Of a stretch of 64,000 nt of DNA, positions 1 through 64,000 are shown in pieces. Position numbers and translations under genes: made by a program. Under the pieces are notes generated by a model, which was not told where the DNA came from, did not search any database, and saw nothing but the letters and a program-made list of their open reading frames with translations. Source of the stretch: Gammaproteobacteria bacterium (GTDB taxonomy: Bacteria > Pseudomonadota > Gammaproteobacteria > Arenicellales > UBA868); the NCBI GenBank assembly GCA_022451485.1, contig JAKUQS010000007.1, positions 1 through 64,000 on the forward strand, written 5' to 3'. Every line of letters starts with the position of its first letter. Position 1 is the stretch's first letter.

Positions 1-4
1 AACC

Positions 5-757
5 GTGTTGAGGAAAAAACAATGCAGTGGGTCGCAAATCCACCCAACGTCAAAATCCATCGTGATTCAGCGGTTAGGATTCACCCATCTTACCGCTCAT
101 TACGACCTGCATTATGCCTCCGATGCGCTGGAACGCGTATTACGCGAGCCCGATGCCGCAGTGGCTGACATTAAACCAATCAAGCATGGTGGCAAGACCA
201 CTGTTTGGGAAAGTACCATCGACCTTCATCGCTGCATCATCAAACGCTACAACAGGACGACGCCAATACACGGCATTCGACGTTTTTTTCAACGCTCCCG
301 TGCACAAAACTGTTGGTTGCAAGCACAGGCTCTAGCGAGCATCGGCGTCGCTGTAGCACCACCCATTGCCTGGGTTCAAAAAACAACTCTCGGACTTAAG
401 CGCGGTTCGTGGCTAATTTCGAAACGAATGGATGGTGACGACTGCCATAAAACCATCGAAAGCCACGAAGAAGACAGCAACCTATTGCTGGCAAACATTG
501 TCAACACATTGGTTAAGCTTTGGCGGGCAGGTTACTCACACGGTGACCTCAAGGCGACCAACATCCTGATTGCAAACGGCAACCCGGTGCTAATTGATCT
601 GGATGCGACTCAACATCATCGAAGCCGTTTTTTCACCCGCCGTGGAATCACCCGTGACCTCCGTCGATTTTTGCGAAACTGGCAGGACGAGCCACTTATT
701 CAACAACAAGCGAAAACCGCTCTCGCAGCCCATAAATTCAAGTTACCGGAGCGATGA
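5..757 (+). CDS. Lipopolysaccharide kinase (Kdo/WaaP-like) family protein
   Basis: This is a protein-kinase-fold protein of the LPS kinase family, whose members phosphorylate sugars of the lipid A/Kdo/heptose core at the inner face of the inner membrane. A catalytic loop of type HGDLKATNIL lies near residues 179-189 (catalytic Asp about 181). A metal-binding IDLD follows near residue 198, where kinases have DFG. A basic C-terminal stretch (HHRSRFF then RDLRRFLRNW) is typical of the family. The reading frame begins with GTG at base 5 of the window, so the true start may lie to the left and the gene may be incomplete. It ends 17 bases before the convergent stop of the next gene. The exact acceptor sugar cannot be read from the sequence. 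I am confident of the fold and family, less so of the substrate. Confidence 0.75.
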   Translation: MLRKKQCSGSQIHPTSKSIVIQRLGFTHLTAHYDLHYASDALERVLREPDAAVADIKPIKHGGKTTVWESTIDLHRCIIKRYNRTTPIHGIRRFFQRSRAQNCWLQAQALASIGVAVAPPIAWVQKTTLGLKRGSWLISKRMDGDDCHKTIESHEEDSNLLLANIVNTLVKLWRAGYSHGDLKATNILIANGNPVLIDLDATQHHRSRFFTRRGITRDLRRFLRNWQDEPLIQQQAKTALAAHKFKLPER

Positions 758-774
758 TTAGTCGCGAATGCTGA

Positions 775-1560
775 CTACAAAGACAGGCGCACAGCGAAGA
801 AAGGATGATCTGATGGCCCGGGTGGCAAAGCCCACGACGAGAGCACTTGGAATCCACGCACAAAAATATGATCCACACGCTGACTGTCCTCACTCGACAA
901 CGCATCAATGGCCCCCGTGTCATAGAGACATGCAAAGCTCTCGTGCCCTGGCGGCCTATTGAAATCACCTATCAAGACAGCGCGTTCATGGCGCATAAAA
1001 ACTGCGACGATTTTCTCAAGGCCTGTGTTTTTCCCTTCCGGCTTTGATAGATGGGTGTTGATCACCACGACAGGGTGGCCACCCACCTGCACCGTGTATT
1101 CGGTGAAATTCCGATAACCCTTGCCACGTAACCGCTCTCGCACCAATGGCTGTCGGCGCCAGGCAGTAATTGACCATTGACTCAATAATGCATTGCCGCG
1201 CTCAGGGAAAAACGCACGCAGTCGGGTTGGCGAGAAGTGAACCTCGCATTGCAGCTGTTTCGCCAAACGTTCAGCCTGACTCTGTCGATGAAATAAAGTG
1301 ACGCCTTCGACTTCCTGCAGTCCCGTCACATCACACGCGCTAACCACTTGAGCCACTCGGGGCAAATCTTTCCGGCCATCCAAACCTCGTGCACGATGAA
1401 TATTGAAAGTCCCTACCGTGAGGACAGTCGTTTCACCCTTAACCAGAGGAGCAGATGTTTTGCGCGTTCCTATCTGAGGTGGAAGAGGCCAACACCAGCG
1501 CGAAACAACGATTAATGCGACTAGCACCGCGAACATGATAACCAGTACTGTGCCAATCAT
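775..1560 (-). CDS. Membrane-anchored endonuclease/exonuclease/phosphatase (EEP) family protein
   Basis: A 261-residue protein with one N-terminal hydrophobic helix (about residues 1-20) followed by an EEP catalytic domain. Visible family motifs are GTFNIHRARG near the start of the domain, LQEVEG (the metal-binding Glu), NTHLSKPEG, IGDFNRPPG (catalytic Asp and Asn), RVDHIFV and the terminal SDHPF His. All the usual EEP catalytic residues appear present. The family covers DNA repair nucleases, sphingomyelinases and phosphoinositide phosphatases. The membrane anchor and the bacterial ELFV-type relatives suggest a periplasmic or membrane-surface phosphodiesterase, but the substrate is unknown. 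The gene stands alone, convergent with the LPS-kinase-like gene. Confidence 0.75.
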   Translation of the reverse strand: MIGTVLVIMFAVLVALIVVSRWCWPLPPQIGTRKTSAPLVKGETTVLTVGTFNIHRARGLDGRKDLPRVAQVVSACDVTGLQEVEGVTLFHRQSQAERLAKQLQCEVHFSPTRLRAFFPERGNALLSQWSITAWRRQPLVRERLRGKGYRNFTEYTVQVGGHPVVVINTHLSKPEGKNTGLEKIVAVFMRHERAVLIGDFNRPPGHESFACLYDTGAIDALSSEDSQRVDHIFVRGFQVLSSWALPPGPSDHPFFAVRLSL

Positions 1561-1841
1561 TAAATCACCTGACCCACCAAATTACGGCAAGACAGCCTAC
1601 AAAAATCATGGTGCCTTGCCAAATCATTATTCCTTCGTGAATACCGACATCTATAGACAGCTACATCACGCTACTTTGATACTATCGCCCACAGTCCTGA
1701 TCAGGCAAACCAACACCGTTACCTAAGAATGAGAAAAACGATGTCTCACCACAGCGTTATCAAATCAAGTTGTCCCCCTAACGCCAGGCGAAGCTGTGTT
1801 GTCAGAATCAAAAACGTTACAGATGATTCGAGCCTTGTTTG
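1561..1841. other. Intergenic region upstream of the HDAC-family gene
   Basis: About 280 bases between two divergently read genes. I find no tRNA and no convincing promoter. One plus-strand frame is free of stops from about 1730 to beyond 1841 and reads like protein near its end (PGEAVLSESKTLQMIRALF), but it has no good start codon or ribosome binding site and closes after about 43 codons. It may be a decayed gene end or chance. Confidence 0.3.
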
Positions 1842-2816
1842 ATGAATACTGCCTTTTGTTTTGATCCCCAATTCCTGGAACATGATACCGGTCTTGGCCA
1901 TCCTGAGAGAGCCGATCGACTAAACGCGACAATCGTCCATCTTCGCCAACAACCGTGGTTTCAACAACTATTATCCGTTAAGGCCATCGCATGCGATCTC
2001 GAGTGGATTCATCAAATTCATGACCCCGCGTTGGGGCAAAGAGCCGAATCAGCCTGCCGTACTGGCTTGCCGTACCTCGATACGCCAGATGTTGCCGTCA
2101 GCGCAGCCACCTACGACACAGCACTACTCGCAGCTGGCGGCTTAATCAATGTGATCGATGAAGTGATTGCAGGACGCGCAGACAATGGGTTTGCATTGGT
2201 TAGGCCGCCCGGCCACCATGCTGAATACAATGCTGCGCTGGGCTTTTGCGTCTTCAACAATATCGCGGTCGCGGCCAAATACCTGCAGCGACAGCATGGT
2301 CTTGAGAAAATATTGATCCTCGACTGGGATGTCCACCATGGTAATGGTACCCAGCATACTTTTGAGTCGGACCCGTCAGTCTTTTTTGCAAGCCTTCATC
2401 AGTACCCACACTACCCCGGCACAGGTGCTCGGTCCGAAACCGGCGACAGCAGGGGGAAGGGGGCAACTTTAAACTGTCCGATGTCTGCGGGTGCGGGAGA
2501 CAGTGACTACACCGATGCCTTCGTTGAGAAAATTCTGCCTGCTATTGATCGTTTCTCACCGGAAGTTATTCTTATTTCCGCCGGTTTTGATGCACACCAA
2601 GCCGACCCTCTCGGGGCGATCAATCTCAGCACTAATTATTATGGTTGGATGACTAAACGCCTGCTTGAAATGGCTGACAAGCATGCCGGTGGCCGTCTGA
2701 TTTCCGTCCTCGAAGGCGGCTATGATCTTAATGCGCTAGCCCATAGCGTTAGCATTCATCTTGAGACACTGCTGATGACTGAATCAAATGATGTGGACAG
2801 TCCACGGGTCTTGTGA
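1842..2816 (+). CDS. Histone deacetylase family amidohydrolase
   Basis: A 324-residue zinc hydrolase of the arginase/deacetylase fold (class II HDAC, acetylpolyamine amidohydrolase and acetoin-utilisation relatives), which removes acyl groups from amino groups. Motifs in order: GHPERADRL near residue 18; RPPGHHAE with the His pair at about 124-125; DWDVHHGNGTQ with zinc ligands Asp and His at about 161-166; SAGFDAHQADP with the third zinc Asp near 250; and EGGYDL near the end. Every catalytic residue is in place, so it should be active. A TTG lies one codon upstream at 1839, but the ATG at 1842 matches the usual start of the family. In bacteria the substrate may be an acetylated polyamine, a small amide or a protein lysine; the context does not decide. 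Confidence 0.88.
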   Translation: MNTAFCFDPQFLEHDTGLGHPERADRLNATIVHLRQQPWFQQLLSVKAIACDLEWIHQIHDPALGQRAESACRTGLPYLDTPDVAVSAATYDTALLAAGGLINVIDEVIAGRADNGFALVRPPGHHAEYNAALGFCVFNNIAVAAKYLQRQHGLEKILILDWDVHHGNGTQHTFESDPSVFFASLHQYPHYPGTGARSETGDSRGKGATLNCPMSAGAGDSDYTDAFVEKILPAIDRFSPEVILISAGFDAHQADPLGAINLSTNYYGWMTKRLLEMADKHAGGRLISVLEGGYDLNALAHSVSIHLETLLMTESNDVDSPRVL

Positions 2817-2901
2817 GCCTCCTGTTTTCACGTTCTGCTGACTGCCCCATGGTTGCTATCAAGGTCACGACGCGGTTAGATTGCACGGATGACAGGGCTA
2901 A

Positions 2902-2939
2902 TATGGGCTTCGCTCCGTTCTACCCATAACTCCATGGGT
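2902..2939 (+). repeat. Two mutually exclusive inverted repeats upstream of ileS
   Basis: TATGGG at 2902-2907 can pair with CCCATA at 2923-2928. The overlapping ACCCAT at 2922-2927 can instead pair with ATGGGT at 2934-2939 across a 6-base loop. The two hairpins share the central arm, so only one can form at a time. They lie about 50 bases before the ileS start. This geometry resembles a leader switch or the 3' end of the preceding transcript. No U-run follows either stem, so it is not a standard intrinsic terminator. Confidence 0.35.
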
Positions 2940-2989
2940 CAATTGCTTTATACAGGTTTTATACTTTCAGTCGCTGACAAACAAACGCC

Positions 2990-5900
2990 ATGTCTTTTTC
3001 AACGGTGTCTTCTCGCTACGCAGGGCCGCAACTAGAGCAGCGCATCCTTGACTTCTGGCGTGACAAGGACATTTTTTCCCAGACACTAAGTCAATCTGAA
3101 GGGCGCCCGCTCTTCACTTTTAACGAAGGCCCGCCGACCGCCAACGGTCAGCCTGGCATTCACCATGTGCTGGCTCGCACGTTCAAAGACATCTATCCCC
3201 GTTACAAAACAATGCGCGGTTTCTATGCACCACGAAAAGCTGGGTGGGATACCCACGGACTGCCAGTTGAACATGAGATAGAAAAGGAATTGGGCATCTT
3301 TGACAAAGCGGAAATCGAAGCAAAGATTGGCGTCGCCGAGTTCACCAGACGCTGCCGAGAATCCGTGATGCGATACATCGGTGACTGGGAAAAGATGACT
3401 GAACGTATGGGGTTCTGGGTTGACATCGACCAAGCGTATTACACGCTCGACAACCACTATATCGAGTCGGTCTGGCACCTCCTGAAAACCATCTGGAACA
3501 AAGATCTGATTTATCAGGGCTACAAGGTGGTTCCCTACGACCCTCGTATCGGGGCTACCTTGTCCTCTCACGAGGTTGCCCAAGGTTACCGTGAGGTGGA
3601 CGACCCATCGATCACCGTCCGTTTTCCAGTTATCGGCGAGGATAAAACCTATTTTCTCGTCTGGACCACCACGCCGTGGACCTTACCGGCCAACCTGGCT
3701 CTAGCGGTCGGCGCAAGCATCGATTACGTCTTTGTCGAACACGGTGGGGAAACCCTAATTCTTGCCACACAGCTCGTCGACAAAGTGCTTGGTGAGGGGC
3801 CGCACACCATTGTGCGGCAGGTAAAGGGTGAGGATTTGATGGGGTTGCGCTACCAACGGTTATTCGATGAGCTACCTGCAGAGGGAGACATCTGTCGCGT
3901 CCTGACCGCTGATTTCGTCAGCACAGACGATGGCACCGGTATCGTCCACACTGCGCCTGCGTACGGTGTGGATGATCTTGCCCTGGGACAAGCCCATGGT
4001 TTACCAGTGGTACACGGAATTGGCCTCGACGGGTGTTTCAAGGACGAAGTCACGCCCGTCCAAGGTCAATTCTTCAAAGACGCGGACCCCACCATCATCG
4101 AGATACTGCGCGAGCGTGGCCTGCTCTTTCGATCCGAGACTCACCGCCATAATTATCCTTTCGGCTGGCGCACCGGTGACCCACTGATCTACTACGCTAA
4201 GAACGCCTGGTACATCCGAACCACGGCCGTGCGCGAACGCATGGTCGAGCTCAACTCCACCATTAACTGGGTTCCGGAAACAATTCGCAACGGTCGGTTT
4301 GGCAACTGGCTAGAACACAATGTCGACTGGGCATTATCGCGAGAACGTTTTTGGGGTACACCGCTGCCAGTGTGGACCGATGGCGAAGGTGACTACGTGT
4401 GCATCGGATCAGTGAAGGAACTGGAAACATTGTGTGGTCGATCATTGGCGGCGCTTGACCTACACCGCCCCACCATTGATGAAGTGCACTTTACCCATCC
4501 CGATAATGGACGGGAATATCACCGCGTGCCCGAAGTCATCGATTGTTGGTTCGATTCCGGAGCCATGTCCTACGCCCAGTGGCACTACCCATTCGAAAAT
4601 CAACAGGTGTTCGAAAAACATTTTCCCGCTGACTACATCTGTGAAGCGATCGATCAGACCCGTGGCTGGTTTTACAGTCTCCACGCCATCGCGACGCTGG
4701 TATCCGACAGCGTCGCCTACCGAAATTGTGTCTGCTTAAGTCACATTGTGGATGGCGACGGAAAGAAGATGTCGAAGTCCCTAGGCAATATCGTCAATCC
4801 TTATGATGTTTTTGACCATATCGGCGCCGACCCCTTACGATGGTATTTTCTTGCCCGCCTGACGCCGGATGTGCAAAAACGCATCTCCGTCGCAATCATC
4901 GCGGAAGTGGCCAGTTCATTTATTAATACGCTGTGGAACACCTACGCGTTTTTTACCCTTTATGCTTCCCTTGACCAAGTGGATATCAAACAAGATGTTC
5001 CTTTGCCCGAACGGCCGGAGATCGATCGATGGATTCTCGCTCTGGCTCATCGCACGGCAGCGCAAACCACCGCGGCACTGGAACAATACGACGCCCACCG
5101 CGCGGGTAGCGTCATCGAATCGTTTGTCGATCAACTCAGCAATTGGTACGTTCGCCGCAACCGCCGGCGATTCTGGAAAAGCGAGAGCGGAATCGACAAA
5201 CAATCCGCCTATCGCACACTGTACCAATGTCTCGACCTAGTCCATCGCCTCATGGCACCATTCACTCCGTTTCTCAGCGAAGAGATTTACCAGAATCTGG
5301 TTCGTTCCAACGACCAGGCAGCACCCGTAAGCGTGCATATGACATCGTGGCCTGTAGTCGATCCGGTATGGCAGAACGAAGCATTGATTGAAACGCTGTC
5401 CGTAGTGCAAAAAGTGGTCGCACTCGGGCGCACGGCACGCGAAAGAAGCCGCATACGGGTGCGTCAACCACTCTCTCGCCTGTTAGTTCGACTGCCTAAT
5501 AAAAACATGGTGGAAAAACTCGACGCACACAGTGGCCAGGTGCTAGATGAACTGAATGTCAAAATCATTGAAGTCATTGAGCAAGATGCACAGTTAGTTA
5601 CATATCGCGTCAAGCCGAACCTACCCAGAGTCGGTAAGCGTCTCGGCAAGTACGTTCCTGCCGTGAGGGCGATGCTGAATGACATTAATGGCGCCGACGT
5701 AGTCAAAGCCCAGGCTGCGGGAGACTCCATCACGCTTGACGTCGAAGGCCAACGCCTTGAGTTTGGCCCGGAAGATCTACTCGTTGAAACCACAGCTGCC
5801 CCTGGCTTTGCCAGTGCAGAATCGGAGGGATTTCTGGTCGCCCTGGATACTGAACTGACCCCCGCCCTCGAAACGGAGGGCCTCGCTCGCGAGATGGTAC

Positions 5901-6133
5901 GGACCGTTCAGGAAGCGCGAAAAACCACTGGTCTGCAGATATCTGACCGCATTGCGCTCGGTATCCAAGGGTCCCCCGCTATCGATGCTGTCTTAGCAGA
6001 TTACCGCGACTACATCATGTCCGAAACCCTCGCTACGACTTGGCTAGAAAACGAGGCACAAGATGCAACGAATTCCGTATCACACCAACTGGAGCAACAC
6101 CGATGGGTTATCACGATAGAAAAGGTCAGTTAA
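2990..6133 (+). CDS. ileS: Isoleucine--tRNA ligase, type 2 (long, eukaryote/Bacteroidetes-like)
   Basis: Charges tRNA-Ile with isoleucine in the cytoplasm. At 1047 residues it is about 100 longer than the usual gammaproteobacterial IleS. The class I ATP-binding signature appears as PGIHHVLAR near residue 55, where the E. coli-type enzyme has HIGH; the KMSKS loop KKMSKSLGN is near residue 592. The CP1 editing domain starts with TVRFPVIGE and contains the WTTTPWTLPANLAL motif. GWDTHGLPVE and WFDSGAMSYAQWHYP are also present. The C-terminus lacks the zinc-finger cysteine cluster of the E. coli-type enzyme. These are marks of the type 2 enzymes, many of which tolerate mupirocin, so tolerance is an inference here. 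The gene stands alone rather than in the ribF-ileS-lspA order common in gammaproteobacteria, which suggests replacement or an added copy. Confidence 0.95.
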   Translation: MSFSTVSSRYAGPQLEQRILDFWRDKDIFSQTLSQSEGRPLFTFNEGPPTANGQPGIHHVLARTFKDIYPRYKTMRGFYAPRKAGWDTHGLPVEHEIEKELGIFDKAEIEAKIGVAEFTRRCRESVMRYIGDWEKMTERMGFWVDIDQAYYTLDNHYIESVWHLLKTIWNKDLIYQGYKVVPYDPRIGATLSSHEVAQGYREVDDPSITVRFPVIGEDKTYFLVWTTTPWTLPANLALAVGASIDYVFVEHGGETLILATQLVDKVLGEGPHTIVRQVKGEDLMGLRYQRLFDELPAEGDICRVLTADFVSTDDGTGIVHTAPAYGVDDLALGQAHGLPVVHGIGLDGCFKDEVTPVQGQFFKDADPTIIEILRERGLLFRSETHRHNYPFGWRTGDPLIYYAKNAWYIRTTAVRERMVELNSTINWVPETIRNGRFGNWLEHNVDWALSRERFWGTPLPVWTDGEGDYVCIGSVKELETLCGRSLAALDLHRPTIDEVHFTHPDNGREYHRVPEVIDCWFDSGAMSYAQWHYPFENQQVFEKHFPADYICEAIDQTRGWFYSLHAIATLVSDSVAYRNCVCLSHIVDGDGKKMSKSLGNIVNPYDVFDHIGADPLRWYFLARLTPDVQKRISVAIIAEVASSFINTLWNTYAFFTLYASLDQVDIKQDVPLPERPEIDRWILALAHRTAAQTTAALEQYDAHRAGSVIESFVDQLSNWYVRRNRRRFWKSESGIDKQSAYRTLYQCLDLVHRLMAPFTPFLSEEIYQNLVRSNDQAAPVSVHMTSWPVVDPVWQNEALIETLSVVQKVVALGRTARERSRIRVRQPLSRLLVRLPNKNMVEKLDAHSGQVLDELNVKIIEVIEQDAQLVTYRVKPNLPRVGKRLGKYVPAVRAMLNDINGADVVKAQAAGDSITLDVEGQRLEFGPEDLLVETTAAPGFASAESEGFLVALDTELTPALETEGLAREMVRTVQEARKTTGLQISDRIALGIQGSPAIDAVLADYRDYIMSETLATTWLENEAQDATNSVSHQLEQHRWVITIEKVS

Positions 6134-6254
6134 TCACGACATAAAAGGTTGTTGGTTGGATAGCGATAATCCGGGTTGCATGACCTCTGACCCATTTTGT
6201 TCTGGTACCATGCGGCCTTTGTTGACACCACTTTACTGAATAGCGGAATCCCTC

Positions 6255-7421
6255 ATGACACGCAGTTTTCTCTTTACCTCCGAATCAGTCTCCGAGGGCC
6301 ATCCAGACAAAATGGCTGATCAAATTTCGGATTCGATACTCGATGCTGTGATCATGCAAGACCCCTCTTCGCGGGTTGCCTGTGAAACACTTGTCAATAC
6401 CGGCCTCGCCTTGGTATCGGGTGAAATCACCACCGCTGCCCAAGTAGATTACGCCGATATCGTGCGTGACACCATCCGGGATATCGGCTACACGTCATCC
6501 GCCATGGGCTACGATTACAAGGGCTGCTCCGTCATGGTGGCGCTGGACAAGCAATCACCCAACATCGCCCAAGGAGTCAACGAAGGCGAAGGACTTGACC
6601 TAGAACAAGGTGCAGGCGATCAGGGCCTGATGTTCGGCTTTGCGTGCAGCGAAACCGACGTATTGATGCCATTTGCAATCACCTATGCCCACCGCCTCGT
6701 TGAACGCCAGGCAGAAGTGCGTCGCAGCGGTCGCTTGCCTTGGCTACGCCCGGATGCCAAGAGCCAGGTCACGGTACTGTACGAAGACGGTGCACCAGTT
6801 TCGGTGGATACTGTGGTTCTCTCTACCCAGCATGCGGAAGACATTGAACACGGCACCCTATCGGAGGCGGTGATCGAGGAAATTATAAAACCCGTGTTGC
6901 CGCAAAACATGGTCACAGAAAAAACACGTTATCTGGTTAACCCTACTGGCAGTTTCGTCATCGGCGGACCTCACGGGGATTGTGGTCTGACGGGTCGCAA
7001 GATTGTGGTCGACACTTATGGCGGCGCCGCTCACCACGGTGGCGGTGCTTTTTCCGGCAAAGATCCGTCCAAGGTTGACCGATCAGCCGCTTATGCCATG
7101 CGCTACGTGGCCAAAAATATTGTTGCGGCAGGATTAGCGACTCAATGTGAAGTGCAAGTAGCTTATGCCATCGGTGTTGCCCAACCGGTGTCACTAATGG
7201 TCAACACCCAAGGTACCGCCGTGATCCCAGAAGAGGAAATCGAAAAGTTGGTGCATGCTCACTTTGATCTACGCCCTAAAGGCATTATTCGAGAACTTGA
7301 TCTACTGCGACCGATTTATCGCAAGAGTGCAGCGTACGGACATTTTGGCCGCGAAGAACCTGATTTTCATTGGGAAAAAACCGACAAGGCCGAAATCATG
7401 CGATCGGCTGCAGGTCTGTGA
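6255..7421 (+). CDS. metK: S-adenosylmethionine synthase
   Basis: Makes S-adenosylmethionine from methionine and ATP, the methyl donor for the cell. The 388-residue length is normal for the family. Visible motifs are [16 protein letters not shown] at the N-terminus, the methionine/ATP loop [10 protein letters not shown] near residue 120, [21 protein letters not shown] and the C-terminal domain signature [19 protein letters not shown]. All catalytic His, Asp and Lys residues of these motifs are present. The next gene on the same strand is ahcY, separated by 159 bases that hold a SAH riboswitch, so methyl-donor synthesis and product recycling sit side by side. I see no convincing promoter in the 121 bases upstream. 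Confidence 0.97.
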
Positions 7422-7459
7422 CCGATCGATTATTACTGACTCGAGCGGTTATTTCTTGA

Positions 7460-7477
7460 GCTTGCCAGTGGGCGAGC
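7460..7477 (+). terminator. Possible metK terminator hairpin
   Basis: GCTTGCC (7460-7466) pairs with GGCGAGC (7471-7477), one G-U pair included, over a 4-base loop, and is followed by the T-rich CTTGTTGTTG. It lies between the metK stop and the SAH riboswitch. The T-run is interrupted by G, so termination would be partial at best. Confidence 0.4.
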
Positions 7478-7486
7478 CTTGTTGTT

Positions 7487-7558
7487 GTCGAGGAGCGTTG
7501 CAACAGGATATACCTGTCAGGCTCGGCTAACGACATGAACTTATAAGCAAACTGCGCT
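7487..7558 (+). promoter_or_regulatory. SAH riboswitch upstream of ahcY
   Basis: The region holds the conserved core of the S-adenosylhomocysteine riboswitch: GAGGAGCGTTGCAAC, then TCAGGCTCGG, then a distal GCGCT element. GTCGAG (7487-7492) pairs with CTCGGC (7522-7527) as P1. ACAGG (7503-7507) pairs with CCTGT (7513-7517) as P2 with an ATATA loop. AGCG (7494-7497) can pair with CGCT (7555-7558) as the pseudoknot. Known SAH riboswitches turn on SAH-recycling genes when SAH builds up. Position just before ahcY is the classic one. The pseudoknot arm ends 8 bases before the ribosome binding site, so control of translation start is plausible. Confidence 0.9.
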
Positions 7559-7580
7559 TAGTTACTCTGGAGAGTTGGCT

Positions 7581-8993
7581 ATGAATGCTGCAACCGTTTC
7601 TGGCACAGACTATGTGGTGGCGGACCTTGCTTTAGCAGAATGGGGTCGTAAAGAAATTCGCATTGCCGAAACCGAAATGCCGGGGCTAATGGCGGTCAGG
7701 GAAGAATACCAAGCTGCACAACCCCTTGCTGGCACTCGCATCGCCGGGTCGCTCCACATGACGATCCAGACCGCTGTACTCATCGAGTCGCTAACTGCTT
7801 TGGGTGCTGCCGTACGATGGGCTTCATGCAATATCTACTCTACCCAGGACCATGCTGCTGCTGCTATCGCTACCAGCGGTGTCCCCGTATTTGCGCACAA
7901 GGGTGAGTCGCTGACCGAATACTGGGACTATACCCACCGCATTATGGAATGGCCCGATAATGAAACCCCCAACATGATCCTGGACGATGGTGGGGACGCC
8001 ACTTTGCTTGTGACACTCGGTGCCCGCGCAGCTACTGATCGCAAGTTGATTCAGAAACCCACCAGCGAAGAAGAAGAGGCGCTGTTCGCCAGTATCGCGC
8101 AGCGTCTTGACAATGATCCCGGATTCTATGGCCGCATTGTCGGCAGTCTGCAGGGCATCACAGAAGAAACCACGACCGGTGTTCATCGCCTTTACCAGAT
8201 GCAAGAACGAGGAGAACTGCCTTGTCCGGCAATTAATGTCAATGATTCTGTGACCAAATCTAAGTTCGATAATCTTTACGGTTGTCGAGAATCACTAGTT
8301 GACGGAATCAAACGAGCGACGGACGTCATGGTTGCCGGCAAGATTGCCGTCGTTGCCGGCTACGGTGACGTCGGCAAAGGCAGCGCTCAATCTCTACGCG
8401 GGCTAGGCGCCAATGTATGGATAACCGAAATCGACCCCATATGTGCCATGCAGGCTGCAATGGAAGGTTACCGCGTAGTCACAATGGACTACGCCGCTGA
8501 TAAGGCCGATATATTTGTCACTGCCACCGGCAACTACCACGTCATCACAGCCGATCACCTTCGAGCGATGAAGAACCAGGCAATCGTCTGCAACATTGGC
8601 CATTTTGACAATGAAATAGATGTTGCCAGCCTGCAAAACTATCCCTGGGAAAATATCAAAGACCAAGTCGACCATGTTATTTTTCCGGACGGCAAGCGGT
8701 TGATCCTTCTTGCACAGGGCCGTCTCGTTAATCTTGGCTGCGGCACTGGTCACCCAAGCTTTGTAATGTCCAACTCATTTACCAATCAGGTACTTGCCCA
8801 AATTGAACTGTGGCAACATCCCGATCGCTACTCTCAAAGCGTACACGTGCTCCCCAAAAAACTTGATGAACAAGTGGCTCGTTTACATCTTGGCAAGATT
8901 GGTGCTGAATTGACAACACTACGAGAAGACCAGGCCGACTACATCGGCGTTGACGCTTCGGGCCCGTACAAACCAGAGTACTATCGTTATTAA
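7581..8993 (+). CDS. ahcY: Adenosylhomocysteinase (SAH hydrolase)
   Basis: Splits S-adenosylhomocysteine into homocysteine and adenosine, relieving product inhibition of methyltransferases. The 470-residue protein has [15 protein letters not shown] near the substrate site, [14 protein letters not shown](C)RES with the catalytic Lys, the NAD-binding glycine loop [11 protein letters not shown] near residue 260 and the C-terminal KPEYYRY that reaches into the partner subunit's NAD site. I start it at the ATG at 7581 because the ribosome binding site GGAGAG at 7569-7574 is six bases before it; the in-frame TTG at 7575 abuts that site. It follows metK and is governed by the SAH riboswitch at 7487-7558. 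No metF follows, unlike in many proteobacterial clusters. Confidence 0.96.
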
Positions 8994-9039
8994 AATACGG
9001 GTCGTTTAGTCATCGGAAATCTCGGGGCTTACATCAACG

Positions 9040-9246
9040 CTACGCGGTCGCGTCGGGAACCAATTGTTTTTCGAGATGCGCGATACTGTCTTTAAGGAAT
9101 AGTTTTCTTTTCTTTAGACGACGCACCTGTAAATCATCGATGGTTGGATCAGCCGAGAGCGCCTCTAGTTGGCCATCAAGGGCCCGGTGCTCGGACTTTA
9201 GTTCGCTAATTCGGTTTGTCAGTGTATCGAATAATTCCACACCCAT
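9040..9246 (-). CDS. YdcH family (DUF465) small protein
   Basis: A 68-residue, highly charged helical protein that matches the YdcH/DUF465 pattern: an N-terminal helix (LTNRISELKSEHRALDGQL), a short turn with D-P, and a second helix rich in Lys and Arg (VRRLKKRKLFLKDSIAHLEKQL). The two helices probably form an antiparallel hairpin. The function of the family is unknown. The ribosome binding site GGAGA lies just before the ATG at 9246. The gene is convergent with ahcY and divergent from the pepN region. Confidence 0.8.
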   Translation of the reverse strand: MGVELFDTLTNRISELKSEHRALDGQLEALSADPTIDDLQVRRLKKRKLFLKDSIAHLEKQLVPDATA

Positions 9247-9293
9247 TGTCTCTCCTCAGTCATTGTCCAGCGGTTAACACTGGTAGTTAAGCA

Positions 9294-9506
9294 ATGGCAA
9301 CCTCAGTCCCGCTTTCTGGTGCCAAGGTGGTCGTGTCTATCCCCGCACCAAGTGACATGCTACTCCCTTTACCCACCACTTTCATCCCCTGTGCCGCTAG
9401 CGACGGCGAGATATTTCCCGTCCTGGCGAGCCGCTATCCGGTCCTATTATGGTCAGGTTGCGCTATTCTCTTGGTCCACACACTGATCATGCTGTTAGGG
9501 TCTTGA
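9294..9506 (+). CDS. Possible small membrane protein coupled to pepN
   Basis: A 70-codon frame whose TGA stop overlaps the pepN start codon as TGATG, the classic layout of translational coupling. The product has a low-complexity, proline-rich first half and a strong hydrophobic helix at the end (about residues 49-69, VLLWSGCAILLVHTLIMLLG), so it could be a tail-anchored small membrane protein. I recognise no family. The ribosome binding site before the ATG is weak (GGTAG, 13 bases upstream). It may be real or may be chance open frame. Confidence 0.3.
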   Translation: MATSVPLSGAKVVVSIPAPSDMLLPLPTTFIPCAASDGEIFPVLASRYPVLLWSGCAILLVHTLIMLLGS

Positions 9507-12163
9507 TGACTACTAAATTCTCCCCTCGCCACCGTGCACCCGACCGGACCTATCTGCGCGATTACCAGCCACCGGCATACCGTATCCCTCAGGTGGATCT
9601 TCAGTTTGATCTGCAGGCGGAGGAAACCCATGTGTGCTCCCGATTGTCGATCGAACGAGTGACGCCCGATCGAGGCCCACTCCAACTCGATGGCGAGGCA
9701 TTGCATCTAACGGCCCTATATGTTGATGAAGCCCCGCTGGCTGATAAATACATAGAGATGCATGACCGGGGATTAGTCATAAAAGGCTTACCCGATCGGT
9801 GCAAGTTGCGTATCGAGAATCGCATCCATCCATCTCAAAACACCTCACTGAGTGGACTTTACCTGTCGCAGCATAGCCTCTTTACACAATGCGAAGCTGA
9901 GGGATTTCGCAGGATCACGTACTCTATCGACCGCCCCGACATTCTGTCGATCTACACCGTCGAGCTGTCCGCAGATAAACAATGTTACCCAGTGCTTTTA
10001 TCTAACGGTAATCTGGTGGCACAAGAAACTTGTGGGGGTGGGCGGCACTGGGCTAAGTGGCGTGATCCATTTCCCAAACCCAGTTACCTTTTCGCTATCG
10101 TCGCCGGTAACCTCGAATACCTTCAGGACAAGTTCACAACGCGTTCTGGGCGCGACATTGATCTGCGTCTTTACGCGCGGCAAGGTGACATTGATCAATG
10201 CCAACATGCCCTGGAATCACTGAAACAAGCAATGCATTGGGACGAAGTGCAATACGGTCGCGAATACGATCTTGACCTTTACATGGTGGTTGCAGTCAGT
10301 GACTTCAATATGGGTGCGATGGAGAACAAAGGTCTCAACATTTTTAATACAAAATATGTCCTTGCCCAACCTGAGACGGCGACCGATCGCGATTACCATA
10401 ACATTGCCGGTGTCATCGGACATGAGTACTTTCACAACTGGTCAGGCAATCGCGTCACCTGTCGTGATTGGTTTCAACTCAGCCTGAAGGAAGGATTCAC
10501 TGTTTTTCGAGACCAGCAATTTAGTGCAGACATCGGCTCGGCTGCAGTCAAGCGCATAGAAGACGCCGCGCTTGTTCGAACCCACCAGTTTCGGGAAGAC
10601 AGTGGGCCCATGGCCCACCCCGTGCGGCCGTTGTCTTATGCGGAAATAAACAACTTCTACACTCTGACTGTCTATATCAAAGGTGCGGAAGTGGTGCGCA
10701 TGTTGCACACGCTCATAGGTGCCACCGGTTTTCGCCTCGGTTGTGACCTGTATTTTGAACGCCATGATGGCGAGGCCGTCACGACCGACGACTTCCTTAC
10801 AGCGATGACAGATGCAACTGGTACCGATCTCACCCAGTTTAGCCGCTGGTACGACCAGGTTGGGACACCTCGGGTAACCGCCAACGGCCGATACCATACA
10901 CAGGATAAAATATACACACTGACTCTAAGTCAGGAGTCACCCAAACTCCCTGGCCACCCCTCGCCACCGCCGCTTCATATCCCAGTGCAAACAGCGCTAT
11001 TACATAGCGACGGTAACCCGATGCTGGCCCGTCTCGTTAGCAACGGCGATACCGCACACCAGCATCTACTCGAACTAACCGAAACCAAACAGGACTTCGT
11101 ATTCTCCGAGGTGACGAGTGAGCCTATCCTCTCCTTGTTACGGGGATTTTCTGCGCCAGTCATCCTCGACTATCCGTTAGGTCAAAGCGCGTTGTCCCTG
11201 CTCATGTGCCACGATTCTGATCCGTATTGCCGTTGGGATGCCGGCCAGCGCCTGGCGCGTCTAGAAATCCTTAACACACTAAATATGCTGACAGCCTCGT
11301 GTGAACCCATAATCAGCGAATCGTTCCTTCGAGCGTTTAGCCAAGTGCTAGACTTAGAGAGTGAGGACCGGGCATTCCAGGCCCTTACACTGACACTGCC
11401 GGAAGAAGCATATCTAGCAGAAGATCTCGCAGTGATTGACCCAGTACTGCTTCACCGGGCGCGGGCAGCGACCGAACACGCGCTGGCTCAACATCTGGAA
11501 AAACAACTCACCACAAAGTATCACTCCCTGACCACTACCGCACCTTACGGTCGGGATTCACATTCGGTAGGTAACCGGGCACTGCGTAACGTTTGCCTTA
11601 CTTACCTGATGAAGCTGGAGTCAGATGATGTCTTCGCACTGGCGACGCAACAACTTTCTAACGCCGACAATATGACCGATGCTTTGGCAGCGCTCAGTAT
11701 GCTCGCCTCATCACATACCCCGCGCCGGGAAAAAATCCTCGGCGAGTTTTTTCAAAAATGGCAATCCTACCCTCTAGTCGTCGATAAGTGGCTTCGTGTT
11801 CAAGCGACTTCTACACGTCCCGATACACTTGAAAAGGTCCGTGAACTCACCGGCCACGTTGCTTATGATTCGAATAATCCTAATAAGATATATGCGCTCA
11901 TTGGTGGCTTCAGTTTTTCGAATCCCGTCAACTTTCACCAGATCGATGGCGCGGGGTACCATTTTCTAGCCGATCAAGTCATGCGGCTGGATCGCTCTAA
12001 TCCCCAGTTGGCTGCTCGACTTGTTGGCGCGTTGAGCCACTGGCGCCGTTATGAGCCTATCCGTCAACAATTAATGCGCGAACAACTTCAGCGTGTGCTA
12101 AGCGCTCCCCAGGTCTCTCGCGATGTTGCTGAAATCGGCACTCGGGCACTGGCAACACCTTGA
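9506..12163 (+). CDS. pepN: Aminopeptidase N (M1 family)
   Basis: A cytoplasmic zinc aminopeptidase that removes N-terminal residues from peptides. The substrate-binding GAMENKGLNIFN is near residue 270. The zinc site HEYFHNWSGNR starts near residue 306, and the third ligand Glu follows in LKEGFTVFRDQQF. The 885-residue length and the C-terminal all-helical domain fit the E. coli PepN type. An upstream GTG-initiated version is 19 residues longer, but the ATG at 9506 gives the usual start (RTYLRDYQPPAYRI follows) and has TTAGGG as ribosome binding site. The short frame at 9294-9506 may be coupled to it. Confidence 0.95.
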   Translation: MTTKFSPRHRAPDRTYLRDYQPPAYRIPQVDLQFDLQAEETHVCSRLSIERVTPDRGPLQLDGEALHLTALYVDEAPLADKYIEMHDRGLVIKGLPDRCKLRIENRIHPSQNTSLSGLYLSQHSLFTQCEAEGFRRITYSIDRPDILSIYTVELSADKQCYPVLLSNGNLVAQETCGGGRHWAKWRDPFPKPSYLFAIVAGNLEYLQDKFTTRSGRDIDLRLYARQGDIDQCQHALESLKQAMHWDEVQYGREYDLDLYMVVAVSDFNMGAMENKGLNIFNTKYVLAQPETATDRDYHNIAGVIGHEYFHNWSGNRVTCRDWFQLSLKEGFTVFRDQQFSADIGSAAVKRIEDAALVRTHQFREDSGPMAHPVRPLSYAEINNFYTLTVYIKGAEVVRMLHTLIGATGFRLGCDLYFERHDGEAVTTDDFLTAMTDATGTDLTQFSRWYDQVGTPRVTANGRYHTQDKIYTLTLSQESPKLPGHPSPPPLHIPVQTALLHSDGNPMLARLVSNGDTAHQHLLELTETKQDFVFSEVTSEPILSLLRGFSAPVILDYPLGQSALSLLMCHDSDPYCRWDAGQRLARLEILNTLNMLTASCEPIISESFLRAFSQVLDLESEDRAFQALTLTLPEEAYLAEDLAVIDPVLLHRARAATEHALAQHLEKQLTTKYHSLTTTAPYGRDSHSVGNRALRNVCLTYLMKLESDDVFALATQQLSNADNMTDALAALSMLASSHTPRREKILGEFFQKWQSYPLVVDKWLRVQATSTRPDTLEKVRELTGHVAYDSNNPNKIYALIGGFSFSNPVNFHQIDGAGYHFLADQVMRLDRSNPQLAARLVGALSHWRRYEPIRQQLMREQLQRVLSAPQVSRDVAEIGTRALATP

Positions 12164-12256
12164 TACACAAACCGCTCGATTCACCATAATGAAGCCAACC
12201 CGACATATCGAGTGCTATGATGGCGGGGTTCTAACCGCTGTCTTGAAGAGCATACG

Positions 12257-12973
12257 GTGACTCGCTCACGCGACAAACTGCCGCAGACATCCACCCGGTC
12301 TGAAGTCGATTCATTCATCGACGCAATAAAGACAACCGCGGTGGGTCCCGTTGCCGACCAAAACGGTCGCTTGCTGTTCGCAATGGACGCAACAGCAAGC
12401 CGTGAAACCGTGTGGGATCGCGCTTGCCATATTCAAGGCCAGATGTTCAACGAAACCGTTTCCATCGGCGGTCTTAGCGTTCAACTCGCCCACTATGGCG
12501 GCTTTATGGAGTTTGCTGCAACACCCTGGACCAGCAACGCGCGCGACCTACTGCACTATATGACAGCAATCCGGTGCCACGCAGGACAAACTCAAATCGG
12601 CCAGGTACTCAAACACGCTCTGTCTGAATCTCGACGCGCCCGCATCCACGCACTGGTTTTTGTCGGTGACGCCATGGAAGAAGACCCCGATGCTCTCTAT
12701 AAAATGGCAGGTGAACTGGGTATTCTCGGCGTGCCTATGTTCCTCTTTCAAGACGGCAATGATCCAGTTGCCGAAGGTGCTTTTCGACGGCTGGCTGGAT
12801 TAAGCCATGGCGCCTATTGTCGCTTTGACAGCTCAAGCGCGGAACAACTGCGTGATCTCATGTGTGCCGTCGCTATTTTTGCAGTGGGTGGTCGCGTTGC
12901 ACTAGAGGATTTTTCTCGCCGCCGCGGCGGCACAGTGCGTCGCTTAACCCACACCTTTACCCCCAAGCCCTAA
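12257..12973 (+). CDS. von Willebrand factor A-like protein
   Basis: A 238-residue soluble protein with a VWA-type Rossmann fold: LLFAMDATASRE near residue 40 stands where the metal-site DxSxS motif would be (here Asp-Ala-Thr-Ala-Ser), and LVFVGDAMEED is a later strand-loop with acidic residues. Such proteins are usually metal-dependent binding or assembly factors. The start is GTG at 12257. The next gene, a J-domain membrane protein, begins three bases after the stop, so the two are an operon pair; the same pairing is familiar in alphaproteobacteria and some gammaproteobacteria. The function is not known. Confidence 0.75.
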   Translation: MTRSRDKLPQTSTRSEVDSFIDAIKTTAVGPVADQNGRLLFAMDATASRETVWDRACHIQGQMFNETVSIGGLSVQLAHYGGFMEFAATPWTSNARDLLHYMTAIRCHAGQTQIGQVLKHALSESRRARIHALVFVGDAMEEDPDALYKMAGELGILGVPMFLFQDGNDPVAEGAFRRLAGLSHGAYCRFDSSSAEQLRDLMCAVAIFAVGGRVALEDFSRRRGGTVRRLTHTFTPKP

Positions 12974-12976
12974 ACG

Positions 12977-13693
12977 ATGATCCGACTGCTTTTAGCCGCT
13001 ACTGCGTTGATCGCAGTGATCGCTCTGGCACGCTGGTTGGGGCGCGCCAATGCAGCACAGCGGTCCAAGATGCTGAAGCTGATCCTATTATATGGCGCCA
13101 GTGCAATCTTGCTGCTGCTGGTCATCACGGGGCGCCTGCCTTGGCTGTTCGCGTTGATCGGGGCCGCCTTACCCTGGCTACAACGGGCGATGATGGCGCG
13201 TCGGGCATGGAACACGTTTCGATCCATGCGTCGACCGCAAAGTGGCCAAAATTCGCGTGTTGAGACAGCTTTCTTGCGTATGACACTAGATCACGACACT
13301 GGTGATCTCAACGGCGAGGTAATCCAAGGGACATTTAGTGGATCGAAACTGTTAGATCTTTCCTTGGATCAGTTACTCGTATTGCTAGACCAATTACGTA
13401 CCGCTGATGCCCAATCTGCCGCCCTATTAGAGGCTTACCTCGATCGCACTCAGGGCGCATCCTGGCGCAAACAAGACGAAACAACCGCCGAAGAAACTGT
13501 CCATACTGCCGCTTCAACCCCGATGAACTGCCAGGAAGCAGCAGAGATCTTAGGCGTCAGCAGTGACGCGCCCCAAAAGGTCATTATTCAAGCCCACCGT
13601 CGACTAATTCAGCGATTGCATTCAGATCGCGGGGGATCCGATTACCTAGCGGCAATGATCAACAAAGCAAAAGATGTGTTACTGCAAAAATAA
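12977..13693 (+). CDS. Membrane-anchored J-domain (Pam18/DjlA-like) protein
   Basis: A 238-residue protein with N-terminal hydrophobic segments (about residues 3-20 and 34-65) and a C-terminal J domain (about residues 178-238: MNCQEAAEILGV, then AHRRLIQRLHSDRGGSDYLAAMINKAKDVL). J domains recruit DnaK/Hsp70 and stimulate its ATPase. The usual HPD tripeptide is His-Ser-Asp here (about residues 215-217). The rest of the loop (DRGGS) is well kept. The layout resembles mitochondrial Pam18/Tim14, with the J domain on the cytoplasmic side. It forms an operon with the preceding VWA gene, which may be its partner. Confidence 0.8.
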   Translation: MIRLLLAATALIAVIALARWLGRANAAQRSKMLKLILLYGASAILLLLVITGRLPWLFALIGAALPWLQRAMMARRAWNTFRSMRRPQSGQNSRVETAFLRMTLDHDTGDLNGEVIQGTFSGSKLLDLSLDQLLVLLDQLRTADAQSAALLEAYLDRTQGASWRKQDETTAEETVHTAASTPMNCQEAAEILGVSSDAPQKVIIQAHRRLIQRLHSDRGGSDYLAAMINKAKDVLLQK

Positions 13694-13808
13694 CGCACCC
13701 ACTAAAGCGTAATAAGCGCACTATAATTAAGGACCAAAGCAACTCGGCTGCCATGACCCTGTTATTCGCCACGGACATCACTATTTACGGTCGTCTAAAA
13801 CGGCTCCC

Positions 13809-15047
13809 GTGAACCCTGTAAATCATATCCAACGTCTGCTGCTCCGCATTTGGGCGGTACCACTTGTAGTCGCAATCGGAACCCTCGGGTGGCCAGCCTC
13901 ACTGGATTCACTGGAGCGTCAAAGCGTGTCAATTTGGGGCGTGGATCGGACATTAATATCCCAGACAATCTCGCCACCCCTATCAAACGGCCATTTCCCT
14001 TTGAGGATTCGGGTTAACCACAAAGATACACGCCATCCGTCATCAATCCAGTACACGATTGACGCTAGCCTGCAAAATGCAACAGCTGCCGTCCTGGATC
14101 ATTATCGTCCTGACTATGGTGTTTTTGTCGCCATTGATCCTGAGTCCGGACACCTGCTGGCTATCGCCAGTCACCAACGGGAGGGAACCCCTGAACATAA
14201 CCTAGCACTAAGAGGCGGTTACCCAGCGGCATCGGTATTCAAAATTATCACGGCCGCCGCAGCTGTCGAGCTGGGCAAAGTCCACGCTGACACTGTCTTA
14301 CCGTTCAATGGCAAAGAAACGAGCCTCTCCCGCAAGAACATACTCCATCATAAAAAAAACCAATGGACACGACACTTTACGGTAAAAAAATCATTCGCCA
14401 AATCAGTCAACACGGTGTTTGCACGAATGGGCATTGAGCTGGTAACCCGTGAGCACCTATTAGCCTATGCTGGGCGGTTTGGATTCAACCAATCCCTCGG
14501 ATCAGATTTCATTCATGACAACAGCACGTTTCAACTGGCGAGCGACGATCCATGGTTGATCGCAAAAACCGCCGCAGGATACACCCGCCAAACAACGCTC
14601 AATCCCATCCATGGTGCTGTCATTGCTGCGACCATTGCCAATGGAGGATACCGCGTGCGTCCAACCCTGGTTGATGCCCTGATTGAGGATCACGGTATTA
14701 TTCTTTATGAAGCGCCCCCCACGACCCGCCTACGGGTACTGACATCGAAAACGACAGACCAGTTACAAAAAATGATGGAGACAACGGTTCGCATCGGTTC
14801 GGCTAAATCATCTTTTAAAAACTTTTTTCGCGGCAATTACAGCGAAGTCCATGTCGGAGGGAAAACCGGCACCCTGACCGGTCTTGATCCACCTGGTCGC
14901 TATGATTGGTTTGTCGGGTACGCGCATCGGGGGCAAAAGAAACTGGCCTTTGCTAGCCTATGTATCAACCGAGAATACTGGCATGTAAAATCGGCATACG
15001 TCGCACGAAAAGCAATCGAGCATTACTTCTCGATCGACCCATCCTAA
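13809..15047 (+). CDS. Minimal penicillin-binding transpeptidase
   Basis: A 412-residue penicillin-binding protein with an N-terminal membrane anchor or signal helix (about residues 8-30) and then only a transpeptidase domain. The active-site motifs are SVFK at residues 141-144, SVN at about residue 200 and KTGT at about residue 352. There is no transglycosylase domain and no typical class B N-terminal dimerisation module; the region between anchor and catalytic domain is only about 90 residues. It should be a periplasmic D,D-transpeptidase or carboxypeptidase acting on peptidoglycan. The start is GTG at 13809 without an obvious ribosome binding site. It resembles transpeptidase-only proteins annotated as penicillin-binding protein; I cannot match it to PBP2, PBP3 or PbpC. 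Confidence 0.82.
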   Translation: MNPVNHIQRLLLRIWAVPLVVAIGTLGWPASLDSLERQSVSIWGVDRTLISQTISPPLSNGHFPLRIRVNHKDTRHPSSIQYTIDASLQNATAAVLDHYRPDYGVFVAIDPESGHLLAIASHQREGTPEHNLALRGGYPAASVFKIITAAAAVELGKVHADTVLPFNGKETSLSRKNILHHKKNQWTRHFTVKKSFAKSVNTVFARMGIELVTREHLLAYAGRFGFNQSLGSDFIHDNSTFQLASDDPWLIAKTAAGYTRQTTLNPIHGAVIAATIANGGYRVRPTLVDALIEDHGIILYEAPPTTRLRVLTSKTTDQLQKMMETTVRIGSAKSSFKNFFRGNYSEVHVGGKTGTLTGLDPPGRYDWFVGYAHRGQKKLAFASLCINREYWHVKSAYVARKAIEHYFSIDPS

Positions 15048-15089
15048 CCAAACAAAAAGTCAAACTGACCCGACGCCAAAGGAGCACCA

Positions 15090-15968
15090 TTGCAGCAGTA
15101 CCTAAATATTGTTGAACGCGTACTCCAACACGGAGAACGGAAAGTCAGTCGTACTGGCATCGATACGCTATCGACCTTTAACATCAATTATGAGATTGAC
15201 CTTAGGGATGGCTTTCCGTTACTGACCACCAAAGAAATCTCGTGGAAGAATATCATCGTTGAAAACCTTTGGTTCCTCTCTGGTCAACGACACATCGGCC
15301 TGTTGCGCCGACACGGTTGCCACTTTTGGGACCCGTGGGCTGATGATCAAGGTTATGTCCCCAGTGCCTATGGCAACCTATGGCGTCAGTTTCCATTTCA
15401 CTCCGAGGGCAGGCTGGACCATGCTGATCAAATTCGTTGGGTATTAGATGAAATCAGCCGCAATCCAAACAGTCGTCGATTGGTCGTATCGGCCTGGGCA
15501 CCAGGCAATGCGCACGACAGCGCGTTGCCGCCTTGTCACGCGTTCTGGGTGCTCAATGTACAGACAGACAAACAAAATCAACCTACGCTGTGTTTGCATC
15601 TGACTCAGCGCAGTTGTGATGTCGCGCTCGGGTTACCTTACAACATTGCCGGGTATGCATTTTTGCTTGAACTTTTCTCGCGGTTGACTGGTATCCCGGT
15701 GGGCCATTTTGCGCACACGCTAATCGATGCACACGTATACACCGCAAAACCTGATGGGGGTAAATCTGATTACGACCATGTCCCGGGTCTTCGACAACAA
15801 TTGGAGCGCTCACCCAGGCCATTGCCTACACTTGCTATCGACCCCACCATCCGCTCCCTCAGTGACATCGAACAGCTGTTTGAAGCCAGTACAGAAGACT
15901 TGCTCGCGACCTTTGCGTTGTCTGATTATGTACCGCACCCAGCGATTCAGTTCAAGGTTGCCGTCTAA
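15090..15968 (+). CDS. thyA: Thymidylate synthase
   Basis: Converts dUMP to dTMP with methylene-tetrahydrofolate, producing dihydrofolate. The active-site Cys is in LPPCHAFW at about residue 149. Folate- and dUMP-binding parts are visible: GFPLLTTKEISWKNIIVENLWFL early, QRSCDVALGLPYNIAGYAFLL in the middle, and HTLIDAHVYT. The length of 292 is a little above the 264 of E. coli. Translation starts at TTG (15090), preceded by AAAGGAGC; no ATG or GTG fits. folA follows after two bases, so the enzyme that makes dihydrofolate is joined to the one that recycles it. Confidence 0.96.
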   Translation: MQQYLNIVERVLQHGERKVSRTGIDTLSTFNINYEIDLRDGFPLLTTKEISWKNIIVENLWFLSGQRHIGLLRRHGCHFWDPWADDQGYVPSAYGNLWRQFPFHSEGRLDHADQIRWVLDEISRNPNSRRLVVSAWAPGNAHDSALPPCHAFWVLNVQTDKQNQPTLCLHLTQRSCDVALGLPYNIAGYAFLLELFSRLTGIPVGHFAHTLIDAHVYTAKPDGGKSDYDHVPGLRQQLERSPRPLPTLAIDPTIRSLSDIEQLFEASTEDLLATFALSDYVPHPAIQFKVAV

Positions 15969-15970
15969 CC

Positions 15971-16441
15971 GTGCGCGGTGCAATTGTTGCGCTGGCAAGA
16001 AATGGGGTGATCGGTGTTGCCGGGCAACTGCCGTGGCACTACCCCGCTGATCTGCAGCGATTCAAACAGATCACTCTTAGCAGCACCATCATCATGGGTC
16101 GAATCACGTGGGACTCTCTTGGGCACCGCGCGTTACCGCAGCGGCGCAATATCGTTATCAGCCAACAACGCCGTTCCGATGTTGAATGCTTTGACAACAT
16201 AGAAGCAGCACTCGCCGCTATAGAAGGCGACACCTGGTTCATCGGTGGCGCACAGCTCTACGCGGCGGCACTAGATTATTGCGACATTGTCGATACAACA
16301 CAGGTGCCCGATACGGTTGGGACTGAGGATGCTGTGTTCTTTCCCGAGTTGGACCCTATGCTGTGGAAAACGGGGCCTGTATCGGATCTGCCAGGGGACC
16401 CGCGGTTGAAACTATGCCGCTATCATCGCGTAGCACCCTGA
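15971..16441 (+). CDS. folA: Dihydrofolate reductase
   Basis: Reduces dihydrofolate to tetrahydrofolate with NADPH; the target of trimethoprim. The 156-residue length is typical. Motifs seen are IVALARNGVIGVAGQLPWHYPADLQRFK (with the proton-relay Asp in PADL), the NADPH-binding IIMGRITWDSLG, and FIGGAQLYAAAL near the end. The start is GTG at 15971, two bases after the thyA stop, which implies a shared transcript. Nothing in the active-site positions I can see is unusual. Confidence 0.95.
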   Translation: MRGAIVALARNGVIGVAGQLPWHYPADLQRFKQITLSSTIIMGRITWDSLGHRALPQRRNIVISQQRRSDVECFDNIEAALAAIEGDTWFIGGAQLYAAALDYCDIVDTTQVPDTVGTEDAVFFPELDPMLWKTGPVSDLPGDPRLKLCRYHRVAP

Positions 16442-16525
16442 CCACTCAGTCCGACCAGATCATTCAATCTTTGCTGTGCCCTTGCTGAAAGCCTCGCTCA
16501 TCAAATCACTTTTACCAAACTGCCA

Positions 16526-18703
16526 ATGGACGTCTCCCGCCTTCTCGATGACCTCAATGAGGCGCAGCGCGATGCTGTAACAGCCCCTCCAGGACCCACC
16601 CTTATCTTGGCCGGTGCCGGCAGTGGGAAAACCCGTGTGCTGACCCACCGCATAGCATGGCTAGTAGAGACACTGGATGTTTCTCCCTTATCTTTACTGG
16701 CAGTCACTTTCACCAATAAGGCAGCCCGCGAAATGCGCGGGCGAATTGAGAGTATTCTTGGCTTTTCTCTGCGCGGCATGTGGATTGGTACTTTTCACGG
16801 CATCTGTCACCGACTGCTGCGCGCGCACCCGCAGGCGGCGAACCTGCCCGAAGCGTTTGAGATCCTTGATTCCGACGACCAGTTTCGACTAATTCGACGA
16901 GCGCTGCGGGAACTTAATGTGGATGAGGGATACTGGCCTGTACGCCAGGTCCAGTGGTTTATTAACAACCGCAAAGAAGAAGGTTACCGCACCCACCACC
17001 TATCGGACAGAGAGGACTCACAGGACGCCACGCTGATTCGAATCTTCGCTCACTACGAAGCGCAATGCCAGCAACTTGGGTTAGTTGACTTTTCTGAACT
17101 GCTGTTGAGGGCAGTGGAAATGTTAGAAAAAAACGACGACCTGCTCTGTACCTACCGTCAACGGTTCTCACATATCTTAGTAGACGAATTTCAAGATACC
17201 AATACAGTGCAATACCGTTGGCTTCGGCTTCTGACTGAACCTGCTAAGCAAATTGTCGCCGTGGGCGATGATGATCAATCGATTTACGGCTGGCGCGGCG
17301 CGCGCGTCGAAAACATGTCCCATTTCGAGCATGATTTTGGGCCAGTTAAAGTGGTTCGTCTAGAACAGAACTATCGCTCTACCGGGCATATCCTGCGAGC
17401 TGCTAATGCCGTTATTGAACATAACACGAGTCGCTTAGGGAAAAATTTATGGACAACAGGTTCCGAGGGCGAAAAGATCTCGGTCTACGCGGCTTTTAAT
17501 GAAATAGACGAAGGTCGGTTTGTCATTGAGCAAATTCAGGACTGGGTTGGTCAAGGTCATCGCCGTGATTCCGCTGCTGTACTTTATCGCTCCAATGCAC
17601 AATCCCGTGTCTTCGAAGAACTGCTGCTCGATGCGGGCATCCCCTACCGCGTCTACGGTGGTCTTCGCTTCTTTGAACGTGCAGAAATTAAGGATGCACT
17701 CGCCTACCTGAAAGTCGCCTACAGTCGTAGCTCGGATCCCGCCTTTGAGCGTATCGTCAATACGCCAACGCGGGGCGTCGGGGCCCGCACATTGGAAGCC
17801 ATCCGCATGGCGGCACGTGTCGAGGGCCTCTCTCTTTGGGATGCGACCGTCCAGCTCGTCCAATCAGATACTCTGCCTAAGCGGGCCCGCTCCGCCCTAC
17901 AGAATTTTCTCGAGTTGATCAACACGCTGGACAATCAACTCACCGACCTAGAATTGGCGGAACAAGTCAACGTGGTCATCAGTCATAGCGGGCTGATTAA
18001 CCATTACCGAAAAGAACGAGGCGAGCGTGCCGAAACACGCATAGAAAACCTTGAGGAACTGGTTAACGCAGCCCGTCACTTCTCCTTCGACCCGGTCGAG
18101 CACGAAGGACAAGATGCCCTTGGTGCGTTTCTCTCACATGCAGCACTGGAAGCAGGCGAAGGTCAGGCCGAAGAATGGGAGGACTGCGTGCAATTAATGA
18201 GTTTACACATGGCCAAGGGACTCGAATTTCCAGTCGTGTTTCTAAGCGGATTAGAAGAAAATCTGTTTCCTCATCAGCGCTCCCTGGGAGAATCTAACCA
18301 ACTCGAAGAAGAACGACGATTATGCTACGTCGGCATGACCCGTGCTATGCACCGTTTGTATCTGACGTGGGCTGAAGTGCGACGCCTGCACGGTCGTGAG
18401 AATTACACCACTGCATCGCGTTTCCTTTCCGAAATACCCGAAGAGCTGATTACCGAAGTCCGCGCCGTCACTGCTTATCCGACCTTATCCCCAAGTTCCG
18501 CCATGGCCGCGAACCCAGGCGGCAACATTATGCTTGGCACCACTGAACTTCGTTTAGGCGGGGCGGTTCGTCACGCAAAGTTTGGCGATGGGACGTTAGT
18601 CAAGGTGGAGGGGCAGGGGGCATCGGCCCGAGTCCAAGTAAATTTCGAAAAAGAAGGTAATAAATGGTTGGTGCTGGCTTACGCGAACCTACAACCACTA
18701 TAG
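16526..18703 (+). CDS. uvrD: DNA helicase II (UvrD)
   Basis: A 725-residue superfamily 1A 3'-5' helicase for mismatch and nucleotide excision repair. Motifs: Q-motif LNEAQRDAV, Walker A AGAGSGKTRVL near residue 30, VTFTNKAAREMRGR, Walker B LVDEFQDTNTVQY, GDDDQSIYGWRGA, LEQNYRST, and the late LMSLHMAKGLEFPVVFLSG and EERRLCYVGMTRAM. The C-terminal Tudor-like tail (LGGAVRHAKFGDGTLVKVEG) that marks UvrD and PcrA is present. It starts at ATG 16526 without a clear ribosome binding site, after an 84-base gap from folA. Its stop faces ubiA on the other strand. Confidence 0.96.
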   Translation: MDVSRLLDDLNEAQRDAVTAPPGPTLILAGAGSGKTRVLTHRIAWLVETLDVSPLSLLAVTFTNKAAREMRGRIESILGFSLRGMWIGTFHGICHRLLRAHPQAANLPEAFEILDSDDQFRLIRRALRELNVDEGYWPVRQVQWFINNRKEEGYRTHHLSDREDSQDATLIRIFAHYEAQCQQLGLVDFSELLLRAVEMLEKNDDLLCTYRQRFSHILVDEFQDTNTVQYRWLRLLTEPAKQIVAVGDDDQSIYGWRGARVENMSHFEHDFGPVKVVRLEQNYRSTGHILRAANAVIEHNTSRLGKNLWTTGSEGEKISVYAAFNEIDEGRFVIEQIQDWVGQGHRRDSAAVLYRSNAQSRVFEELLLDAGIPYRVYGGLRFFERAEIKDALAYLKVAYSRSSDPAFERIVNTPTRGVGARTLEAIRMAARVEGLSLWDATVQLVQSDTLPKRARSALQNFLELINTLDNQLTDLELAEQVNVVISHSGLINHYRKERGERAETRIENLEELVNAARHFSFDPVEHEGQDALGAFLSHAALEAGEGQAEEWEDCVQLMSLHMAKGLEFPVVFLSGLEENLFPHQRSLGESNQLEEERRLCYVGMTRAMHRLYLTWAEVRRLHGRENYTTASRFLSEIPEELITEVRAVTAYPTLSPSSAMAANPGGNIMLGTTELRLGGAVRHAKFGDGTLVKVEGQGASARVQVNFEKEGNKWLVLAYANLQPL

Positions 18704-18736
18704 CCAGATGACACCGCCACGGTATCCACATAATCT

Positions 18737-19612
18737 TCAAGCCATCGCGTATGACAGCACAATACCCGCGAAAATAGACCCGCCAAACCAATTATTGTTA
18801 CAAAATGCTCTAAAGCACTTTACCCGATCACGTTGGCGACACAACCAATACTGGTACATAGCTGTGCCCGCGGCCACGCTCAACCCCAGATAAAATATGC
18901 CGTTGAATCCAAGATGCCGGCCTAACAAATACAACACCATGAGTGACAGCGCCTGGCACAAAAGGTTAGCAATTCGGTCGTACTGACCGAACCAAATAGC
19001 AGTCGATTTGACGCCGATCTTAATGTCATCCGGTCGATCAGCCATGGCATACATGGTGTCATAGGCCACCGTCCACAACAGATTAGCAAGGACCAAAATC
19101 CACGCCAGACTCGGTACGGTATCTTGCTGAGCTGCGAACGCCATGGGGATACCCCATGAGAAAGCGAGCCCGAGATAAAACTGGGGGAAGTGAGTAAATC
19201 GCTTGAATAACGGATAAGTCACCGCAATTAGTGCGCCAGCCACGGCCAACCACTGGGCCAAACGATTGAGCGTGAGTACCAATGCGAGGGCCAACAACCC
19301 GAGACACAAAGCAAACACCAACGCGCCTCGAACTGAGATCTCGCCGGTAGCCAATGGGCGCTTGCGTGTACGTTCTACGTGACGATCAAAATCGCGATCA
19401 AAGTAATCATTAACCACACAACCCGCAGCGCGGGTAACAATCGCACCGGCGACGAAGACAAAAACGATCGGCCAAGCAGGGGCTCCATGCCCAGCAATCC
19501 AAACAGCCCACAGGGTTGGCCACAGCAGCAACAACCAGCCAATCGGTCGATCGAGTCGCGCTAATCGAAGATAAAGAAAAACAATGTCAAACACCAGACA
19601 AAACACTCGCAC
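18737..19612 (-). CDS. ubiA: 4-hydroxybenzoate polyprenyltransferase
   Basis: A membrane prenyltransferase that joins the polyprenyl tail to 4-hydroxybenzoate in ubiquinone synthesis. The two aspartate-rich magnesium motifs are NDYFDRDFDRHVERTRKRPL and DTMYAMADRPDDIKIGVKS. Between and after them are about eight hydrophobic helices. The 291-residue length is normal. The start is GTG at 19612, inside the last codons of recG (26-base overlap), so ubiA is read from the spoT-recG transcript. No ubiC lies beside it in this window. Confidence 0.94.
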   Translation of the reverse strand: MRVFCLVFDIVFLYLRLARLDRPIGWLLLLWPTLWAVWIAGHGAPAWPIVFVFVAGAIVTRAAGCVVNDYFDRDFDRHVERTRKRPLATGEISVRGALVFALCLGLLALALVLTLNRLAQWLAVAGALIAVTYPLFKRFTHFPQFYLGLAFSWGIPMAFAAQQDTVPSLAWILVLANLLWTVAYDTMYAMADRPDDIKIGVKSTAIWFGQYDRIANLLCQALSLMVLYLLGRHLGFNGIFYLGLSVAAGTAMYQYWLCRQRDRVKCFRAFCNNNWFGGSIFAGIVLSYAMA

Positions 19613-21707
19613 ACGGAAGCCAGCGCCGCATTACAGGTGCAACCTGATCAGGGAAACGGGCCTGCACATCAGCGGCCGCCTGTTGCACAGCCGGCAGTAA
19701 CAACTGATGACGGCCGATGTTCGCCAAGCGATATTGTGGCAGACCACTCTGGCGAGTACCGAATAACTCCCCAGGACCACGCAGTGCAAGGTCCTTCTCC
19801 GCTATGGAGAGTCCGTCCGATGTTTTGCGTAAAGTAGATAATCGTTCATGCGCCATTTGACTGAGGGGCGGCTGATACATCAAGACACACGCAGCCCGTT
19901 CGGCGCTACGTCCAACCCTGCCGCGCAGCTGGTGCAACTGCGCTAAACCCATACGCTCTGCATTTTCAATCACAATTAAGCTGGCTTCGGGCACGTCGAC
20001 ACCAACCTCTATTACAGTAGTCGCCACCAACAAGTCGATCTCTCCACTGCGAAACTTACGCATCACCGCTTCCTTTTCTGACGCAAGGGAGCGCCCGTGC
20101 ACAAGGCCAACACGAAGCTCCGGCAATGCCTCGCGTAGCATTCGTGCACGGTCAGTGGCCGCTTCCGCTGCCAATACATCAGACTCTTCGATCAACGCAC
20201 AGACCCAGTAGACCCGACGACCGGCAACACACGCCTTGTGGACTCTTTCCTGCACTTCCGCGCGGCGCAGGTTCGGGACGACCACTGTTTCAATCACTTG
20301 TCTGCCTGGCGGCAATTCATCGATCAAAGAAACATCCATGTCAGCATAAAGCGCCATGGTCAGGGACCGTGGAATCGGCGTTGCGGTCATCACCAACTGG
20401 TGCGGAACCTCGTCATCCACACGGCGTTTGTCGCGCAGTGCTAACCGCTGATGAACACCGAAGCGATGTTGTTCATCAATGATGACAAGGCCCAAATCAT
20501 GGTAAGTCACATCGGTTTGAAACAAGGCGTGTGTTCCCACGCCCACCATTGCCTCACCCGTCGCAAGACGCTGGCAAGCCACGCGCCGCTCCGCTGCAGT
20601 CAGTCGACCCGTTAACCAAGCCAGCGGGACATCGACGTGCTTTAACCAACGTTCAAAGTTGTTTAAATGCTGTTCGGCAAGTAACTCCGTCGGCGCCATA
20701 ATGACAGCCTGGTAACCGGCTTCCACCGCTGCCAATGCAGCGGCCGCAGCAATCACGGTTTTCCCGCAACCCACATCACCTTGTATCAAGCGCAGACTCG
20801 ACCGCGGTTCTGCGAGTGTGGACAAGACTTCATCCACTACTCGGCTCTGAGCGCTGGTTAACGAAAACCCAAGCACCTTCCCCAGACGCGGCCAAAGATT
20901 CTGTGGAGCATCTATCACAGGTGCTCGACTTTGTTCGCGTTCTATCCGCCGTTGTACTACTGCAAGTTGGTGTGCCAAGAGCTCTTCAAAAACGAGGCGG
21001 AGTTGCGCTGGATGAGTGCCAGCGGCTAACGCCGTAGCATCTACATCAGGGTCTGGTCGATGAACCAACATCAGCGCGGCTTGAAGCCCAGGAAACCCTT
21101 CCAAACCTGTCAAGTCGGCTGGTAGTAATTCAACGACATCATCCAAACAGTGTTCCAGCGCCTGCTGCGTCAAATGACGCCATGTTTTCTGACCCAGACC
21201 TTGGGTCGTTGGATAAACGGGCGTCAAGGTCGGTGCCACCTTTACCCCCTCACCTGACTGCAACAATTGGTACTCCGGGTGCACCAACTCGAATCCCGCC
21301 GACCCGACCCTAACCTGGCCAAAACACTGAACCCATTGGCCCCGAATCAGGTTTTCCTGTTGCGCACGCTTGAAGTGAAACTGGCGCATGGTAACCAAAC
21401 CGGTGCCATCACCAATGACTGTTGCAAGACTGCGCCGGCGACCCGGCCGTACGCCAGACACCTGAATCTGACCTGCAACCAGCGCTTCCTGCCCGGAACG
21501 CAAACTGCCAAGGGCTGTCCGTTGCGTCCGGTCCTCGTAGCGTAACGGCAAATGAAACAACAGGTCCTGCACTGAATCGATGCCAAGGTGTGCCAACTTG
21601 TCGGCAACTGCCGGTCCCACACCCTTCAATTCAGTGACCGATTGTATCGACAATTTAGGTAATAGCTTCTTCTTGTCCACCGCTGAGACCCGCGACAATA
21701 CGGCCAA
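19587..21707 (-). CDS. recG: ATP-dependent DNA helicase RecG
   Basis: A branch-migrating helicase that remodels stalled forks and recombination intermediates. The N-terminal wedge/OB domain (VTELKGVGPAVADKLAHLGI, then LPLRYEDRT) is followed by the helicase core: GDVGCGKTVIAAAAAL (Walker A), MAPTELLAEQH, the DEQH box in IIDEQHRFGVHQR, MTATPIPRSL, and ATTVIEVGVDVPEASLIVIENAERMGLAQLHQLRGRVGR. The 706-residue length fits. It begins 11 bases after the spoT stop and runs into ubiA. Confidence 0.96.
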   Translation of the reverse strand: MAVLSRVSAVDKKKLLPKLSIQSVTELKGVGPAVADKLAHLGIDSVQDLLFHLPLRYEDRTQRTALGSLRSGQEALVAGQIQVSGVRPGRRRSLATVIGDGTGLVTMRQFHFKRAQQENLIRGQWVQCFGQVRVGSAGFELVHPEYQLLQSGEGVKVAPTLTPVYPTTQGLGQKTWRHLTQQALEHCLDDVVELLPADLTGLEGFPGLQAALMLVHRPDPDVDATALAAGTHPAQLRLVFEELLAHQLAVVQRRIEREQSRAPVIDAPQNLWPRLGKVLGFSLTSAQSRVVDEVLSTLAEPRSSLRLIQGDVGCGKTVIAAAAALAAVEAGYQAVIMAPTELLAEQHLNNFERWLKHVDVPLAWLTGRLTAAERRVACQRLATGEAMVGVGTHALFQTDVTYHDLGLVIIDEQHRFGVHQRLALRDKRRVDDEVPHQLVMTATPIPRSLTMALYADMDVSLIDELPPGRQVIETVVVPNLRRAEVQERVHKACVAGRRVYWVCALIEESDVLAAEAATDRARMLREALPELRVGLVHGRSLASEKEAVMRKFRSGEIDLLVATTVIEVGVDVPEASLIVIENAERMGLAQLHQLRGRVGRSAERAACVLMYQPPLSQMAHERLSTLRKTSDGLSIAEKDLALRGPGELFGTRQSGLPQYRLANIGRHQLLLPAVQQAAADVQARFPDQVAPVMRRWLPCASVLSGV

Positions 21708-21718
21708 CTAAGGCCCCT

Positions 21719-23899
21719 TCAGCCTTTCGCCCGAGTCACACGTATCACCGAACGACGAGCCCGCAACCGACGAATAATTCGCGCCAAATGCTGCCGATTA
21801 CGCACTTCAATGGTAAAACGAATGGCTGAATTCCGATCGTCCCGCGCCACTACCGCTACCCTATTGATATTAGAGTCTTCTTCTGCCACAACAGCCGCCA
21901 ACTGTGCCAACACCCCTGGGCGGTTGAGTACTTCAAGGCGAACATCAGCGGCAAAATTTCCCTTAACGTCGGCCGCCCACTCGACGCTGAACCAATTGTC
22001 TGTTCGTTTCCCCTGTTCAATGACGTTAGGACAAGCGGCGTTATGGATCACAATGCCACGCCCCGTAGAAAATAATCCCAAGATGCGGTCCCCGGGAATC
22101 GGTCGGCAGCATCGACCATACGATATGCTCATACCTTCTACACCCTTGATGGGTAGCGGTGCCGCACTATCGGATTTTTCGAGAGTGCGCCCCTCGGGCA
22201 ACAATTGGCGCGCCACCACCATGGGTAACCGCCGCCCTGCACCAATATCCGCGAGCAACTCATTCCAATCATCGCGTCCCAACTGCCCCAGTAGTTGTAC
22301 CTTCTGCTGGGTCTTCAATCGGGTGGTCAAGCCGACTGCTTTGAGCGCGCGTTCCAATAGTTGACGGCCCAAACGGATTGCATCGCTCTCGTGCTGGTTC
22401 TTCAGATAGATTCCAATTGCCGCGCGCGCCTTCCCCGTAACCACGTAGTTCAACCACAACGGCGTTGGTCGCGCCGACCGGGCGGTTAAGATCTCGACAT
22501 GATTGCCATTACTCAGCGTTTGGTGCAGCGGCGCGAGTTCATGCTCAATCTTGGCGCCCACGCACTGATTTCCGACGTCCGAATGTACGGCATAGGCAAA
22601 ATCAAGGGCTGTCGCACCTTTAGGTAACTTCTTGATGTCCCCTTGTGGTGTAAAAACATAGATCTCGTCCGGGAAAAGATCGGTTTTCAAATGCTCAAGA
22701 AATTCACCCGGATTGCCAGCCGATGCTTGTACTTCGAGCAGATCCATTAACCAACTGTGCGCTAACGGGGGTGTTTCTCCCCTTTTGTTGCCCGATTTAT
22801 AGTGCCCGTGTGAAGCGACCCCTGACTCCGACACGCGGTGCATGTCGTTCGTACGTATCTGCACCTCGAGGCTCTGCCCAAAGGTGCCGAACAGTAACGT
22901 GTGCAACGACTGGTAGCCGTTGGCCTTAGGTATTGCGATGTAATCCTTAAACTTCCCCGGCACCGGCTTATAGAGATTATGGATAACCCCAAGGACGCGA
23001 TAGCACTGGTCTGCTGTGCCAACAATGACACGAATTGCAAAGATGTCCCGCATTTCGGACATTGGCACGCGCCGTGCCTGCATCTTGCGGTAAACGCTAT
23101 AGATGTTTTTTTCCCTACCCACTACCGTTGATTCGATCCCAACCGCTTTCAGTTCAGTGGATATTTTGCGTCGGGTCGATTCGATAATCTTGGTGTGATT
23201 ACCACGCCGTTTATCCAGCTCCTTACGAATGGCGTTGTAACGCTTTGGATAGAGCTGCCGAAAACTCAAGTCCTCAAGCTCCCGAGTCCATACATGCATT
23301 CCCAGTCGGTTGGCAATCGGAGCATAAATATCCAGCGTTTGCTGGGAAATACGCTTACGCCTGTCGTGGCTTAAGGAGTCCAGTGTGCGCATATTGTGGA
23401 GTCGATCAGCCAACTTGATCAAAATGACGCGGATATCCTTAGACATAGCTAACAACATTTTGCGAAAATTTTCTGCTTCGGCGTGTTCCCTCGAGTCAAA
23501 CTCGATGCGACCAATCTTGCTGACGCCATCAACTAGCTGAGCTATATCATGACCGAACTCGCTAGCCAGTTCGTCCAAAACCACCGGGGTATCTTCAATG
23601 ACGTCATGCAGAATTGCCGCCGTCACACTATGGCTATCCAGGCGCATATTGGCCAGGATAGCCGCGACCGCCAAGGGGTGATCGATGTAAGGCCCGCCGC
23701 TATGTCGTTGTTGGCCTGCGTGGACCTGTGCACCAAACGCACACGCGCGTTGAATGACTCCTACTTCATTCGGCTCGAGGTAATCCTCGACATCCCGCAG
23801 TAACTCCCCGAGCAAGGACTGTCGATGGGGCTCAGCAACGGCAGAAGCCCGATTACTAGGGGGCGTCTTTCTCCGCGTCAGCGGCGTGGTCATGCTCAT
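21719..23899 (-). CDS. spoT: Bifunctional (p)ppGpp synthetase/hydrolase
   Basis: Makes and degrades the alarmone (p)ppGpp. A 726-residue RelA/SpoT protein: HD hydrolase domain with HDVIEDTP near residue 98, RelA synthetase domain with [28 protein letters not shown] domain starting [28 protein letters not shown], and a C-terminal ACT domain ([19 protein letters not shown]). A conserved Cys-rich-type piece ([13 protein letters not shown]) lies between. Both the HD pair and synthetase motif are intact, so it can be the two-way SpoT type. Its start overlaps the end of rpoZ by 44 bases, so the two are co-translated or share a long overlap; an alternative start two codons later is possible. Confidence 0.95.
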
Positions 23900-24266
23900 C
23901 AGTAGCCTCAGATCCCGCGCCGTCTGTTTCGCGTCCTGGCACTTCGTCTTCTATCGATGCTAGGTCTTCAAACGCATCCAGTTTTTCCAAAATTGCGCCA
24001 TCTTCCACGGCTTCTAAAAGTTCGTCACTGCCAGCAAAGTCAGAGAAGTATTCCTCTGCCGTGATCTCCTTTTCGGTCAGAATCTCACTCGTTACCAATC
24101 CCTCAGCAATCTCTCGTAACGCGATAACCGTAGGTTTATCACGATCGTCTGGTACCAATGGGTCCGCGCCAAGCATCAACTGCCGCGTGCGCTTTGCAGC
24201 AACTAGTACCAAATCAAAGCGGTTATCAATTTTCTCGAGGCAATCCTCGACAGTCACTCTTGCCAT
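23856..24266 (-). CDS. rpoZ: RNA polymerase omega subunit with acidic tail
   Basis: The omega subunit that aids assembly of RNA polymerase by holding beta-prime. The first 75 residues are standard: [21 protein letters not shown], then AAKRTRQL, and [14 protein letters not shown]-like ([16 protein letters not shown]). The total length of 136 is about 45 more than in E. coli. The extra C-terminal part is dominated by Glu and Asp and ends in an [17 protein letters not shown]-like stretch. The ribosome binding site AGGAG is clear. It is followed by spoT with a 44-base overlap, the usual gammaproteobacterial neighbour. In E. coli, omega is also linked to ppGpp binding, which fits the pairing. Confidence 0.95.
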
Positions 24267-24378
24267 CAGTGGTATCTCCTAAATGCAGACCTGCTAGTCT
24301 TTACCCAGTATGAGGTTTTAGCGGCCTACCACATTATATTTCGAAGCGGCTGATGCCCTGCGGTACCAGCCCCCGACT

Positions 24379-25050
24379 TTAGTCATCATCTCTGCTATTC
24401 CGGAGTGTACCGTTTTTCATCGTTGCTATAAATGAGGCCGGATCGAAATAACGCCCGGAAGTTGGTACCACAGCAGAAAAAATCAATTTCTCACATTCTT
24501 CAACAGCTGTCTCAAAATGATCGTTAACAATGACATGATCGTATTCATGGTGGTGCCTGACCTCTTCCAATGCTTCCTGAAGCCGTCGTTTCATCACGGT
24601 GTCAGTGTCCTGGCCTCGCCCAACCAAGCGCCTCTCCAGCACTGCGTAGGACGGTGGAACGAAAAATACGCTTAGCACGTCCTCGAAACGTCCGCGTACT
24701 AATCGGGCGCCACGCCAATCAATTACCAGGAGAACGCTAATGCCGTCTGCTAGGTGTCGCTCTACTGCCCGGTGAGACGTACCGTAGTAATGATCGAACA
24801 CCTCCGCATATTCAAGAAACTGATCGTTCGCAATCATGTCGAGGAAACTTTGCCGATCAACAAAAAAATAATCTTGCCCATGTTTTTCTTCTGGCCTCGG
24901 CCGACGGGTCGTGTGAGACACAGAGACTTTAATCTTGGGATGACCTGCAGCGACAGTCCGGGCAATAGTGGTTTTACCGGTTCCCGAAGGAGCCGACAAT
25001 ATAATCAAGCGACCCCGCCCGCCGCTGGCTTGCTGCCCGATCACACTCAC
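24379..25050 (-). CDS. gmk: Guanylate kinase
   Basis: Phosphorylates GMP to GDP. A 223-residue P-loop enzyme: LIILSAPSGTGKTTIAR near residue 20 binds ATP, VSHTTRRPRPEEKHGQDYFF binds GMP, and the adenine/lid region RLVGRGQDTDTVMKRRLQEALEEV follows. It starts within the last codon of yicC (ATGA overlap), so the two are co-translated. Placement next to yicC and rpoZ is the usual gammaproteobacterial order. Confidence 0.96.
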   Translation of the reverse strand: MSVIGQQASGGRGRLIILSAPSGTGKTTIARTVAAGHPKIKVSVSHTTRRPRPEEKHGQDYFFVDRQSFLDMIANDQFLEYAEVFDHYYGTSHRAVERHLADGISVLLVIDWRGARLVRGRFEDVLSVFFVPPSYAVLERRLVGRGQDTDTVMKRRLQEALEEVRHHHEYDHVIVNDHFETAVEECEKLIFSAVVPTSGRYFDPASFIATMKNGTLRNSRDDD

Positions 25051-25913
25051 TCGATATTCTGCACCTGTTCTCGCATCTGCTCGATCAACACCTTGAGATC
25101 TACGGCAGCGGCGCTGGTGGCTGGATGAGCCGACTTCGACCCCAGCGTATTGGCTTCACGATTCAGTTCTTGCATCAGGAAGTCGAGCCGCCGACCAACG
25201 GGCTCGTCCCGTGCCAGGACGTTTTCGGTTTCCCGAAGATGGATGAGTAAGCGGTCCAATTCTTCACTGATGTCGGTTCGACCCAGTAACATCACCAGTT
25301 CCTGCTCAAGTCGCCCAGGATCTGGTGTGCTATCAAGCCCCGCGACGCGCTCCAGCAGACGTTGTCGGAACCCGGCTTCGATCTCCCCGAGCATGGACTG
25401 AACGCCCTGCGCGATACGCCTGCACTCATCAACCCGCTTAGCAATACCAATAGCCAAACTCTTTCCTTCACGTTGCCGTTGACTCTGCAAGCTCGACACC
25501 GTTCGTTGCAACAGTACCTGTGCCTGGTCAACGAGGATCAGCGGATCTACGCTATCAGCGATGATGACACCCGACCAATTGAGCACCTCGGCCACGCTTA
25601 GTGGGGCCGATTCTGGTGAAATCTCTTGGACTGCCGCTGCCCACTCTCGCAAGACCCGCACACGCTCGGGCTGCAGGCGACCACTGTCTGTTGGCTGCGC
25701 TGAAGCGTGGTAATGGAGTTGCGCATCAATTCTCCCGCGGTCAAAAGACTCGGTCAGTATTTTTCGAAACAAAGACTCCTTTTCTCTGAATATCTGGCCT
25801 AAACGGAGCGAAACATCAAGATAACGGTGGTTAACGCTACGAATTTCCCACGTGAGCTCACTGCCCTCAATCTCTTCGGTTTCCCGCGCAAATCCTGTCA
25901 TGCTGGCTATCAT
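25047..25913 (-). CDS. yicC: YicC family endoribonuclease
   Basis: A 288-residue member of the YicC family; E. coli YicC is reported as an endoribonuclease that destabilises some RNAs. The N-terminus MIASMTGFARE and the signature SVNHRYLDVSLRL are diagnostic. The C-terminus EANTLGSKSAHPATSAAAVDLKVLIEQMREQVQNIE is the conserved catalytic end. A longer open frame runs to 26102, but the ATG at 25913 has AAAGGA about 11 bases upstream and gives the family's normal start. gmk overlaps its stop by 4 bases. Confidence 0.93.
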   Translation of the reverse strand: MIASMTGFARETEEIEGSELTWEIRSVNHRYLDVSLRLGQIFREKESLFRKILTESFDRGRIDAQLHYHASAQPTDSGRLQPERVRVLREWAAAVQEISPESAPLSVAEVLNWSGVIIADSVDPLILVDQAQVLLQRTVSSLQSQRQREGKSLAIGIAKRVDECRRIAQGVQSMLGEIEAGFRQRLLERVAGLDSTPDPGRLEQELVMLLGRTDISEELDRLLIHLRETENVLARDEPVGRRLDFLMQELNREANTLGSKSAHPATSAAAVDLKVLIEQMREQVQNIE

Positions 25914-26052
25914 TTGGCCATTCCTTTGCGTGATGACTTTAACCGTTGCCCGCGCACCCACACGCCTGTGTAGTCTATACTCTTGACGCAACAAAGCGGT
26001 GTTAACGCAACCAATTGACAAAAATGACCTACTACGCTGTCTGCTAATTACC

Positions 26053-26928
26053 ATGGCCGCTAGATTGCCCCTCAAGCAAGGTTTTGTGCTCAACGGATAC
26101 ACCGTTCAGGAAGTCTTGGGCGGCGGTGGTTTCAGTTTGGTTTACCTTGCGATACAGGAACTCTCGCGCGAGAAGTTCGTTATCAAAGAATATTGCCCCC
26201 AGGATGTGGTTACGCGCCAACCCGACGGCAGTATTAAGATCGATTCGCCACTTTCGACGACGGCTTATAACGATGGCCTCAAAGGTTTTTTGCTTGAGGC
26301 CAAGGCGCTGTCCCAAGTCAAACACGACAACATGGCACACGTGATCGATTCGTTTCGGGCCAATGAAACCTACTACATCGTTATGGCCTATGAAACCGGT
26401 CGTGATCTGAGCTGGTTTATTCGAAAACTGGCCGGTTCATTAGACATGGCATTCCTAAACAAGGTCTTTCCAAAAATCGGGGATGGGTTATCGCAGTTCC
26501 ACCAAAAAAATATGCTGCATATGGATATCAAGCCGGCAAACATACTGTTGCGAAGCAACGGCGAACCCTTGCTATTGGACTTCGGTGCAGCAAAACCACA
26601 AGACAGCGAAGATCGATTTCGCTCTTTTCAGACCTTGACCCATGGATTTGCACCGCCTGAACAGTATTTAGATGGGGCGCTGGGGCCATGGACTGACATC
26701 TACAGTTTTGCGGCCACCCTCTACGCGTGTATTACTGGAAAATCGCCCCCGCCGGCCCTGAAACGGCGGGAAGGCACCGCATTGGCTCCGCTATCTGTCG
26801 ATTATGCCGGCCGTTTCCCTTATCCATTACTCAGTGCCGTCGAATCAGCTCTGCAACTGGACCCAAAAGCCCGGCCCGAAGACATGGACCAGCTGCTGGC
26901 CCAGGCGTTTAAAGGCAACAATCCCTAG
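26053..26928 (+). CDS. Ser/Thr protein kinase without transmembrane segment
   Basis: A 291-residue eukaryotic-like kinase. Glycine loop LGGGGFSLVYLA at residues 22-33, ATP-anchoring Lys at about residue 45 in FVIKEY, catalytic loop HMDIKPANILL at about 156, DFGAAK at about 176, and an APPEQ-type P+1 loop. His-Met-Asp replaces His-Arg-Asp, so it is a non-RD kinase, less dependent on activation-loop phosphorylation. There is no transmembrane helix or sensor domain. I use the ATG at 26053, since an upstream frame start at 25999 adds a tail not matching kinases. In pseudomonads a similar kinase or phosphatase sits beside the yicC-rph genes; here yicC is divergent and rph is 1.7 kb away. The substrate is unknown. 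Confidence 0.88.
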   Translation: MAARLPLKQGFVLNGYTVQEVLGGGGFSLVYLAIQELSREKFVIKEYCPQDVVTRQPDGSIKIDSPLSTTAYNDGLKGFLLEAKALSQVKHDNMAHVIDSFRANETYYIVMAYETGRDLSWFIRKLAGSLDMAFLNKVFPKIGDGLSQFHQKNMLHMDIKPANILLRSNGEPLLLDFGAAKPQDSEDRFRSFQTLTHGFAPPEQYLDGALGPWTDIYSFAATLYACITGKSPPPALKRREGTALAPLSVDYAGRFPYPLLSAVESALQLDPKARPEDMDQLLAQAFKGNNP

Positions 26929-26935
26929 CCATCAG

Positions 26936-27745
26936 CTACCGCAGTGAGGCGGCAAATTCAATCAGTGCCTGTGCCAATCGGTGCGGCTGATCTACCGTCA
27001 CCATGTGCCCTGCGTCTGACCAATCTTGTCGTTGTCCCTGTGGCAAGGAAGCAAACAGTTCGTCGACCACATTCGCTTCAAAAAACACACGGTCGTAAAG
27101 CCCGCTAATAACCAATGTGGGAAGATTGAGCGCCGACCAGGGAACATTCCAGTCTGCTGTAGTCGCTCCCAACATTAACCGATAGTGCCCATTTAATGGA
27201 TCTGCCGGTTCGTACGGATCGTCCAGCAAAAAATTGTCGCGATTCGCTTGTAACACGCTCTCGCCAGCGATCAGCGGCATAAAAAGGTCGCCGATCAAGC
27301 GGGTCCCACCAAGCGCTACGGCTCGCGCGCCGGCATGATTAAACCAGTCTAAACGGGCACCAATGCGGCGCAGGGTGTTAAGCAGCACCAATCCTTCAGC
27401 GGGGCGCCCTGACAAGACGGCCCTGGCGGCGAAAAGCCCTCCAATGGACAAACCGCAGTAAATCGGGCGGGGCGGCTTTACCTCATCGATTAGTCGACAT
27501 AAATCACCGATTATCAGTTGATCATCAAGTATTCGATCATCGTTCACTGGGCTCTTTTCCTGACCGCGCAGGTTGTAACGCAGTATCCCAAGACCCGCTT
27601 CGCGCAAGGCAGGGTCGACCACCCCCTGCCAGTTCTCAATGCTTCCAGTCAGTGCATTGACAAATACCAGCGTCGGCTGATTAGCTGTCGGAGCTTCGAA
27701 CTCATAGTAAAGGCCTTCACCAGGCCCGGTTTCCAGTAAAGACAT
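26936..27745 (-). CDS. Alpha/beta hydrolase family protein
   Basis: A hydrolase of the alpha/beta fold, about 269 residues. The oxyanion region VFVNALTGSIENW, nucleophile elbow GLSIGG (Ser near residue 95), catalytic Asp in GLYDRVF, and His in AGHMVTVDQP are all visible, so the triad is complete. It resembles 3-oxoadipate enol-lactonase-like and lipase-like members; the substrate is not evident. Two starts are possible: the ATG at 27745 with GGAG seven bases upstream, which I use, or the ATG at 27760 with AGGA six bases upstream. It is divergent from a GntR/FCD regulator with a shared 168-base spacer, so it may be that regulator's target. Confidence 0.78.
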   Translation of the reverse strand: MSLLETGPGEGLYYEFEAPTANQPTLVFVNALTGSIENWQGVVDPALREAGLGILRYNLRGQEKSPVNDDRILDDQLIIGDLCRLIDEVKPPRPIYCGLSIGGLFAARAVLSGRPAEGLVLLNTLRRIGARLDWFNHAGARAVALGGTRLIGDLFMPLIAGESVLQANRDNFLLDDPYEPADPLNGHYRLMLGATTADWNVPWSALNLPTLVISGLYDRVFFEANVVDELFASLPQGQRQDWSDAGHMVTVDQPHRLAQALIEFAASLR

Positions 27746-27895
27746 TTCAACACTCCACATTCGTTATCCTGCGTATCGACCAGCGCTCCGCAACAAGCAC
27801 CACTTTGCGGAAACAAACACCTCACCGGCAACGCCACGTTTCACCAGACAATCAGTTTACCGTTCGGACTGAGCGTGTTAGGGTTTTCCCTTCTC

Positions 27896-27906
27896 TGGTC
27901 AGACCA
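27896..27906 (+). promoter_or_regulatory. Probable operator of the FCD-type GntR regulator
   Basis: TGGTCAGACCA is a perfect TGGT-N3-ACCA inverted repeat, the consensus shape bound by FadR/PdhR/LldR-type GntR proteins. It sits 7 bases before the ATG of such a regulator, so binding would block its own expression; the divergent hydrolase gene is 150 bases away. Confidence 0.6.
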
Positions 27907-27913
27907 AATTTTG

Positions 27914-28669
27914 ATGAACAAGCCCCGTGTCGCCGATCAGATCGTCGAACACATTGAACAATTGATCCTCTCAGGGACGTTACGCCCAGGGGATCGCCTG
28001 CCTGCCGAACGGGTTTTTTGCCGACAGCTCAGCGTATCCCGGCCATCGCTACGCGAGGCCTTGCAGAAATTGGCGGCGCGCCAACTTGTCACAACAAAAC
28101 GCGGCGGCGGCACCTATATTACTGAAGCACTTGCCCAGTCACTAGCTGATCCCTTGCTTGAGTTGATCGCCAGCTCACCTGGACGGCTTGGTGATGTGCT
28201 CGAACTACGCCACGCCATTGAATCGCTGGCAGCGCATTACGCGGCTTTGCGCCGGACGACTGCCGATAAAAGTGCTTTGCGGCAATCCTACAAAGCCCTC
28301 ATCACATCACACGCTCAGCGTGATCCGTCACTTGAGGCACAAGCCGATGCCGACTTTCATCTCGTCATCGCCGAGGCTTCACACAACGTTGTGCTAGTCC
28401 AAGTAATGAGAAGCCTCTTTGCATTACTACACTCTTCCATGCGCTTCAGTCTGGAAAACCTCTACACTCATCAACCGGCTATCTTCGACAATCTTCGTGA
28501 TCAACACTACCATTTATTAAACGCAATCCTAAATGGCGACCCTGAACAGGCTCGCGTTGCCTCCGATAACCATATCAATTATGTCGAGAAATCGTTAGCT
28601 GAAATCGATGCGGCCCGAAGTCCTCAGGCGAATAGCCATACGCATTTTTCAGATACCACATTAACTTGA
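27914..28669 (+). CDS. GntR-family transcriptional regulator, FCD (FadR/PdhR/LldR) type
   Basis: A 251-residue DNA-binding repressor. The N-terminal winged helix runs [53 protein letters not shown], with the GntR signature LPAER and recognition helix SRPSLREAL. The FCD effector domain follows ([17 protein letters not shown], then the metal/ligand His residues in [13 protein letters not shown] and [11 protein letters not shown]). The ATG at 27914 gives the usual short N-terminal arm. Closest in style to PdhR/LldR proteins that sense pyruvate or lactate, but the effector here is unknown. A matching operator lies directly upstream. Confidence 0.88.
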
Positions 28670-28679
28670 CGCGAGAAAC

Positions 28680-29411
28680 ATGATGCAAAGAAATGATCAA
28701 CGACAACCCAAAGAATTGCGTCCTGTCACACTAACCCGTGGTTATAGCCGTCACGCTGAAGGTTCAGTGCTTATCGAATTTGGTGACACGCGTGTCATCT
28801 GCACCGCCAGCGTGGAAGCGCGCGTGCCCGCCTTTCTGCGCGGCGGTGGCCGCGGCTGGATCACGGCCCAGTACGGCATGCTGCCTCGCTCTACCCACAC
28901 CCGTAATAATCGCGAAGCAACACAAGGAAAACAATCCGGCCGCACCCTAGAAATACAACGCTTAATTGGCCGCTCTTTGCGCGCAGTGGTCGATTTGGAG
29001 AAACTTGGTGAGCAAACCATCACCCTCGACTGTGATGTCCTGCAAGCTGATGGGGGCACCCGTACCGCCTCAATCACCGGCGCGTGGGTGGCTTTGGCTG
29101 ATGCCTGCGACCTTCTGGTCACACGAGGAACGCTTCCCGCTTCACCACTTATTGGGCAAGTGGCATCCATTTCAGTTGGCTGGATTAACTCCGGCGCCGT
29201 CCTTGACCTCAACTATGAGGAAGACAGTACGGCTCAAACCGACATGAATGTTGTGATGGATGACCAGAGTCGTTTCATAGAACTACAAGGCACCGCGGAA
29301 GGAGCGCCATTTACCGATGATGACCTTCAGACGATGATCGAATACGCACGGTACGGTATCAAGCAATTGCTGCAGGCCCAGCGTGATGCAAGGATCGATC
29401 CCATCCCATGA
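28680..29411 (+). CDS. rph: Ribonuclease PH
   Basis: A phosphate-dependent 3'-5' exoribonuclease that trims tRNA 3' ends. The 243-residue length is normal. Signature parts are [33 protein letters not shown] at the start, [43 protein letters not shown] in the middle, and the active-site [26 protein letters not shown]. The stop overlaps the rdgB start by 4 bases, so the pair is co-translated. Confidence 0.96.
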
Positions 29412-30004
29412 AAGTAGTCCTGGCCTCTGATAACCCGGGCAAACTAGCAGAATTAACCAGTCTGCTTGCCGATACAGGCTTCGTCTGTGTTAGCCAAGGC
29501 GAGTTCGGCGTCAGTAGTGCTGAAGAGACCGGTTCAACCTTCGTTGAGAACGCATTGCTTAAAGCGCGCCATGCAGCAGCATCAACAGGTCTGTGTGCAA
29601 TCGCGGATGATTCGGGTCTCGCCGTGGACCATCTCAAGGGGGCGCCTGGCGTGCACTCGGCACGCTACTCAGGCGTTGACGCCACCGATGAAGAAAACCG
29701 CGAGTTCCTGCTGGCCGCACTGGCCGGCGTCCCCGCAGATCAACGCACCGCCCAATTTCACAGCGTCGTTGTCTACCTGCGACATGCTAAAGACCCAATA
29801 CCGATCATCTGTCATGGTCACTGGTCCGGGACCATCGCACTTAAGCCTCGGGGAAGCGGTGGATTCGGATACGATTCTTTGTTTCTCGCTGACGGCTGTT
29901 CTCAAACTGCCGCCGAGCTAACTGCTGACAAAAAAAACAGCCTCAGCCACCGCGCCCAAGCGCTGGTATCGTTAGTCGGTGCCCTAAAATGCCAGGAAAA
30001 TTGA
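29408..30004 (+). CDS. rdgB: XTP/dITP pyrophosphatase
   Basis: Removes non-canonical purine nucleotides (dITP, XTP) from the pool. The family start is [19 protein letters not shown], then [57 protein letters not shown] and [11 protein letters not shown], all diagnostic of Ham1/RdgB. Length 198 fits. It overlaps rph by ATGA and is followed by gpmA after 19 bases. Confidence 0.95.
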
Positions 30005-30023
30005 ACAAAAGGAACCTAATGAG

Positions 30024-30776
30024 ATGACAACACTGGTTCTCGTCCGTCACGGCCAAAGCATGTGGAATCTTGAAAACCGGTTTACCGGCTGGGCTGATGT
30101 CGATCTATCTGAGCGCGGCATCGACGAAGCCCGCGAAGCAGGGAACACGCTGAAAGAGCATGATTTTACCTTTGATGTCACGATGACATCCTATCTAAAA
30201 CGCTCCATCAGGACCCTCTGGGTAATGCTCGATGCGCTTGATCAGATGCATCTTCCTATTCAAACAGACTGGCGACTGAATGAGCGCCACTATGGCGCAT
30301 TACAGGGACTGGATAAGCGTGAAACCGTTGCCCAGCACGGTGAAGAGCAGGTTCTTAAGTGGCGCCGAGGATTCTCAATTCGCCCCCCCGCCATGGCACT
30401 CGACGATCCAGAGCGATCGACCAATCATCCGCGTTATCGTGGTCTTGGCAATATGCCAGATACAGAATCGCTGGCTGACACACTGATTCGTGTCACTCGT
30501 TGGTGGCACGAGGCTTTAGTACCTTTACTCACACAAAAGAAACGAGTGCTTGTGGTAGCGCACGGCAACAGTTTACGGGCCCTGGTCAAGTACATCGACA
30601 ATATGAGTGAAGAAGATATTCTCAACTTCAACATCCCCACGGGCATTCCTTTAATTTACAAATTAGATAACCAACTGTCACCACGTAGCAGAGACTACCT
30701 CGCCGACTCAGAGAAGCTCTCGTTAGCAATCGATGAAATAAAAAATCAGGTCACGCAAGATAAACATCAAAACTAA
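30024..30776 (+). CDS. gpmA: 2,3-bisphosphoglycerate-dependent phosphoglycerate mutase
   Basis: Interconverts 3- and 2-phosphoglycerate in glycolysis. The phosphohistidine motif LVLVRHGQSMWNLENRFTGWADVDLSERG is at the N-terminus and the second catalytic His is in VVAHGNSLRALVKYI. Length 250 matches dPGM enzymes. RLNERHYGALQGLDK with the catalytic Glu is intact. It follows rdgB and may be the last gene of the rph transcript. It is convergent with the thioredoxin-like gene. Confidence 0.95.
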   Translation: MTTLVLVRHGQSMWNLENRFTGWADVDLSERGIDEAREAGNTLKEHDFTFDVTMTSYLKRSIRTLWVMLDALDQMHLPIQTDWRLNERHYGALQGLDKRETVAQHGEEQVLKWRRGFSIRPPAMALDDPERSTNHPRYRGLGNMPDTESLADTLIRVTRWWHEALVPLLTQKKRVLVVAHGNSLRALVKYIDNMSEEDILNFNIPTGIPLIYKLDNQLSPRSRDYLADSEKLSLAIDEIKNQVTQDKHQN

Positions 30777-30818
30777 TCTTGTGTAATCTAACCACTAGCG
30801 ACATCCAATCTATCTCGG

Positions 30819-31412
30819 TCAGGCAGAAAAATAGTCCGGCTCTTTACCGGGCTTCCACTTGATGTTACACCCTATACTGGCGCTCTGTTCGGTAGGGGGC
30901 GGGTCACCCAGGAGGAGTGCATCGACCGCTTGCCGCAAATCGCTCCCCGTCACTTCCTGCCCATTATTCGGTCGGCTATCATCAAACTGTCCCCGGTAAA
31001 ACAAAGTTCGGTCCCGATCATATAGAAAAAAGTCGGGCGTACAGGCGGCTTGATAAGCCTTTGCCACCGCCTGTGTCTCGTCAAACAAATACGGAAACCG
31101 GAAGCCAAACTCAAGCGACGCATCAGCCATCTTAGCGGGCGCATCTTGTGGATGGGTTGCAACGTCGTTTGCGCTGATAGCAACCACCGCCAACCTTTGC
31201 AACTCATAGTCTCGTGCGAAATCGACTAAGCCCTGGCGCAGATGCACCACATAGGGACAGTGATTGCAGATAAACGCAACCAACAACGCTTCAGACTCAG
31301 AAAAGTCTGAAAGCGTATATAAGTCCTTTTCAGTATTGGGATTTGTGTCAGGTAAACTAAAATCTGGTGCCGGGATACCCAACGCTACCATTGTGCTTTC
31401 GTGTGCTGCCAT
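30819..31412 (-). CDS. Thioredoxin-like (AhpC/TSA-type) redoxin
   Basis: A 197-residue thioredoxin-fold protein: GIPAPDFSLPDTN at the N-terminus, the active site CNHCPYVVHLRQG near residue 48 and a late ACTPDFFLYDRD cis-Pro loop. This CxxCPYV family is usually annotated thioredoxin family protein or redoxin. The two Cys are two residues apart, so it may be a thiol-disulfide oxidoreductase rather than a classical peroxiredoxin. No signal peptide is seen, so it is cytoplasmic. ATG 31412 is used; ATG 31391 is an alternative. Confidence 0.78.
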   Translation of the reverse strand: MAAHESTMVALGIPAPDFSLPDTNPNTEKDLYTLSDFSESEALLVAFICNHCPYVVHLRQGLVDFARDYELQRLAVVAISANDVATHPQDAPAKMADASLEFGFRFPYLFDETQAVAKAYQAACTPDFFLYDRDRTLFYRGQFDDSRPNNGQEVTGSDLRQAVDALLLGDPPPTEQSASIGCNIKWKPGKEPDYFSA

Positions 31413-31552
31413 CGGTGTTCTACACTTCCTCTACACTTTAGGGTTGGGTACTTAACCCGAACCTCTGTGAAATCAGTCCAGTGTATGGGCAGGATATATA
31501 GATATACATAAAACAGCAAAGGAGGTGGGGTGTCCTATTTGGTTACTTCTTC

Positions 31553-31658
31553 TAGTTGCAGACTCATTCGATCTGGGTGCTCCCATAGCGATGCTAGGTA
31601 GCGTTTGGCCCACCTGGCAGCGAATAACTCCGCCTAGATTAAAGGGACCGACCAACTG
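31553..31658 (+). promoter_or_regulatory. Moco (molybdenum cofactor)-type riboswitch upstream of moaC
   Basis: The sequence carries the conserved words of the Moco RNA motif: GTTTGGCCCACCTGGCAG, then CTCCGCC, then GGGACCGACCAA. TAGTTG (31553-31558) pairs with CAACTG (31653-31658) as the basal stem, and ATTCG (31566-31570) pairs with CGAAT (31621-31625) inside it. A short hairpin TAGC-GAT-GCTA near 31586-31596 sits in the loop. In E. coli this RNA precedes moaA and is reported to sense molybdenum cofactor. Here it precedes moaC-moeA by 78 bases, so cofactor made in excess may repress its own synthesis. Confidence 0.85.
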
Positions 31659-31735
31659 CCGCACTGGTTTAGATGGGTGTTAAGGCAAATAAAGTCGGTA
31701 CAATAAGGTTTTACAGCAATCGCGCTGCGAAAGAA

Positions 31736-32230
31736 ATGAAGCCTGAAGGAACTCTCTCCCATCTAAACCAGCGCGGCGAGGCTCACATGGTCGACGTCGG
31801 CGACAAGGCCATCTCTGCCCGTTCGGCGACCGCCGAAGGCTATATCTCTATGGCAAAGGAGACTCTGGCACTCATCAATGATCAAGGCCACGCTAAAGGC
31901 GATGTGCTCGCCGTAGCTCGAATAGCGGGGATCATGGCAGCGAAACGCACCTCTGAACTGATTCCACTCTGCCACCCTCTGGCGTTAACTAAGGTAGAAG
32001 TAATCTTTGAGAACCACGATACAGCTAAGGGCGTTCGTTGTCAGGCAATCGCTGAAACGCGGGAACGAACGGGTGTTGAAATGGAAGCGCTGATGGCGGT
32101 CCAAACCAGCCTGTTGACTATTTACGACATGTGTAAAGCAGTTGATCGCGGAATGACCATTCACACTGTACGCTTACTGGAAAAATCCGGTGGTCGTTCA
32201 GGCCATTGGCGACGAGACGATGCCGACTGA
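31736..32230 (+). CDS. moaC: Cyclic pyranopterin monophosphate synthase
   Basis: Second step of molybdenum cofactor synthesis: converts 3',8-cyclo-GTP (made by MoaA) to cyclic pyranopterin phosphate. Motifs: [16 protein letters not shown] at the start, [32 protein letters not shown] near residue 60 with the active-site Lys and His, and [24 protein letters not shown] near the end. I use the ATG at 31736 because this gives the family's normal beginning; an upstream ATG at 31673 adds 21 residues unlike MoaC and has no ribosome binding site. The stop overlaps the start of moeA. moaA is not in the window. Confidence 0.93.
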
Positions 32231-33479
32231 CGTTGTCACCGCACCAAACTGCGATGATGAATTCGATCCCACTTTATTATCGGTCGATGATGCAATCGCA
32301 GAGATCACGCGGACTATCGCGCCATTGGCGGCAGCGGAACAACTCCCTTTGCGAACAGCTCTTGGGCGCATCCTGGCATCAGATCTGCACGCTCCGGCGA
32401 ATGTTCCCAACCATACCAATTCCGCCATGGACGGCTACGCGCTTCGCGCGGCCGACTTGGAGCAAGGCACCCCATTGACTGTTGTTGGCACCGCCTGGGC
32501 TGGCAAACCACATCTGGGCGCAGTGGCTAGCGGTGAATGTGTGCGCATCATGACCGGCGCTGTTATGCCCGAACATGCTGATACCGTTGTCATGCAGGAA
32601 CAGGTGGAGTTACTGGATGATCATATTCGTGTAGCACCGGGCCAAAAAGCGGGACAACATGTCCGCCATGCAGGCGAGGACTTGGCTGCAGGCGCATTGG
32701 CACTCAGGGCAGGACAGAGACTGGCGCCTGCCGCTCTTGGCCTAATCGCCTCGCTCGGAATTGCTGAAGTGCCCGTCTTCAGGCGACCCCGAGTGGCATT
32801 TTTTTCCAACGGTGATGAACTGCGTTCCGTTGGCCAACCTCTTAACCCAGGAGAGGTATACGATTCGAACCGTTATACGCTTCATGGTCTGTTGCAACGA
32901 GCCGGGATGGACATGGTGGATCTTGGAGTAGTGCCTGATGACCGCACACAAATTCGCTCCGCTTTTCTCAGCGCGGCGCACTCAGCAGACGCGCTCATTA
33001 CCTCGGCAGGCGCTTCTGTCGGCGACGCCGACTTTATAAAAGATATTCTCGATGAAGTTGGCGAAGTCAGCTTTTGGAAAATTGCCATGAAGCCCGGGCG
33101 CCCCCTAGCGTTTGGCCATGTCGGCGGCGCACTCTTTTTTGGGCTACCAGGGAATCCAGTGTCAGTGATGGTGACCTTCTATCAGTTTGTCCTACCCGCA
33201 CTGCGCCGCCTCTCGGGAGAAACCCCCGTCTTATCCCTACGCCTGACCGCTCGGACAACTAACCGAATTAGAAAACGACCCGGACGAACGGAGTTCCAAC
33301 GCGGCGTCTTAACCCAGACACCAGATGGAGACCTCGAAGTCAGCGTGACCGGTGAACAAGGCTCTGGCATCCTGAGCTCAATGAGCGACGCTAACTGCTT
33401 CATCCTCCTACCAGCCGACTGTGATGGCGTCGCCCCGGGGCAATCTGTCCTTGTTGAGCCCTTTGCCGGGCTAATTTAA
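32220..33479 (+). CDS. moeA: Molybdopterin molybdenumtransferase
   Basis: Inserts molybdate into molybdopterin to complete the cofactor. The 419-residue protein has the MoeA start SVDDAIAEI, then [46 protein letters not shown], the MogA-like domain [15 protein letters not shown] and [16 protein letters not shown], the metal loop GRPLAFGH and [13 protein letters not shown]. The start at 32220 overlaps moaC by 11 bases, so the two are coupled and share the Moco riboswitch. A longer frame begins at 32190 and is less likely. Confidence 0.93.
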
Positions 33480-33506
33480 CCCCTCGAGCTAAGCCAGTTC
33501 ACCACC

Positions 33507-34067
33507 GTGCGTGAGGATATTCACCGCTGGCAAGAAAAATACCGGCGGGCGGGTCCGATCCAACCCTTAGCGCCAGACACCTTGTTACTGCGCCATACCG
33601 ATTTGTTCGTCGCCGGCGGCATCGCATTCGACATAGCGAGTGGCACCGGTCATTCCGCAGTTTACCTCGCGCAACGTGGATATCAGGTGGTAGCTTTTGA
33701 CTGCAGTAGCGAAGGCCTTCGTCGCGCACAACAACTCGCGGCCCAGGAGAACACCACCATCCAAGCGGTAGCGCTTGATCTGGACCGGGCACAACTGCCA
33801 TTTGACAAGGCAAACGTGCTGACCTGCTTTCGTTATCTGAACCGCGCTCTGTTCCCGGCGATGGAAGCCGCCATCAGACCGGGTGGTCTTTTCATCTACA
33901 AAACTTTTAACGTACACCATCTAAAGACATCTCCGCGTTTTAACCCGAAGTATGTCCTTCAACCCGGCGAGTTGGCCTCACTCATGCCCAATGCGAATGT
34001 CATTGAATTAAGTGATGGCACAACCCCTGATGAGATTTATTCCTGGTTAGTGGCACGAATAGCCTAA
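33507..34067 (+). CDS. Class I SAM-dependent methyltransferase (TehB-like)
   Basis: A 186-residue methyltransferase with SAM-binding motif I AFDIASGTGHSAVYLAQRG near residue 45, motif II VVAFDCSSEGL and a late GGLFIYKTFN strand. It resembles the TehB/UbiE-like small methyltransferases, but an exact substrate is not visible. The start is GTG at 33507, 27 bases after moeA, so it may be co-transcribed with the molybdopterin genes. The stop is convergent with the dioxygenase-family gene. Confidence 0.72.
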   Translation: MREDIHRWQEKYRRAGPIQPLAPDTLLLRHTDLFVAGGIAFDIASGTGHSAVYLAQRGYQVVAFDCSSEGLRRAQQLAAQENTTIQAVALDLDRAQLPFDKANVLTCFRYLNRALFPAMEAAIRPGGLFIYKTFNVHHLKTSPRFNPKYVLQPGELASLMPNANVIELSDGTTPDEIYSWLVARIA

Positions 34068-34108
34068 CCCAACAAACTTTTCCTCTCGATACGAGCGTCA
34101 GTCGATGC

Positions 34109-34939
34109 TTAGCGGAATTCTGAGGAATGCTGAAATTTGCGGACTGGAAATCCCTCGCGGACAGGTGCGGGACCGACCGGATTTAACTGGTGGAGATCCT
34201 CACCATGCGCCAGATAGGCTTCAAAGGTGGGCCACACGGACAGATCACACTGCACATTCGTCGGACTAAATCGCATGGTCAACCCGCAACGCATCCGCGA
34301 CGATTCGTTGGCACCAGAACTGTGCAGCAAGCGCGAGTCATGAAGCGACATTTCACCTGCTTTCATGCTCATGGTCACGATATCATTGTCGGAACAGGAC
34401 GAAATGTCGGCCTCTTGTTCAAGCACATAATGTGGCGCGTCATTCTCGTGATGCGTGAACTCGCCCCGCCGGTGGCTACCCGCCATAATGCGCATGGCCG
34501 CGTTGTCCTCATCAACGTCATACACAGCGAGCCAGACGCTGGTCGTTTTTTGCGGCGTGAGTGGCCAGTATTGCGCGTCCTGATGCCAAGGAACCTGCGA
34601 ACCATCGCCTGGGTATTTGACAAAAAACTGCCCTCCCCACTGATAAAAGTTAGCCCCCAGCACCGACTCCACATAACCAAGTATCATCGGGTGACGGCAA
34701 AAGCGGTAAAGCCAGGGGCTACACTTGTGCCACATATTCACCTGATTGATATCAATATCTTTGGGAAGTCGGGCCGCAAGTTCTTCAAACATTTTTTGCA
34801 ACTCGATGACCTCGGTTTCAGTGAGTGCAACGAGATTCTTAACGTAACCTTGTTCGTCATATTGCAACAACTGGTCCGCCGTTAGCTGTCCTGACCGAGA
34901 AGTCGCCGCAGGGGCTGTCCCTTCTGAATTTGTTGTCAT
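34109..34939 (-). CDS. Phytanoyl-CoA dioxygenase family protein
   Basis: A 276-residue Fe(II)/2-oxoglutarate-dependent oxygenase. The iron ligands are H119 and D121 in PWHQDAQYW and the distal H206 in LLHSSGANESS; an Arg in the same stretch is positioned for 2-oxoglutarate. The fold region YVKNLVALTETE and MAGSHRRGEF are family marks. In bacteria the family includes ectoine hydroxylase and other small-molecule hydroxylases, so phytanoyl-CoA is not implied as substrate. The gene lies between two molybdopterin blocks, on the opposite strand from moaC-moeA and the same strand as moaE, with no ectoine genes in view. Confidence 0.8.
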   Translation of the reverse strand: MTTNSEGTAPAATSRSGQLTADQLLQYDEQGYVKNLVALTETEVIELQKMFEELAARLPKDIDINQVNMWHKCSPWLYRFCRHPMILGYVESVLGANFYQWGGQFFVKYPGDGSQVPWHQDAQYWPLTPQKTTSVWLAVYDVDEDNAAMRIMAGSHRRGEFTHHENDAPHYVLEQEADISSCSDNDIVTMSMKAGEMSLHDSRLLHSSGANESSRMRCGLTMRFSPTNVQCDLSVWPTFEAYLAHGEDLHQLNPVGPAPVREGFPVRKFQHSSEFR

Positions 34940-35001
34940 AGCGCTCCGCGTCCCGTCTTAAATCAACAACGTATTTCTACCAAAAAAACACCCAACAACG
35001 G

Positions 35002-35436
35002 TCAGCCTGGTGTGTTGCGAGAAACCCATCGCTCCCCGTCCAGTAATTTTTCCTTTTTCCAAAAAGGAGCCTTGGACTTCAACGCCTCCATGATCAAACG
35101 GCAGCTATCAAACGCTGCCTTTCGATGCGAGGACCAACAACCAACAAGGACAATCTCCTCGCCCGGATTAATGTCACCCACTCGATGCAGCACTAACACG
35201 TCCAGCAGCCCGTTCTCCTTGCTGACCTCATCGACAATAACGCCTAGTTGTTTTTCAGTCATCCCAGGATAATGCTCCAGATGCATCGTGCGCACCGTAT
35301 CCCCCTCGTTAAAATCTCGCATGCTGCCAACAAACGTAGCGCAAGCGCCCGCCTGATGGCGATGACTAGCCGAGCGGGTATACGCATCGAGTTCCTGCCA
35401 AGGATTGAAAGGCTGATGTCGAATCTCGATATGCAT
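35002..35436 (-). CDS. moaE: Molybdopterin synthase catalytic (large) subunit
   Basis: Transfers sulfur from MoaD thiocarboxylate onto cyclic pyranopterin to make molybdopterin. Motifs: GACATFVGSMRDFNEGD near residue 32, LEHYPGMTEKQL, VLHRVGDINPGEEIVLVGCWSSHRKAAFDSCRLIMEALKSKAPFWKKE, with the active-site Lys residues. The frame is open upstream to 35565, but the ATG at 35436 gives the family's normal start (MHIEIRHQPFNPW). It follows moaD after 13 bases in the same direction, so the two halves of the synthase are co-transcribed. Confidence 0.94.
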   Translation of the reverse strand: MHIEIRHQPFNPWQELDAYTRSASHRHQAGACATFVGSMRDFNEGDTVRTMHLEHYPGMTEKQLGVIVDEVSKENGLLDVLVLHRVGDINPGEEIVLVGCWSSHRKAAFDSCRLIMEALKSKAPFWKKEKLLDGERWVSRNTPG

Positions 35437-35449
35437 CACGAAGTGGTTT

Positions 35450-35680
35450 CTAGCCGCCAGTAATGGGTGGGAAAAATGCCACCTCGTCGCCATCAACGAC
35501 AGCCGCATCAAAATCAGCATACTCCTTATTGATGGCAACCAAGACCTCCGCTTCAGGCTCTTCACCCGTCACGGCATACCAAACATCCCTGACGCAAGAT
35601 GCTTCGTCTACATCAACAGAAAGACTGCCATGGCCGACCCGCTCTTTCAGGCTTGCAAAAAACCGTGCGTTAACACTCAT
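35450..35680 (-). CDS. moaD: Molybdopterin synthase sulfur carrier (small) subunit
   Basis: A 76-residue ubiquitin-like sulfur carrier, MoaE's partner. The C-terminal FPPITGG ends in the Gly-Gly that is adenylated and thiocarboxylated; VLVAINKEYADFDAAVVDGDEVAFFPP is the typical C-terminal half. N-terminal MSVNARFFASLKERVG matches MoaD. It lies 13 bases before moaE and is divergent from moaB. Confidence 0.93.
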   Translation of the reverse strand: MSVNARFFASLKERVGHGSLSVDVDEASCVRDVWYAVTGEEPEAEVLVAINKEYADFDAAVVDGDEVAFFPPITGG

Positions 35681-35768
35681 GTTGCTGTTACCGGCCCTTG
35701 GCTCAAAAAAGGTATCACACAGAATATGATAGTTTCTCTGTCACGCCACCTCAACCAGGCTCGCTCCT

Positions 35769-36299
35769 ATGGCCACTAATGACCGCGCTTTTATCCCCAC
35801 CACGATTGCTGTTCTGACGGTCTCCAATTCTCGCACTGAAGACGATGACAAATCAGGCAAGCTGTTGGTAGACCGAGTAACAGAAAGTGGACACCAATTA
35901 CACGAAAAAAGGATCGTTCGAGATGATATCTTCCAAATTCGGGCTGCTGTGTCATCCTGGATTGCGGAATCTGACGTTCAAGTTGTGGTAACAACCGGTG
36001 GGACCGGCGTTACCGGACATGACGGCACTCCGGAAGCCGTGCTCCCCCTGCTAGAGAAGACCATCGATGGCTTTGGCGAAATCTTCCGTTACTTGTCATA
36101 CGATGAAATCGGCACATCATCACTGCAGTCAAGAGCACTTGCCGGCGTTGCAAATGGTACATATATCTTCTGTCTGCCTGGTTCCTCAGGCGCGTGTCGA
36201 ACTGCCTGGGACAAACTGCTCCAACATCAGCTTGACTACCGTACTCGGCCCTGCAATCTGGTCGAATTAATGCCTAGACTACTCGAACATCGACAATAG
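35769..36299 (+). CDS. moaB: Molybdenum cofactor biosynthesis protein B
   Basis: A 176-residue MoaB/Mog-fold protein, thought to adenylate molybdopterin before metal insertion. Motifs: VLTVSNSRTEDDDKSGKLLVDRV, VVTTGGTGVTGHDGTPEAVLPLLEKTIDGFGEIFRYLSYDEIGTSSLQSRALAGVANGTYIFCLPGSSGACRTAWDKLL. These match MoaB well. It is divergent from moaD by 88 bases, and so may share a control region with it. Confidence 0.93.
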   Translation: MATNDRAFIPTTIAVLTVSNSRTEDDDKSGKLLVDRVTESGHQLHEKRIVRDDIFQIRAAVSSWIAESDVQVVVTTGGTGVTGHDGTPEAVLPLLEKTIDGFGEIFRYLSYDEIGTSSLQSRALAGVANGTYIFCLPGSSGACRTAWDKLLQHQLDYRTRPCNLVELMPRLLEHRQ

Positions 36300-36418
36300 G
36301 AGCGGGTCTCGGTTATGAAGCAGAAACTTGAAACAGCCTTCCAAACCAACGTGCTAGGAAAAATCGTAAAATTTGTAGTCACCATACCGTTTGATCAGTA
36401 ATTAAGGAGTTAACACCC

Positions 36419-36892
36419 ATGGCAATTGAAGAAGGAAAAAAGGCTCCCGCATTCACTTTACCCGACGAAAACGACGACAAAATCAAACTAGCAGACCTTA
36501 CCGGCCAATGGGTCGTGCTTTACTTTTATCCACGTGATGACACCCCGGGCTGCACCATTCAGGCTTGCGACTTTACAAGCGGAATCAAGGATTTCGAAAA
36601 ACTAGGCGCGGTGGTCCTCGGTTGCAGTCCCGACGATAGTGAAAGCCACCAGAAATTCATTAAAAAACACAAACTAAAGATTCACCTGCTGTCGGACCCA
36701 TCCCACCGAGTGATGGAGAAATACGGTGCGTGGGGTGAAAAAAACATGTACGGGAAAATCACCCAGGGTGTGATCCGCTCAACCGTATTGATTGACCCCG
36801 CAGGCAAGGTAGCCAAGCATTGGAAACGAGTCAAAACGAAGGGTCATGCCGAAGCCGTCAACCTGGTACTGAAACAGATGCAATCAACTTAA
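36419..36892 (+). CDS. bcp: Thioredoxin-dependent thiol peroxidase (bacterioferritin comigratory protein)
   Basis: A peroxiredoxin that reduces hydrogen peroxide and organic hydroperoxides. The peroxidatic Cys is in DDTPGCTIQAC, with the resolving Cys five residues later; this is the usual atypical two-Cys Bcp arrangement. KKAPAFTLPDENDDKIKLADLTGQWVVLYFYPRD is a standard start, and length 157 fits. The ribosome binding site TAAGGAG is strong. It stands alone, convergent with the antiporter operon. Confidence 0.93.
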   Translation: MAIEEGKKAPAFTLPDENDDKIKLADLTGQWVVLYFYPRDDTPGCTIQACDFTSGIKDFEKLGAVVLGCSPDDSESHQKFIKKHKLKIHLLSDPSHRVMEKYGAWGEKNMYGKITQGVIRSTVLIDPAGKVAKHWKRVKTKGHAEAVNLVLKQMQST

Positions 36893-36924
36893 TGGCTCGA
36901 CCAATAGCCCAAAACTAGCAGATT

Positions 36925-38637
36925 CTAGGCGTAATACAGGAGCGAACTTGCGACCAGCAGGATCGCGACCCACAGAACCATGCTGCCGGTTGGCCATGTT
37001 CGTGCCAAAGTGCCTTCCGGTCCGTAATGTCGCCACACGATGCGTATCACCATACGTCCCAAACGATGCAATGTACGGTTCAATACGGCATTGGCCGCCA
37101 CCAGCCATTGCGTTCCAAACATCACAAGCCGGGGGACAAAGCGTCGATACACCCAGTCCACATCAAGATTAATGGCACGCTGCTCCCGCGGATAGAGGCC
37201 TGTACGCATCAGCACAACAAACGCAAGCGCGGCAAACAGCAGTAACTGAAGTTGCGTAAGCGAGTGCCCAAGATCACCGTAGGGCTGGTAGGTGACCGGA
37301 TAAGGAAGAATCGCGTAAAGCGGCTGTGGAAAAAACCCGATACCCAAGCAAAGCCCCGCCGCCGCCGCCATGGCAACCAACATGTGAGTCGGTGCCTCCT
37401 TGCAACGAATGCCCGAATCATGGCCAAAAAATGCGAAAAAAGGCACCTTGATCCCAGAGTGCTCCATCACTCCTGCAGACGCAATCAGAAGCCCAATCCA
37501 TACCAACACGTAGCTCCCTTCAACCACTGCCGACATGGTCAACGACTTAGCGACAAAACCACTGAACAAGGGGAAAGCGGAAATAGACATGGCGCCGACA
37601 ATACAAAATGCAGCGGTCCACGGCATCGATCGGTACAACCCACCAAGATCCGTCGCGCGAATCGTGCCGGTTCGATAGAGCACGGCACCCATGGACATAA
37701 AGAGCAATGCCTTATAAATAATGTGCACGAAAGCATGTGCGACGGCGCCATTCAGCGCCAGTTCGGTCCCGATGCCGATGCCCACCACCATGAACCCGAG
37801 TTGATTGTTAAGACTGTAGGACAAGACTTTTCTAAGGTCGTTTTCAATGACCGCGAAGAAAATGGGGAACAAAGTCATCACCACACCGATGACAATCAAT
37901 ACCTCAGTACCGGGAAACCCTCGCGCCAACGCGTAAACTGCCAGCTTAGTGGTGAAGGCACTCAAGAAAACTGCGCCGGTCACCGTCGCCTGAGGATAGG
38001 CGTCCTGCAACCAGTTATGTAGGAACGGAAACGCGCACTTAATGGCAAAGGCGACCAGGATCAGTAGCACACCTGGGTCTGCGTCAGCCAACTGCCCGCT
38101 GGTGCTGATTAACTGCTCAAAAGCGAGGGAACCGGTGTGCTGGTAGTAGAGCAAAATACCCGACAACAAAAGCACACCGGAACCAACTTGAATTATTAGA
38201 TAGCGCATACCAGCCCGGTAGGCCTGTTCACTGCCACTCGCCCAAATTAGGAACACCGATGAAAGCGCCGTGATTTCCCAATAAATAAACAGCGTCATCA
38301 GATCGCCAGCAAACACGGCGCCGATGGCGCTACCTACATAGACCAGTGCAGAGACCTGCTGTGTGGTGTCCCGAATATGGAGCGCATACAGGGCTGCGAG
38401 AAAGGCGGCAATATGAAAGATATAGCCGAAAATAAGACTCAGTCGGTCCACTCGAACCAGGGTTAATTCGTACCCTGCGACTCCGATTTGGCCGGATAAC
38501 CCCTCGGGCAGTAACAACAGCTGTATAAGCCCAAGCACGGGCAACACCAATGAAACCACGGGTCGCGTGGCGCCTGGCAGCCACGGCAAGACCAGTCCAC
38601 CAAGGATTAAAATTAGACCCGGTGGAACGCTAGTCAT
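36925..38637 (-). CDS. Third NuoL/M/N-like antiporter subunit (MrpD-like)
   Basis: A membrane protein of about 570 residues with about 14 hydrophobic helices, of the proton-pumping antiporter-like (NuoL/M/N, MrpA/D) family. The key TM5 Glu is in LFIYWEITALSS, and the TM7 Lys in FAIKCAFPFLHNWLQDAYPQ; a later Lys lies in FTTKLAVYALARGF. It has an extra C-terminal portion of about 100 residues compared with the two paralogues upstream. The start I use is ATG 38637, overlapping the small upstream gene by 8 bases. As the last gene of the operon it may be an MrpA-like or complex-specific add-on. It would sit in the inner membrane and help exchange Na+ or K+ for H+. Confidence 0.88.
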   Translation of the reverse strand: MTSVPPGLILILGGLVLPWLPGATRPVVSLVLPVLGLIQLLLLPEGLSGQIGVAGYELTLVRVDRLSLIFGYIFHIAAFLAALYALHIRDTTQQVSALVYVGSAIGAVFAGDLMTLFIYWEITALSSVFLIWASGSEQAYRAGMRYLIIQVGSGVLLLSGILLYYQHTGSLAFEQLISTSGQLADADPGVLLILVAFAIKCAFPFLHNWLQDAYPQATVTGAVFLSAFTTKLAVYALARGFPGTEVLIVIGVVMTLFPIFFAVIENDLRKVLSYSLNNQLGFMVVGIGIGTELALNGAVAHAFVHIIYKALLFMSMGAVLYRTGTIRATDLGGLYRSMPWTAAFCIVGAMSISAFPLFSGFVAKSLTMSAVVEGSYVLVWIGLLIASAGVMEHSGIKVPFFAFFGHDSGIRCKEAPTHMLVAMAAAAGLCLGIGFFPQPLYAILPYPVTYQPYGDLGHSLTQLQLLLFAALAFVVLMRTGLYPREQRAINLDVDWVYRRFVPRLVMFGTQWLVAANAVLNRTLHRLGRMVIRIVWRHYGPEGTLARTWPTGSMVLWVAILLVASSLLYYA

Positions 38638-38875
38638 TGTAGTAATCGTCATCACGCCGAATCACCCGGCGCAGCTGCTTGCCAAGCAGCACAATTCCGG
38701 CGAAAGCGACGAATCCAAAGATCGCATAGAACCCGGGCCAACCCTCCCAAGGGTAAGTCGCATGGCGATGCACGAACCACTCGACGACGACGAGGGCCGC
38801 GCAAACAGCCGCCAGCCACCCAAAAACGGCAGCTGAGATGATTTTTCTTGTGTCGTGCTTTTCAGGTTTGTTCAT
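38630..38875 (-). CDS. Small two-helix membrane protein of the antiporter operon
   Basis: An 81-residue protein with two hydrophobic helices (about residues 12-32 and 46-66), a charged N-terminus (MNKPEKHDTRK) and a charged tail (RRVIRRDDDYYND). I do not recognise a family. It sits between two antiporter-like subunits, 5 bases after one stop and overlapping the next start by 8 bases, so it is certainly co-translated with them. It may be a small structural or assembly subunit. Confidence 0.72.
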   Translation of the reverse strand: MNKPEKHDTRKIISAAVFGWLAAVCAALVVVEWFVHRHATYPWEGWPGFYAIFGFVAFAGIVLLGKQLRRVIRRDDDYYND

Positions 38876-38880
38876 GTGTC

Positions 38881-40338
38881 CTACTCAACAAACTGGTGTG
38901 CCAGCTGAACAATCCAAGTGGGATTAAAAAACAATGCGACGCACCCGACCACGGTCACACCCATGGCAATAAGGCAAGCGATAGGTGCTTCTCGAATTTG
39001 TATTTCACCGCCAGCGTCCGCCTTACCAAGGAAGGCGCGAATAGGCACCGGAATCAAATATGCAATGTTCAACAAAGTGCTCACCATGAGCACGCCCACG
39101 AGTACAACATATCCCGCATCTATTGCGCCAAGAGCGAGATACCACTTACCCCACATACCGCCCATTGGCGGCAGCCCAACGATGCTTAGACTTGCCAAGA
39201 AAAACGCCCCCATGGTCCACGGCATCTGGCGACCCAAGCCATCCAACTGGCTAACCTTGGTCTTGTGGCTGGCAACGAGAATGGCCCCAGCACAAAAAAA
39301 CAAGGTGATTTTGCCAAATGCATGGGTTGCAAGATGCAAGGTGCTGCCGGCGAGCGCAGTCGAATTCACCAGTAATGCACCCATAACAATATAGGACAAC
39401 TGGCTAATTGTTGAATAAGCAAGGCGCGCCTTGAGGTTATCCTGGCGCAGTGCAATAACCGACGCCACCAGAATGGTGAACGCCGCGACCCACAATAACC
39501 AGTCTGTCACACCAGTATCTCGAAGCAGATCTAGCCCGAAGATATAAACCGTGATCTTAAGGATCGCAAAGACCCCGGCCTTAACAACCGCTACAGCGTG
39601 TAGCAGCGCGCTGACGGGCGTTGGTGCCACCATCGCCGCGGGCAACCAACGATGAAAAGGCATCAGCGCGGCCTTACCTATACCAAACACATAAAGCGCG
39701 AACAGCACCCCAATCACCAGCGGCGATGCCGCTCCACCAAGAATGCCACCCGATGTAAAACTGACATTGCCCGTCAGCTTCCAGGTCCATACAACAGCCA
39801 ACAGTAAAAACCCCATAGAAGTGGCCATCAGGATGCCGAGATAGGTCCGGCCACCCTGACGCGCTTCCTGAGTCCCCGCATGAGTAACCAGCGGATACGT
39901 CGACAAAGTCAATACTTCGTAAAAAACGAACAAAGTGAATAGGTTGTCAGCAAATGCGACGCCCATCGTGCAACCCATGGCAACTGCAAAAAAAGTGTAG
40001 AAACGCGTCTGATGGGCTTCACCATGACCTCGCATATACCCAATTGAATAAACCGTGGTCACAATCCAAAGGAAACTCGCAATCAATCCGAACAACACCC
40101 CCAACGGCTCGGCACTGACCGCCAGTGATAAGCCGGGTATTGGCTCTGCCAAGACCGCCGCGGGCCAATCCCCTGACAGCGCGCGGGGTAGTAGTCGCAC
40201 GACTAATGCCAGCAAAATCACGCCAGCCGCGAGGCTTATGGCTTCGCGCAGATTTGGCCTCGACCCTGCCAACATAACGGCCAAAGCCCCTAACAGCGGG
40301 ACGACTACCACGCCGATGAGCGCCGCTTGTTCGCTCAT
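38881..40338 (-). CDS. Second NuoL/M/N-like antiporter subunit (MrpD-like)
   Basis: A 485-residue inner-membrane protein with about 14 helices. TM5 Glu is in LFTLFVFYEVLTLSTYPLVTH, the TM7 Lys in GIGKAALMPFHRWLPAAMVAPTPVSALLHAVAVVKAGVFAIL, which carries the HAVAVVKAG motif. The two charged positions considered essential for ion movement are intact. The first methionine overlaps the upstream mrpD-like stop by 4 bases. It is the closest to the NuoM/MrpD type. Confidence 0.9.
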   Translation of the reverse strand: MSEQAALIGVVVVPLLGALAVMLAGSRPNLREAISLAAGVILLALVVRLLPRALSGDWPAAVLAEPIPGLSLAVSAEPLGVLFGLIASFLWIVTTVYSIGYMRGHGEAHQTRFYTFFAVAMGCTMGVAFADNLFTLFVFYEVLTLSTYPLVTHAGTQEARQGGRTYLGILMATSMGFLLLAVVWTWKLTGNVSFTSGGILGGAASPLVIGVLFALYVFGIGKAALMPFHRWLPAAMVAPTPVSALLHAVAVVKAGVFAILKITVYIFGLDLLRDTGVTDWLLWVAAFTILVASVIALRQDNLKARLAYSTISQLSYIVMGALLVNSTALAGSTLHLATHAFGKITLFFCAGAILVASHKTKVSQLDGLGRQMPWTMGAFFLASLSIVGLPPMGGMWGKWYLALGAIDAGYVVLVGVLMVSTLLNIAYLIPVPIRAFLGKADAGGEIQIREAPIACLIAMGVTVVGCVALFFNPTWIVQLAHQFVE

Positions 40339-41813
40339 CCGTTCGATCCTGTCAACAAAGCCGCAGCCTGCTCCGCCATGCCAACACTGAATCGTGTATC
40401 AATCCCGAAATAAACATTCGCCCCCGCCAACAACCACGTCGGCAATAACAAGGATATCGGGGCCTCCGTCACTGACAACTTTTCCGGTGCAGGGCGCAAA
40501 TACGCCATCTCCACCACACGCCAGACATAAATAATTGCCAGCAGTGAGCCGGCGACAACCACCACCACGAGAGGCCACCAGCCGCGTTCTACCGCCGCTA
40601 GGATCAAATACCATTTGCTGACGAAACCAGCCGTTAGCGGGATGCCAATTAAGCTGAGTGCCCCGACAACGAAAGCGGCCATCGTCCAGGGCATGCGCTG
40701 CCCAAGGCCCGCGATGGCACCGAGGCGCACAGTACCCAAGCGGTAAGCAACACAACCCAGTGCGAGAAAAAGCGCCCCCTTCATCAAAGCATGATTGAAC
40801 AGATGTAACACGGCGGCCGTTAGACCCGCGCTCGATACCAAGCTGATACCAAGCACCATATAACCAACCTGCGCGACGCTCGAATAAGCCAACATCCGCT
40901 TAATGTTGTCCTGAAAGATAGACACGGTGGAGGTTGACAGGATGCCCGCCGCAGCCAGTACCGCCAGAAAGCCACCGAGCGACATTGCGCCGAAGGTAAA
41001 TGAAGCATCAAATACATCGAATAAAAAACGCAACAACATATACACCGCCACCTTAGTAGCCGTGGCCGCTATGAAAACAGTTACCGCCGAGGGCGCATAG
41101 GTATACGCGTTGGGCAACCACAGGTGCAGCGGGAAAAGTGCCAACTTAAGACCGATACCCACCGTGAGGAACGCAAGCCCCGTCTGAACCGTCCGACTAT
41201 CGCCCAGCACCGCTAAACGCGTAGCCAAATCCATCATGTTCAGTGTCCCAGTCACCATATATAGAAGCCCGATACCAATGAGGATGAGCGTCGCCCCGAT
41301 CGTCCCCATGATGAGGTACTGAAATGATGCGGTTAGGGCCCGGCGGTCCTGGCCAAGACCGATAAGAACGTAACTCGACAAGGAAGAAATCTCGAGAAAA
41401 ACAAACAGATTGAACACATCTCCGGTGATGGCAATACCCAACAACCCGGTTAAACACAGCAACCATGCGGTGTAAAACAAGCACTGCTTATCACCCGCCA
41501 CCTCCTGAGCCACGCTCGTCTTGGCAAACATCAGGGTTACAGTGCTGATCGCCGTGACAATAATGAGGATAAGTGCATTCACCGCATCGACTCGATACTC
41601 GATGCCCCACGGCGCGGCCCAGCCCCCGATCGCATAAGAAATCACCTCGCCCGTATAAACTTCGCGAAGCAACACAATAGAAATCCCTAGGGCCACTACG
41701 CTGACCGCAAGCGCCAGCAACCATGCCCACATCGCTCGCGTCAACAAAAGACATAGCGGTGCCGCGACCAGCGGCAATGCCACCTGCAAAACCGGCAGGT
41801 GTTCCTGAATCAC
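40335..41813 (-). CDS. mrpD: Na+/H+ antiporter subunit D
   Basis: A 492-residue membrane protein that fits MrpD/MnhD. TM5 Glu lies in LFVFLEISSLSSYVLIGLG, the TM7 Lys in GIGLKLALFPLHLWLPNAYTYAPSAVTVF, and a second Lys in ATATKVAVYMLLRF. Together they form the proton path of the antiporter core. It overlaps mrpC by 4 bases at its start and the second D-like gene by 4 bases at its end, as expected for stoichiometric expression. Confidence 0.93.
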   Translation of the reverse strand: MIQEHLPVLQVALPLVAAPLCLLLTRAMWAWLLALAVSVVALGISIVLLREVYTGEVISYAIGGWAAPWGIEYRVDAVNALILIIVTAISTVTLMFAKTSVAQEVAGDKQCLFYTAWLLCLTGLLGIAITGDVFNLFVFLEISSLSSYVLIGLGQDRRALTASFQYLIMGTIGATLILIGIGLLYMVTGTLNMMDLATRLAVLGDSRTVQTGLAFLTVGIGLKLALFPLHLWLPNAYTYAPSAVTVFIAATATKVAVYMLLRFLFDVFDASFTFGAMSLGGFLAVLAAAGILSTSTVSIFQDNIKRMLAYSSVAQVGYMVLGISLVSSAGLTAAVLHLFNHALMKGALFLALGCVAYRLGTVRLGAIAGLGQRMPWTMAAFVVGALSLIGIPLTAGFVSKWYLILAAVERGWWPLVVVVVAGSLLAIIYVWRVVEMAYLRPAPEKLSVTEAPISLLLPTWLLAGANVYFGIDTRFSVGMAEQAAALLTGSNG

Positions 41814-42169
41814 AAGGAGTCGTCCTGCCGGTGAATGTCTTCTTCTTCCACCGAGCCGTAGGCTTCCTTGATGCGGACTACGAGGGCCAGGCCCAAGGCC
41901 GTCGTCGCAACACCCACGACGATGGCTGTGAGAATAAGCACGTGGGGCAATGGATTAGAGAAAACGCTCACGCCGTTTCGAAGAATCGGTGCCGCGCCGC
42001 CCTCTACCGTACCCATACTGATGTAGAGAATAAAAACAGATGCCTGAAACAGGTTGAGGCCAATCAATTTTTTTACCAGGTGTCCACTAGCGATGACCAC
42101 ATAAAACCCCATCATCATTAACAAGATGACAATCCAATAGTTGTAAAGCCCCAGAAAATCCATAGTCAA
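41810..42169 (-). CDS. mrpC: Na+/H+ antiporter subunit C (NuoK-like)
   Basis: A 119-residue protein with three hydrophobic helices, NuoK-like: FLGLYNYWIVILLMMMGFYVVIASGHLVKKLIGLNLFQASVFILYISMG and LTAIVVGVATTALGLALVVRI. The Glu of the second helix that complex I NuoK uses is less evident here. It overlaps mrpB and mrpD by 4 bases each. Confidence 0.9.
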   Translation of the reverse strand: MTMDFLGLYNYWIVILLMMMGFYVVIASGHLVKKLIGLNLFQASVFILYISMGTVEGGAAPILRNGVSVFSNPLPHVLILTAIVVGVATTALGLALVVRIKEAYGSVEEEDIHRQDDSL

Positions 42170-42585
42170 TCTGACGTCCGTCCGGCAAACGCAACGAAAA
42201 CAGTGATCATGACCGCTGCGACAGTAATCCCTACACCGAGCTCTACCAGAAAGACACCCAGATGCTGACCCGCTAGAGGTTCTTGGGCCAACGCGTCATA
42301 GTCCAGATAGCGCTCTCCGCCTAGAAGAGACCAAAATCCCACTCCCGCGAAAAGCAGCAGGCCTAGAGCCGTCACGATGCGCAACGCTGTTGCGGAAAAC
42401 ACCCGCTCAATAGCCTCGACTCCAAACACCAGCCCATACAAAATGAAGGCTGCTGCAAAGATCACCCCCGCCTGAAACCCGCCGCCGGGGCCGTAATCGC
42501 CGTGGAACTGGACATACAGGGAAAACACCAAAATCACCGGCACAATGATCTTAGCAACTACGCGAAGAACTGCGTTGTCTTTCAC
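42166..42585 (-). CDS. mrpB: Na+/H+ antiporter subunit B (MnhB domain)
   Basis: A 139-residue protein with four hydrophobic helices and the MnhB signature FHGDYGPGGGFQAGVIFAAAFILYGL near residue 28. It belongs to the MrpB/MbhF family. It overlaps its neighbours by 4 bases on each side, as do the other genes of the operon. Confidence 0.92.
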   Translation of the reverse strand: MKDNAVLRVVAKIIVPVILVFSLYVQFHGDYGPGGGFQAGVIFAAAFILYGLVFGVEAIERVFSATALRIVTALGLLLFAGVGFWSLLGGERYLDYDALAQEPLAGQHLGVFLVELGVGITVAAVMITVFVAFAGRTSD

Positions 42586-43121
42586 GACTCGTCCCTTTTA
42601 CGTCGGCGAATGCCGAGGAGCGCGAGCACGCCAACGCCCGCAGTAAAAATCACCGTCAACTCCCCCAGCGTGTCGTAACCTCGGTAACTGGCCAGCACTT
42701 CAGTGACCACATTGGGAATACCAATTTCCATCGGTGACTCTTGAAGATAGCGAGGAGCAACGTGTTGATGAATCGGCGCTAATGGATCACCAAAGTGCGG
42801 CATGTCGAGGGTGCCATAAACCAGCACCATCCCGGTGAGGCTCACCACCGCCAGGGGCAAACCAGGTCGGTGGGCTGGTCGCTTTTCATGGCGCCCTACC
42901 AGCCCAATCGTCGCCAACATCAAAACCGTAGATATCCCTACGCCAACGGCCGCCTCGGTAAAGGCCACATCAACCGCATCCATCGCGACGAATATCGCTG
43001 CTGCCAACAGACTGTAGATACTGAATATCATGACAACAGCAAACAGATCATGCAGCCGTATAGCTGCTATTGCCGTCACTACAAGCAGCCCAAACAAAAT
43101 CACGGTGATGACTTCAATCAT
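42582..43121 (-). CDS. MbhD/MbhE-like (DUF4040) antiporter subunit
   Basis: A protein of 179 residues with a DUF4040/MbhD region (VILFGLLVVTAIAAIRLHDLFAVVMIFSIYSLLAAAIFVAMDAVDVAFTEAAVGVGISTVLML; the FTEAAVG stretch is characteristic) and then an MbhE-like loop and helix (YRGYDTLGELTVIFTAGVGVLALLG). This is the part that in standard Mrp operons forms the C-terminal end of the large MrpA protein. So here MrpA is split, as in the archaeal Mbh hydrogenase. I start it at ATG 43121, where it overlaps mrpG by 8 bases. Confidence 0.88.
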   Translation of the reverse strand: MIEVITVILFGLLVVTAIAAIRLHDLFAVVMIFSIYSLLAAAIFVAMDAVDVAFTEAAVGVGISTVLMLATIGLVGRHEKRPAHRPGLPLAVVSLTGMVLVYGTLDMPHFGDPLAPIHQHVAPRYLQESPMEIGIPNVVTEVLASYRGYDTLGELTVIFTAGVGVLALLGIRRRKRDES

Positions 43122-43431
43122 CGTGCGTGAGTCCCATCCATGGCCGGCGCAATCCATGAAGCGCTGCCCGCGCCAACGCATGACAAGCCGTTGGATTCAA
43201 CAACAATAAAAACGCCAGCATCAGCAACAACTTGACCAACAGAAGACTAAATCCAGCCTTTAGGGCCAAACCAAGAAGCACGCCCGCAGCACCAAGCGTG
43301 TCGGTGATCCCCGCCGCGTGCAATCGCGTAAACACGTCCGGCATGCGGACAATGCCAATACTTCCGATCAGCGCAAACACGCTGCCCACCAGAAGCAAAA
43401 TCGCACTCACAACACCCATGATATCCATCAT
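43114..43431 (-). CDS. mrpG: Na+/H+ antiporter subunit G
   Basis: A 105-residue MnhG/MrpG protein: three hydrophobic helices with the conserved GSIGIVRMPDVFTRLHAAGITDTLGAAGVLLGL. It overlaps mrpF by 4 bases and the DUF4040 gene by 8 bases. It would be an auxiliary, needed for complex assembly in known Mrp systems. Confidence 0.92.
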   Translation of the reverse strand: MMDIMGVVSAILLLVGSVFALIGSIGIVRMPDVFTRLHAAGITDTLGAAGVLLGLALKAGFSLLLVKLLLMLAFLLLLNPTACHALARAALHGLRRPWMGLTHDD

Positions 43432-43730
43432 TTGCGCGGCGGTTCTACCGGCGTCGACCGGACAGCACCCGCTTGGCCCAAATTGCCAAATTCAGAAACT
43501 TTGAGCACCGCCACCGTAGCGATAAAACCGACCAGGGTATACATCAACGCTATGTCAACGTAGTACTCCGCCTCACCGACCAAAAAGCCAAGTGCCGCGA
43601 TCAGCAGTACCGTTTTTGTACTGAACATGTTGGCCGCTAAAATGCGATCGTATACCGTCGGGCCTTTTACAGCTCGCAGTAATGCGAGCGCCATGGATAC
43701 CAGCAACACGAGTAAAGTCAGTGTTAGCAT
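43428..43730 (-). CDS. mrpF: Na+/H+ antiporter subunit F
   Basis: A 100-residue MrpF/MnhF protein. Family signature: LLRAVKGPTVYDRILAANMFSTKTVLLIAALGFL, including the buried Asp that is proposed to take part in sodium movement. Three helices. It begins at the base after the mrpE stop (TAGATG) and overlaps mrpG by 4 bases. Confidence 0.92.
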   Translation of the reverse strand: MLTLTLLVLLVSMALALLRAVKGPTVYDRILAANMFSTKTVLLIAALGFLVGEAEYYVDIALMYTLVGFIATVAVLKVSEFGNLGQAGAVRSTPVEPPRK

Positions 43731-44216
43731 CTAGCGCGATTCGCAGGCTGTCACGCGTCGGCCCATCTCGTTTGTACAAAGATCGTGGGCACCTTCACCT
43801 GTCAACGCGTGAACTTCTATTGCGTCGTCCTCCACTTCAAGCGTAATCGTCCCAGGAGTCAAGGTAATCGAGTTTGCGTAAACCACCCGCCCGACCACTG
43901 TCGTTTGATCCGCGTGCACCCGTACCGTCGTTGGCTCAATCGGCAGTGATGGCGTCAGCACGCGGCGAGCGACATCTATATTCGATGCAACGACTGCCCG
44001 CGCTAACCATGGCAAGTAAGCAATTAACCGCGGTAACTGTTGCATGGGCAGCCCCTCAGCGTCATCGATGTCCATGCGCCGCGCCATCCATACCGTCACC
44101 CCGACAGACAAAACACCCAACAGGAGCAAGCGTACATCCCAATGGCCAGATAACATTATCCACAGCGCTGACAGCAGTGTTCCCAACAAAACTGACCGCA
44201 TATTTGACGGTGTCAT
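43731..44216 (-). CDS. mrpE: Na+/H+ antiporter subunit E
   Basis: First gene of the antiporter operon. A 161-residue MnhE protein with two hydrophobic helices and a soluble domain with VVYANSITLTPGTITLEVEDDAIEVHAL, the family's hallmark. A longer open frame begins at 44261, but the ATG at 44216 has GAGG about 12 bases upstream. The 141 bases to the upstream Nudix gene hold no clear promoter; weak candidates are seen only. In known Mrp systems the operon exports Na+ and imports H+ under alkaline or salty conditions. Confidence 0.9.
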   Translation of the reverse strand: MTPSNMRSVLLGTLLSALWIMLSGHWDVRLLLLGVLSVGVTVWMARRMDIDDAEGLPMQQLPRLIAYLPWLARAVVASNIDVARRVLTPSLPIEPTTVRVHADQTTVVGRVVYANSITLTPGTITLEVEDDAIEVHALTGEGAHDLCTNEMGRRVTACESR

Positions 44217-44357
44217 GGGTTCTTGGCCTCTTGACGTTGCACAACCATTACCGTGGATCAAAATACGATGATAATCGATTGCCAGACCCGGCCCAAAGGC
44301 GGCGCCCCCGGTTCAATATCCCGGGAACAAGAGAGAAAATCACAGCGCGGCACTGCG

Positions 44358-44963
44358 TCATGATTCCGGCAAGCAATGCCCGAACAACCCCACCAATTGC
44401 CTGAGAAAACGGTAGGTCAACCCCCAAATAACGCGCGAGTCATCTGGAACAAAACGCACCGCCGGATAACGCTCTGAGCCCGGAGCAGGGTACTCAATGG
44501 TTGTGTGGTTATCTTTATCCAACAATACCGAAAATGGCACCTGCACGATATCTGCCACCTCGTGATTAAGCGTGAATACGGCCTTTTTATCGACCCCGAA
44601 CACCAAGCAAGAAATGACGAGGCCTTGGCTCCGCCCAGCATGTCGACCCTGCAAATCATCAAGACGACCAAGCAAACCATCGCACGGTAGATAAAGCCCA
44701 ATTTCCTCTTGCGTCTCGCGGCGTGCTGCATCTACGACACTCTCTGCACTTGTCTCACAACGTCCTCCTGGGAGGGCCATATGACCGGACCAGGGATCTT
44801 TCGGGTCTTGTGCCCGCTCAATAAAGATGACGTTCGGGTCACTTTGAGAGCCGCTGCTATCGATGATCATGGCCACTGCCGCACGGCTATCGCGGTCAGA
44901 TCGATCAATCAGTACAGGCTCATGGCCTGCTAACACCAAAGACAACTCATTTAAGGCAATCAT
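44358..44963 (-). CDS. CoA pyrophosphatase-type Nudix hydrolase (NudL-like)
   Basis: A 201-residue Nudix enzyme. The Nudix box runs GGRCETSAESVVDAARRETQEEIGL, with Glu residues in the REXXEE order. The preceding SGHMALPGG and the long C-terminal region with FVPDDSRVIWGLTYRFLRQL match the NudL/YeaB CoA-diphosphatase family, which splits CoA and similar dinucleotides. It precedes the antiporter operon on the same strand with a 141-base gap, so co-transcription is possible but not shown. Confidence 0.82.
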   Translation of the reverse strand: MIALNELSLVLAGHEPVLIDRSDRDSRAAVAMIIDSSGSQSDPNVIFIERAQDPKDPWSGHMALPGGRCETSAESVVDAARRETQEEIGLYLPCDGLLGRLDDLQGRHAGRSQGLVISCLVFGVDKKAVFTLNHEVADIVQVPFSVLLDKDNHTTIEYPAPGSERYPAVRFVPDDSRVIWGLTYRFLRQLVGLFGHCLPES

Positions 44964-45035
44964 ATTGATTCCAGCCCTGCCGCTTTAGCTGCGACAATGG
45001 CAATATTGTGCTCCCATTTATCTAATGCTACCCCT

Positions 45036-45419
45036 ATGAGCGACGATCAGGGAGTCCGCCTCGACCGATGGCTCTTGGCAGCCCGCTTTTTCAAAACGCG
45101 TCATTTAGCCAGCGAGGCTGCCCGCCGCAACCACATTGTCGTTAATCAGCAACGTGCAAAACCCGGCAAACGCGTTTTTATAGGGGATCGCGTTTCAATT
45201 CGAAAGGGGCTATTGACTTACGAGATCGAAATCATCGATCTTGCAGAGAAGCGCCTCGGACCCGCACTCGCCGCGGCACTGTATCAGGAGGATGACGACA
45301 GCTGTGAACGACGACGCCTCCGTCAAGAGGAACTCCAACAACAACGCCGTGCGGGCACAGCACATGGCCGGCCTGACAAGCGACAACGACGCCAATTGAC
45401 CAAGTTTAAAAATCTCTAG
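45036..45419 (+). CDS. hslR: Ribosome-associated heat shock protein Hsp15 (S4 domain)
   Basis: An RNA-binding S4-domain protein that rescues stalled 50S subunits carrying a nascent peptide. S4 domain: VRLDRWLLAARFFKTRHLASEAARRNHIVVNQQRAKPGKRVFIGDRVSIR, with the basic C-terminal tail (RRRLRQEELQQQRRAG then GRPDKRQRRQLTKF) typical of HslR. I begin at ATG 45036 (127 residues) because the frame's upstream start at 44997 gives an unusual leader. It is divergent from the Nudix gene. Confidence 0.9.
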   Translation: MSDDQGVRLDRWLLAARFFKTRHLASEAARRNHIVVNQQRAKPGKRVFIGDRVSIRKGLLTYEIEIIDLAEKRLGPALAAALYQEDDDSCERRRLRQEELQQQRRAGTAHGRPDKRQRRQLTKFKNL

Positions 45420-45469
45420 GCTATGCGTCCAATACGGGCCCAACGCTTGGAGGTGCGGTCTATCGCGCA

Positions 45470-45530
45470 TGTTATGATCTTCTCTTCTAGACTAACAGGA
45501 CACCTCGGTTTCTTTTGTGCTGGTGTGTCC
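45470..45530 (+). promoter_or_regulatory. Possible hemJ promoter and leader hairpin
   Basis: TGTTATGAT at 45470-45478 is an extended -10 element (TGn before TATGAT). Downstream, GGACAC (45498-45503) can pair with GTGTCC (45525-45530) over a 21-base loop, in a leader of about 80 bases before the hemJ start. Only weak -35 matches exist. A standard terminator U-run is absent. Confidence 0.35.
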
Positions 45531-45565
45531 AAAGATAACGCGTCAGATTCGGCGAGGTCGCCGGC

Positions 45566-45988
45566 ATGCTCTGGGTCAAATCTTTTCACCTTATCTTCAT
45601 GGTGACGTGGTTCGCGGGATTGTTCTACCTGCCACGCCTTTTCGTCTACCACGCCATGGCCGATCATGACGCAGCTAGCCAGGCTCGCTTCAAGATAATG
45701 GAAAGAAAACTGTACTACGGTATTGCCACGCCCGGTGGGCTTCTCACCGTGGGGTGCGGCTTGTGGTTGTGGCTTGGATACGGGCTGGGCAGCGGCAGCG
45801 GCTGGCTGCACGCCAAGCTTATTCTAGTCGCTGCGCTTATCGGCTATCATCTTTTCTGCGCCCGACTGGTTTATCTCTTCAACCACGATCGCAATCAACG
45901 CAGCCATGTGTTTTATCGCTGGTTTAACGAAATCCCTGTTTTAATCCTGGTAGCGATCATCGTGCTAACCGTGGTCAAGCCACTCTAA
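45566..45988 (+). CDS. hemJ: Protoporphyrinogen IX oxidase, HemJ type
   Basis: A membrane enzyme for oxidation of protoporphyrinogen in haem synthesis. The 140-residue protein has four hydrophobic helices and the family marks LWVKSFHLIFMVTWFAGLFYLPRLFVYHA with the essential His, and later WLHAKLILVAALIGYH with the Lys and His. It replaces HemG and HemY in many proteobacteria. It starts 146 bases after hslR and is followed by trmL. Confidence 0.93.
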   Translation: MLWVKSFHLIFMVTWFAGLFYLPRLFVYHAMADHDAASQARFKIMERKLYYGIATPGGLLTVGCGLWLWLGYGLGSGSGWLHAKLILVAALIGYHLFCARLVYLFNHDRNQRSHVFYRWFNEIPVLILVAIIVLTVVKPL

Positions 45989-46013
45989 TTTCGTATCGGT
46001 AAAATGCGCCAAC

Positions 46014-46511
46014 ATGTTTGAAGTGGTTCTGTGTCAACCGCAGATTCCCCCCAATACGGGTAACATCATTCGCTTATGTGCGAACGTTGGGTGCCGTTTA
46101 CACCTCATCGAACCACTTGGGTTTGATCTCGATGACCGCAGTTTGCGCCGGGCAGGGCTTGACTACCGGGCAATGACAAGCGTCCGTGTTTATCCCGACT
46201 TCGACTCCTTCGCCGAGCAGCATCCAGATGAGCGTCGCTTTACCTATTCCAGTCACCACACCCGCCCGTATCACCAGGCCGAATTCCAGCCCGGTGACGC
46301 ACTCATCTTCGGTTCTGAAACAAATGGCCTGCCCACCGCAGTCGCCGGACACACGCCATCAGAACACCAGTTGTTCTTGCCGATGCGCGCGGGCAGCCGC
46401 AGCCTTAATCTGTCCAATGCAGTTGCAATCGTTGTCTACGAAGCTTTTCGACAACGAGACTTCGACGGCCTTGGCACACGAACCCTGCGCGAGTCTAGCC
46501 ATGTCCTTTAA
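46014..46511 (+). CDS. trmL: tRNA (cytidine(34)/5-carboxymethylaminomethyluridine(34)-2'-O)-methyltransferase
   Basis: A SPOUT methyltransferase that puts a 2'-O-methyl on the wobble base of some leucine tRNAs. The 165-residue protein opens with QPQIPPNTGNIIRLCANVGCRLHLIEPLGFDLDDRSLRRAGLDY and has the knot region FGSETNGLP and LPMRAGSRSLNLSNAVAIVVYEAFRQ, diagnostic of TrmL. Its end overlaps the next gene's start by 11 bases. Confidence 0.94.
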   Translation: MFEVVLCQPQIPPNTGNIIRLCANVGCRLHLIEPLGFDLDDRSLRRAGLDYRAMTSVRVYPDFDSFAEQHPDERRFTYSSHHTRPYHQAEFQPGDALIFGSETNGLPTAVAGHTPSEHQLFLPMRAGSRSLNLSNAVAIVVYEAFRQRDFDGLGTRTLRESSHVL

Positions 46512-47340
46512 CCAAGACCTCGTTGCCGCTATTGAAGCTGTTTGCCAAGACAAGAACGTCCCGGCAGTAAGCGGAATTCATCTGCCCCCTGCAAGAGCCG
46601 ACGGGACACCGTGCAAGAAATTTGGCGCCGTTGAGCTCGCTGATGGGAGTTGTGGGTTTTTTTCTACCCACTTTGATAACGCCCTGCCAGCGTTGCAAAG
46701 TGCGATTGAATCAACGCCCATCCTCAATCATTGCGCGCTATCGTTATCACGACACTTCGCTGGTACAAATGCAGCACTATGCGCGCTTGGCCTCGGTGCC
46801 AGCAATGCGCTCAGTCAACACCACTTCGCCTCCTCCTCAAAACAACTCGACCTGGCACCCGACCCCCTGGTGGGCCTTCATCCACGTGGTAGCGATCATG
46901 TCGGCATGGTTGGCTTCTTTCGACCCCTTCTTGACCTGATGCCTGATGAAGCATCGCTGACCATCATCGAACAAAACCCCAGATTTCTGTGTGAGGTAGG
47001 GCGTTTTACAGTGACGCTAGATCTTTCTCAACTCAAGGACTGCAACCCCGTTTTCATAACCGCGCTCACTTTGCTTAACGGCAGTCTAGATGAGGTACTC
47101 ACTCACTGCTCGACCTCAGCGCAGATTGCCGTCATCGGCCCCACTGCCAGCTGTCTTCCTGAACCCCTATTCGCACGCGGTGTCGAGGCGGTAGGGAGTG
47201 CACGTGTTGTGCGCCTGGCACACTTTCGAGAAAAGTTACTCACGGGACAACCGTGGGCCGAAACGGTTGCCAAATATTCTATTCACCGCGACCAGTACCA
47301 TAGCGTTGGGCACAACAGTTCGACACATGCAAAACAATGA
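46501..47340 (+). CDS. DUF364/DUF4213 family protein (putative heavy-metal chelation)
   Basis: A 279-residue soluble protein with an N-terminal DUF4213-like domain (about residues 1-90, including CKKFGAVELADGSCGFFSTHF) and a Rossmann-like DUF364 domain (from GLHPRGSDHVGMVGFFRPLLDLM). The family is described as a putative metal-chelating fold and no function is settled. The true start is ATG 46501, inside trmL; the open frame running upstream to 46186 is a shadow of trmL. It overlaps trmL by 11 bases and the channel gene by 4 bases (ATGA), so it is co-translated with both. Confidence 0.75.
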   Translation: MSFNQDLVAAIEAVCQDKNVPAVSGIHLPPARADGTPCKKFGAVELADGSCGFFSTHFDNALPALQSAIESTPILNHCALSLSRHFAGTNAALCALGLGASNALSQHHFASSSKQLDLAPDPLVGLHPRGSDHVGMVGFFRPLLDLMPDEASLTIIEQNPRFLCEVGRFTVTLDLSQLKDCNPVFITALTLLNGSLDEVLTHCSTSAQIAVIGPTASCLPEPLFARGVEAVGSARVVRLAHFREKLLTGQPWAETVAKYSIHRDQYHSVGHNSSTHAKQ

Positions 47341-48044
47341 TCGATTTCTTTAACTGTCTTCGCAACAATCGATGGTTTCAAGCCGTCGTTATCGGCGTCA
47401 TTCTATTATCAGCGGTTGCCTCGGGCGGTCGCACTTACCCACTCAGCGACGCTGCTCTTTTATTGATTGACCAAATTGATTATGCGATCACACTGTTTTT
47501 CGTGGTTGAGTTGTTAGTCCGCTTCATCGGCGAACCAAGGAAACGGGATTTCCTAAAAAATGGCTGGAACGTATTCGATAGTGTGATCGTCTTGATTTCC
47601 TTGATTCCCATTGACCGCAGCGAATCCGCCTTCTTGCTTCGTCTGTTGCGAATCTTCCGCGTATTACGACTGATCTCTGTACTGCCGGAGTTGCGGTTTA
47701 TCATCGACAGTATGCTCAAAGCCATCCCCAGAATCTTTTATGTCTGTCTGTTGTTGTTCATCATTGTCTATATTTACGGTACCTTCGGCTCGATGGTTTT
47801 CGCTGACACAGATCCTGCGCGTTGGTCTGACGTTGGGATTGCTATGCTCACGCTAGTCCAAGTGATGACGCTATCAAGCTGGGAAACGGTTATGTTGCCT
47901 ATCCAACAGGTCTTTCCGTTTGCTTGGATCTACTTTTTGAGTTTTATCTTCATCGCTGGCGTCGCCGTATTCAATCTCATTATCGCCGTGTTAGTGGACG
48001 TCATGAATGCGACACGCGAGCAAGAAAACGCTGACACGGATTAA
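47337..48044 (+). CDS. Voltage-gated cation channel of the bacterial sodium-channel (NaChBac) family
   Basis: A 235-residue six-helix channel subunit. S1-S3 are about residues 13-30, 47-64 and 75-90. S4 (about 98-120, RLLRIFRVLRLISVLPELR) has Arg at every third place and is the voltage sensor. S5 is about 130-155, the pore loop about 167-186, S6 about 196-224. The filter reads TLSSWE (T178 to E183), where NaChBac has TLESWA and NavAb TLESWS, so the ring Glu is Ser and a Glu lies three places later. The end is a short charged tail (NATREQENADTD). It overlaps the DUF364 gene by ATGA. Ion choice cannot be assumed to be sodium. Confidence 0.88.
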   Translation: MIDFFNCLRNNRWFQAVVIGVILLSAVASGGRTYPLSDAALLLIDQIDYAITLFFVVELLVRFIGEPRKRDFLKNGWNVFDSVIVLISLIPIDRSESAFLLRLLRIFRVLRLISVLPELRFIIDSMLKAIPRIFYVCLLLFIIVYIYGTFGSMVFADTDPARWSDVGIAMLTLVQVMTLSSWETVMLPIQQVFPFAWIYFLSFIFIAGVAVFNLIIAVLVDVMNATREQENADTD

Positions 48045-48049
48045 CCGCC

Positions 48050-48550
48050 ATGGTGCCGATCGAACATTTATCCGAGCAACTTCTCAACTGCCCCGTTGTT
48101 GAGGTTGCCTCTGAGTGGATCGACTATAACGGCCACATGAACATGGCATATTACAACGTCGCATTTGATCAATATGGAACCGACTACCTGTTAGACCAAT
48201 TAGGTCTGGGTCTAGACTACGTCCGCCAAACAAACGGATCTACGTTCACGTTGGAACAACACGTTACCTATCTTCGCGAACTCAAGCTCGGTGATCCGAT
48301 CCTTATTACTTGCCAACTACTCGATTACGACAGCAAACGGTTGCACTGCTTTCTCAACATGTACCATGCGAATGCGGGTTTTCTTGCGGCAACCAGTGAA
48401 CAGTTGCTAATGCACGTCGACCTTAATATTCGGCGATCCTCGGTCCTGCCGGCTGCGGCGATCGACAAGCTTTCCACGATGATGCTGCGTCACCAAGAAC
48501 TCACAAAACCACCCCAAGCGGGCCACGTTATCGGTATCCAGCGCAAGTAA
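48050..48550 (+). CDS. Hotdog-fold acyl-CoA thioesterase family protein
   Basis: A 166-residue hotdog-fold protein: EWIDYNGHMNMAYYNVAFDQYGTDYLLDQLG near residue 22 is the 4-hydroxybenzoyl-CoA thioesterase-like signature with a catalytic Asp, and VTYLRELKLGDPILITCQLLDYDSKRLHCF is the central sheet. The closest type I recall is the thioesterase next to carnitine dehydrogenases (betainyl-CoA thioesterase), but no carnitine gene is here. It follows the channel gene by 5 bases, so it is in the trmL-DUF364-channel transcript. Substrate unknown. Confidence 0.78.
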   Translation: MVPIEHLSEQLLNCPVVEVASEWIDYNGHMNMAYYNVAFDQYGTDYLLDQLGLGLDYVRQTNGSTFTLEQHVTYLRELKLGDPILITCQLLDYDSKRLHCFLNMYHANAGFLAATSEQLLMHVDLNIRRSSVLPAAAIDKLSTMMLRHQELTKPPQAGHVIGIQRK

Positions 48551-48578
48551 GTGTGGCGTTGCTCATGCAGCCCACATG

Positions 48579-49430
48579 TCATCGGAACTTCTGAATGATC
48601 CCGTCGAGCTCATCAAGACTGTAGTATTGAATAATCACGCGGCCCTTGCCTCCGCTATCCTCTAGGACGACCGGCGCTGCCAGCGCTTCAGAAAGCTCTG
48701 TCTCCAGTTTGCTGAGATCTGCATCTTTAACCGGTGGCGCCCGCTTACTCTTGCGCACGCCGCTCAACAGGCCTCTGACTAGCTTTTCGGTCTGGCGCAC
48801 AGACAACCGTCGTTGTATTACCGATGCGGCGGCAGTCTGCTGTTGCTCTCGTGGCAGTGCGAGCACGGCCCGGGCATGTCCCATTTCAATACGGCCCAGT
48901 TCCAGATGTTCTCGAACCACTGGAACAAGATTAAGCAGTCGCAATAAATTTGAGACTGCCGCTCGCGACCGTCCCACCTGCTCAGCAACCTGCTGGTGGG
49001 TCATGCCGAATTCATCCAAGAGCCGCCTCAACCCAGCGGCCTCTTCAACCGGATTGAGTTCTTGGCGTTGGATGTTTTCGATTAGCGCCACCGCCAACGC
49101 GTTCTCATCTGAAACTTGTCGAATCAACGCGGGGATTTCTGTTAACCCTGCGAGCTTGCTGGCTCGCCAGCGTCGCTCCCCGGCGATCAACTCGAAGCCC
49201 CCGGCAACGGTCTCACGTACAACAATTGGCTGAATGATGCCCTGCATGGCAATCGATGCCGCAAGCTCACGCAAGCTTGCCTCATCGATGCGCACCCGCG
49301 GTTGGTAACGGCCTTGCCGAATGCTGTCGAGGGGCAGCTGGCGCAACGCGCCGTCCCCCTCGTTGACCGTTTTCTCAACTCCGGTGAGGAGGGCGTCCAG
49401 TCCACGACCTAATCTTGCTTTCTTCGTCAC
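48579..49430 (-). CDS. parB: Chromosome partitioning protein ParB
   Basis: The DNA-binding and CTP-using clamp that loads on parS sites near the origin. N-terminal RLGRGLDALL, the ParB/Srx domain LPLDSIRQGRYQPRVRID with ELIAGERRWRASKLAGLTEIPALIR (GERRWRA, nucleotide site), then the helix-turn-helix TEFGMTHQQVAEQVGRSRAAVSNLLRLLNL, and C-terminal dimerisation helix. Length 283 fits. It begins 7 bases after parA. Its binding sites are probably the two parS repeats at 63899-63946. Confidence 0.95.
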   Translation of the reverse strand: MTKKARLGRGLDALLTGVEKTVNEGDGALRQLPLDSIRQGRYQPRVRIDEASLRELAASIAMQGIIQPIVVRETVAGGFELIAGERRWRASKLAGLTEIPALIRQVSDENALAVALIENIQRQELNPVEEAAGLRRLLDEFGMTHQQVAEQVGRSRAAVSNLLRLLNLVPVVREHLELGRIEMGHARAVLALPREQQQTAAASVIQRRLSVRQTEKLVRGLLSGVRKSKRAPPVKDADLSKLETELSEALAAPVVLEDSGGKGRVIIQYYSLDELDGIIQKFR

Positions 49431-49437
49431 GGTTCGC

Positions 49438-50232
49438 TCACAGGTTGGTGCGTGTTTTCAGTTCGCCGATGCCTCCGCCCGCCGGCGCTATCATTTCTCC
49501 AGCCAACGCTAGGTATGCCTCACTGCCGGCACACTTTGCATCGTAGTCAATCACAGGCATCCCGTAACTGGGTGATTCGGCCAAGCGCACGTTTCTTGGC
49601 ACTACCGTGCGAAACAGATTGTCCGGAAAGTGCTCGCGCAGTTGGTCCGCTACCTCATTGGCAAGGCGATTGCGGCGATCATACATGGTCCGAAGCAGCC
49701 CTTCGATTGCAAGACTGGGATTGTGTGCCTGCCGAACCCGCGCAATGGTCTCAAGCAATCCGGACAAGCCCTCCAAGGCAAAGTACTCGCACTGAACGGG
49801 AATTAAAACAGAACTCGCCGCTATCAATGCATTGATCGTCAACATGTTTAACGCGGGTGGACAATCGATCAAGATGTAGTCGTATTCGTCGAGTGTCTTT
49901 AGTGCACTACGTAACCGAAAATCCCGGTCTTCCGCCCCAGAGAGCTCGACCTGAAGACCCGCCAGATCAGCCTCCGCTGGTAATACATCAACACCAAATG
50001 CGGTCGTCGCGATCGCTTCACGAGCCTCGCACAAGCCAAGAAGAACCGAGTAAGTACTGTGTTCAACACCCTCTCGATCAATATTACAACCCGCGCTGGC
50101 GTTGGCCTGGGGGTCAAGATCAACCAGCAGAATGCGTCGGTGCATCCTGGCCAGCGAAGCACTGAGGTTGATCGCTGTTGTGGTTTTACCGACACCGCCT
50201 TTCTGATTAGCAACGGCGATCGTTCTGGTCAT
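49438..50232 (-). CDS. parA: Chromosome partitioning ATPase ParA
   Basis: Walker-type ATPase that moves ParB-parS complexes. Deviant Walker A KGGVGKTTTAINL near residue 11, DLDPQANASAGC, Walker B region DYILIDCPPALNMLTINALI, and NVRLAESPSYG. Length 264. The ATG at 50232 has AGGTGAT before it and begins 13 bases after rsmG; the frame opens further upstream but into rsmG. Confidence 0.95.
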   Translation of the reverse strand: MTRTIAVANQKGGVGKTTTAINLSASLARMHRRILLVDLDPQANASAGCNIDREGVEHSTYSVLLGLCEAREAIATTAFGVDVLPAEADLAGLQVELSGAEDRDFRLRSALKTLDEYDYILIDCPPALNMLTINALIAASSVLIPVQCEYFALEGLSGLLETIARVRQAHNPSLAIEGLLRTMYDRRNRLANEVADQLREHFPDNLFRTVVPRNVRLAESPSYGMPVIDYDAKCAGSEAYLALAGEMIAPAGGGIGELKTRTNL

Positions 50233-50245
50233 GGTATCACCTACG

Positions 50246-50905
50246 TTAGCCGACAGCACCGTCACTCAAGTTGCTGAAAACCACTGCGTGGCGGCTAGCC
50301 TCTAACCCTGGAACCGTCAGTGGTACCACGGTTACGCAGTCCTGTACTTCTTTAGACAAAGCCTTCAACTCCTCAAGCGGCTCCTTCCCCTTCATGGCGA
50401 TTACCGTAGCCCGCGCGTGCCAGAGGTGCCGGGTCGAAGCCACCAACTCAGGAAGGGGCGCGAAGGCGCGCACGACTAGCGTATCAGAAAGCCGTTGCGG
50501 TCGGTAATCCTCTACACGGCCATTGATCACCGTTATTCCCGTCAATTGCAACTGCCTAATCACGTGCTCAAGAAAACTTACCCTTTTCTGCCTCGCCTCA
50601 ATCAGGACCCAGCTGTTATCCGGTCGCGCTATGGCCAGGGGCAAGGCAGGAAACCCTGCCCCGCTTCCGATATCCAACATGTGCTGGCCGCGCACCAAGG
50701 GCAATATCGTCAGGCTGTCCAAAAGGTGTCGCGTGACGACCTCACCGGCGTCACGCGCTGCAGTCAGGTTATGTACCCGCCCCCACTTCAGAAGCAAGTC
50801 AACGAAATCGAGACACTGTGCTATCGCCACAGCGCTCAGGTCCAACCCCAAACGAACTGCGCCCTCACGCAACCGAGTCTCGGGCGAATTGGAAGCGCCC
50901 TGCAT
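50246..50905 (-). CDS. rsmG: 16S rRNA (guanine(527)-N7)-methyltransferase
   Basis: Methylates G527 in 16S rRNA. SAM motif MLDIGSGAGFPALPLAI near residue 77, HLLDSLTILP, VLIEARQKRVSFLEHV, VVRAFAPLPEL and AMKGKEPLEEL. Length 219. ATG 50905 is used, 8 bases after the mnmG stop at 50914. It is followed by parA. The mnmG-rsmG-parA-parB order is standard near origins. Confidence 0.95.
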   Translation of the reverse strand: MQGASNSPETRLREGAVRLGLDLSAVAIAQCLDFVDLLLKWGRVHNLTAARDAGEVVTRHLLDSLTILPLVRGQHMLDIGSGAGFPALPLAIARPDNSWVLIEARQKRVSFLEHVIRQLQLTGITVINGRVEDYRPQRLSDTLVVRAFAPLPELVASTRHLWHARATVIAMKGKEPLEELKALSKEVQDCVTVVPLTVPGLEASRHAVVFSNLSDGAVG

Positions 50906-50913
50906 CAACGGAA

Positions 50914-52791
50914 TTAGGCCGCCGAGAGCATCGCACGCTTATGAAGATGGACCAACAGTAAGGAAATGGCCGCCGGGGTAACGCCAGAAATACGCGCTGC
51001 GTGACCAAGCGACGCCGGGCGATGGCTCAGCAGCTTATCTGCGACTTCGTTCGATAGCCCCCGAACCTTTGTATAGTCAAATTCATCGGGTATTGTCATC
51101 GTTTCGTGGCGGCGGCGGCGTTCAATCTCATCATTCTGGCGCTCAATATAAGGGGCATAACGAGCCTCCACTTCGAGTTGCGTAGCAATAGCTCGGTCAG
51201 TCGTTCCATCGGGCCCGCTGGTAAGCGTATGCACCTGCTCGTAGGTTATGTCTGGCCGCTTGAGCAAATCAATTGCACGCGTCTTCTCTTTAATGGGCTG
51301 TCCTAGCAACGCTTCGGCAACAGAATCTCCCGGGTTAATCCACTGTCTGCTCAAGCGACTTCGCTCATTGTCGAGCCGGGTTCGTTTGGTATGGAAGCTT
51401 TGCCAGCGTGCATCCTCTACCAAGCCGAGTTCACGACCTATTTCCGTCAACCGCAAGTCCGCATTGTCCTCTCGCAACTGAAGCCGATACTCCGCGCGCG
51501 ATGTGAACATCCGATAGGGCTCGGTCACACCGCGGGTCACCAAGTCGTCGATCATCACACCAATGTAGGCCTGATCACGGCGCGGAGTCCACGCCGCCAA
51601 CCCTTTGCTCCGGCGCCCTGCGTTGAGCCCTGCCACCAACCCCTGACCGGCCGCCTCTTCATAACCTGTAGTGCCGTTGATCTGCCCCGCAAAAAACAGC
51701 CCCTCTAGTGCCCGCGTCTCCAACGACAGCTGCAGGTCTCTTGGGTCAAAATAATCATATTCAATGGCATAACCTGGCCGCGTGATGCGCGCGCGTTCAA
51801 AACCCCGAATGCTCTGAACCAGTTTCCATTGCACATCGAAGGGCAGACTTGTCGAAATCCCGTTCGGGTAGATTTCCGGTGTATCCAGCCCCTCTGGCTC
51901 AACAAAGATCTGGTGCGAAGTCCGTTCTGCAAAACGCACCACCTTGTCTTCCACCGAGGGGCAATAACGCGGTCCTGCTCCTTCAATCGTGCCGCCATAA
52001 ATCGGTGAGCTCTCGAGATTCTCCCGAATAATATCGTGTGTCACCTCGTTGGTGGCTGTTAGGTAACAACACACCTGCTGCGGATGCATCGAGCGATCCC
52101 CAAGATAAGAAAAAACCGGCCTGGGTTCATCACCAAATTGCTTTTCAAGTTGCTGAAAGTCAATCGTGCGCCCATCGAGCCGCGGCGGCGTTCCGGTTTT
52201 CAGCCGCGCCACGCGAAGCGGCAGCGCCCTTAAACGCTCTGCCAGGCGATTAGCCGCAGGCTCGCCCGCTCGCCCTCCGGCTTGGCTCTCAAGTCCCATG
52301 TGAATGCGCCCACCGAGAAACGTCCCCACAGTAAGCACCACGCTTGTCCCACGAACTCGAATGCCGCCGTTTGTCACCACACCACAGACCGTTTTGTCAC
52401 TGATCAAAAGATCATCCACGGTCTGTTGTAACAAGGCGAGGTTTTTCTGGTTGTCTAGCTGCGTTCGAATGGCTTGTTTGTAACGCGCGCGATCGGCTTG
52501 GGCGCGGGTCGCGCGGACCGCCGGGCCCTTGCGTGCGTTAAGGGTGCGAAACTGGATGCCGGCACGGTCGGTAGCTAGCGCCATAGCGCCGCCCAGCGCG
52601 TCAATTTCTTTGACAATATGCCCTTTTCCAATACCACCAATTGCCGGGTTGCACGACATTTGCCCAAGCGCCTCCACGCTGTGGCTGACTAACAATGTGC
52701 TGCAACCCTGGCGCGCAGAAGCTAACGCAGCCTCTGTTCCGGCATGCCCACCACCGATCACGATCACATCAAAGGATTCCGGGTACTCGAT
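50914..52791 (-). CDS. mnmG: tRNA uridine 5-carboxymethylaminomethyl modification enzyme
   Basis: FAD enzyme that with MnmE installs cmnm5U34 on tRNA. FAD loop [21 protein letters not shown] at the N-terminus, [81 protein letters not shown], and [18 protein letters not shown]. Length 625. The open frame continues to 52854, but ATG 52791 gives the usual start and a ribosome-binding-like AGTAGGTA precedes it. It begins 11 bases after the stop of the coiled-coil gene, so it is in the same transcript. Confidence 0.96.
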
Positions 52792-52802
52792 CATCTTGTT
52801 AC

Positions 52803-54770
52803 CTACTGAGAATAGTAGTCGTACTGACGAAGAATCTGGTGCGTGAACCGCCACGCATCTTTCTGCGACAACTCTGCCTCGCGAGGAAACAGGATTTTTG
52901 TGTATAGCCGCTTGCCATAGACACTTTTCAGCGCGGTAAGCGAGAGATGCAGTTGTTGTTCATTAATATTCCTTGCCTGGGGGTCGCCGGGCTCGCGTAT
53001 AGAGTATCGAAATATACCGCCTTCCTTCCAGTACCCAATGCGGACAACGTGCTTGCCTAGAAACGTCCGGGCGGGCCGAACCAAGCGATCGTATTTCACC
53101 TGAAGTTCGCTGTACTGTCCCTTTAATTCATCTACCAGCGCTCGCTGCTCTACTTGCAGGGCTGTGATTTCCTCAGCATAGCGCGCTTTTCGCGTTGCCA
53201 ATGCCTGAACCGACATCCGTTGTGCGTCCTCCGCCATGTCGAGCTTTTTCGAGTAACTGGCCATGTCTTCGCGCATTTTCCGCTGGATTCGCTGCGCCTC
53301 CAGATAATCGCTGGCCAATTGGGCATTCTCGGCCCGCAGCGCTGCTGCCTGCTGCAACATCCGGGTTCGTTTTTTCTCAAGACGCTCGATGACGTTTTGC
53401 GTGACTTTACGTTCGTCCGCTAGCGCCTGTTCTTTCTCGTCGAGTTCCACGACCTGGCGCCTCAAGCGAACAATTTCTGCCGCCCCACTTTCCTGCTGCT
53501 GCTTTGCCTCCGTTAACTGCGTCAACAATCGGTCTTTCTCGCGTTGTAACACCCGCTCTGTGCGCACTACACGATCCCTGTCATCCGTCATCTCCGCTAG
53601 CGAAACCGTTAACCTGTCTTTTAAAACATTGAGCTGCTGGATCCGTGTTTCTAAAGACCGCTTTTCCCCCGTCAACTCTATGAGTTCAGCGCTGCGCCCA
53701 CCAAGATCCGTTTGCAGTTGCTTTGTTTGCGTAATCAAGTTACCGGTCGTCTCTTTTAATTGGCTTCCCTCCTCGGTCAACTGTTTGTTTCGTGTCTCAA
53801 GCGCTTTGGCAGCGCGTTCAAGCGCTGTCACTTGCCCTTTATATGCCTGCATCTGCAGCGCCGTTTCCGCCAGCTGTTGAGCAATTTCCCGCTTCTCTTC
53901 CGCCAAAACCTCTAGCCTGAGAGCGGCGGTTTTCCCCTGTTCTAGCAACCGCGCTTTTTCTAGCGAAAGGCTATCTCGCTCGCTGGTGCGGTTACGCAGA
54001 GCCTCAGTCGCTGCGGCTTTCTCCTCGCCGAGTGCCTGACGCGCGCTAGAAAGCGTTAATAACTCCTTTTGGCGGGATACAAGCAATGCCTCCTGTGTCG
54101 CGAGCCGCGCCACCATGCTTTCTATGTCGAGTCGAAGCGCGCTCTGCTTCTTAACTAACTGGGCCTTGTCTTCTAACAACGCATCGCGCTCCCGCGTCAC
54201 CGTGGTGAGCGTTTTACTAAGCGCCCTGCCTTCTTTTTCAGCGCCCGATTTTTCTTCGTCCAAACGCGTGACTTCCGCCTCAAGTTCGCCGCGTACTGCC
54301 AACAATGCTTGTTGCGTCTGTTCTAGCGACAGCAGTTCTGTCTGGAGCGCGCTCTCGCGACCCACCAACGCCTCGTTGTCACGCACTAACTGATCACGCG
54401 CCTGTTCTAAGGAAGCAACGTCTTGCACCAATTGGCCGATCTGCTGGTCCCGATCCACAGTGGCCACCTGTGCGAGTTCTGCACGACGCGTAACCTCTCC
54501 TAATTGCAAACGCAAGCCAACCACCTCGTCTCCAAGCCCTGCGATATTCATTTCAAGCGCTGTTTTTTGGGCGCTGTCGCGCTCCGCGCGTCGCTCCGTT
54601 TTGTCCAGCTGGTCCGTCAGATCAACGTTTCTAATCAGAATGACTACCAATGCCATCAGAAACACCATGACAATCACCATCATAACGTCGGTAAACGAGG
54701 GCCACACGCTGTCCTCGTTAGTAGAGGCAGTCCCTGTTCCTCGCAGGTTGACGAACCCGTGCGCTTTCAT
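52803..54770 (-). CDS. MotB-like membrane protein with giant coiled coil
   Basis: A 655-residue protein. After about 22 residues there is one hydrophobic helix (about residues 27-47) that reads [21 protein letters not shown]28 falls where MotB, ExbD and TolR have their ion-binding Asp, and the pattern resembles MotB's ADFMTAMMAFFL. Residues about 50-560 are an almost unbroken heptad-rich coiled coil full of Glu, Lys, Gln and Leu. The last 80-90 residues (from about 570) form a compact region with two short helices and strands, ending in [15 protein letters not shown], not the OmpA-like domain of MotB. It overlaps the MotA-like gene by ATGA and sits 11 bases before mnmG. If straight, the coil would be about 70 nm long. 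No family is recognised. Confidence 0.75.
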
Positions 54771-55687
54771 TCCCGGTTTCTTTCGTTAAGCCTGAACCCA
54801 ACACGCAACAGCCGCGCGATGTCGTCCAGTCGGTTGCTGCTGTGTTTCAACTCTGCCTGATAGGTGCCAATCAGTGCGCGCAAATCGTGCGCGACCTCCG
54901 CGTATTCGTGTTGCGACGCTTCCAACCGCTTCATCAGGGCGGCTGCAGCACGAATGATGTCCGCAAATTCCTCGCCGGCGCTTTCCGGGCCCAGTTGAAA
55001 CCGTGGCAATAACGTAGTGGTCGTGAGTTCCTCTATCCGGCTGATGATCTGTGCCTGGACATCGATCAGCCGCAAATAAAAATAGCCAAAAAACAGATAG
55101 GCCAAAATCGCGGTCATCGTGGTAGACAGTGCGGTCGACATGCCGTGTATCACAGCGTCCAAACTACCAACGTTCGCGGTCGCGCCAATCATGTCCGAGG
55201 CCCCTAGTAAAGCAATCGACAAGGACACGATCGTGCCGAAAACACCCGTCAGTATGAGAATGTTGTGAACAAATTTTGGCAAACTGATGCGGCTAGCTTC
55301 AGTGGCAACGAGCGTCGCGGCCAGCGCACCCTGGTTGATCGCGGCCCGTTGGCGCGACATATCCATCAAGGCGCGATACCGCTGGGCCACGAGCGCGCTC
55401 CTCCAAACGCCAGCTTCGCCATCCCGATCTGCACGAATATTCGCCTTCAGCGCTTCCACCGCCCGTTCCTCATCATCGTAACGCACAAACAACCGCACCA
55501 ACTGAGCCATCCCCGCTAAGAACAACACAACGATGCCGCCATTAATCGCGAGGCCAACGTGGGTCCGTTGGTTAGACCAATAGATAGCCCCGAGAAACTC
55601 GTGCTGCCAGGCCGCTATCAGGAGACCACAGATAGTCAGAATTCCCAGCTGAATTAGTGCTCGTTTTGCATGGCCACTCTCCGACAT
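54767..55687 (-). CDS. MotA/TolQ/ExbB-like proton-channel protein
   Basis: A protein of 306 residues with four hydrophobic helices (about residues 11-28, 45-69, 139-164 and 178-206) and a helical C-terminal tail of about 100 residues. The region NILILTGVFGTIVSLSIALLG followed by GMSTALSTTMTAILAYLFFGYFYLRL matches the MotA/TolQ/ExbB channel pattern: Gly-rich third helix, small polar Ser and Thr in the fourth. These proteins form pentamers around two MotB/ExbD-type subunits and use ion flow for force. The ATG at 55687 has AAGGAG eight bases upstream. It is the first gene of a run that goes on through the coiled-coil gene, mnmG, rsmG and parAB. Confidence 0.8.
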   Translation of the reverse strand: MSESGHAKRALIQLGILTICGLLIAAWQHEFLGAIYWSNQRTHVGLAINGGIVVLFLAGMAQLVRLFVRYDDEERAVEALKANIRADRDGEAGVWRSALVAQRYRALMDMSRQRAAINQGALAATLVATEASRISLPKFVHNILILTGVFGTIVSLSIALLGASDMIGATANVGSLDAVIHGMSTALSTTMTAILAYLFFGYFYLRLIDVQAQIISRIEELTTTTLLPRFQLGPESAGEEFADIIRAAAALMKRLEASQHEYAEVAHDLRALIGTYQAELKHSSNRLDDIARLLRVGFRLNERNRE

Positions 55688-55763
55688 CAAGCTCTCTCCT
55701 TAAGACACGTCACCTAGATTGTACGCTGCTACCCGCTTTCCATTTTGTTTACGACTGTTTGTA

Positions 55764-55791
55764 TTGCTTGTATATCCCTAAACTTTATAAT
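55764..55791 (+). promoter_or_regulatory. Sigma-70 promoter of the 73-residue small gene
   Basis: TTGCTT at 55764-55769 and a perfect TATAAT at 55786-55791 are separated by 16 bases, in an AT-rich stretch. The transcript would begin near 55798 and reach the start codon at 55832 after about 34 bases. Confidence 0.6.
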
Positions 55792-55831
55792 ATATATAAC
55801 TAAGAAGTACATAACAAAATGAGGCGACTCG

Positions 55832-56053
55832 ATGGGACGAAAAAGGAGACCGCCGCCACTGTGGTGGCTATTAGGTTATGTTGCACAATACCAGCCCCAA
55901 GCCCTGTTAGAGCAGTGTAATGCCATGGGGATTGACCCTGACACGCTCTATGCGGCGAGTGAAGCCGCTGCGTTGTCTTTACCCAGCCCCCTCTATCGCC
56001 GGTTATCCAAAGCCTGGGCCGTTCAACAAAGCCGTCAAAGGCGGGGGATTTAA
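55832..56053 (+). CDS. Small basic protein of unknown function
   Basis: A 73-residue protein, rich in Arg, Trp and Gln, with a basic start (MGRKRRPPPLWWLL) and end (RRLSKAWAVQQSRQRRGI) and a helical centre (YQPQALLEQCNAMGIDPDTLYAASEAAAL). I recognise no family. Evidence that it is real: a strong promoter with perfect -10, a GAGGCG ribosome binding site about 7 bases before the ATG, and codon-like composition throughout. The stop overlaps that of the convergent M20 gene in a shared TTAA. A DNA- or RNA-binding role is only a guess from the charge. Confidence 0.55.
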   Translation: MGRKRRPPPLWWLLGYVAQYQPQALLEQCNAMGIDPDTLYAASEAAALSLPSPLYRRLSKAWAVQQSRQRRGI

Positions 56054-57207
56054 CCTTCAATAAGACCCTCTTTGTAGTACATTAAATAATCTCTCCATAA
56101 CGCTTTATACAAGGAAACTGCGATCGGCAGATTGTCGACTACGCAATATTCATCCGTTTGGTGCGCCATGTGGGTTTCGCCGGGGCCTAAGATCACGGTG
56201 GGAGGGCCCCCAAAAGCAGGCTGTAACGCCGAGGCATCGGTAAAAAAAGGTAGTGCAGCAATGGTTGGGCGTTCTCCATCGCGGGCAGCACAGAGCGCAT
56301 AAATACGATCAATCCATGGATGATGTGGATCGGTCCACACGCCATCAAGGTCCACGAACGGCTCAATCTCCTCAATGTCTCCTTCGAGGTAAGCCACAAA
56401 ACCCTCTAGCAAACGATCGTGGCGAACGCCTGGAATGGTGCGGATATCGACCTCCATGACCGCATGGTCTGGCACAGAATTGACATTTTGTCCCGCGTGC
56501 AGATTACCAACGCTGAGCGAATTACCGCCAAGGTGGGGGTGGGGGGCCACATTGAAGCCAAAGTCCTCGAGCTTTTGGGTCGCGCGCGCCGCCTTGTAAA
56601 GGGCATTAACGCCCAATTCAGGCATTGAGCCATGGGCTGTCTTTCCCTTCGTTGTCATCCGCAACCACAAAGCGCCGCGATGCCCGATCTTTGGCCGATT
56701 ATAGGTCGGCTCTGCGATGATCATTGCGCCCACACGAACGGCCTTAGCCAGTTCCTGACCGAGCGGGAGAGACCCCTCGCAGCCAGTTTCCTCCCCAGCC
56801 GCCATAATCAGCAGCACGCCCGGGTCCGCTAAGAGCTCATCACCCAGATTCATCGCGGCAGCCACAAAGCTCGCGATTCCTGATTTCATATCGGTCGCGC
56901 CCCGCCCGTAGAGTTTATCCTCCACAATGTCTCCGCCGAACGGATCCACACTCCAATCAGTAAAGCCCAAGGGGACCGTGTCGATATGCCCTGCAAAACA
57001 CAACCGGGGGCTGTCATGGCTACCTCCCTTTCGCGCAACTACGCTGGTGCGGCCAGGCGCGAACTCATGATAAGTCACGTCAAACCCACCCTCTAACAGC
57101 AAATTACCTAAGAAGTGAGCGCACTTATCCTCACAGCCGCCGGGATTGACGCTCTGAATGCGAACCAATTCTTGACAGAGCGTTACGGGGTTAATCGCAT
57201 CCTTCAT
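56050..57207 (-). CDS. M20 family metallopeptidase, ArgE/DapE type
   Basis: A zinc deacylase of the ArgE/DapE/carboxypeptidase G2 family, 385 residues. Motifs: LCFAGHIDTVPLG with a His-x-Asp metal pair, GRGATDMKSGIASFVAA with the bridging Asp, MAAGEETGCEGS with the catalytic Glu pair, IIAEPTYNRPKIGHRGALWLRM, and ILGPGETHMAHQTDEYC with the last zinc His. It fits acetylornithine deacetylase but succinyl-diaminopimelate desuccinylase or a peptidase is possible. It starts 10 bases after mnmE, so the two share a transcript. Confidence 0.83.
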   Translation of the reverse strand: MKDAINPVTLCQELVRIQSVNPGGCEDKCAHFLGNLLLEGGFDVTYHEFAPGRTSVVARKGGSHDSPRLCFAGHIDTVPLGFTDWSVDPFGGDIVEDKLYGRGATDMKSGIASFVAAAMNLGDELLADPGVLLIMAAGEETGCEGSLPLGQELAKAVRVGAMIIAEPTYNRPKIGHRGALWLRMTTKGKTAHGSMPELGVNALYKAARATQKLEDFGFNVAPHPHLGGNSLSVGNLHAGQNVNSVPDHAVMEVDIRTIPGVRHDRLLEGFVAYLEGDIEEIEPFVDLDGVWTDPHHPWIDRIYALCAARDGERPTIAALPFFTDASALQPAFGGPPTVILGPGETHMAHQTDEYCVVDNLPIAVSLYKALWRDYLMYYKEGLIEG

Positions 57208-57217
57208 CGGCAGCCGC

Positions 57218-58564
57218 CTATTTCCCGATACAGAAACTGGAGAAAATACTCCCCAGCAACTCTTCTGTCGTCACCGCCCCGGTGATCTCTCCTAGACAGG
57301 ACTGCGCCAAACGAAGCGCTTCGGCAATCAGCTCGCCGTGTCCCTGTCGCGCATGTCTTTCGGCCTGCACCAAGTGCTCGCGAGCACGGATTATGGCCTG
57401 AATATGCCGCTGGCGCGCCATGATCGGCGGTTCAGCACCAACCTGATAGCCCGCGGCACGGGCGATACAGCCCTTAAGCGCGCCAAGGCCGGCCCCCGTC
57501 TTTGCTGACACCCTTACCGTCAGCGGCGATCCTTCTTCCAGCATGCCGCTGCTGTGTCCACTTAGATCACACTTGTTGCGAACCAAGATGTAGTCAAGAG
57601 ACGCGGTCCATTGATTTTCCAGGTCCCCGTTCGCACCTTCGACTTCGAGCGCATCATCAACCACCAGCAACGCCAGATCTGCTTCTTCGATCGCGCGGCG
57701 TGCACGCTTGACTCCCTCGGCTTCAAGCGCATTCTCAGCGTCACGAAGACCCGCCGTATCGACAAGCTCCACTTTCAAACCTTCTATCTCGGTCGAGACC
57801 GTTACTACATCACGCGTAGTTCCTGCGATATCGCTGACAATCACTCGATCTTCTGTCGACAACCGATTCAACAAACTAGATTTGCCTACATTGGGCCGCC
57901 CCGCCAGCACGACTCGAATACCGTTAGCCAGCAAGGCCCCTTGGCTCGCGCCCTCCTTTAAATCACTCAGCCATTGGCTTGCACTGCACACCCGTGCTTC
58001 CACAGCCCCCTCGGCCAAGAAATCGATTTCCTCCTCGGGGAAGTCTATCGCTGCTTCGATATAGACCCGAAGATCGGTTAAAACTACATTAAAAGCGTTT
58101 ATCTGCTCCGAAAACTCTCCTTTTAGGCTTCTAATAGCCGAACGGGCCGCCGCCACTGTCGCGCTATTAATTAGATCTGCTATCCCTTCCGCCTGTGCTA
58201 GATCAATTCGCCCGTTTAGAAAAGCGCGCTCGGAAAACTCTCCTGGCGCCGCCGGTCGAGCACCGGCATTCAGAATGCTCTGGAGCACCTCGCCCACCAG
58301 CACCGGGCCCCCGTGGCCATGTAGCTCCAAAACATCTTCTCCTGTGAATGAGCCTGGACCCGGAAAGAAGATGGCTAACCCTTCGTCAATCTGGTGTCCA
58401 TCGGAGCCGGCGAAAGACCGAAGGCTGGCCTGCCGCGGCATGGGTAATGGACCAATCACCTGACTGGCGATCGCGCCTGCGTTCGGGCCTGACACCCGGA
58501 CCACGCTGATTCCGCCAATCCCTTGCGGGGTGGCAATCGCCGCGATGGTGTCTTGGGTCTCCAC
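57218..58564 (-). CDS. mnmE: tRNA modification GTPase MnmE
   Basis: Partner of MnmG in wobble uridine modification. A 448-residue GTPase: N-terminal tetrahydrofolate-binding domain (TIAAIATPQGIGGISVVRVSGP), helical domain, G domain with GRPNVGKSSLLNRLS (P loop), the G2 region DIAGTTRDVV, DTAGL and NKCDL, and the C-terminal FCIGK with the redox Cys. Only mnmE's partner is on the far side of the coiled-coil genes. Upstream is yidC. Confidence 0.96.
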   Translation of the reverse strand: METQDTIAAIATPQGIGGISVVRVSGPNAGAIASQVIGPLPMPRQASLRSFAGSDGHQIDEGLAIFFPGPGSFTGEDVLELHGHGGPVLVGEVLQSILNAGARPAAPGEFSERAFLNGRIDLAQAEGIADLINSATVAAARSAIRSLKGEFSEQINAFNVVLTDLRVYIEAAIDFPEEEIDFLAEGAVEARVCSASQWLSDLKEGASQGALLANGIRVVLAGRPNVGKSSLLNRLSTEDRVIVSDIAGTTRDVVTVSTEIEGLKVELVDTAGLRDAENALEAEGVKRARRAIEEADLALLVVDDALEVEGANGDLENQWTASLDYILVRNKCDLSGHSSGMLEEGSPLTVRVSAKTGAGLGALKGCIARAAGYQVGAEPPIMARQRHIQAIIRAREHLVQAERHARQGHGELIAEALRLAQSCLGEITGAVTTEELLGSIFSSFCIGK

Positions 58565-58601
58565 CTAGTTGGCTTCGAGCCTTCTCTCTAGTAGTTAGCT
58601 A

Positions 58602-60302
58602 TTACGCAAATTTCCGCATTACAAACCATTGTTGGGCGATCGACAACAGATTGTTAACCAACCAGTACAAAACCAGGCCAGCGGGAAACCAGAGGAAAAA
58701 TAGAGTGAACACGATCGGCAGAATGCGCATGATATTGGCCTGCATCGGATCGACCGGGGCGGGGTTTAACAGTTGTTGCACAAACATTGATGCTCCCATC
58801 AAGATCGGCAAAACATAGTATGGATCTGGCGCAGAAAGATCATGAATCCACAGGGCCAACGGTGCCTGGCGCAGTTCGACACTTTCAAGCAACACCCAGT
58901 AAAGAGCGATAAACACCGGAATTTGAACTACGATCGGGAGACAACCACCAAGCGGGTTTATCTTGTCCTTCTTGTACATCTCCATCATGGCCTGTTGAAA
59001 CTTTTGCTTATCGTCGCCGTATCGCTCTTTGAGCGTTTTCATGCGCGGCCCTAACTTTTTCATTTTAGCCATCGACTTATAACTCGCGGCCGACAAGGGG
59101 AAAAAAACCAACTTCACTAGCGCCGTGAGAAGGACAATAGACAGGCCCCAGTTCACTACGACTCGCTGAATTTGTGTCAATAACCAAAACAGCGGGGCCG
59201 ACACGGGTGTTAACCAGCCGAAATCAACTGCCAACTCCAATTGTCGATCGGCCTCCACCAGCCGTTTGTTTTCCTTGGGGCCGACAAACATTCGCGCGGT
59301 CATCTCACCGCGCCGGCCAGCAGCCACCGACAGCGGTGCAAGGTGCTTGTAACCCATCGAATAGCGCGTTGTCGCGCCTGTCCCATTCACCAAAGAATAA
59401 AACTCATACTGGCTTTCCTTCTCTGCCAGCAGCGCACCAACAAAATAATGCTGGAGCATTGCTACCCAGCCAGAGGTCGTCTTTTGCACCAGTGGTTGCT
59501 CGCGCATATCATCGAACCCGATTTTCTTGTACTTCTCATCCGGCGTGTAGATAGCCCCACCGGTAAAGCTCGGGAGCCTCCCCAAACCTAAAAAGCTAGT
59601 GTTTTCATCATCACTTGTTTCGGTGCTCACAAACTGTGCGTATAAGTAGCCCCGCCATTCTTGATTGGTGTTGTTTTGCACCTCGTAACGCACATCAACG
59701 TAGTAGCTATCACGGTAAAATGTATAAACCTTTCGATAATGAACGCCGTCCTTCTCTATGTGGAGCGGGACCTCAATGCGGTCTTTTCCCTCGGCCAACA
59801 CATAGCGTTTATTCGTTGCGGTGTACTCAGAATGGTGGTTGGGAAGATCGCTCTGGCTCCCCAAGAGGCCATTCTGCACCCAGTAAAGGTCCGGGCCACT
59901 ATCTGTCAAAAGTCGAAAGGGCACATCCGGCGCCCCAAGCTTTTCTGGGTAAGTGATCAAATCAAGAACGCGAAGATCACCACCGTAGGTGTCTAATTCT
60001 GCTCGCAGCAGATCGGTTATCACCTCTACGCGTTGCCGCGTGTTGGCCGCAGGAGCGCGGTTAGCAAGCGTGGGGGTCGGTGCAGAAACATTGGCTTTCT
60101 CTGTTACCACCGGCGGCGCGCTTGGTACATCTGTTGCCTTTGCCGTTGTCTCTAAGGTCACCGCTTCGCCACCACGCGCTGTCTCTATCTGGGCAGATCG
60201 CTGGGGGTCGGCCGTTTCGGCCTCAAACATCAACCACTTCTGGTATAACAAAGTTAGCACCAGTACCAATGCGCCAACAAGAAAGAGCCTATGAAAATCC
60301 AT
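58602..60302 (-). CDS. yidC: Membrane protein insertase YidC
   Basis: Inserts and folds inner-membrane proteins with or without SecYEG. A 566-residue protein: N-terminal helix, large periplasmic beta domain (about residues 80-330), then five core helices (WGLSIVLLTALVKLVFFPLSAASYKSMAKMKKLGPRMKTLKERYGDD, then VQIPVFIALYWVLLESVELRQAP and PILMGASMFVQQLL). The hydrophilic groove Arg is in the VKLVFFPLS helix region. It follows yidD by 11 bases. Confidence 0.96.
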   Translation of the reverse strand: MDFHRLFLVGALVLVLTLLYQKWLMFEAETADPQRSAQIETARGGEAVTLETTAKATDVPSAPPVVTEKANVSAPTPTLANRAPAANTRQRVEVITDLLRAELDTYGGDLRVLDLITYPEKLGAPDVPFRLLTDSGPDLYWVQNGLLGSQSDLPNHHSEYTATNKRYVLAEGKDRIEVPLHIEKDGVHYRKVYTFYRDSYYVDVRYEVQNNTNQEWRGYLYAQFVSTETSDDENTSFLGLGRLPSFTGGAIYTPDEKYKKIGFDDMREQPLVQKTTSGWVAMLQHYFVGALLAEKESQYEFYSLVNGTGATTRYSMGYKHLAPLSVAAGRRGEMTARMFVGPKENKRLVEADRQLELAVDFGWLTPVSAPLFWLLTQIQRVVVNWGLSIVLLTALVKLVFFPLSAASYKSMAKMKKLGPRMKTLKERYGDDKQKFQQAMMEMYKKDKINPLGGCLPIVVQIPVFIALYWVLLESVELRQAPLALWIHDLSAPDPYYVLPILMGASMFVQQLLNPAPVDPMQANIMRILPIVFTLFFLWFPAGLVLYWLVNNLLSIAQQWFVMRKFA

Positions 60303-60313
60303 TTACTGACTCG

Positions 60314-60553
60314 TTAGGATTGCTTGATGGTGGGCTTTGGCCGTTCAGGCACAAGGTCCATACCGCCGTCGTGCCAAGGGTGACACCGCGCCACGCGCCT
60401 CACCGACAGCCAAAAGCCCCGCACAGCGCCATGTGTCTCGATCGCTTCGATCGAATAACTTGAACACGCTGGATAGAAGCGACAATGCGGACCCAACAGT
60501 GGGCTAATGCCATACTGATAACACCGAAGCAGAAAAACGAGCGCGCGTTTCAT
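60314..60553 (-). CDS. yidD: Membrane protein insertion efficiency factor YidD
   Basis: A 79-residue amphipathic protein that aids YidC. Family hallmark [35 protein letters not shown], with three Cys. Its ATG overlaps the rnpA stop by one base (TAATG). Confidence 0.93.
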
Positions 60554-60921
60554 TAGTTCCCCATCAACCTCCAGCGCTGCTCTAGACTGTGACGAAGAGT
60601 TTTATTTGAAGCGCTGACCGCTTGCCTCCGCGCCATCACTAAAACATCGTTGCCCGCGATCTGGTTTTGCGCGGATCGAAAGGATTCACGAATCAATCGT
60701 TTGATGCGATTGCGATCAACCGCCCGTGCCGCGGTTCGCCGGGACACGGTTAGCCCCAACCGCCCATAACCTAACGCATTCGGCCTTACCACCAACCTAA
60801 AGTAGTCATCGCTTGACGCACGTTGGCGCAATAACCCACGGTAATCGCTCGCTTCGGTCAGTCGCTGAAGCGAGCTAAATCGCCGTCCGGAATTCGGCGC
60901 CGCCCGCTGCGGATTCGTCAA
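60553..60921 (-). CDS. rnpA: Ribonuclease P protein component
   Basis: The protein subunit of RNase P, which trims 5' ends of tRNA precursors. RNR motif [21 protein letters not shown] near residue 60-80, and the early [19 protein letters not shown]. Length 122. The start is TTG at 60921, overlapping the rpmH stop (TTGA); no other start suits. Gene order rpmH-rnpA-yidD-yidC is the classic origin cluster. Confidence 0.95.
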
Positions 60922-61052
60922 GCTGTCAGCCGAGACCGGCCCTTGGCTCGCCTGGCGTTTATCACAGCACGCCCGCCGCGCGTTCGCATTCGCGCTCTAA
61001 ACCCGTGTGTTCGCTTGCGTTTTAGCTCGCTTGGCTGGAATGTTCGTTTCAT
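60918..61052 (-). CDS. rpmH: 50S ribosomal protein L34
   Basis: A 44-residue ribosomal protein. It opens [20 protein letters not shown] and closes [11 protein letters not shown], the full L34 pattern with all basic residues. The start is ATG at 61052; the TGA stop overlaps the TTG start of rnpA. It lies on the opposite strand from dnaA, 239 bases away. A promoter at 61095-61124 fits it. Confidence 0.97.
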
Positions 61053-61094
61053 AGCGTCGTATTTTTACTCGGTGGCCGCGGCGAAAGGGTCGCC

Positions 61095-61124
61095 AATCTA
61101 AACGCTCACACCCATTATTGTCAA
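61095..61124 (-). promoter_or_regulatory. Sigma-70 promoter of rpmH
   Basis: On the minus strand a perfect -35 TTGACA (61124-61119) is followed after 18 bases by TAGATT (61100-61095), a four-of-six -10. It lies about 40 bases before the rpmH start and would drive rpmH-rnpA-yidD-yidC. Confidence 0.5.
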
Positions 61125-61148
61125 TAAAACAAAGGCTTCCCTCAATAT

Positions 61149-61185
61149 TGTGGATAACTTCTAGATGTAATATTTCTGTGGATAA
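61149..61185. other. DnaA boxes upstream of dnaA (origin-side cluster)
   Basis: Two perfect DnaA boxes, TGTGGATAA at 61149-61157 and 61177-61185 (complement TTATCCACA), lie in the rpmH-dnaA spacer. They can bind DnaA for initiation or for control of dnaA. The spacing is 28 bases between starts. The rpmH-dnaA gap is the usual origin place in pseudomonad-type genomes. Confidence 0.75.
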
Positions 61186-61207
61186 CTAAGCTCGGTTCGT
61201 TTATAGT
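61179..61207 (+). promoter_or_regulatory. dnaA: Likely dnaA promoter, overlapping a DnaA box
   Basis: TGGATA (61179-61184) and TATAGT (61202-61207) with a 17-base spacer form a four-of-six -35 and a five-of-six -10. The -35 lies within the second DnaA box, so bound DnaA would block it, a known self-repression scheme. The transcript would start near 61214. Confidence 0.45.
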
Positions 61208-61290
61208 GGGTTGTTCTTTACGCGCCCTTGGCCACTATCAAAGCTTCGGGGGCTTAGCACCACACGCTTAACTGAAAGGGCCGCTGGACC

Positions 61291-62604
61291 GTGCAAGAAC
61301 CAATTTGGCCGCTTTGCTTAACTCGCCTCGAAAACGACTTGCCAATCCAGCAATTTAATACATGGATTCGGCCCCTGCAGGCGGTCGAAAAAGAAACCGG
61401 CCTAACCCTGTTGGCCCCAAACCGCTACGTTAGAGACACCGTCGAGCGCGATTATCTCGGCCAGATCGCAGGCCTTGCGAATAAGTTTAGGCATCAAGAT
61501 ATCGACATCTCTATCGACATCGGCAGCGACCGCCCACCTCGAGGCCCTGATAAAGCCGCCGCGACGCCGCGGCCCGTTCGGTTTGAAGGGCGCCTTAACC
61601 CCGCCTTTACCTTTGTCTCGCATGTGGCCGGAAAATCCAACCAACTTGCCCGGGCAGCAGCACAGCAAGTAGGAGAAAACCCTGGCCGAGCCTATAACCC
61701 GCTCTTTATCTACGGTGGTGTGGGGCTTGGAAAAACACATCTGATGCAAGCCGCTGGCAATGCCGTTGTTGAACGAGTCGCCGATGCCCGGGTGGTTTAC
61801 GTCCACTCGGAACGATTTGTGGCCGATATGGTGAAAGCGCTGCAACACAACGAAATTAACAACTTCAAGCGCTACTATCGCTCTCTAGATATGTTGTTAA
61901 TTGACGATATTCAGTTTTTTGCCGGAAAAAGCCACTCACAAGAGGAATTCTTCCATACTTTCAATACTTTACTTGATGGACAGCGACAGGTGATTATCAC
62001 CAGTGATCGGTTCCCCAGAGAAATTTCTGGGGTCCAGGAGCGGCTAATTTCTCGGTTCGGAAGCGGCCTTACCGTGCCGATCGACCCGCCGGAGCTTGAA
62101 ACGCGGGTTGCTATCTTGATCAAAAAAGCGCGCGCGCGGGAAGTATCACTGCCAGAAGACGTCGCTTTTTTTATTGCCGAACAAATCCGCTCCAACGTCC
62201 GCGAACTCGAGGGCGCGCTTCACCGGTTGGTGGCTAGCGCTAACTTTACGGGACGGACGATCGACGTTGATCTCGCGCGTGATGCTCTGCGCGATTTGTT
62301 GGACGCCCATCAACGACAAGTCAATATTCAGAATATTCAAAAGACCGTCGCAGACTATTTCAAGATGCGTGTATCCGACCTACATTCCCGAAAACGCAGC
62401 CGACAGATCGCTCGGCCTCGTCAGATGGCGATGGCCCTGGCCAAAGAGTTGACCTCAATGAGCTTACCCGAGATCGGTGACGCATTTGGTGGCAGAGATC
62501 ACACCACCGTTTTACATGCCCAGAGGAAAATTAAAGCCTTGTTGCAAACCGACCCAAAAATTAAGGAAGACCACCAAGCTCTATTGCGCCTGCTTCTGGG
62601 ATAA
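61291..62604 (+). CDS. dnaA: Chromosomal replication initiator protein DnaA
   Basis: Opens the origin for replication. The 437-residue protein has domain I ([25 protein letters not shown]), the short linker, AAA+ domain with [16 protein letters not shown] (Walker A), [12 protein letters not shown] (Walker B), the arginine finger region [13 protein letters not shown], and the C-terminal DNA-binding signature [40 protein letters not shown]. It starts with GTG at 61291, followed by dnaN after 177 bases. Confidence 0.97.
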
Positions 62605-62606
62605 CC

Positions 62607-62747
62607 TGTGTATAACAATGGCCTTTCTCCTAAACCGATCAATAATCTTCAACTATCCACACCCTAATAACTAACGATCCACACCTTTTAAATAATGCCA
62701 ACCGTTTGTTATTTAATATAATTATCAATTTTACGCAGTTATCCACA
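62607..62747. other. AT-rich dnaA-dnaN spacer with DnaA boxes
   Basis: Contains a perfect TTATCCACA at 62739-62747, near matches CTATCCACA (62653-62661), CGATCCACA (62675-62683) and TGTGTATAA (62607-62615). Between them is an AT-rich run (about 62685-62735) that could be the unwinding element. The 177-base spacer may be part of oriC or may control dnaN. I cannot tell which of the two spacers, this or the one before dnaA, is the main origin. Confidence 0.6.
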
Positions 62748-62781
62748 GTTATAATAAGAATCATCTCATGAGACTAATAAC

Positions 62782-63885
62782 ATGAAATGTAAATTAGATA
62801 GAGACACACTGATTGCTCCTCTTCAGTTAGTAACCAATGTGATTGAACGTCGCCAAACCCTGCCTATTCTTTCCAACGTTTACCTCGAGCTAAAACAAGG
62901 GGTAATGACATTGATCGGTACCGATCTCGAAGTTGAGGTATCACAAGAAGTGTCCGTTGCTAAAGAAGAAGCTAACGGGGCCTGTACAGTGACGGCGAGA
63001 AAATTACTCGATATCTGTCGCGCTTTACCGGAAGGGAGCAGTATTAGTCTCAGTGGACAGGGCGAGCGACTGAAACTGCAATCAGGCCGAAGCCGTTACA
63101 CATTACAGACTTTGTCAGCGAAGGAGTATCCGCGGATCGAGCCGACTAACTGGGCGACCCGCATTAAACTACCCGCTGCCACACTACGCCGGTTATTTGA
63201 GAAGACAGCTTTTTCCATGGCGCAACAGGATGTACGGTACTTCTTAAATGGGGTTTTGTTAGAGTTTTCCGACCAACAAGTGGTGGCGGTAGCAACGGAT
63301 GGGCACCGGTTAGCCCGCACAGAGTGTGCAGTAGAACAAGAGGCCGGAGCCACACAACAAGCCATCGTTCCGCGCAAGGCGGTGCTTGAGATGAGTCGGT
63401 TTCTGGCTGGTAGCGAAGAAGAAATCACACTGGAGATCAACCCCAACCATCTCCGAATAACGCGCGCGGGCGCAGTGCTAACGACGAAACTTATTGACGG
63501 AAAGTTTCCAGACTACCGGGCTGTGATAAATCAGAAACTGACGCGCGAAGCGCTGGCCGAGAGGCAACCGCTTTACGAGGTGCTGGCCAGAACAGCGGTG
63601 TTGACTAACGATAAATATCGTGGGGTCCGTGTGTCAATAGAACCGGGTGAATTAAAGGTCAGCGCACACAACCCCGACCAAGAGGAAGCCAGCGATGAGA
63701 TCACGATTGTTTACGATGGTGATGGATTGGAAATCGGTTTTAATGTGACGTATTTGATGGATGCGCTGCGCGCGTTGCACACGGATCAGGTGCAGCTGGC
63801 GTTTGAGGATGGCAACAGCGGGTGTTTGGTTCGCTCCCCCGGTAACACCACGACAGAATATCTTATTATGCCGATGCGGCTATAG
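62782..63885 (+). CDS. dnaN: DNA polymerase III beta subunit (sliding clamp)
   Basis: Ring-shaped clamp that holds the polymerase on DNA. Three repeated domains over 367 residues: MKCKLDRDTLIAPLQLVTNVIERRQTLPILSNVYLEL at the start, RYTLQTLSAKEYPRIE, GVLLEFSDQQVVAVATDGHRLARTE in the second, and the C-terminal YLMDALRALHTDQVQLAFEDGNSGCLVRSPGNTTTEYLIMPMRL. Length and motifs are standard. Confidence 0.97.
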   Translation: MKCKLDRDTLIAPLQLVTNVIERRQTLPILSNVYLELKQGVMTLIGTDLEVEVSQEVSVAKEEANGACTVTARKLLDICRALPEGSSISLSGQGERLKLQSGRSRYTLQTLSAKEYPRIEPTNWATRIKLPAATLRRLFEKTAFSMAQQDVRYFLNGVLLEFSDQQVVAVATDGHRLARTECAVEQEAGATQQAIVPRKAVLEMSRFLAGSEEEITLEINPNHLRITRAGAVLTTKLIDGKFPDYRAVINQKLTREALAERQPLYEVLARTAVLTNDKYRGVRVSIEPGELKVSAHNPDQEEASDEITIVYDGDGLEIGFNVTYLMDALRALHTDQVQLAFEDGNSGCLVRSPGNTTTEYLIMPMRL

Positions 63886-63898
63886 GCTCCGTCCAAGG

Positions 63899-63914
63899 TG
63901 TTTCACGTGAAACA
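63899..63914. promoter_or_regulatory. parS site 1 (perfect ParB box)
   Basis: TGTTTCACGTGAAACA is a perfect 16-base palindrome matching the parS consensus bound by chromosomal ParB. It lies 14 bases after the dnaN stop, next to the second site. Confidence 0.93.
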
Positions 63915-63930
63915 CTCGATGCCCTAACCG

Positions 63931-63946
63931 TGTTTCACGTGAAACC
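63931..63946. promoter_or_regulatory. parS site 2 (one mismatch)
   Basis: TGTTTCACGTGAAACC differs from the perfect parS only in its last base. It starts 32 bases after the first site starts, about three helical turns, so the two lie on the same face of the DNA. Confidence 0.88.
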
Positions 63947-63972
63947 TGCCGTCGTGTGTCGGGCCGATGTCG

Positions 63973-64000
63973 TATAATACTCCTGTTTTATAAAGGAAAA
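63973..64000 (+). promoter_or_regulatory. -10 element and ribosome binding site of the next gene (recF or gyrB expected)
   Basis: TATAAT at 63973-63978 without a good -35, then AAAGGAAAA at the window end as a ribosome binding site. In gammaproteobacteria the next gene after dnaN is usually recF and then gyrB, but it is beyond the window. Confidence 0.4.

Follow-up and report, generated by a model that had tools for sequence, protein, structure and literature searches.

A probable group-3 Mrp-type antiporter operon with three antiporter-like subunits and a conserved small protein in a gammaproteobacterium of the Arenicellales

Mrp antiporters are regarded as representing an ancestor of the pumping arm of complex I (PMC7419157). 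Pyrococcus furiosus has a stand-alone Mrp, mrpEFGBB'CD, whose MrpB is a fusion of MbhD and MbhE; it is of a type published as 'group 3 Mrp', and a strain deleted for these genes has been studied for its pH response (PMC8415708). The group 3 Mrp of Candidatus Nitrospira alkalitolerans is described as carrying two NuoM/NuoL-like genes behind mrpD (PMC7784846), and in rhizobia NuoL of the green complex I is replaced by two MrpD-like subunits (PMC9040806). Na+/H+ antiporter function has been reported for the cyanobacterial cluster mrpCD1D2EFGAB, and an Mrp with Ca2+/H+ activity is also on record (PMC5703873).

The window analyzed here is a 64,000-nucleotide stretch of contig JAKUQS010000007.1 (assembly GCA_022451485.1), in which ten tightly packed open reading frames on the minus strand, mostly abutting or overlapping by 4 nt, run in the order E-F-G-J(MbhD/E)-B-C-D1-D2-sm-D3 (Table 1). 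The original prediction had read this order from the sequence alone, and it was borne out by the ORF list, by Pfam and by 61 complete loci of other organisms. Pfam assigned MNHE, MrpF_PhaF, PhaG_MnhG, MbhD plus MbhE, MnhB and Oxidored_q2 to the first six proteins and Proton_antipo_M to each of the three D proteins; the small protein sm received no family above cut-off in Pfam or NCBIfam. For J, an in-frame ATG at 43121 is a likelier start than position 43181.

Table 1. Genes of the Mrp-type operon, in order of transcription (window coordinates).
Gene	Product	Position	Strand	Basis
E	MrpE-like subunit, 161 aa	43731..44216	-	Pfam MNHE 101 bits
F	MrpF-like subunit, 100 aa	43428..43730	-	Pfam MrpF_PhaF 51.6 bits; GPT..DR Asp kept
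G	MrpG-like subunit, 105 aa	43114..43431	-	Pfam PhaG_MnhG_YufB 89.8 bits
J	MbhD+MbhE fusion, 199 aa, counterpart of the MrpA C-terminal domain	42582..43181	-	Pfam MbhD 57.6 bits, MbhE 37.3 bits
B	MrpB-like subunit, 139 aa, GTG start	42166..42585	-	Pfam MnhB 103.9 bits; PRK12508 186.9 bits (cut-off 120)
C	MrpC-like (NuoK-like) subunit, 119 aa, TTG start	41810..42169	-	Pfam Oxidored_q2 77.2 bits
D1	MrpD/MbhH/NuoN-type antiporter-like subunit, 492 aa	40335..41813	-	Proton_antipo_M 222.8 bits; tree clade
D2	Antiporter-like subunit, 485 aa, in one family with the first of the two MrpD-like proteins of green complex I	38881..40338	-	PRK08375.1-1; tree clade
sm	Conserved two-helix subunit, 81 aa	38630..38875	-	Pairing with D3; no family in the searched libraries
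D3	Antiporter-like subunit, 576 aa, GTG start, whose C-terminus has a long helix and then one additional helix	36925..38655	-	PRK12668; structure model

Every type of Mrp subunit is intact in the operon except for a fused MrpA (Pfam, NCBIfam). Mrp of groups 1 and 2 carries the MrpA head and tail in one chain, whereas J, with 199 aa, is here separate from every D gene; as in group 3, mrpE, F, G, B, C and D stand together, a fused mrpA is absent, and three D-type genes are present (Pfam, NCBIfam). The P. furiosus system, as described, shares the order E-F-G-MbhD/E-B-C-D, the separate MbhD+E protein and the absence of an energy-input module, and differs in that the window operon adds D2, D3 and sm after D1 (PMC8415708). 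The phrase 'Mbh-like membrane arm without the hydrogenase', offered earlier as one possibility for the locus, is a fair description; the order matches the stand-alone Mrp of P. furiosus. Three D-type genes also occur in the Nitrospira cluster, which is comparable by description only and perhaps has the same content, although no small subunit appears in that description (PMC7784846). Likewise compared by description, in which neither families nor a small gene are given, the Solemya velum symbiont's MrpEFGBBCDD has EFG-BB-CD with an extra D subunit (PMC4287430) and Unc8 has MrpEFGBBBCD plus MrpDD with extra D subunits (PMC6305446). Taking gene order, the type of D1 and the matches of D2 and D3 to known models together, the ten genes probably encode a cation/proton antiporter of the group-3 Mrp type that stands alone, to which we assign a probability of roughly 70%. 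Its kind is known, but the build is extended, and no redox partner is adjacent.

The three D proteins alike hold the TM5 Glu and the TM7 Lys that had been noted for each of them, together with further Lys residues in TM8 and TM12; these acidic and Lys residues are conserved among their family members. In a 64-row tree, which has several long branches and draws on 10 of the 80 named loci, D1 fell in a clade with MbhH, MbsH and NuoN (support 96/91), while a D1+MrpD clade was not rejected by the AU test (p 0.34); by sequence, D1 is of the MrpD/MbhH/NuoN type. The nearest model to D2 was PRK08375.1-1, at 561.5 bits below its cut-off of 663, and D2 joined a 12-row clade including the D2 of Ensifer nuo2 (100/100). 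D3 scored 723 bits against PRK12668, above the cut-off of 564 that the Ensifer nuo2 D3 also passed, and formed a clade with that protein (100/100), with MbsH' as its moderately supported sister (89/95). The AU test did not reject D2 and D3 as sisters of each other (p 0.21). Neither D2 nor D3 was placed with MrpD, and three DabB sequences grouped with NuoL, away from D1-D3.

Given the homology between J and the tail of MrpA (Pfam, NCBIfam), the operon could be read as a standard Mrp in which MrpA is split, D3 (or D2) being the head and J the tail. The predicted structure of D3 (pLDDT 80.8) lends this some plausibility: helices are modeled at residues 500-544 and 557-575, the best Foldseek match of the model is MrpA (7qru_A), and NuoL and MbsH' chains align to residue 543 or beyond, that is, into the long helix (VIA), an architecture resembling the lateral helix. 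The AU test, however, rejected a single clade of D3 with MrpA (p 0.012) and of D2 with MrpA (p 0.006), a branch with 100/96 support sets D2 and D3 apart from MrpA, NuoL and DabB, though in a tree with several long branches, and an additional D subunit with sm is found in all 61 complete named copies; this reading is therefore very unlikely. D2 and D3 are separate families, neither an MrpA orthologue, and the analogy of D3 to the MrpA head is accordingly one of fold and presumed position. The split of MrpA proposed at the outset stands for the tail, which is a separate gene, whereas the head cannot simply be equated with D2 or D3. The outcome named as fatal to the proposal was that D2 and D3 group simply with MrpA and MrpD; the AU tests rejected this for MrpA, and the tree placed neither protein with MrpD.

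All ten families were found in 61 of 80 named loci of other organisms, in the same order in each (J and B being fused in 3), and none of the 19 incomplete loci departed from it; this constancy indicates that the arrangement in the window is not due to chance. By a context rule, 67 of the 80 were Mrp loci, 12 were cut by contig ends near the D genes, and one (L086) held D2-sm-D3 alone. Spread by viruses was considered and dropped, one search having confirmed no relative in viral contigs.

The small gene had been listed in its correct place, but its conservation was overlooked. In a survey of 181 loci, which are not all independent (D3 is identical in L047 and L221), sm adjoins D3 in every one, 178 by rule and 3 on a second look; in these three (L212, L246, L251), missed by the rule, stop-to-stop frames gave a D3-adjacent match with E values of 3e-4 to 5e-5 in single-locus searches. 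Both proteins were found in the identical 21 of 398 genomes; a second sm copy in G442 (C154; genome 71% complete), with no D3 listed at E 1e-90, counts against strict pairing. The Ensifer nuo2 locus, identified here as the published green complex I, carries an sm relative between its two D-type proteins, which belong to the D2 and D3 families. Weak matches of sm to SLAC1, holin, pilin-like and other families were taken as noise; no single family was matched by more than 4 of 28 members.

The window operon is flanked by a NUDIX gene and a peroxiredoxin gene, and a scan of nine neighboring proteins found no [NiFe]-type catalytic module. DabA (PF10070) was found in none of 61 genomes, that of the window included; the earlier statement that neither a hydrogenase nor DabA is adjacent held. 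The Pyrococcus Mbh and Mbs complexes resemble the operon in the MbhD/E-like J, the clustering of D1 with MbhH/MbsH and the sister position of D3 to MbsH', and differ in having a hydrogenase or sulfane reductase module, whose genes accompany those of the membrane arm and were not found at the window locus. In the draft genome (92.67% complete) all Complex1_49kDa matches lie within one NuoD frame on contig C27, and a group-4 hydrogenase large subunit was therefore not seen. A conserved flanking partner was considered and dropped, since the largest flanking family in a clustering occurred in 20 of the 80 named loci, in mixed positions and on both strands, where more than 2.5 kb of flank was covered upstream in 55 and downstream in 65.

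Rather than exchanging ions by itself, the encoded membrane arm might dock onto a redox or soluble partner whose genes lie elsewhere, such as complex I, and be driven by electron transfer or drive it. Relatives provide the case for this: in 9 of the 181 loci D2-sm-D3 takes nuoL's place within complex I operons, and in two an Mrp arm lies directly behind nuo genes. In G837 the arm follows nuoA-B-C-D-E-F-G-H-I, and neither strand of the sequence covered there showed nuoJ-N; G877 is the same from nuoB onward, where its contig ends. In L160, the cassette has a bd-like oxidase gene on one side and multihaem cytochrome c genes on the other. Eleven of 109 genomes in the order encode the bd-like protein, and among the 10 loci returned for it D2 lay within the short flanks only in L185, which is the same place as L160, so that the pairing comes from a single genome. 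This occurrence of the cassette among redox genes in other organisms counts against the stand-alone antiporter. Against a docking arm, Nuo-type genes and the other redox genes named were not found near the window operon or in the stretches around the 80 named loci; the genome has its own NuoL, M and N, as which its three further Proton_antipo_M proteins were placed; and nuo genes and an Mrp arm occur together in only 2 of the 181 loci. We consider a docking arm unlikely here. The green complex I cassette sits between nuoK and nuoM in a nuo operon; that of the window follows MrpEFG-J-B-C-D1 in an operon beginning with MrpE. The suggestion of a module for another partner is without support at the window locus, where no conserved neighbor was found, but does apply to relatives, with their complex I operons, bd-like oxidase and position behind nuoA-I.

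Loss of the D3 TM7 Lys was rejected as a marker of redox contexts: Asn occupies this position in 12 of 12 redox-linked D3 sequences, yet also in 22 of 87 Mrp-labeled rows, with Ser in one further Mrp-labeled row and Cys in one orphan row. The 36 rows lacking Lys are exactly those outside one 73-row clade of the D3 context tree, so the loss is not independent evidence for a redox link. This was a quick tree, from which 13 cut or doubtful loci (including L239) had been removed and in which the named loci were L086 and 19 of the 79 others; as rows without a special label were all counted as Mrp, L225 (D1-D2-sm-D3, with E, F, G, J, B and C not found) is Mrp in the tree and 'other' in the locus survey.

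For the stand-alone antiporter, homology with the solved Mrp, MBH and complex I structures suggests a layout in which E, F, G and B would form a sodium module at one end, with J and C next, followed by D1, D2 and D3 in a row. D3 would be distal, with sm bound to it and its C-terminal helix running along D2 and D1 as does the lateral helix of NuoL/MrpA, in line with the D3 model and its alignment to NuoL and MbsH' chains. The membrane potential would drive protons inward through the Glu/Lys axes of D1-D3, and the resulting charge changes would travel along the axis to J, whose acidic residues lie next to C and F in this layout; there a cation (Na+ is the likeliest) would be taken up from the cytoplasm and then expelled. 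Conservation extends to the motifs of J and F; the Asp of GPT..DR in F aligns with the MrpF proteins of three systems that contain MrpA and are carried on plasmids, while the Glu of the DAVDVAFTEA helix in J lies four residues ahead of the position holding Glu in MrpA, and the cation site need not be identical. The encoded complex most likely exchanges Na+, or a similar ion, for protons, and with three instead of two proton-conducting subunits its proton/sodium ratio may be higher than that of an ordinary Mrp.

Transport of a different substrate (inorganic carbon, K+ or Ca2+, for example), for which the antiporter-like subunits supply protons, is quite improbable. Such subunits are common to DabB, and the ion specificity of Mrp is reported to vary (PMC5703873); the existence of a Ca2+/H+ Mrp means that the cation of the window operon is not predictable. 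However, the DabA partner of the DAB inorganic carbon transporter is absent from the window's genome as from the others, DabB groups with NuoL, and the operon has the full set of E, F, G and B.

Beyond the group-3 antiporter itself, it is possible, though we would put it somewhat below even odds, that D2-sm-D3, or sm-D3 at the least, serves as a portable end-module for ion pumping that has its own small subunit and that evolution has joined to a cation antiporter here, to complex I in NuoL's place in more than one phylum, and to a bd-like oxidase/cytochrome complex, and that the whole Mrp arm with its sodium module is coupled to a NuoA-I dehydrogenase. If so, NuoA-I with the Mrp arm would be a sodium-pumping NADH dehydrogenase, a hybrid of Mrp and complex I. 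No name for sm or for this hybrid was found in the open-access literature, chiefly at the level of listings; strictly conserved and nameless in the searched libraries, sm would alter the subunit lists of group-3 Mrp and green complex I. The operon would represent a complex I-type pumping arm in three-pump form without a redox engine, and since in relatives these parts stand next to several engines, pump addition and coupling become testable by comparison. The nuoA-I/Mrp hybrid, if expressed as one complex, would be a natural test of complex I driving a sodium module.

The preferred reading of the operon is a stand-alone Mrp antiporter of group 3 to which a pump has been added. According to PMC8415708, group 3 Mrp is defined by the absence of mrpA and the presence of mrpD, sometimes in several copies, and the operon has this composition. 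Its ten frames, all intact, mostly overlap by 4 nt or abut; families were assigned to nine of the ten proteins with Pfam and NCBIfam. D1, D2 and D3 denote the three antiporter-like (Proton_antipo_M) subunits, J the MrpA-tail counterpart and sm the small protein of the D2-sm-D3 cassette. Upstream of the operon, at a distance of 141 bp and in the same orientation, is a NUDIX gene, so the operon may be co-transcribed from a more distant start; the gene at the opposite end encodes an AhpC-TSA peroxiredoxin and is convergent. No redox neighbour was found among the adjoining genes. Molybdopterin-type and PhyH genes also occur nearby, as does an Ion_trans protein of voltage-gated channel type that may be a sodium channel. 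The draft genome (3.14 Mb, 118 contigs) encodes six Proton_antipo_M proteins, D1-D3 and a trio on one other contig (C27) which groups with NuoL, NuoM and NuoN in a 64-row tree; neither DabA nor a second NuoD-type protein was found in this draft.

Features of the operon, its surroundings and related loci (L, locus; G, genome; C, contig)
Feature	Location	Strand	Content
Operon	window 36925-44216	-	MrpE, MrpF, MrpG, J (MbhD+MbhE), MrpB, MrpC, D1, D2, small protein, D3
PhyH gene	window 34109-34939		near operon
Molybdopterin genes	window 35002-36299		MoaE, ThiS-type (MoaD-like), MoCF_biosynth; adjoin operon
Ion_trans protein	window 47337-48044	+	235 aa, ~3 kb from operon
sm-D3 without detected D2	L200, L211, L215-L219, L239, L250		six of the nine are close relatives (D3 context tree)
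Complex I type, rhizobial-type nuo2	L120, L139-L141		order nuoJ-nuoK-D2-sm-D3-nuoM-nuoN
Complex I type, two phyla other than the window's	L197, L198, L220, L222, L223		same gene order, with the cassette between nuoK and nuoM
nuo/Mrp locus	G837:C7 (L204+L255)		nuoA-nuoI, metallo-beta-lactamase-fold gene, DUF481 gene, then E-F-G-MbhD-MbhE-B-C-D1-D2-sm-D3
nuo/Mrp locus	G877:C14 (L201+L256)		as in G837 but from nuoB onward; contig ends there
Cassette L160	G033:C9:114600-134100, 5097-14576		D2-sm-D3 between oxidase and cytochrome c genes
MnhB match L179	G033:C27:6767-7138		within a 953-aa frame, as long as a fused group-2 MrpA

A scan of named genomes returned 459 D3 relatives, the best 80 of which were retained as named loci (L037-L116). 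All ten families are present in 61 of these, always in the window's order, with J and B fused into a single protein in three of the 61; the NCBIfam model PRK12507 (336 positions) spans J and B in tandem. The remaining 19 lack some of the families, mostly through contig ends, and never depart from that order. By rule, the 80 contexts comprise 67 Mrp, 12 cut and one (L086) with D2-sm-D3 alone. Among the hosts are alpha-, beta- and gammaproteobacteria, and other record titles name Planctomycetota, Acidobacteria, Thermoanaerobaculales, Gemmatimonadetes and Deltaproteobacteria. Scored over the PRK12668 cut-off, D3 is present in 61 of 100 genomes (the window's and 99 relatives), 21 of 398 from the window's phylum, its own included, and 30 of 297 and 51 of 294 from the phyla of the genomes holding L054 and L047; D3-less relatives are therefore common. 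The contig of L098, titled Oceanobacillus sp. HTM 045, is probably alphaproteobacterial contamination in a Bacillota record, as its D1, D2 and D3 cluster with Thermohalobaculum (L100) in the 64-row tree. The D3 proteins of L044, L047 (both titled Planctomycetota) and L221, at 70% identity, are among the nearest beyond the window's closest relatives in the scan and D3 context tree, which suggests gene transfer or misbinned contigs.

The original prediction proposed subunit phylogeny for telling the locus from a standard Mrp with a split MrpA. In the 64-row tree, which covers 10 of the 80 named loci, D1 groups with MbhH, MbsH and NuoN (96/91), with MrpD adjoining (87/96), and D2 and D3 form two distinct clades, each with its own Ensifer nuo2 counterpart at 100/100; a 100/96 branch separates both from MrpA, NuoL, DabB and HyfD. 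The AU test leaves D1+MrpD (p 0.34) and D2+D3 (p 0.21) standing and rejects MrpA as the partner of D2 (p 0.006) or D3 (p 0.012). In the predicted D3 structure (pLDDT 80.8) an antiporter-type core is accompanied by two C-terminal helices, 500-544 and 557-575, the second being the last of the protein. Foldseek ranks MrpA first for this model; in VIA, MrpD aligns over the core with Z 42, and NuoL/MbsH' chains, at Z 41, align into the long helix, scores within 1 counting as ties.

The original observation that each D-type subunit keeps a TM5 Glu and a TM7 Lys was confirmed for all three in a 289-sequence alignment: D1, D2 and D3 carry E141, E141 and E127 in TM5, K223, K222 and K206 in TM7, K254, K253 and K237 in TM8, and K400, K398 and K370 in TM12. 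Both the TM7 and TM8 Lys are present in 70/70 D1, 75/75 D2 and 80/80 D3 proteins of the named loci; the TM5 Glu and TM12 Lys are equally constant, save one X each. In J, the MbhD-type Glu (TEA) sits four residues before the Glu position of three MrpA proteins and the GYDTLGE Glu that MrpA also has is retained, and F retains the Asp of GP..DR. Such acidic residues take part in sodium binding in the solved Mrp, as described in PMC9568556, and by our reading of the alignment those of J and F would correspond to its numbered residues.

The 81-aa sm protein, encoded between D2 and D3, is predicted to form two main helices (15-37 and 47-72; pLDDT 70.8, pTM 0.45), and its conserved pattern closes with R.EDYYD. 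Searches of Pfam, NCBIfam and the PDB returned scattered weak matches alone (best PDB E 0.25). A profile built from 28 sequences was positive in 21 of the 398 genomes, the identical set to the 21 with D3; one of these (G442) holds an additional sm copy without a listed D3. Across 181 loci sm always adjoins D3 (178 by rule; L212, L246 and L251 on re-inspection). In nine loci whose upstream sequence extends for 4.4 kb or more, sm and D3 are present but D2 was not detected; sm therefore goes with D3. Other Mrp genes were likewise not found upstream of these nine pairs, and the L219 pair adjoins genes for a LysR regulator and a glutamate-synthase-small-subunit-like protein.

By rule, the 181 contexts are 136 Mrp, 9 complex I, 2 Mrp+Nuo, 12 other and 22 cut. 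The D3 proteins of the nine complex I-type loci form one clade (SH-aLRT 100), and we take these loci for the green complex I reported from rhizobia in PMC9040806 and PMC7415380; its occurrence in other phyla goes beyond the range given in the literature found. The G837 and G877 loci, a possible complex I/Mrp hybrid, count as one case because their D3 are close relatives. In G837, nuoA, B, D, F, G, H and I were confirmed by Pfam and C and E by BLAST; neither strand of the stretches read in G837 and G877 showed any of nuoJ-N. The L160 cassette, whose host genome belongs to the same order as the window's, is flanked by a fused Cyt_bd_oxida_I/cytochrome c gene on one side and multihaem cytochrome c/EB_dh genes on the other, and its D3 has a short tail after the core (46 residues; the median for Mrp rows is 90). 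In gene content the L160 locus resembles the TO_2 complex, which PMC9040806 describes as restricted to Ca. Manganitrophaceae. The L160 genome (G033) also holds a three-pump Mrp (L159) and the MnhB match L179. D2-sm-D3 stands alone in L149 and L086, both with MnhB elsewhere in the genome. Beyond the named loci D3 is more varied: among 109 proteins compared at the TM7 position, Asn occurs in 9/9 green complex I copies, 2/2 hybrid copies and L160, and also in 22 of 87 rows labelled Mrp. The 36 rows without the TM7 Lys are exactly those outside one 73-row clade containing the window.

As the D families and gene content are already covered by annotation models and multi-D group-3 Mrp is already published, we class the locus as a variant of an Mrp type already known. 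As far as our searches reach, what is new is the link of the small subunit with D3, the placement of D2 and D3 apart from MrpA, and the variety of engines alongside which the cassette occurs.
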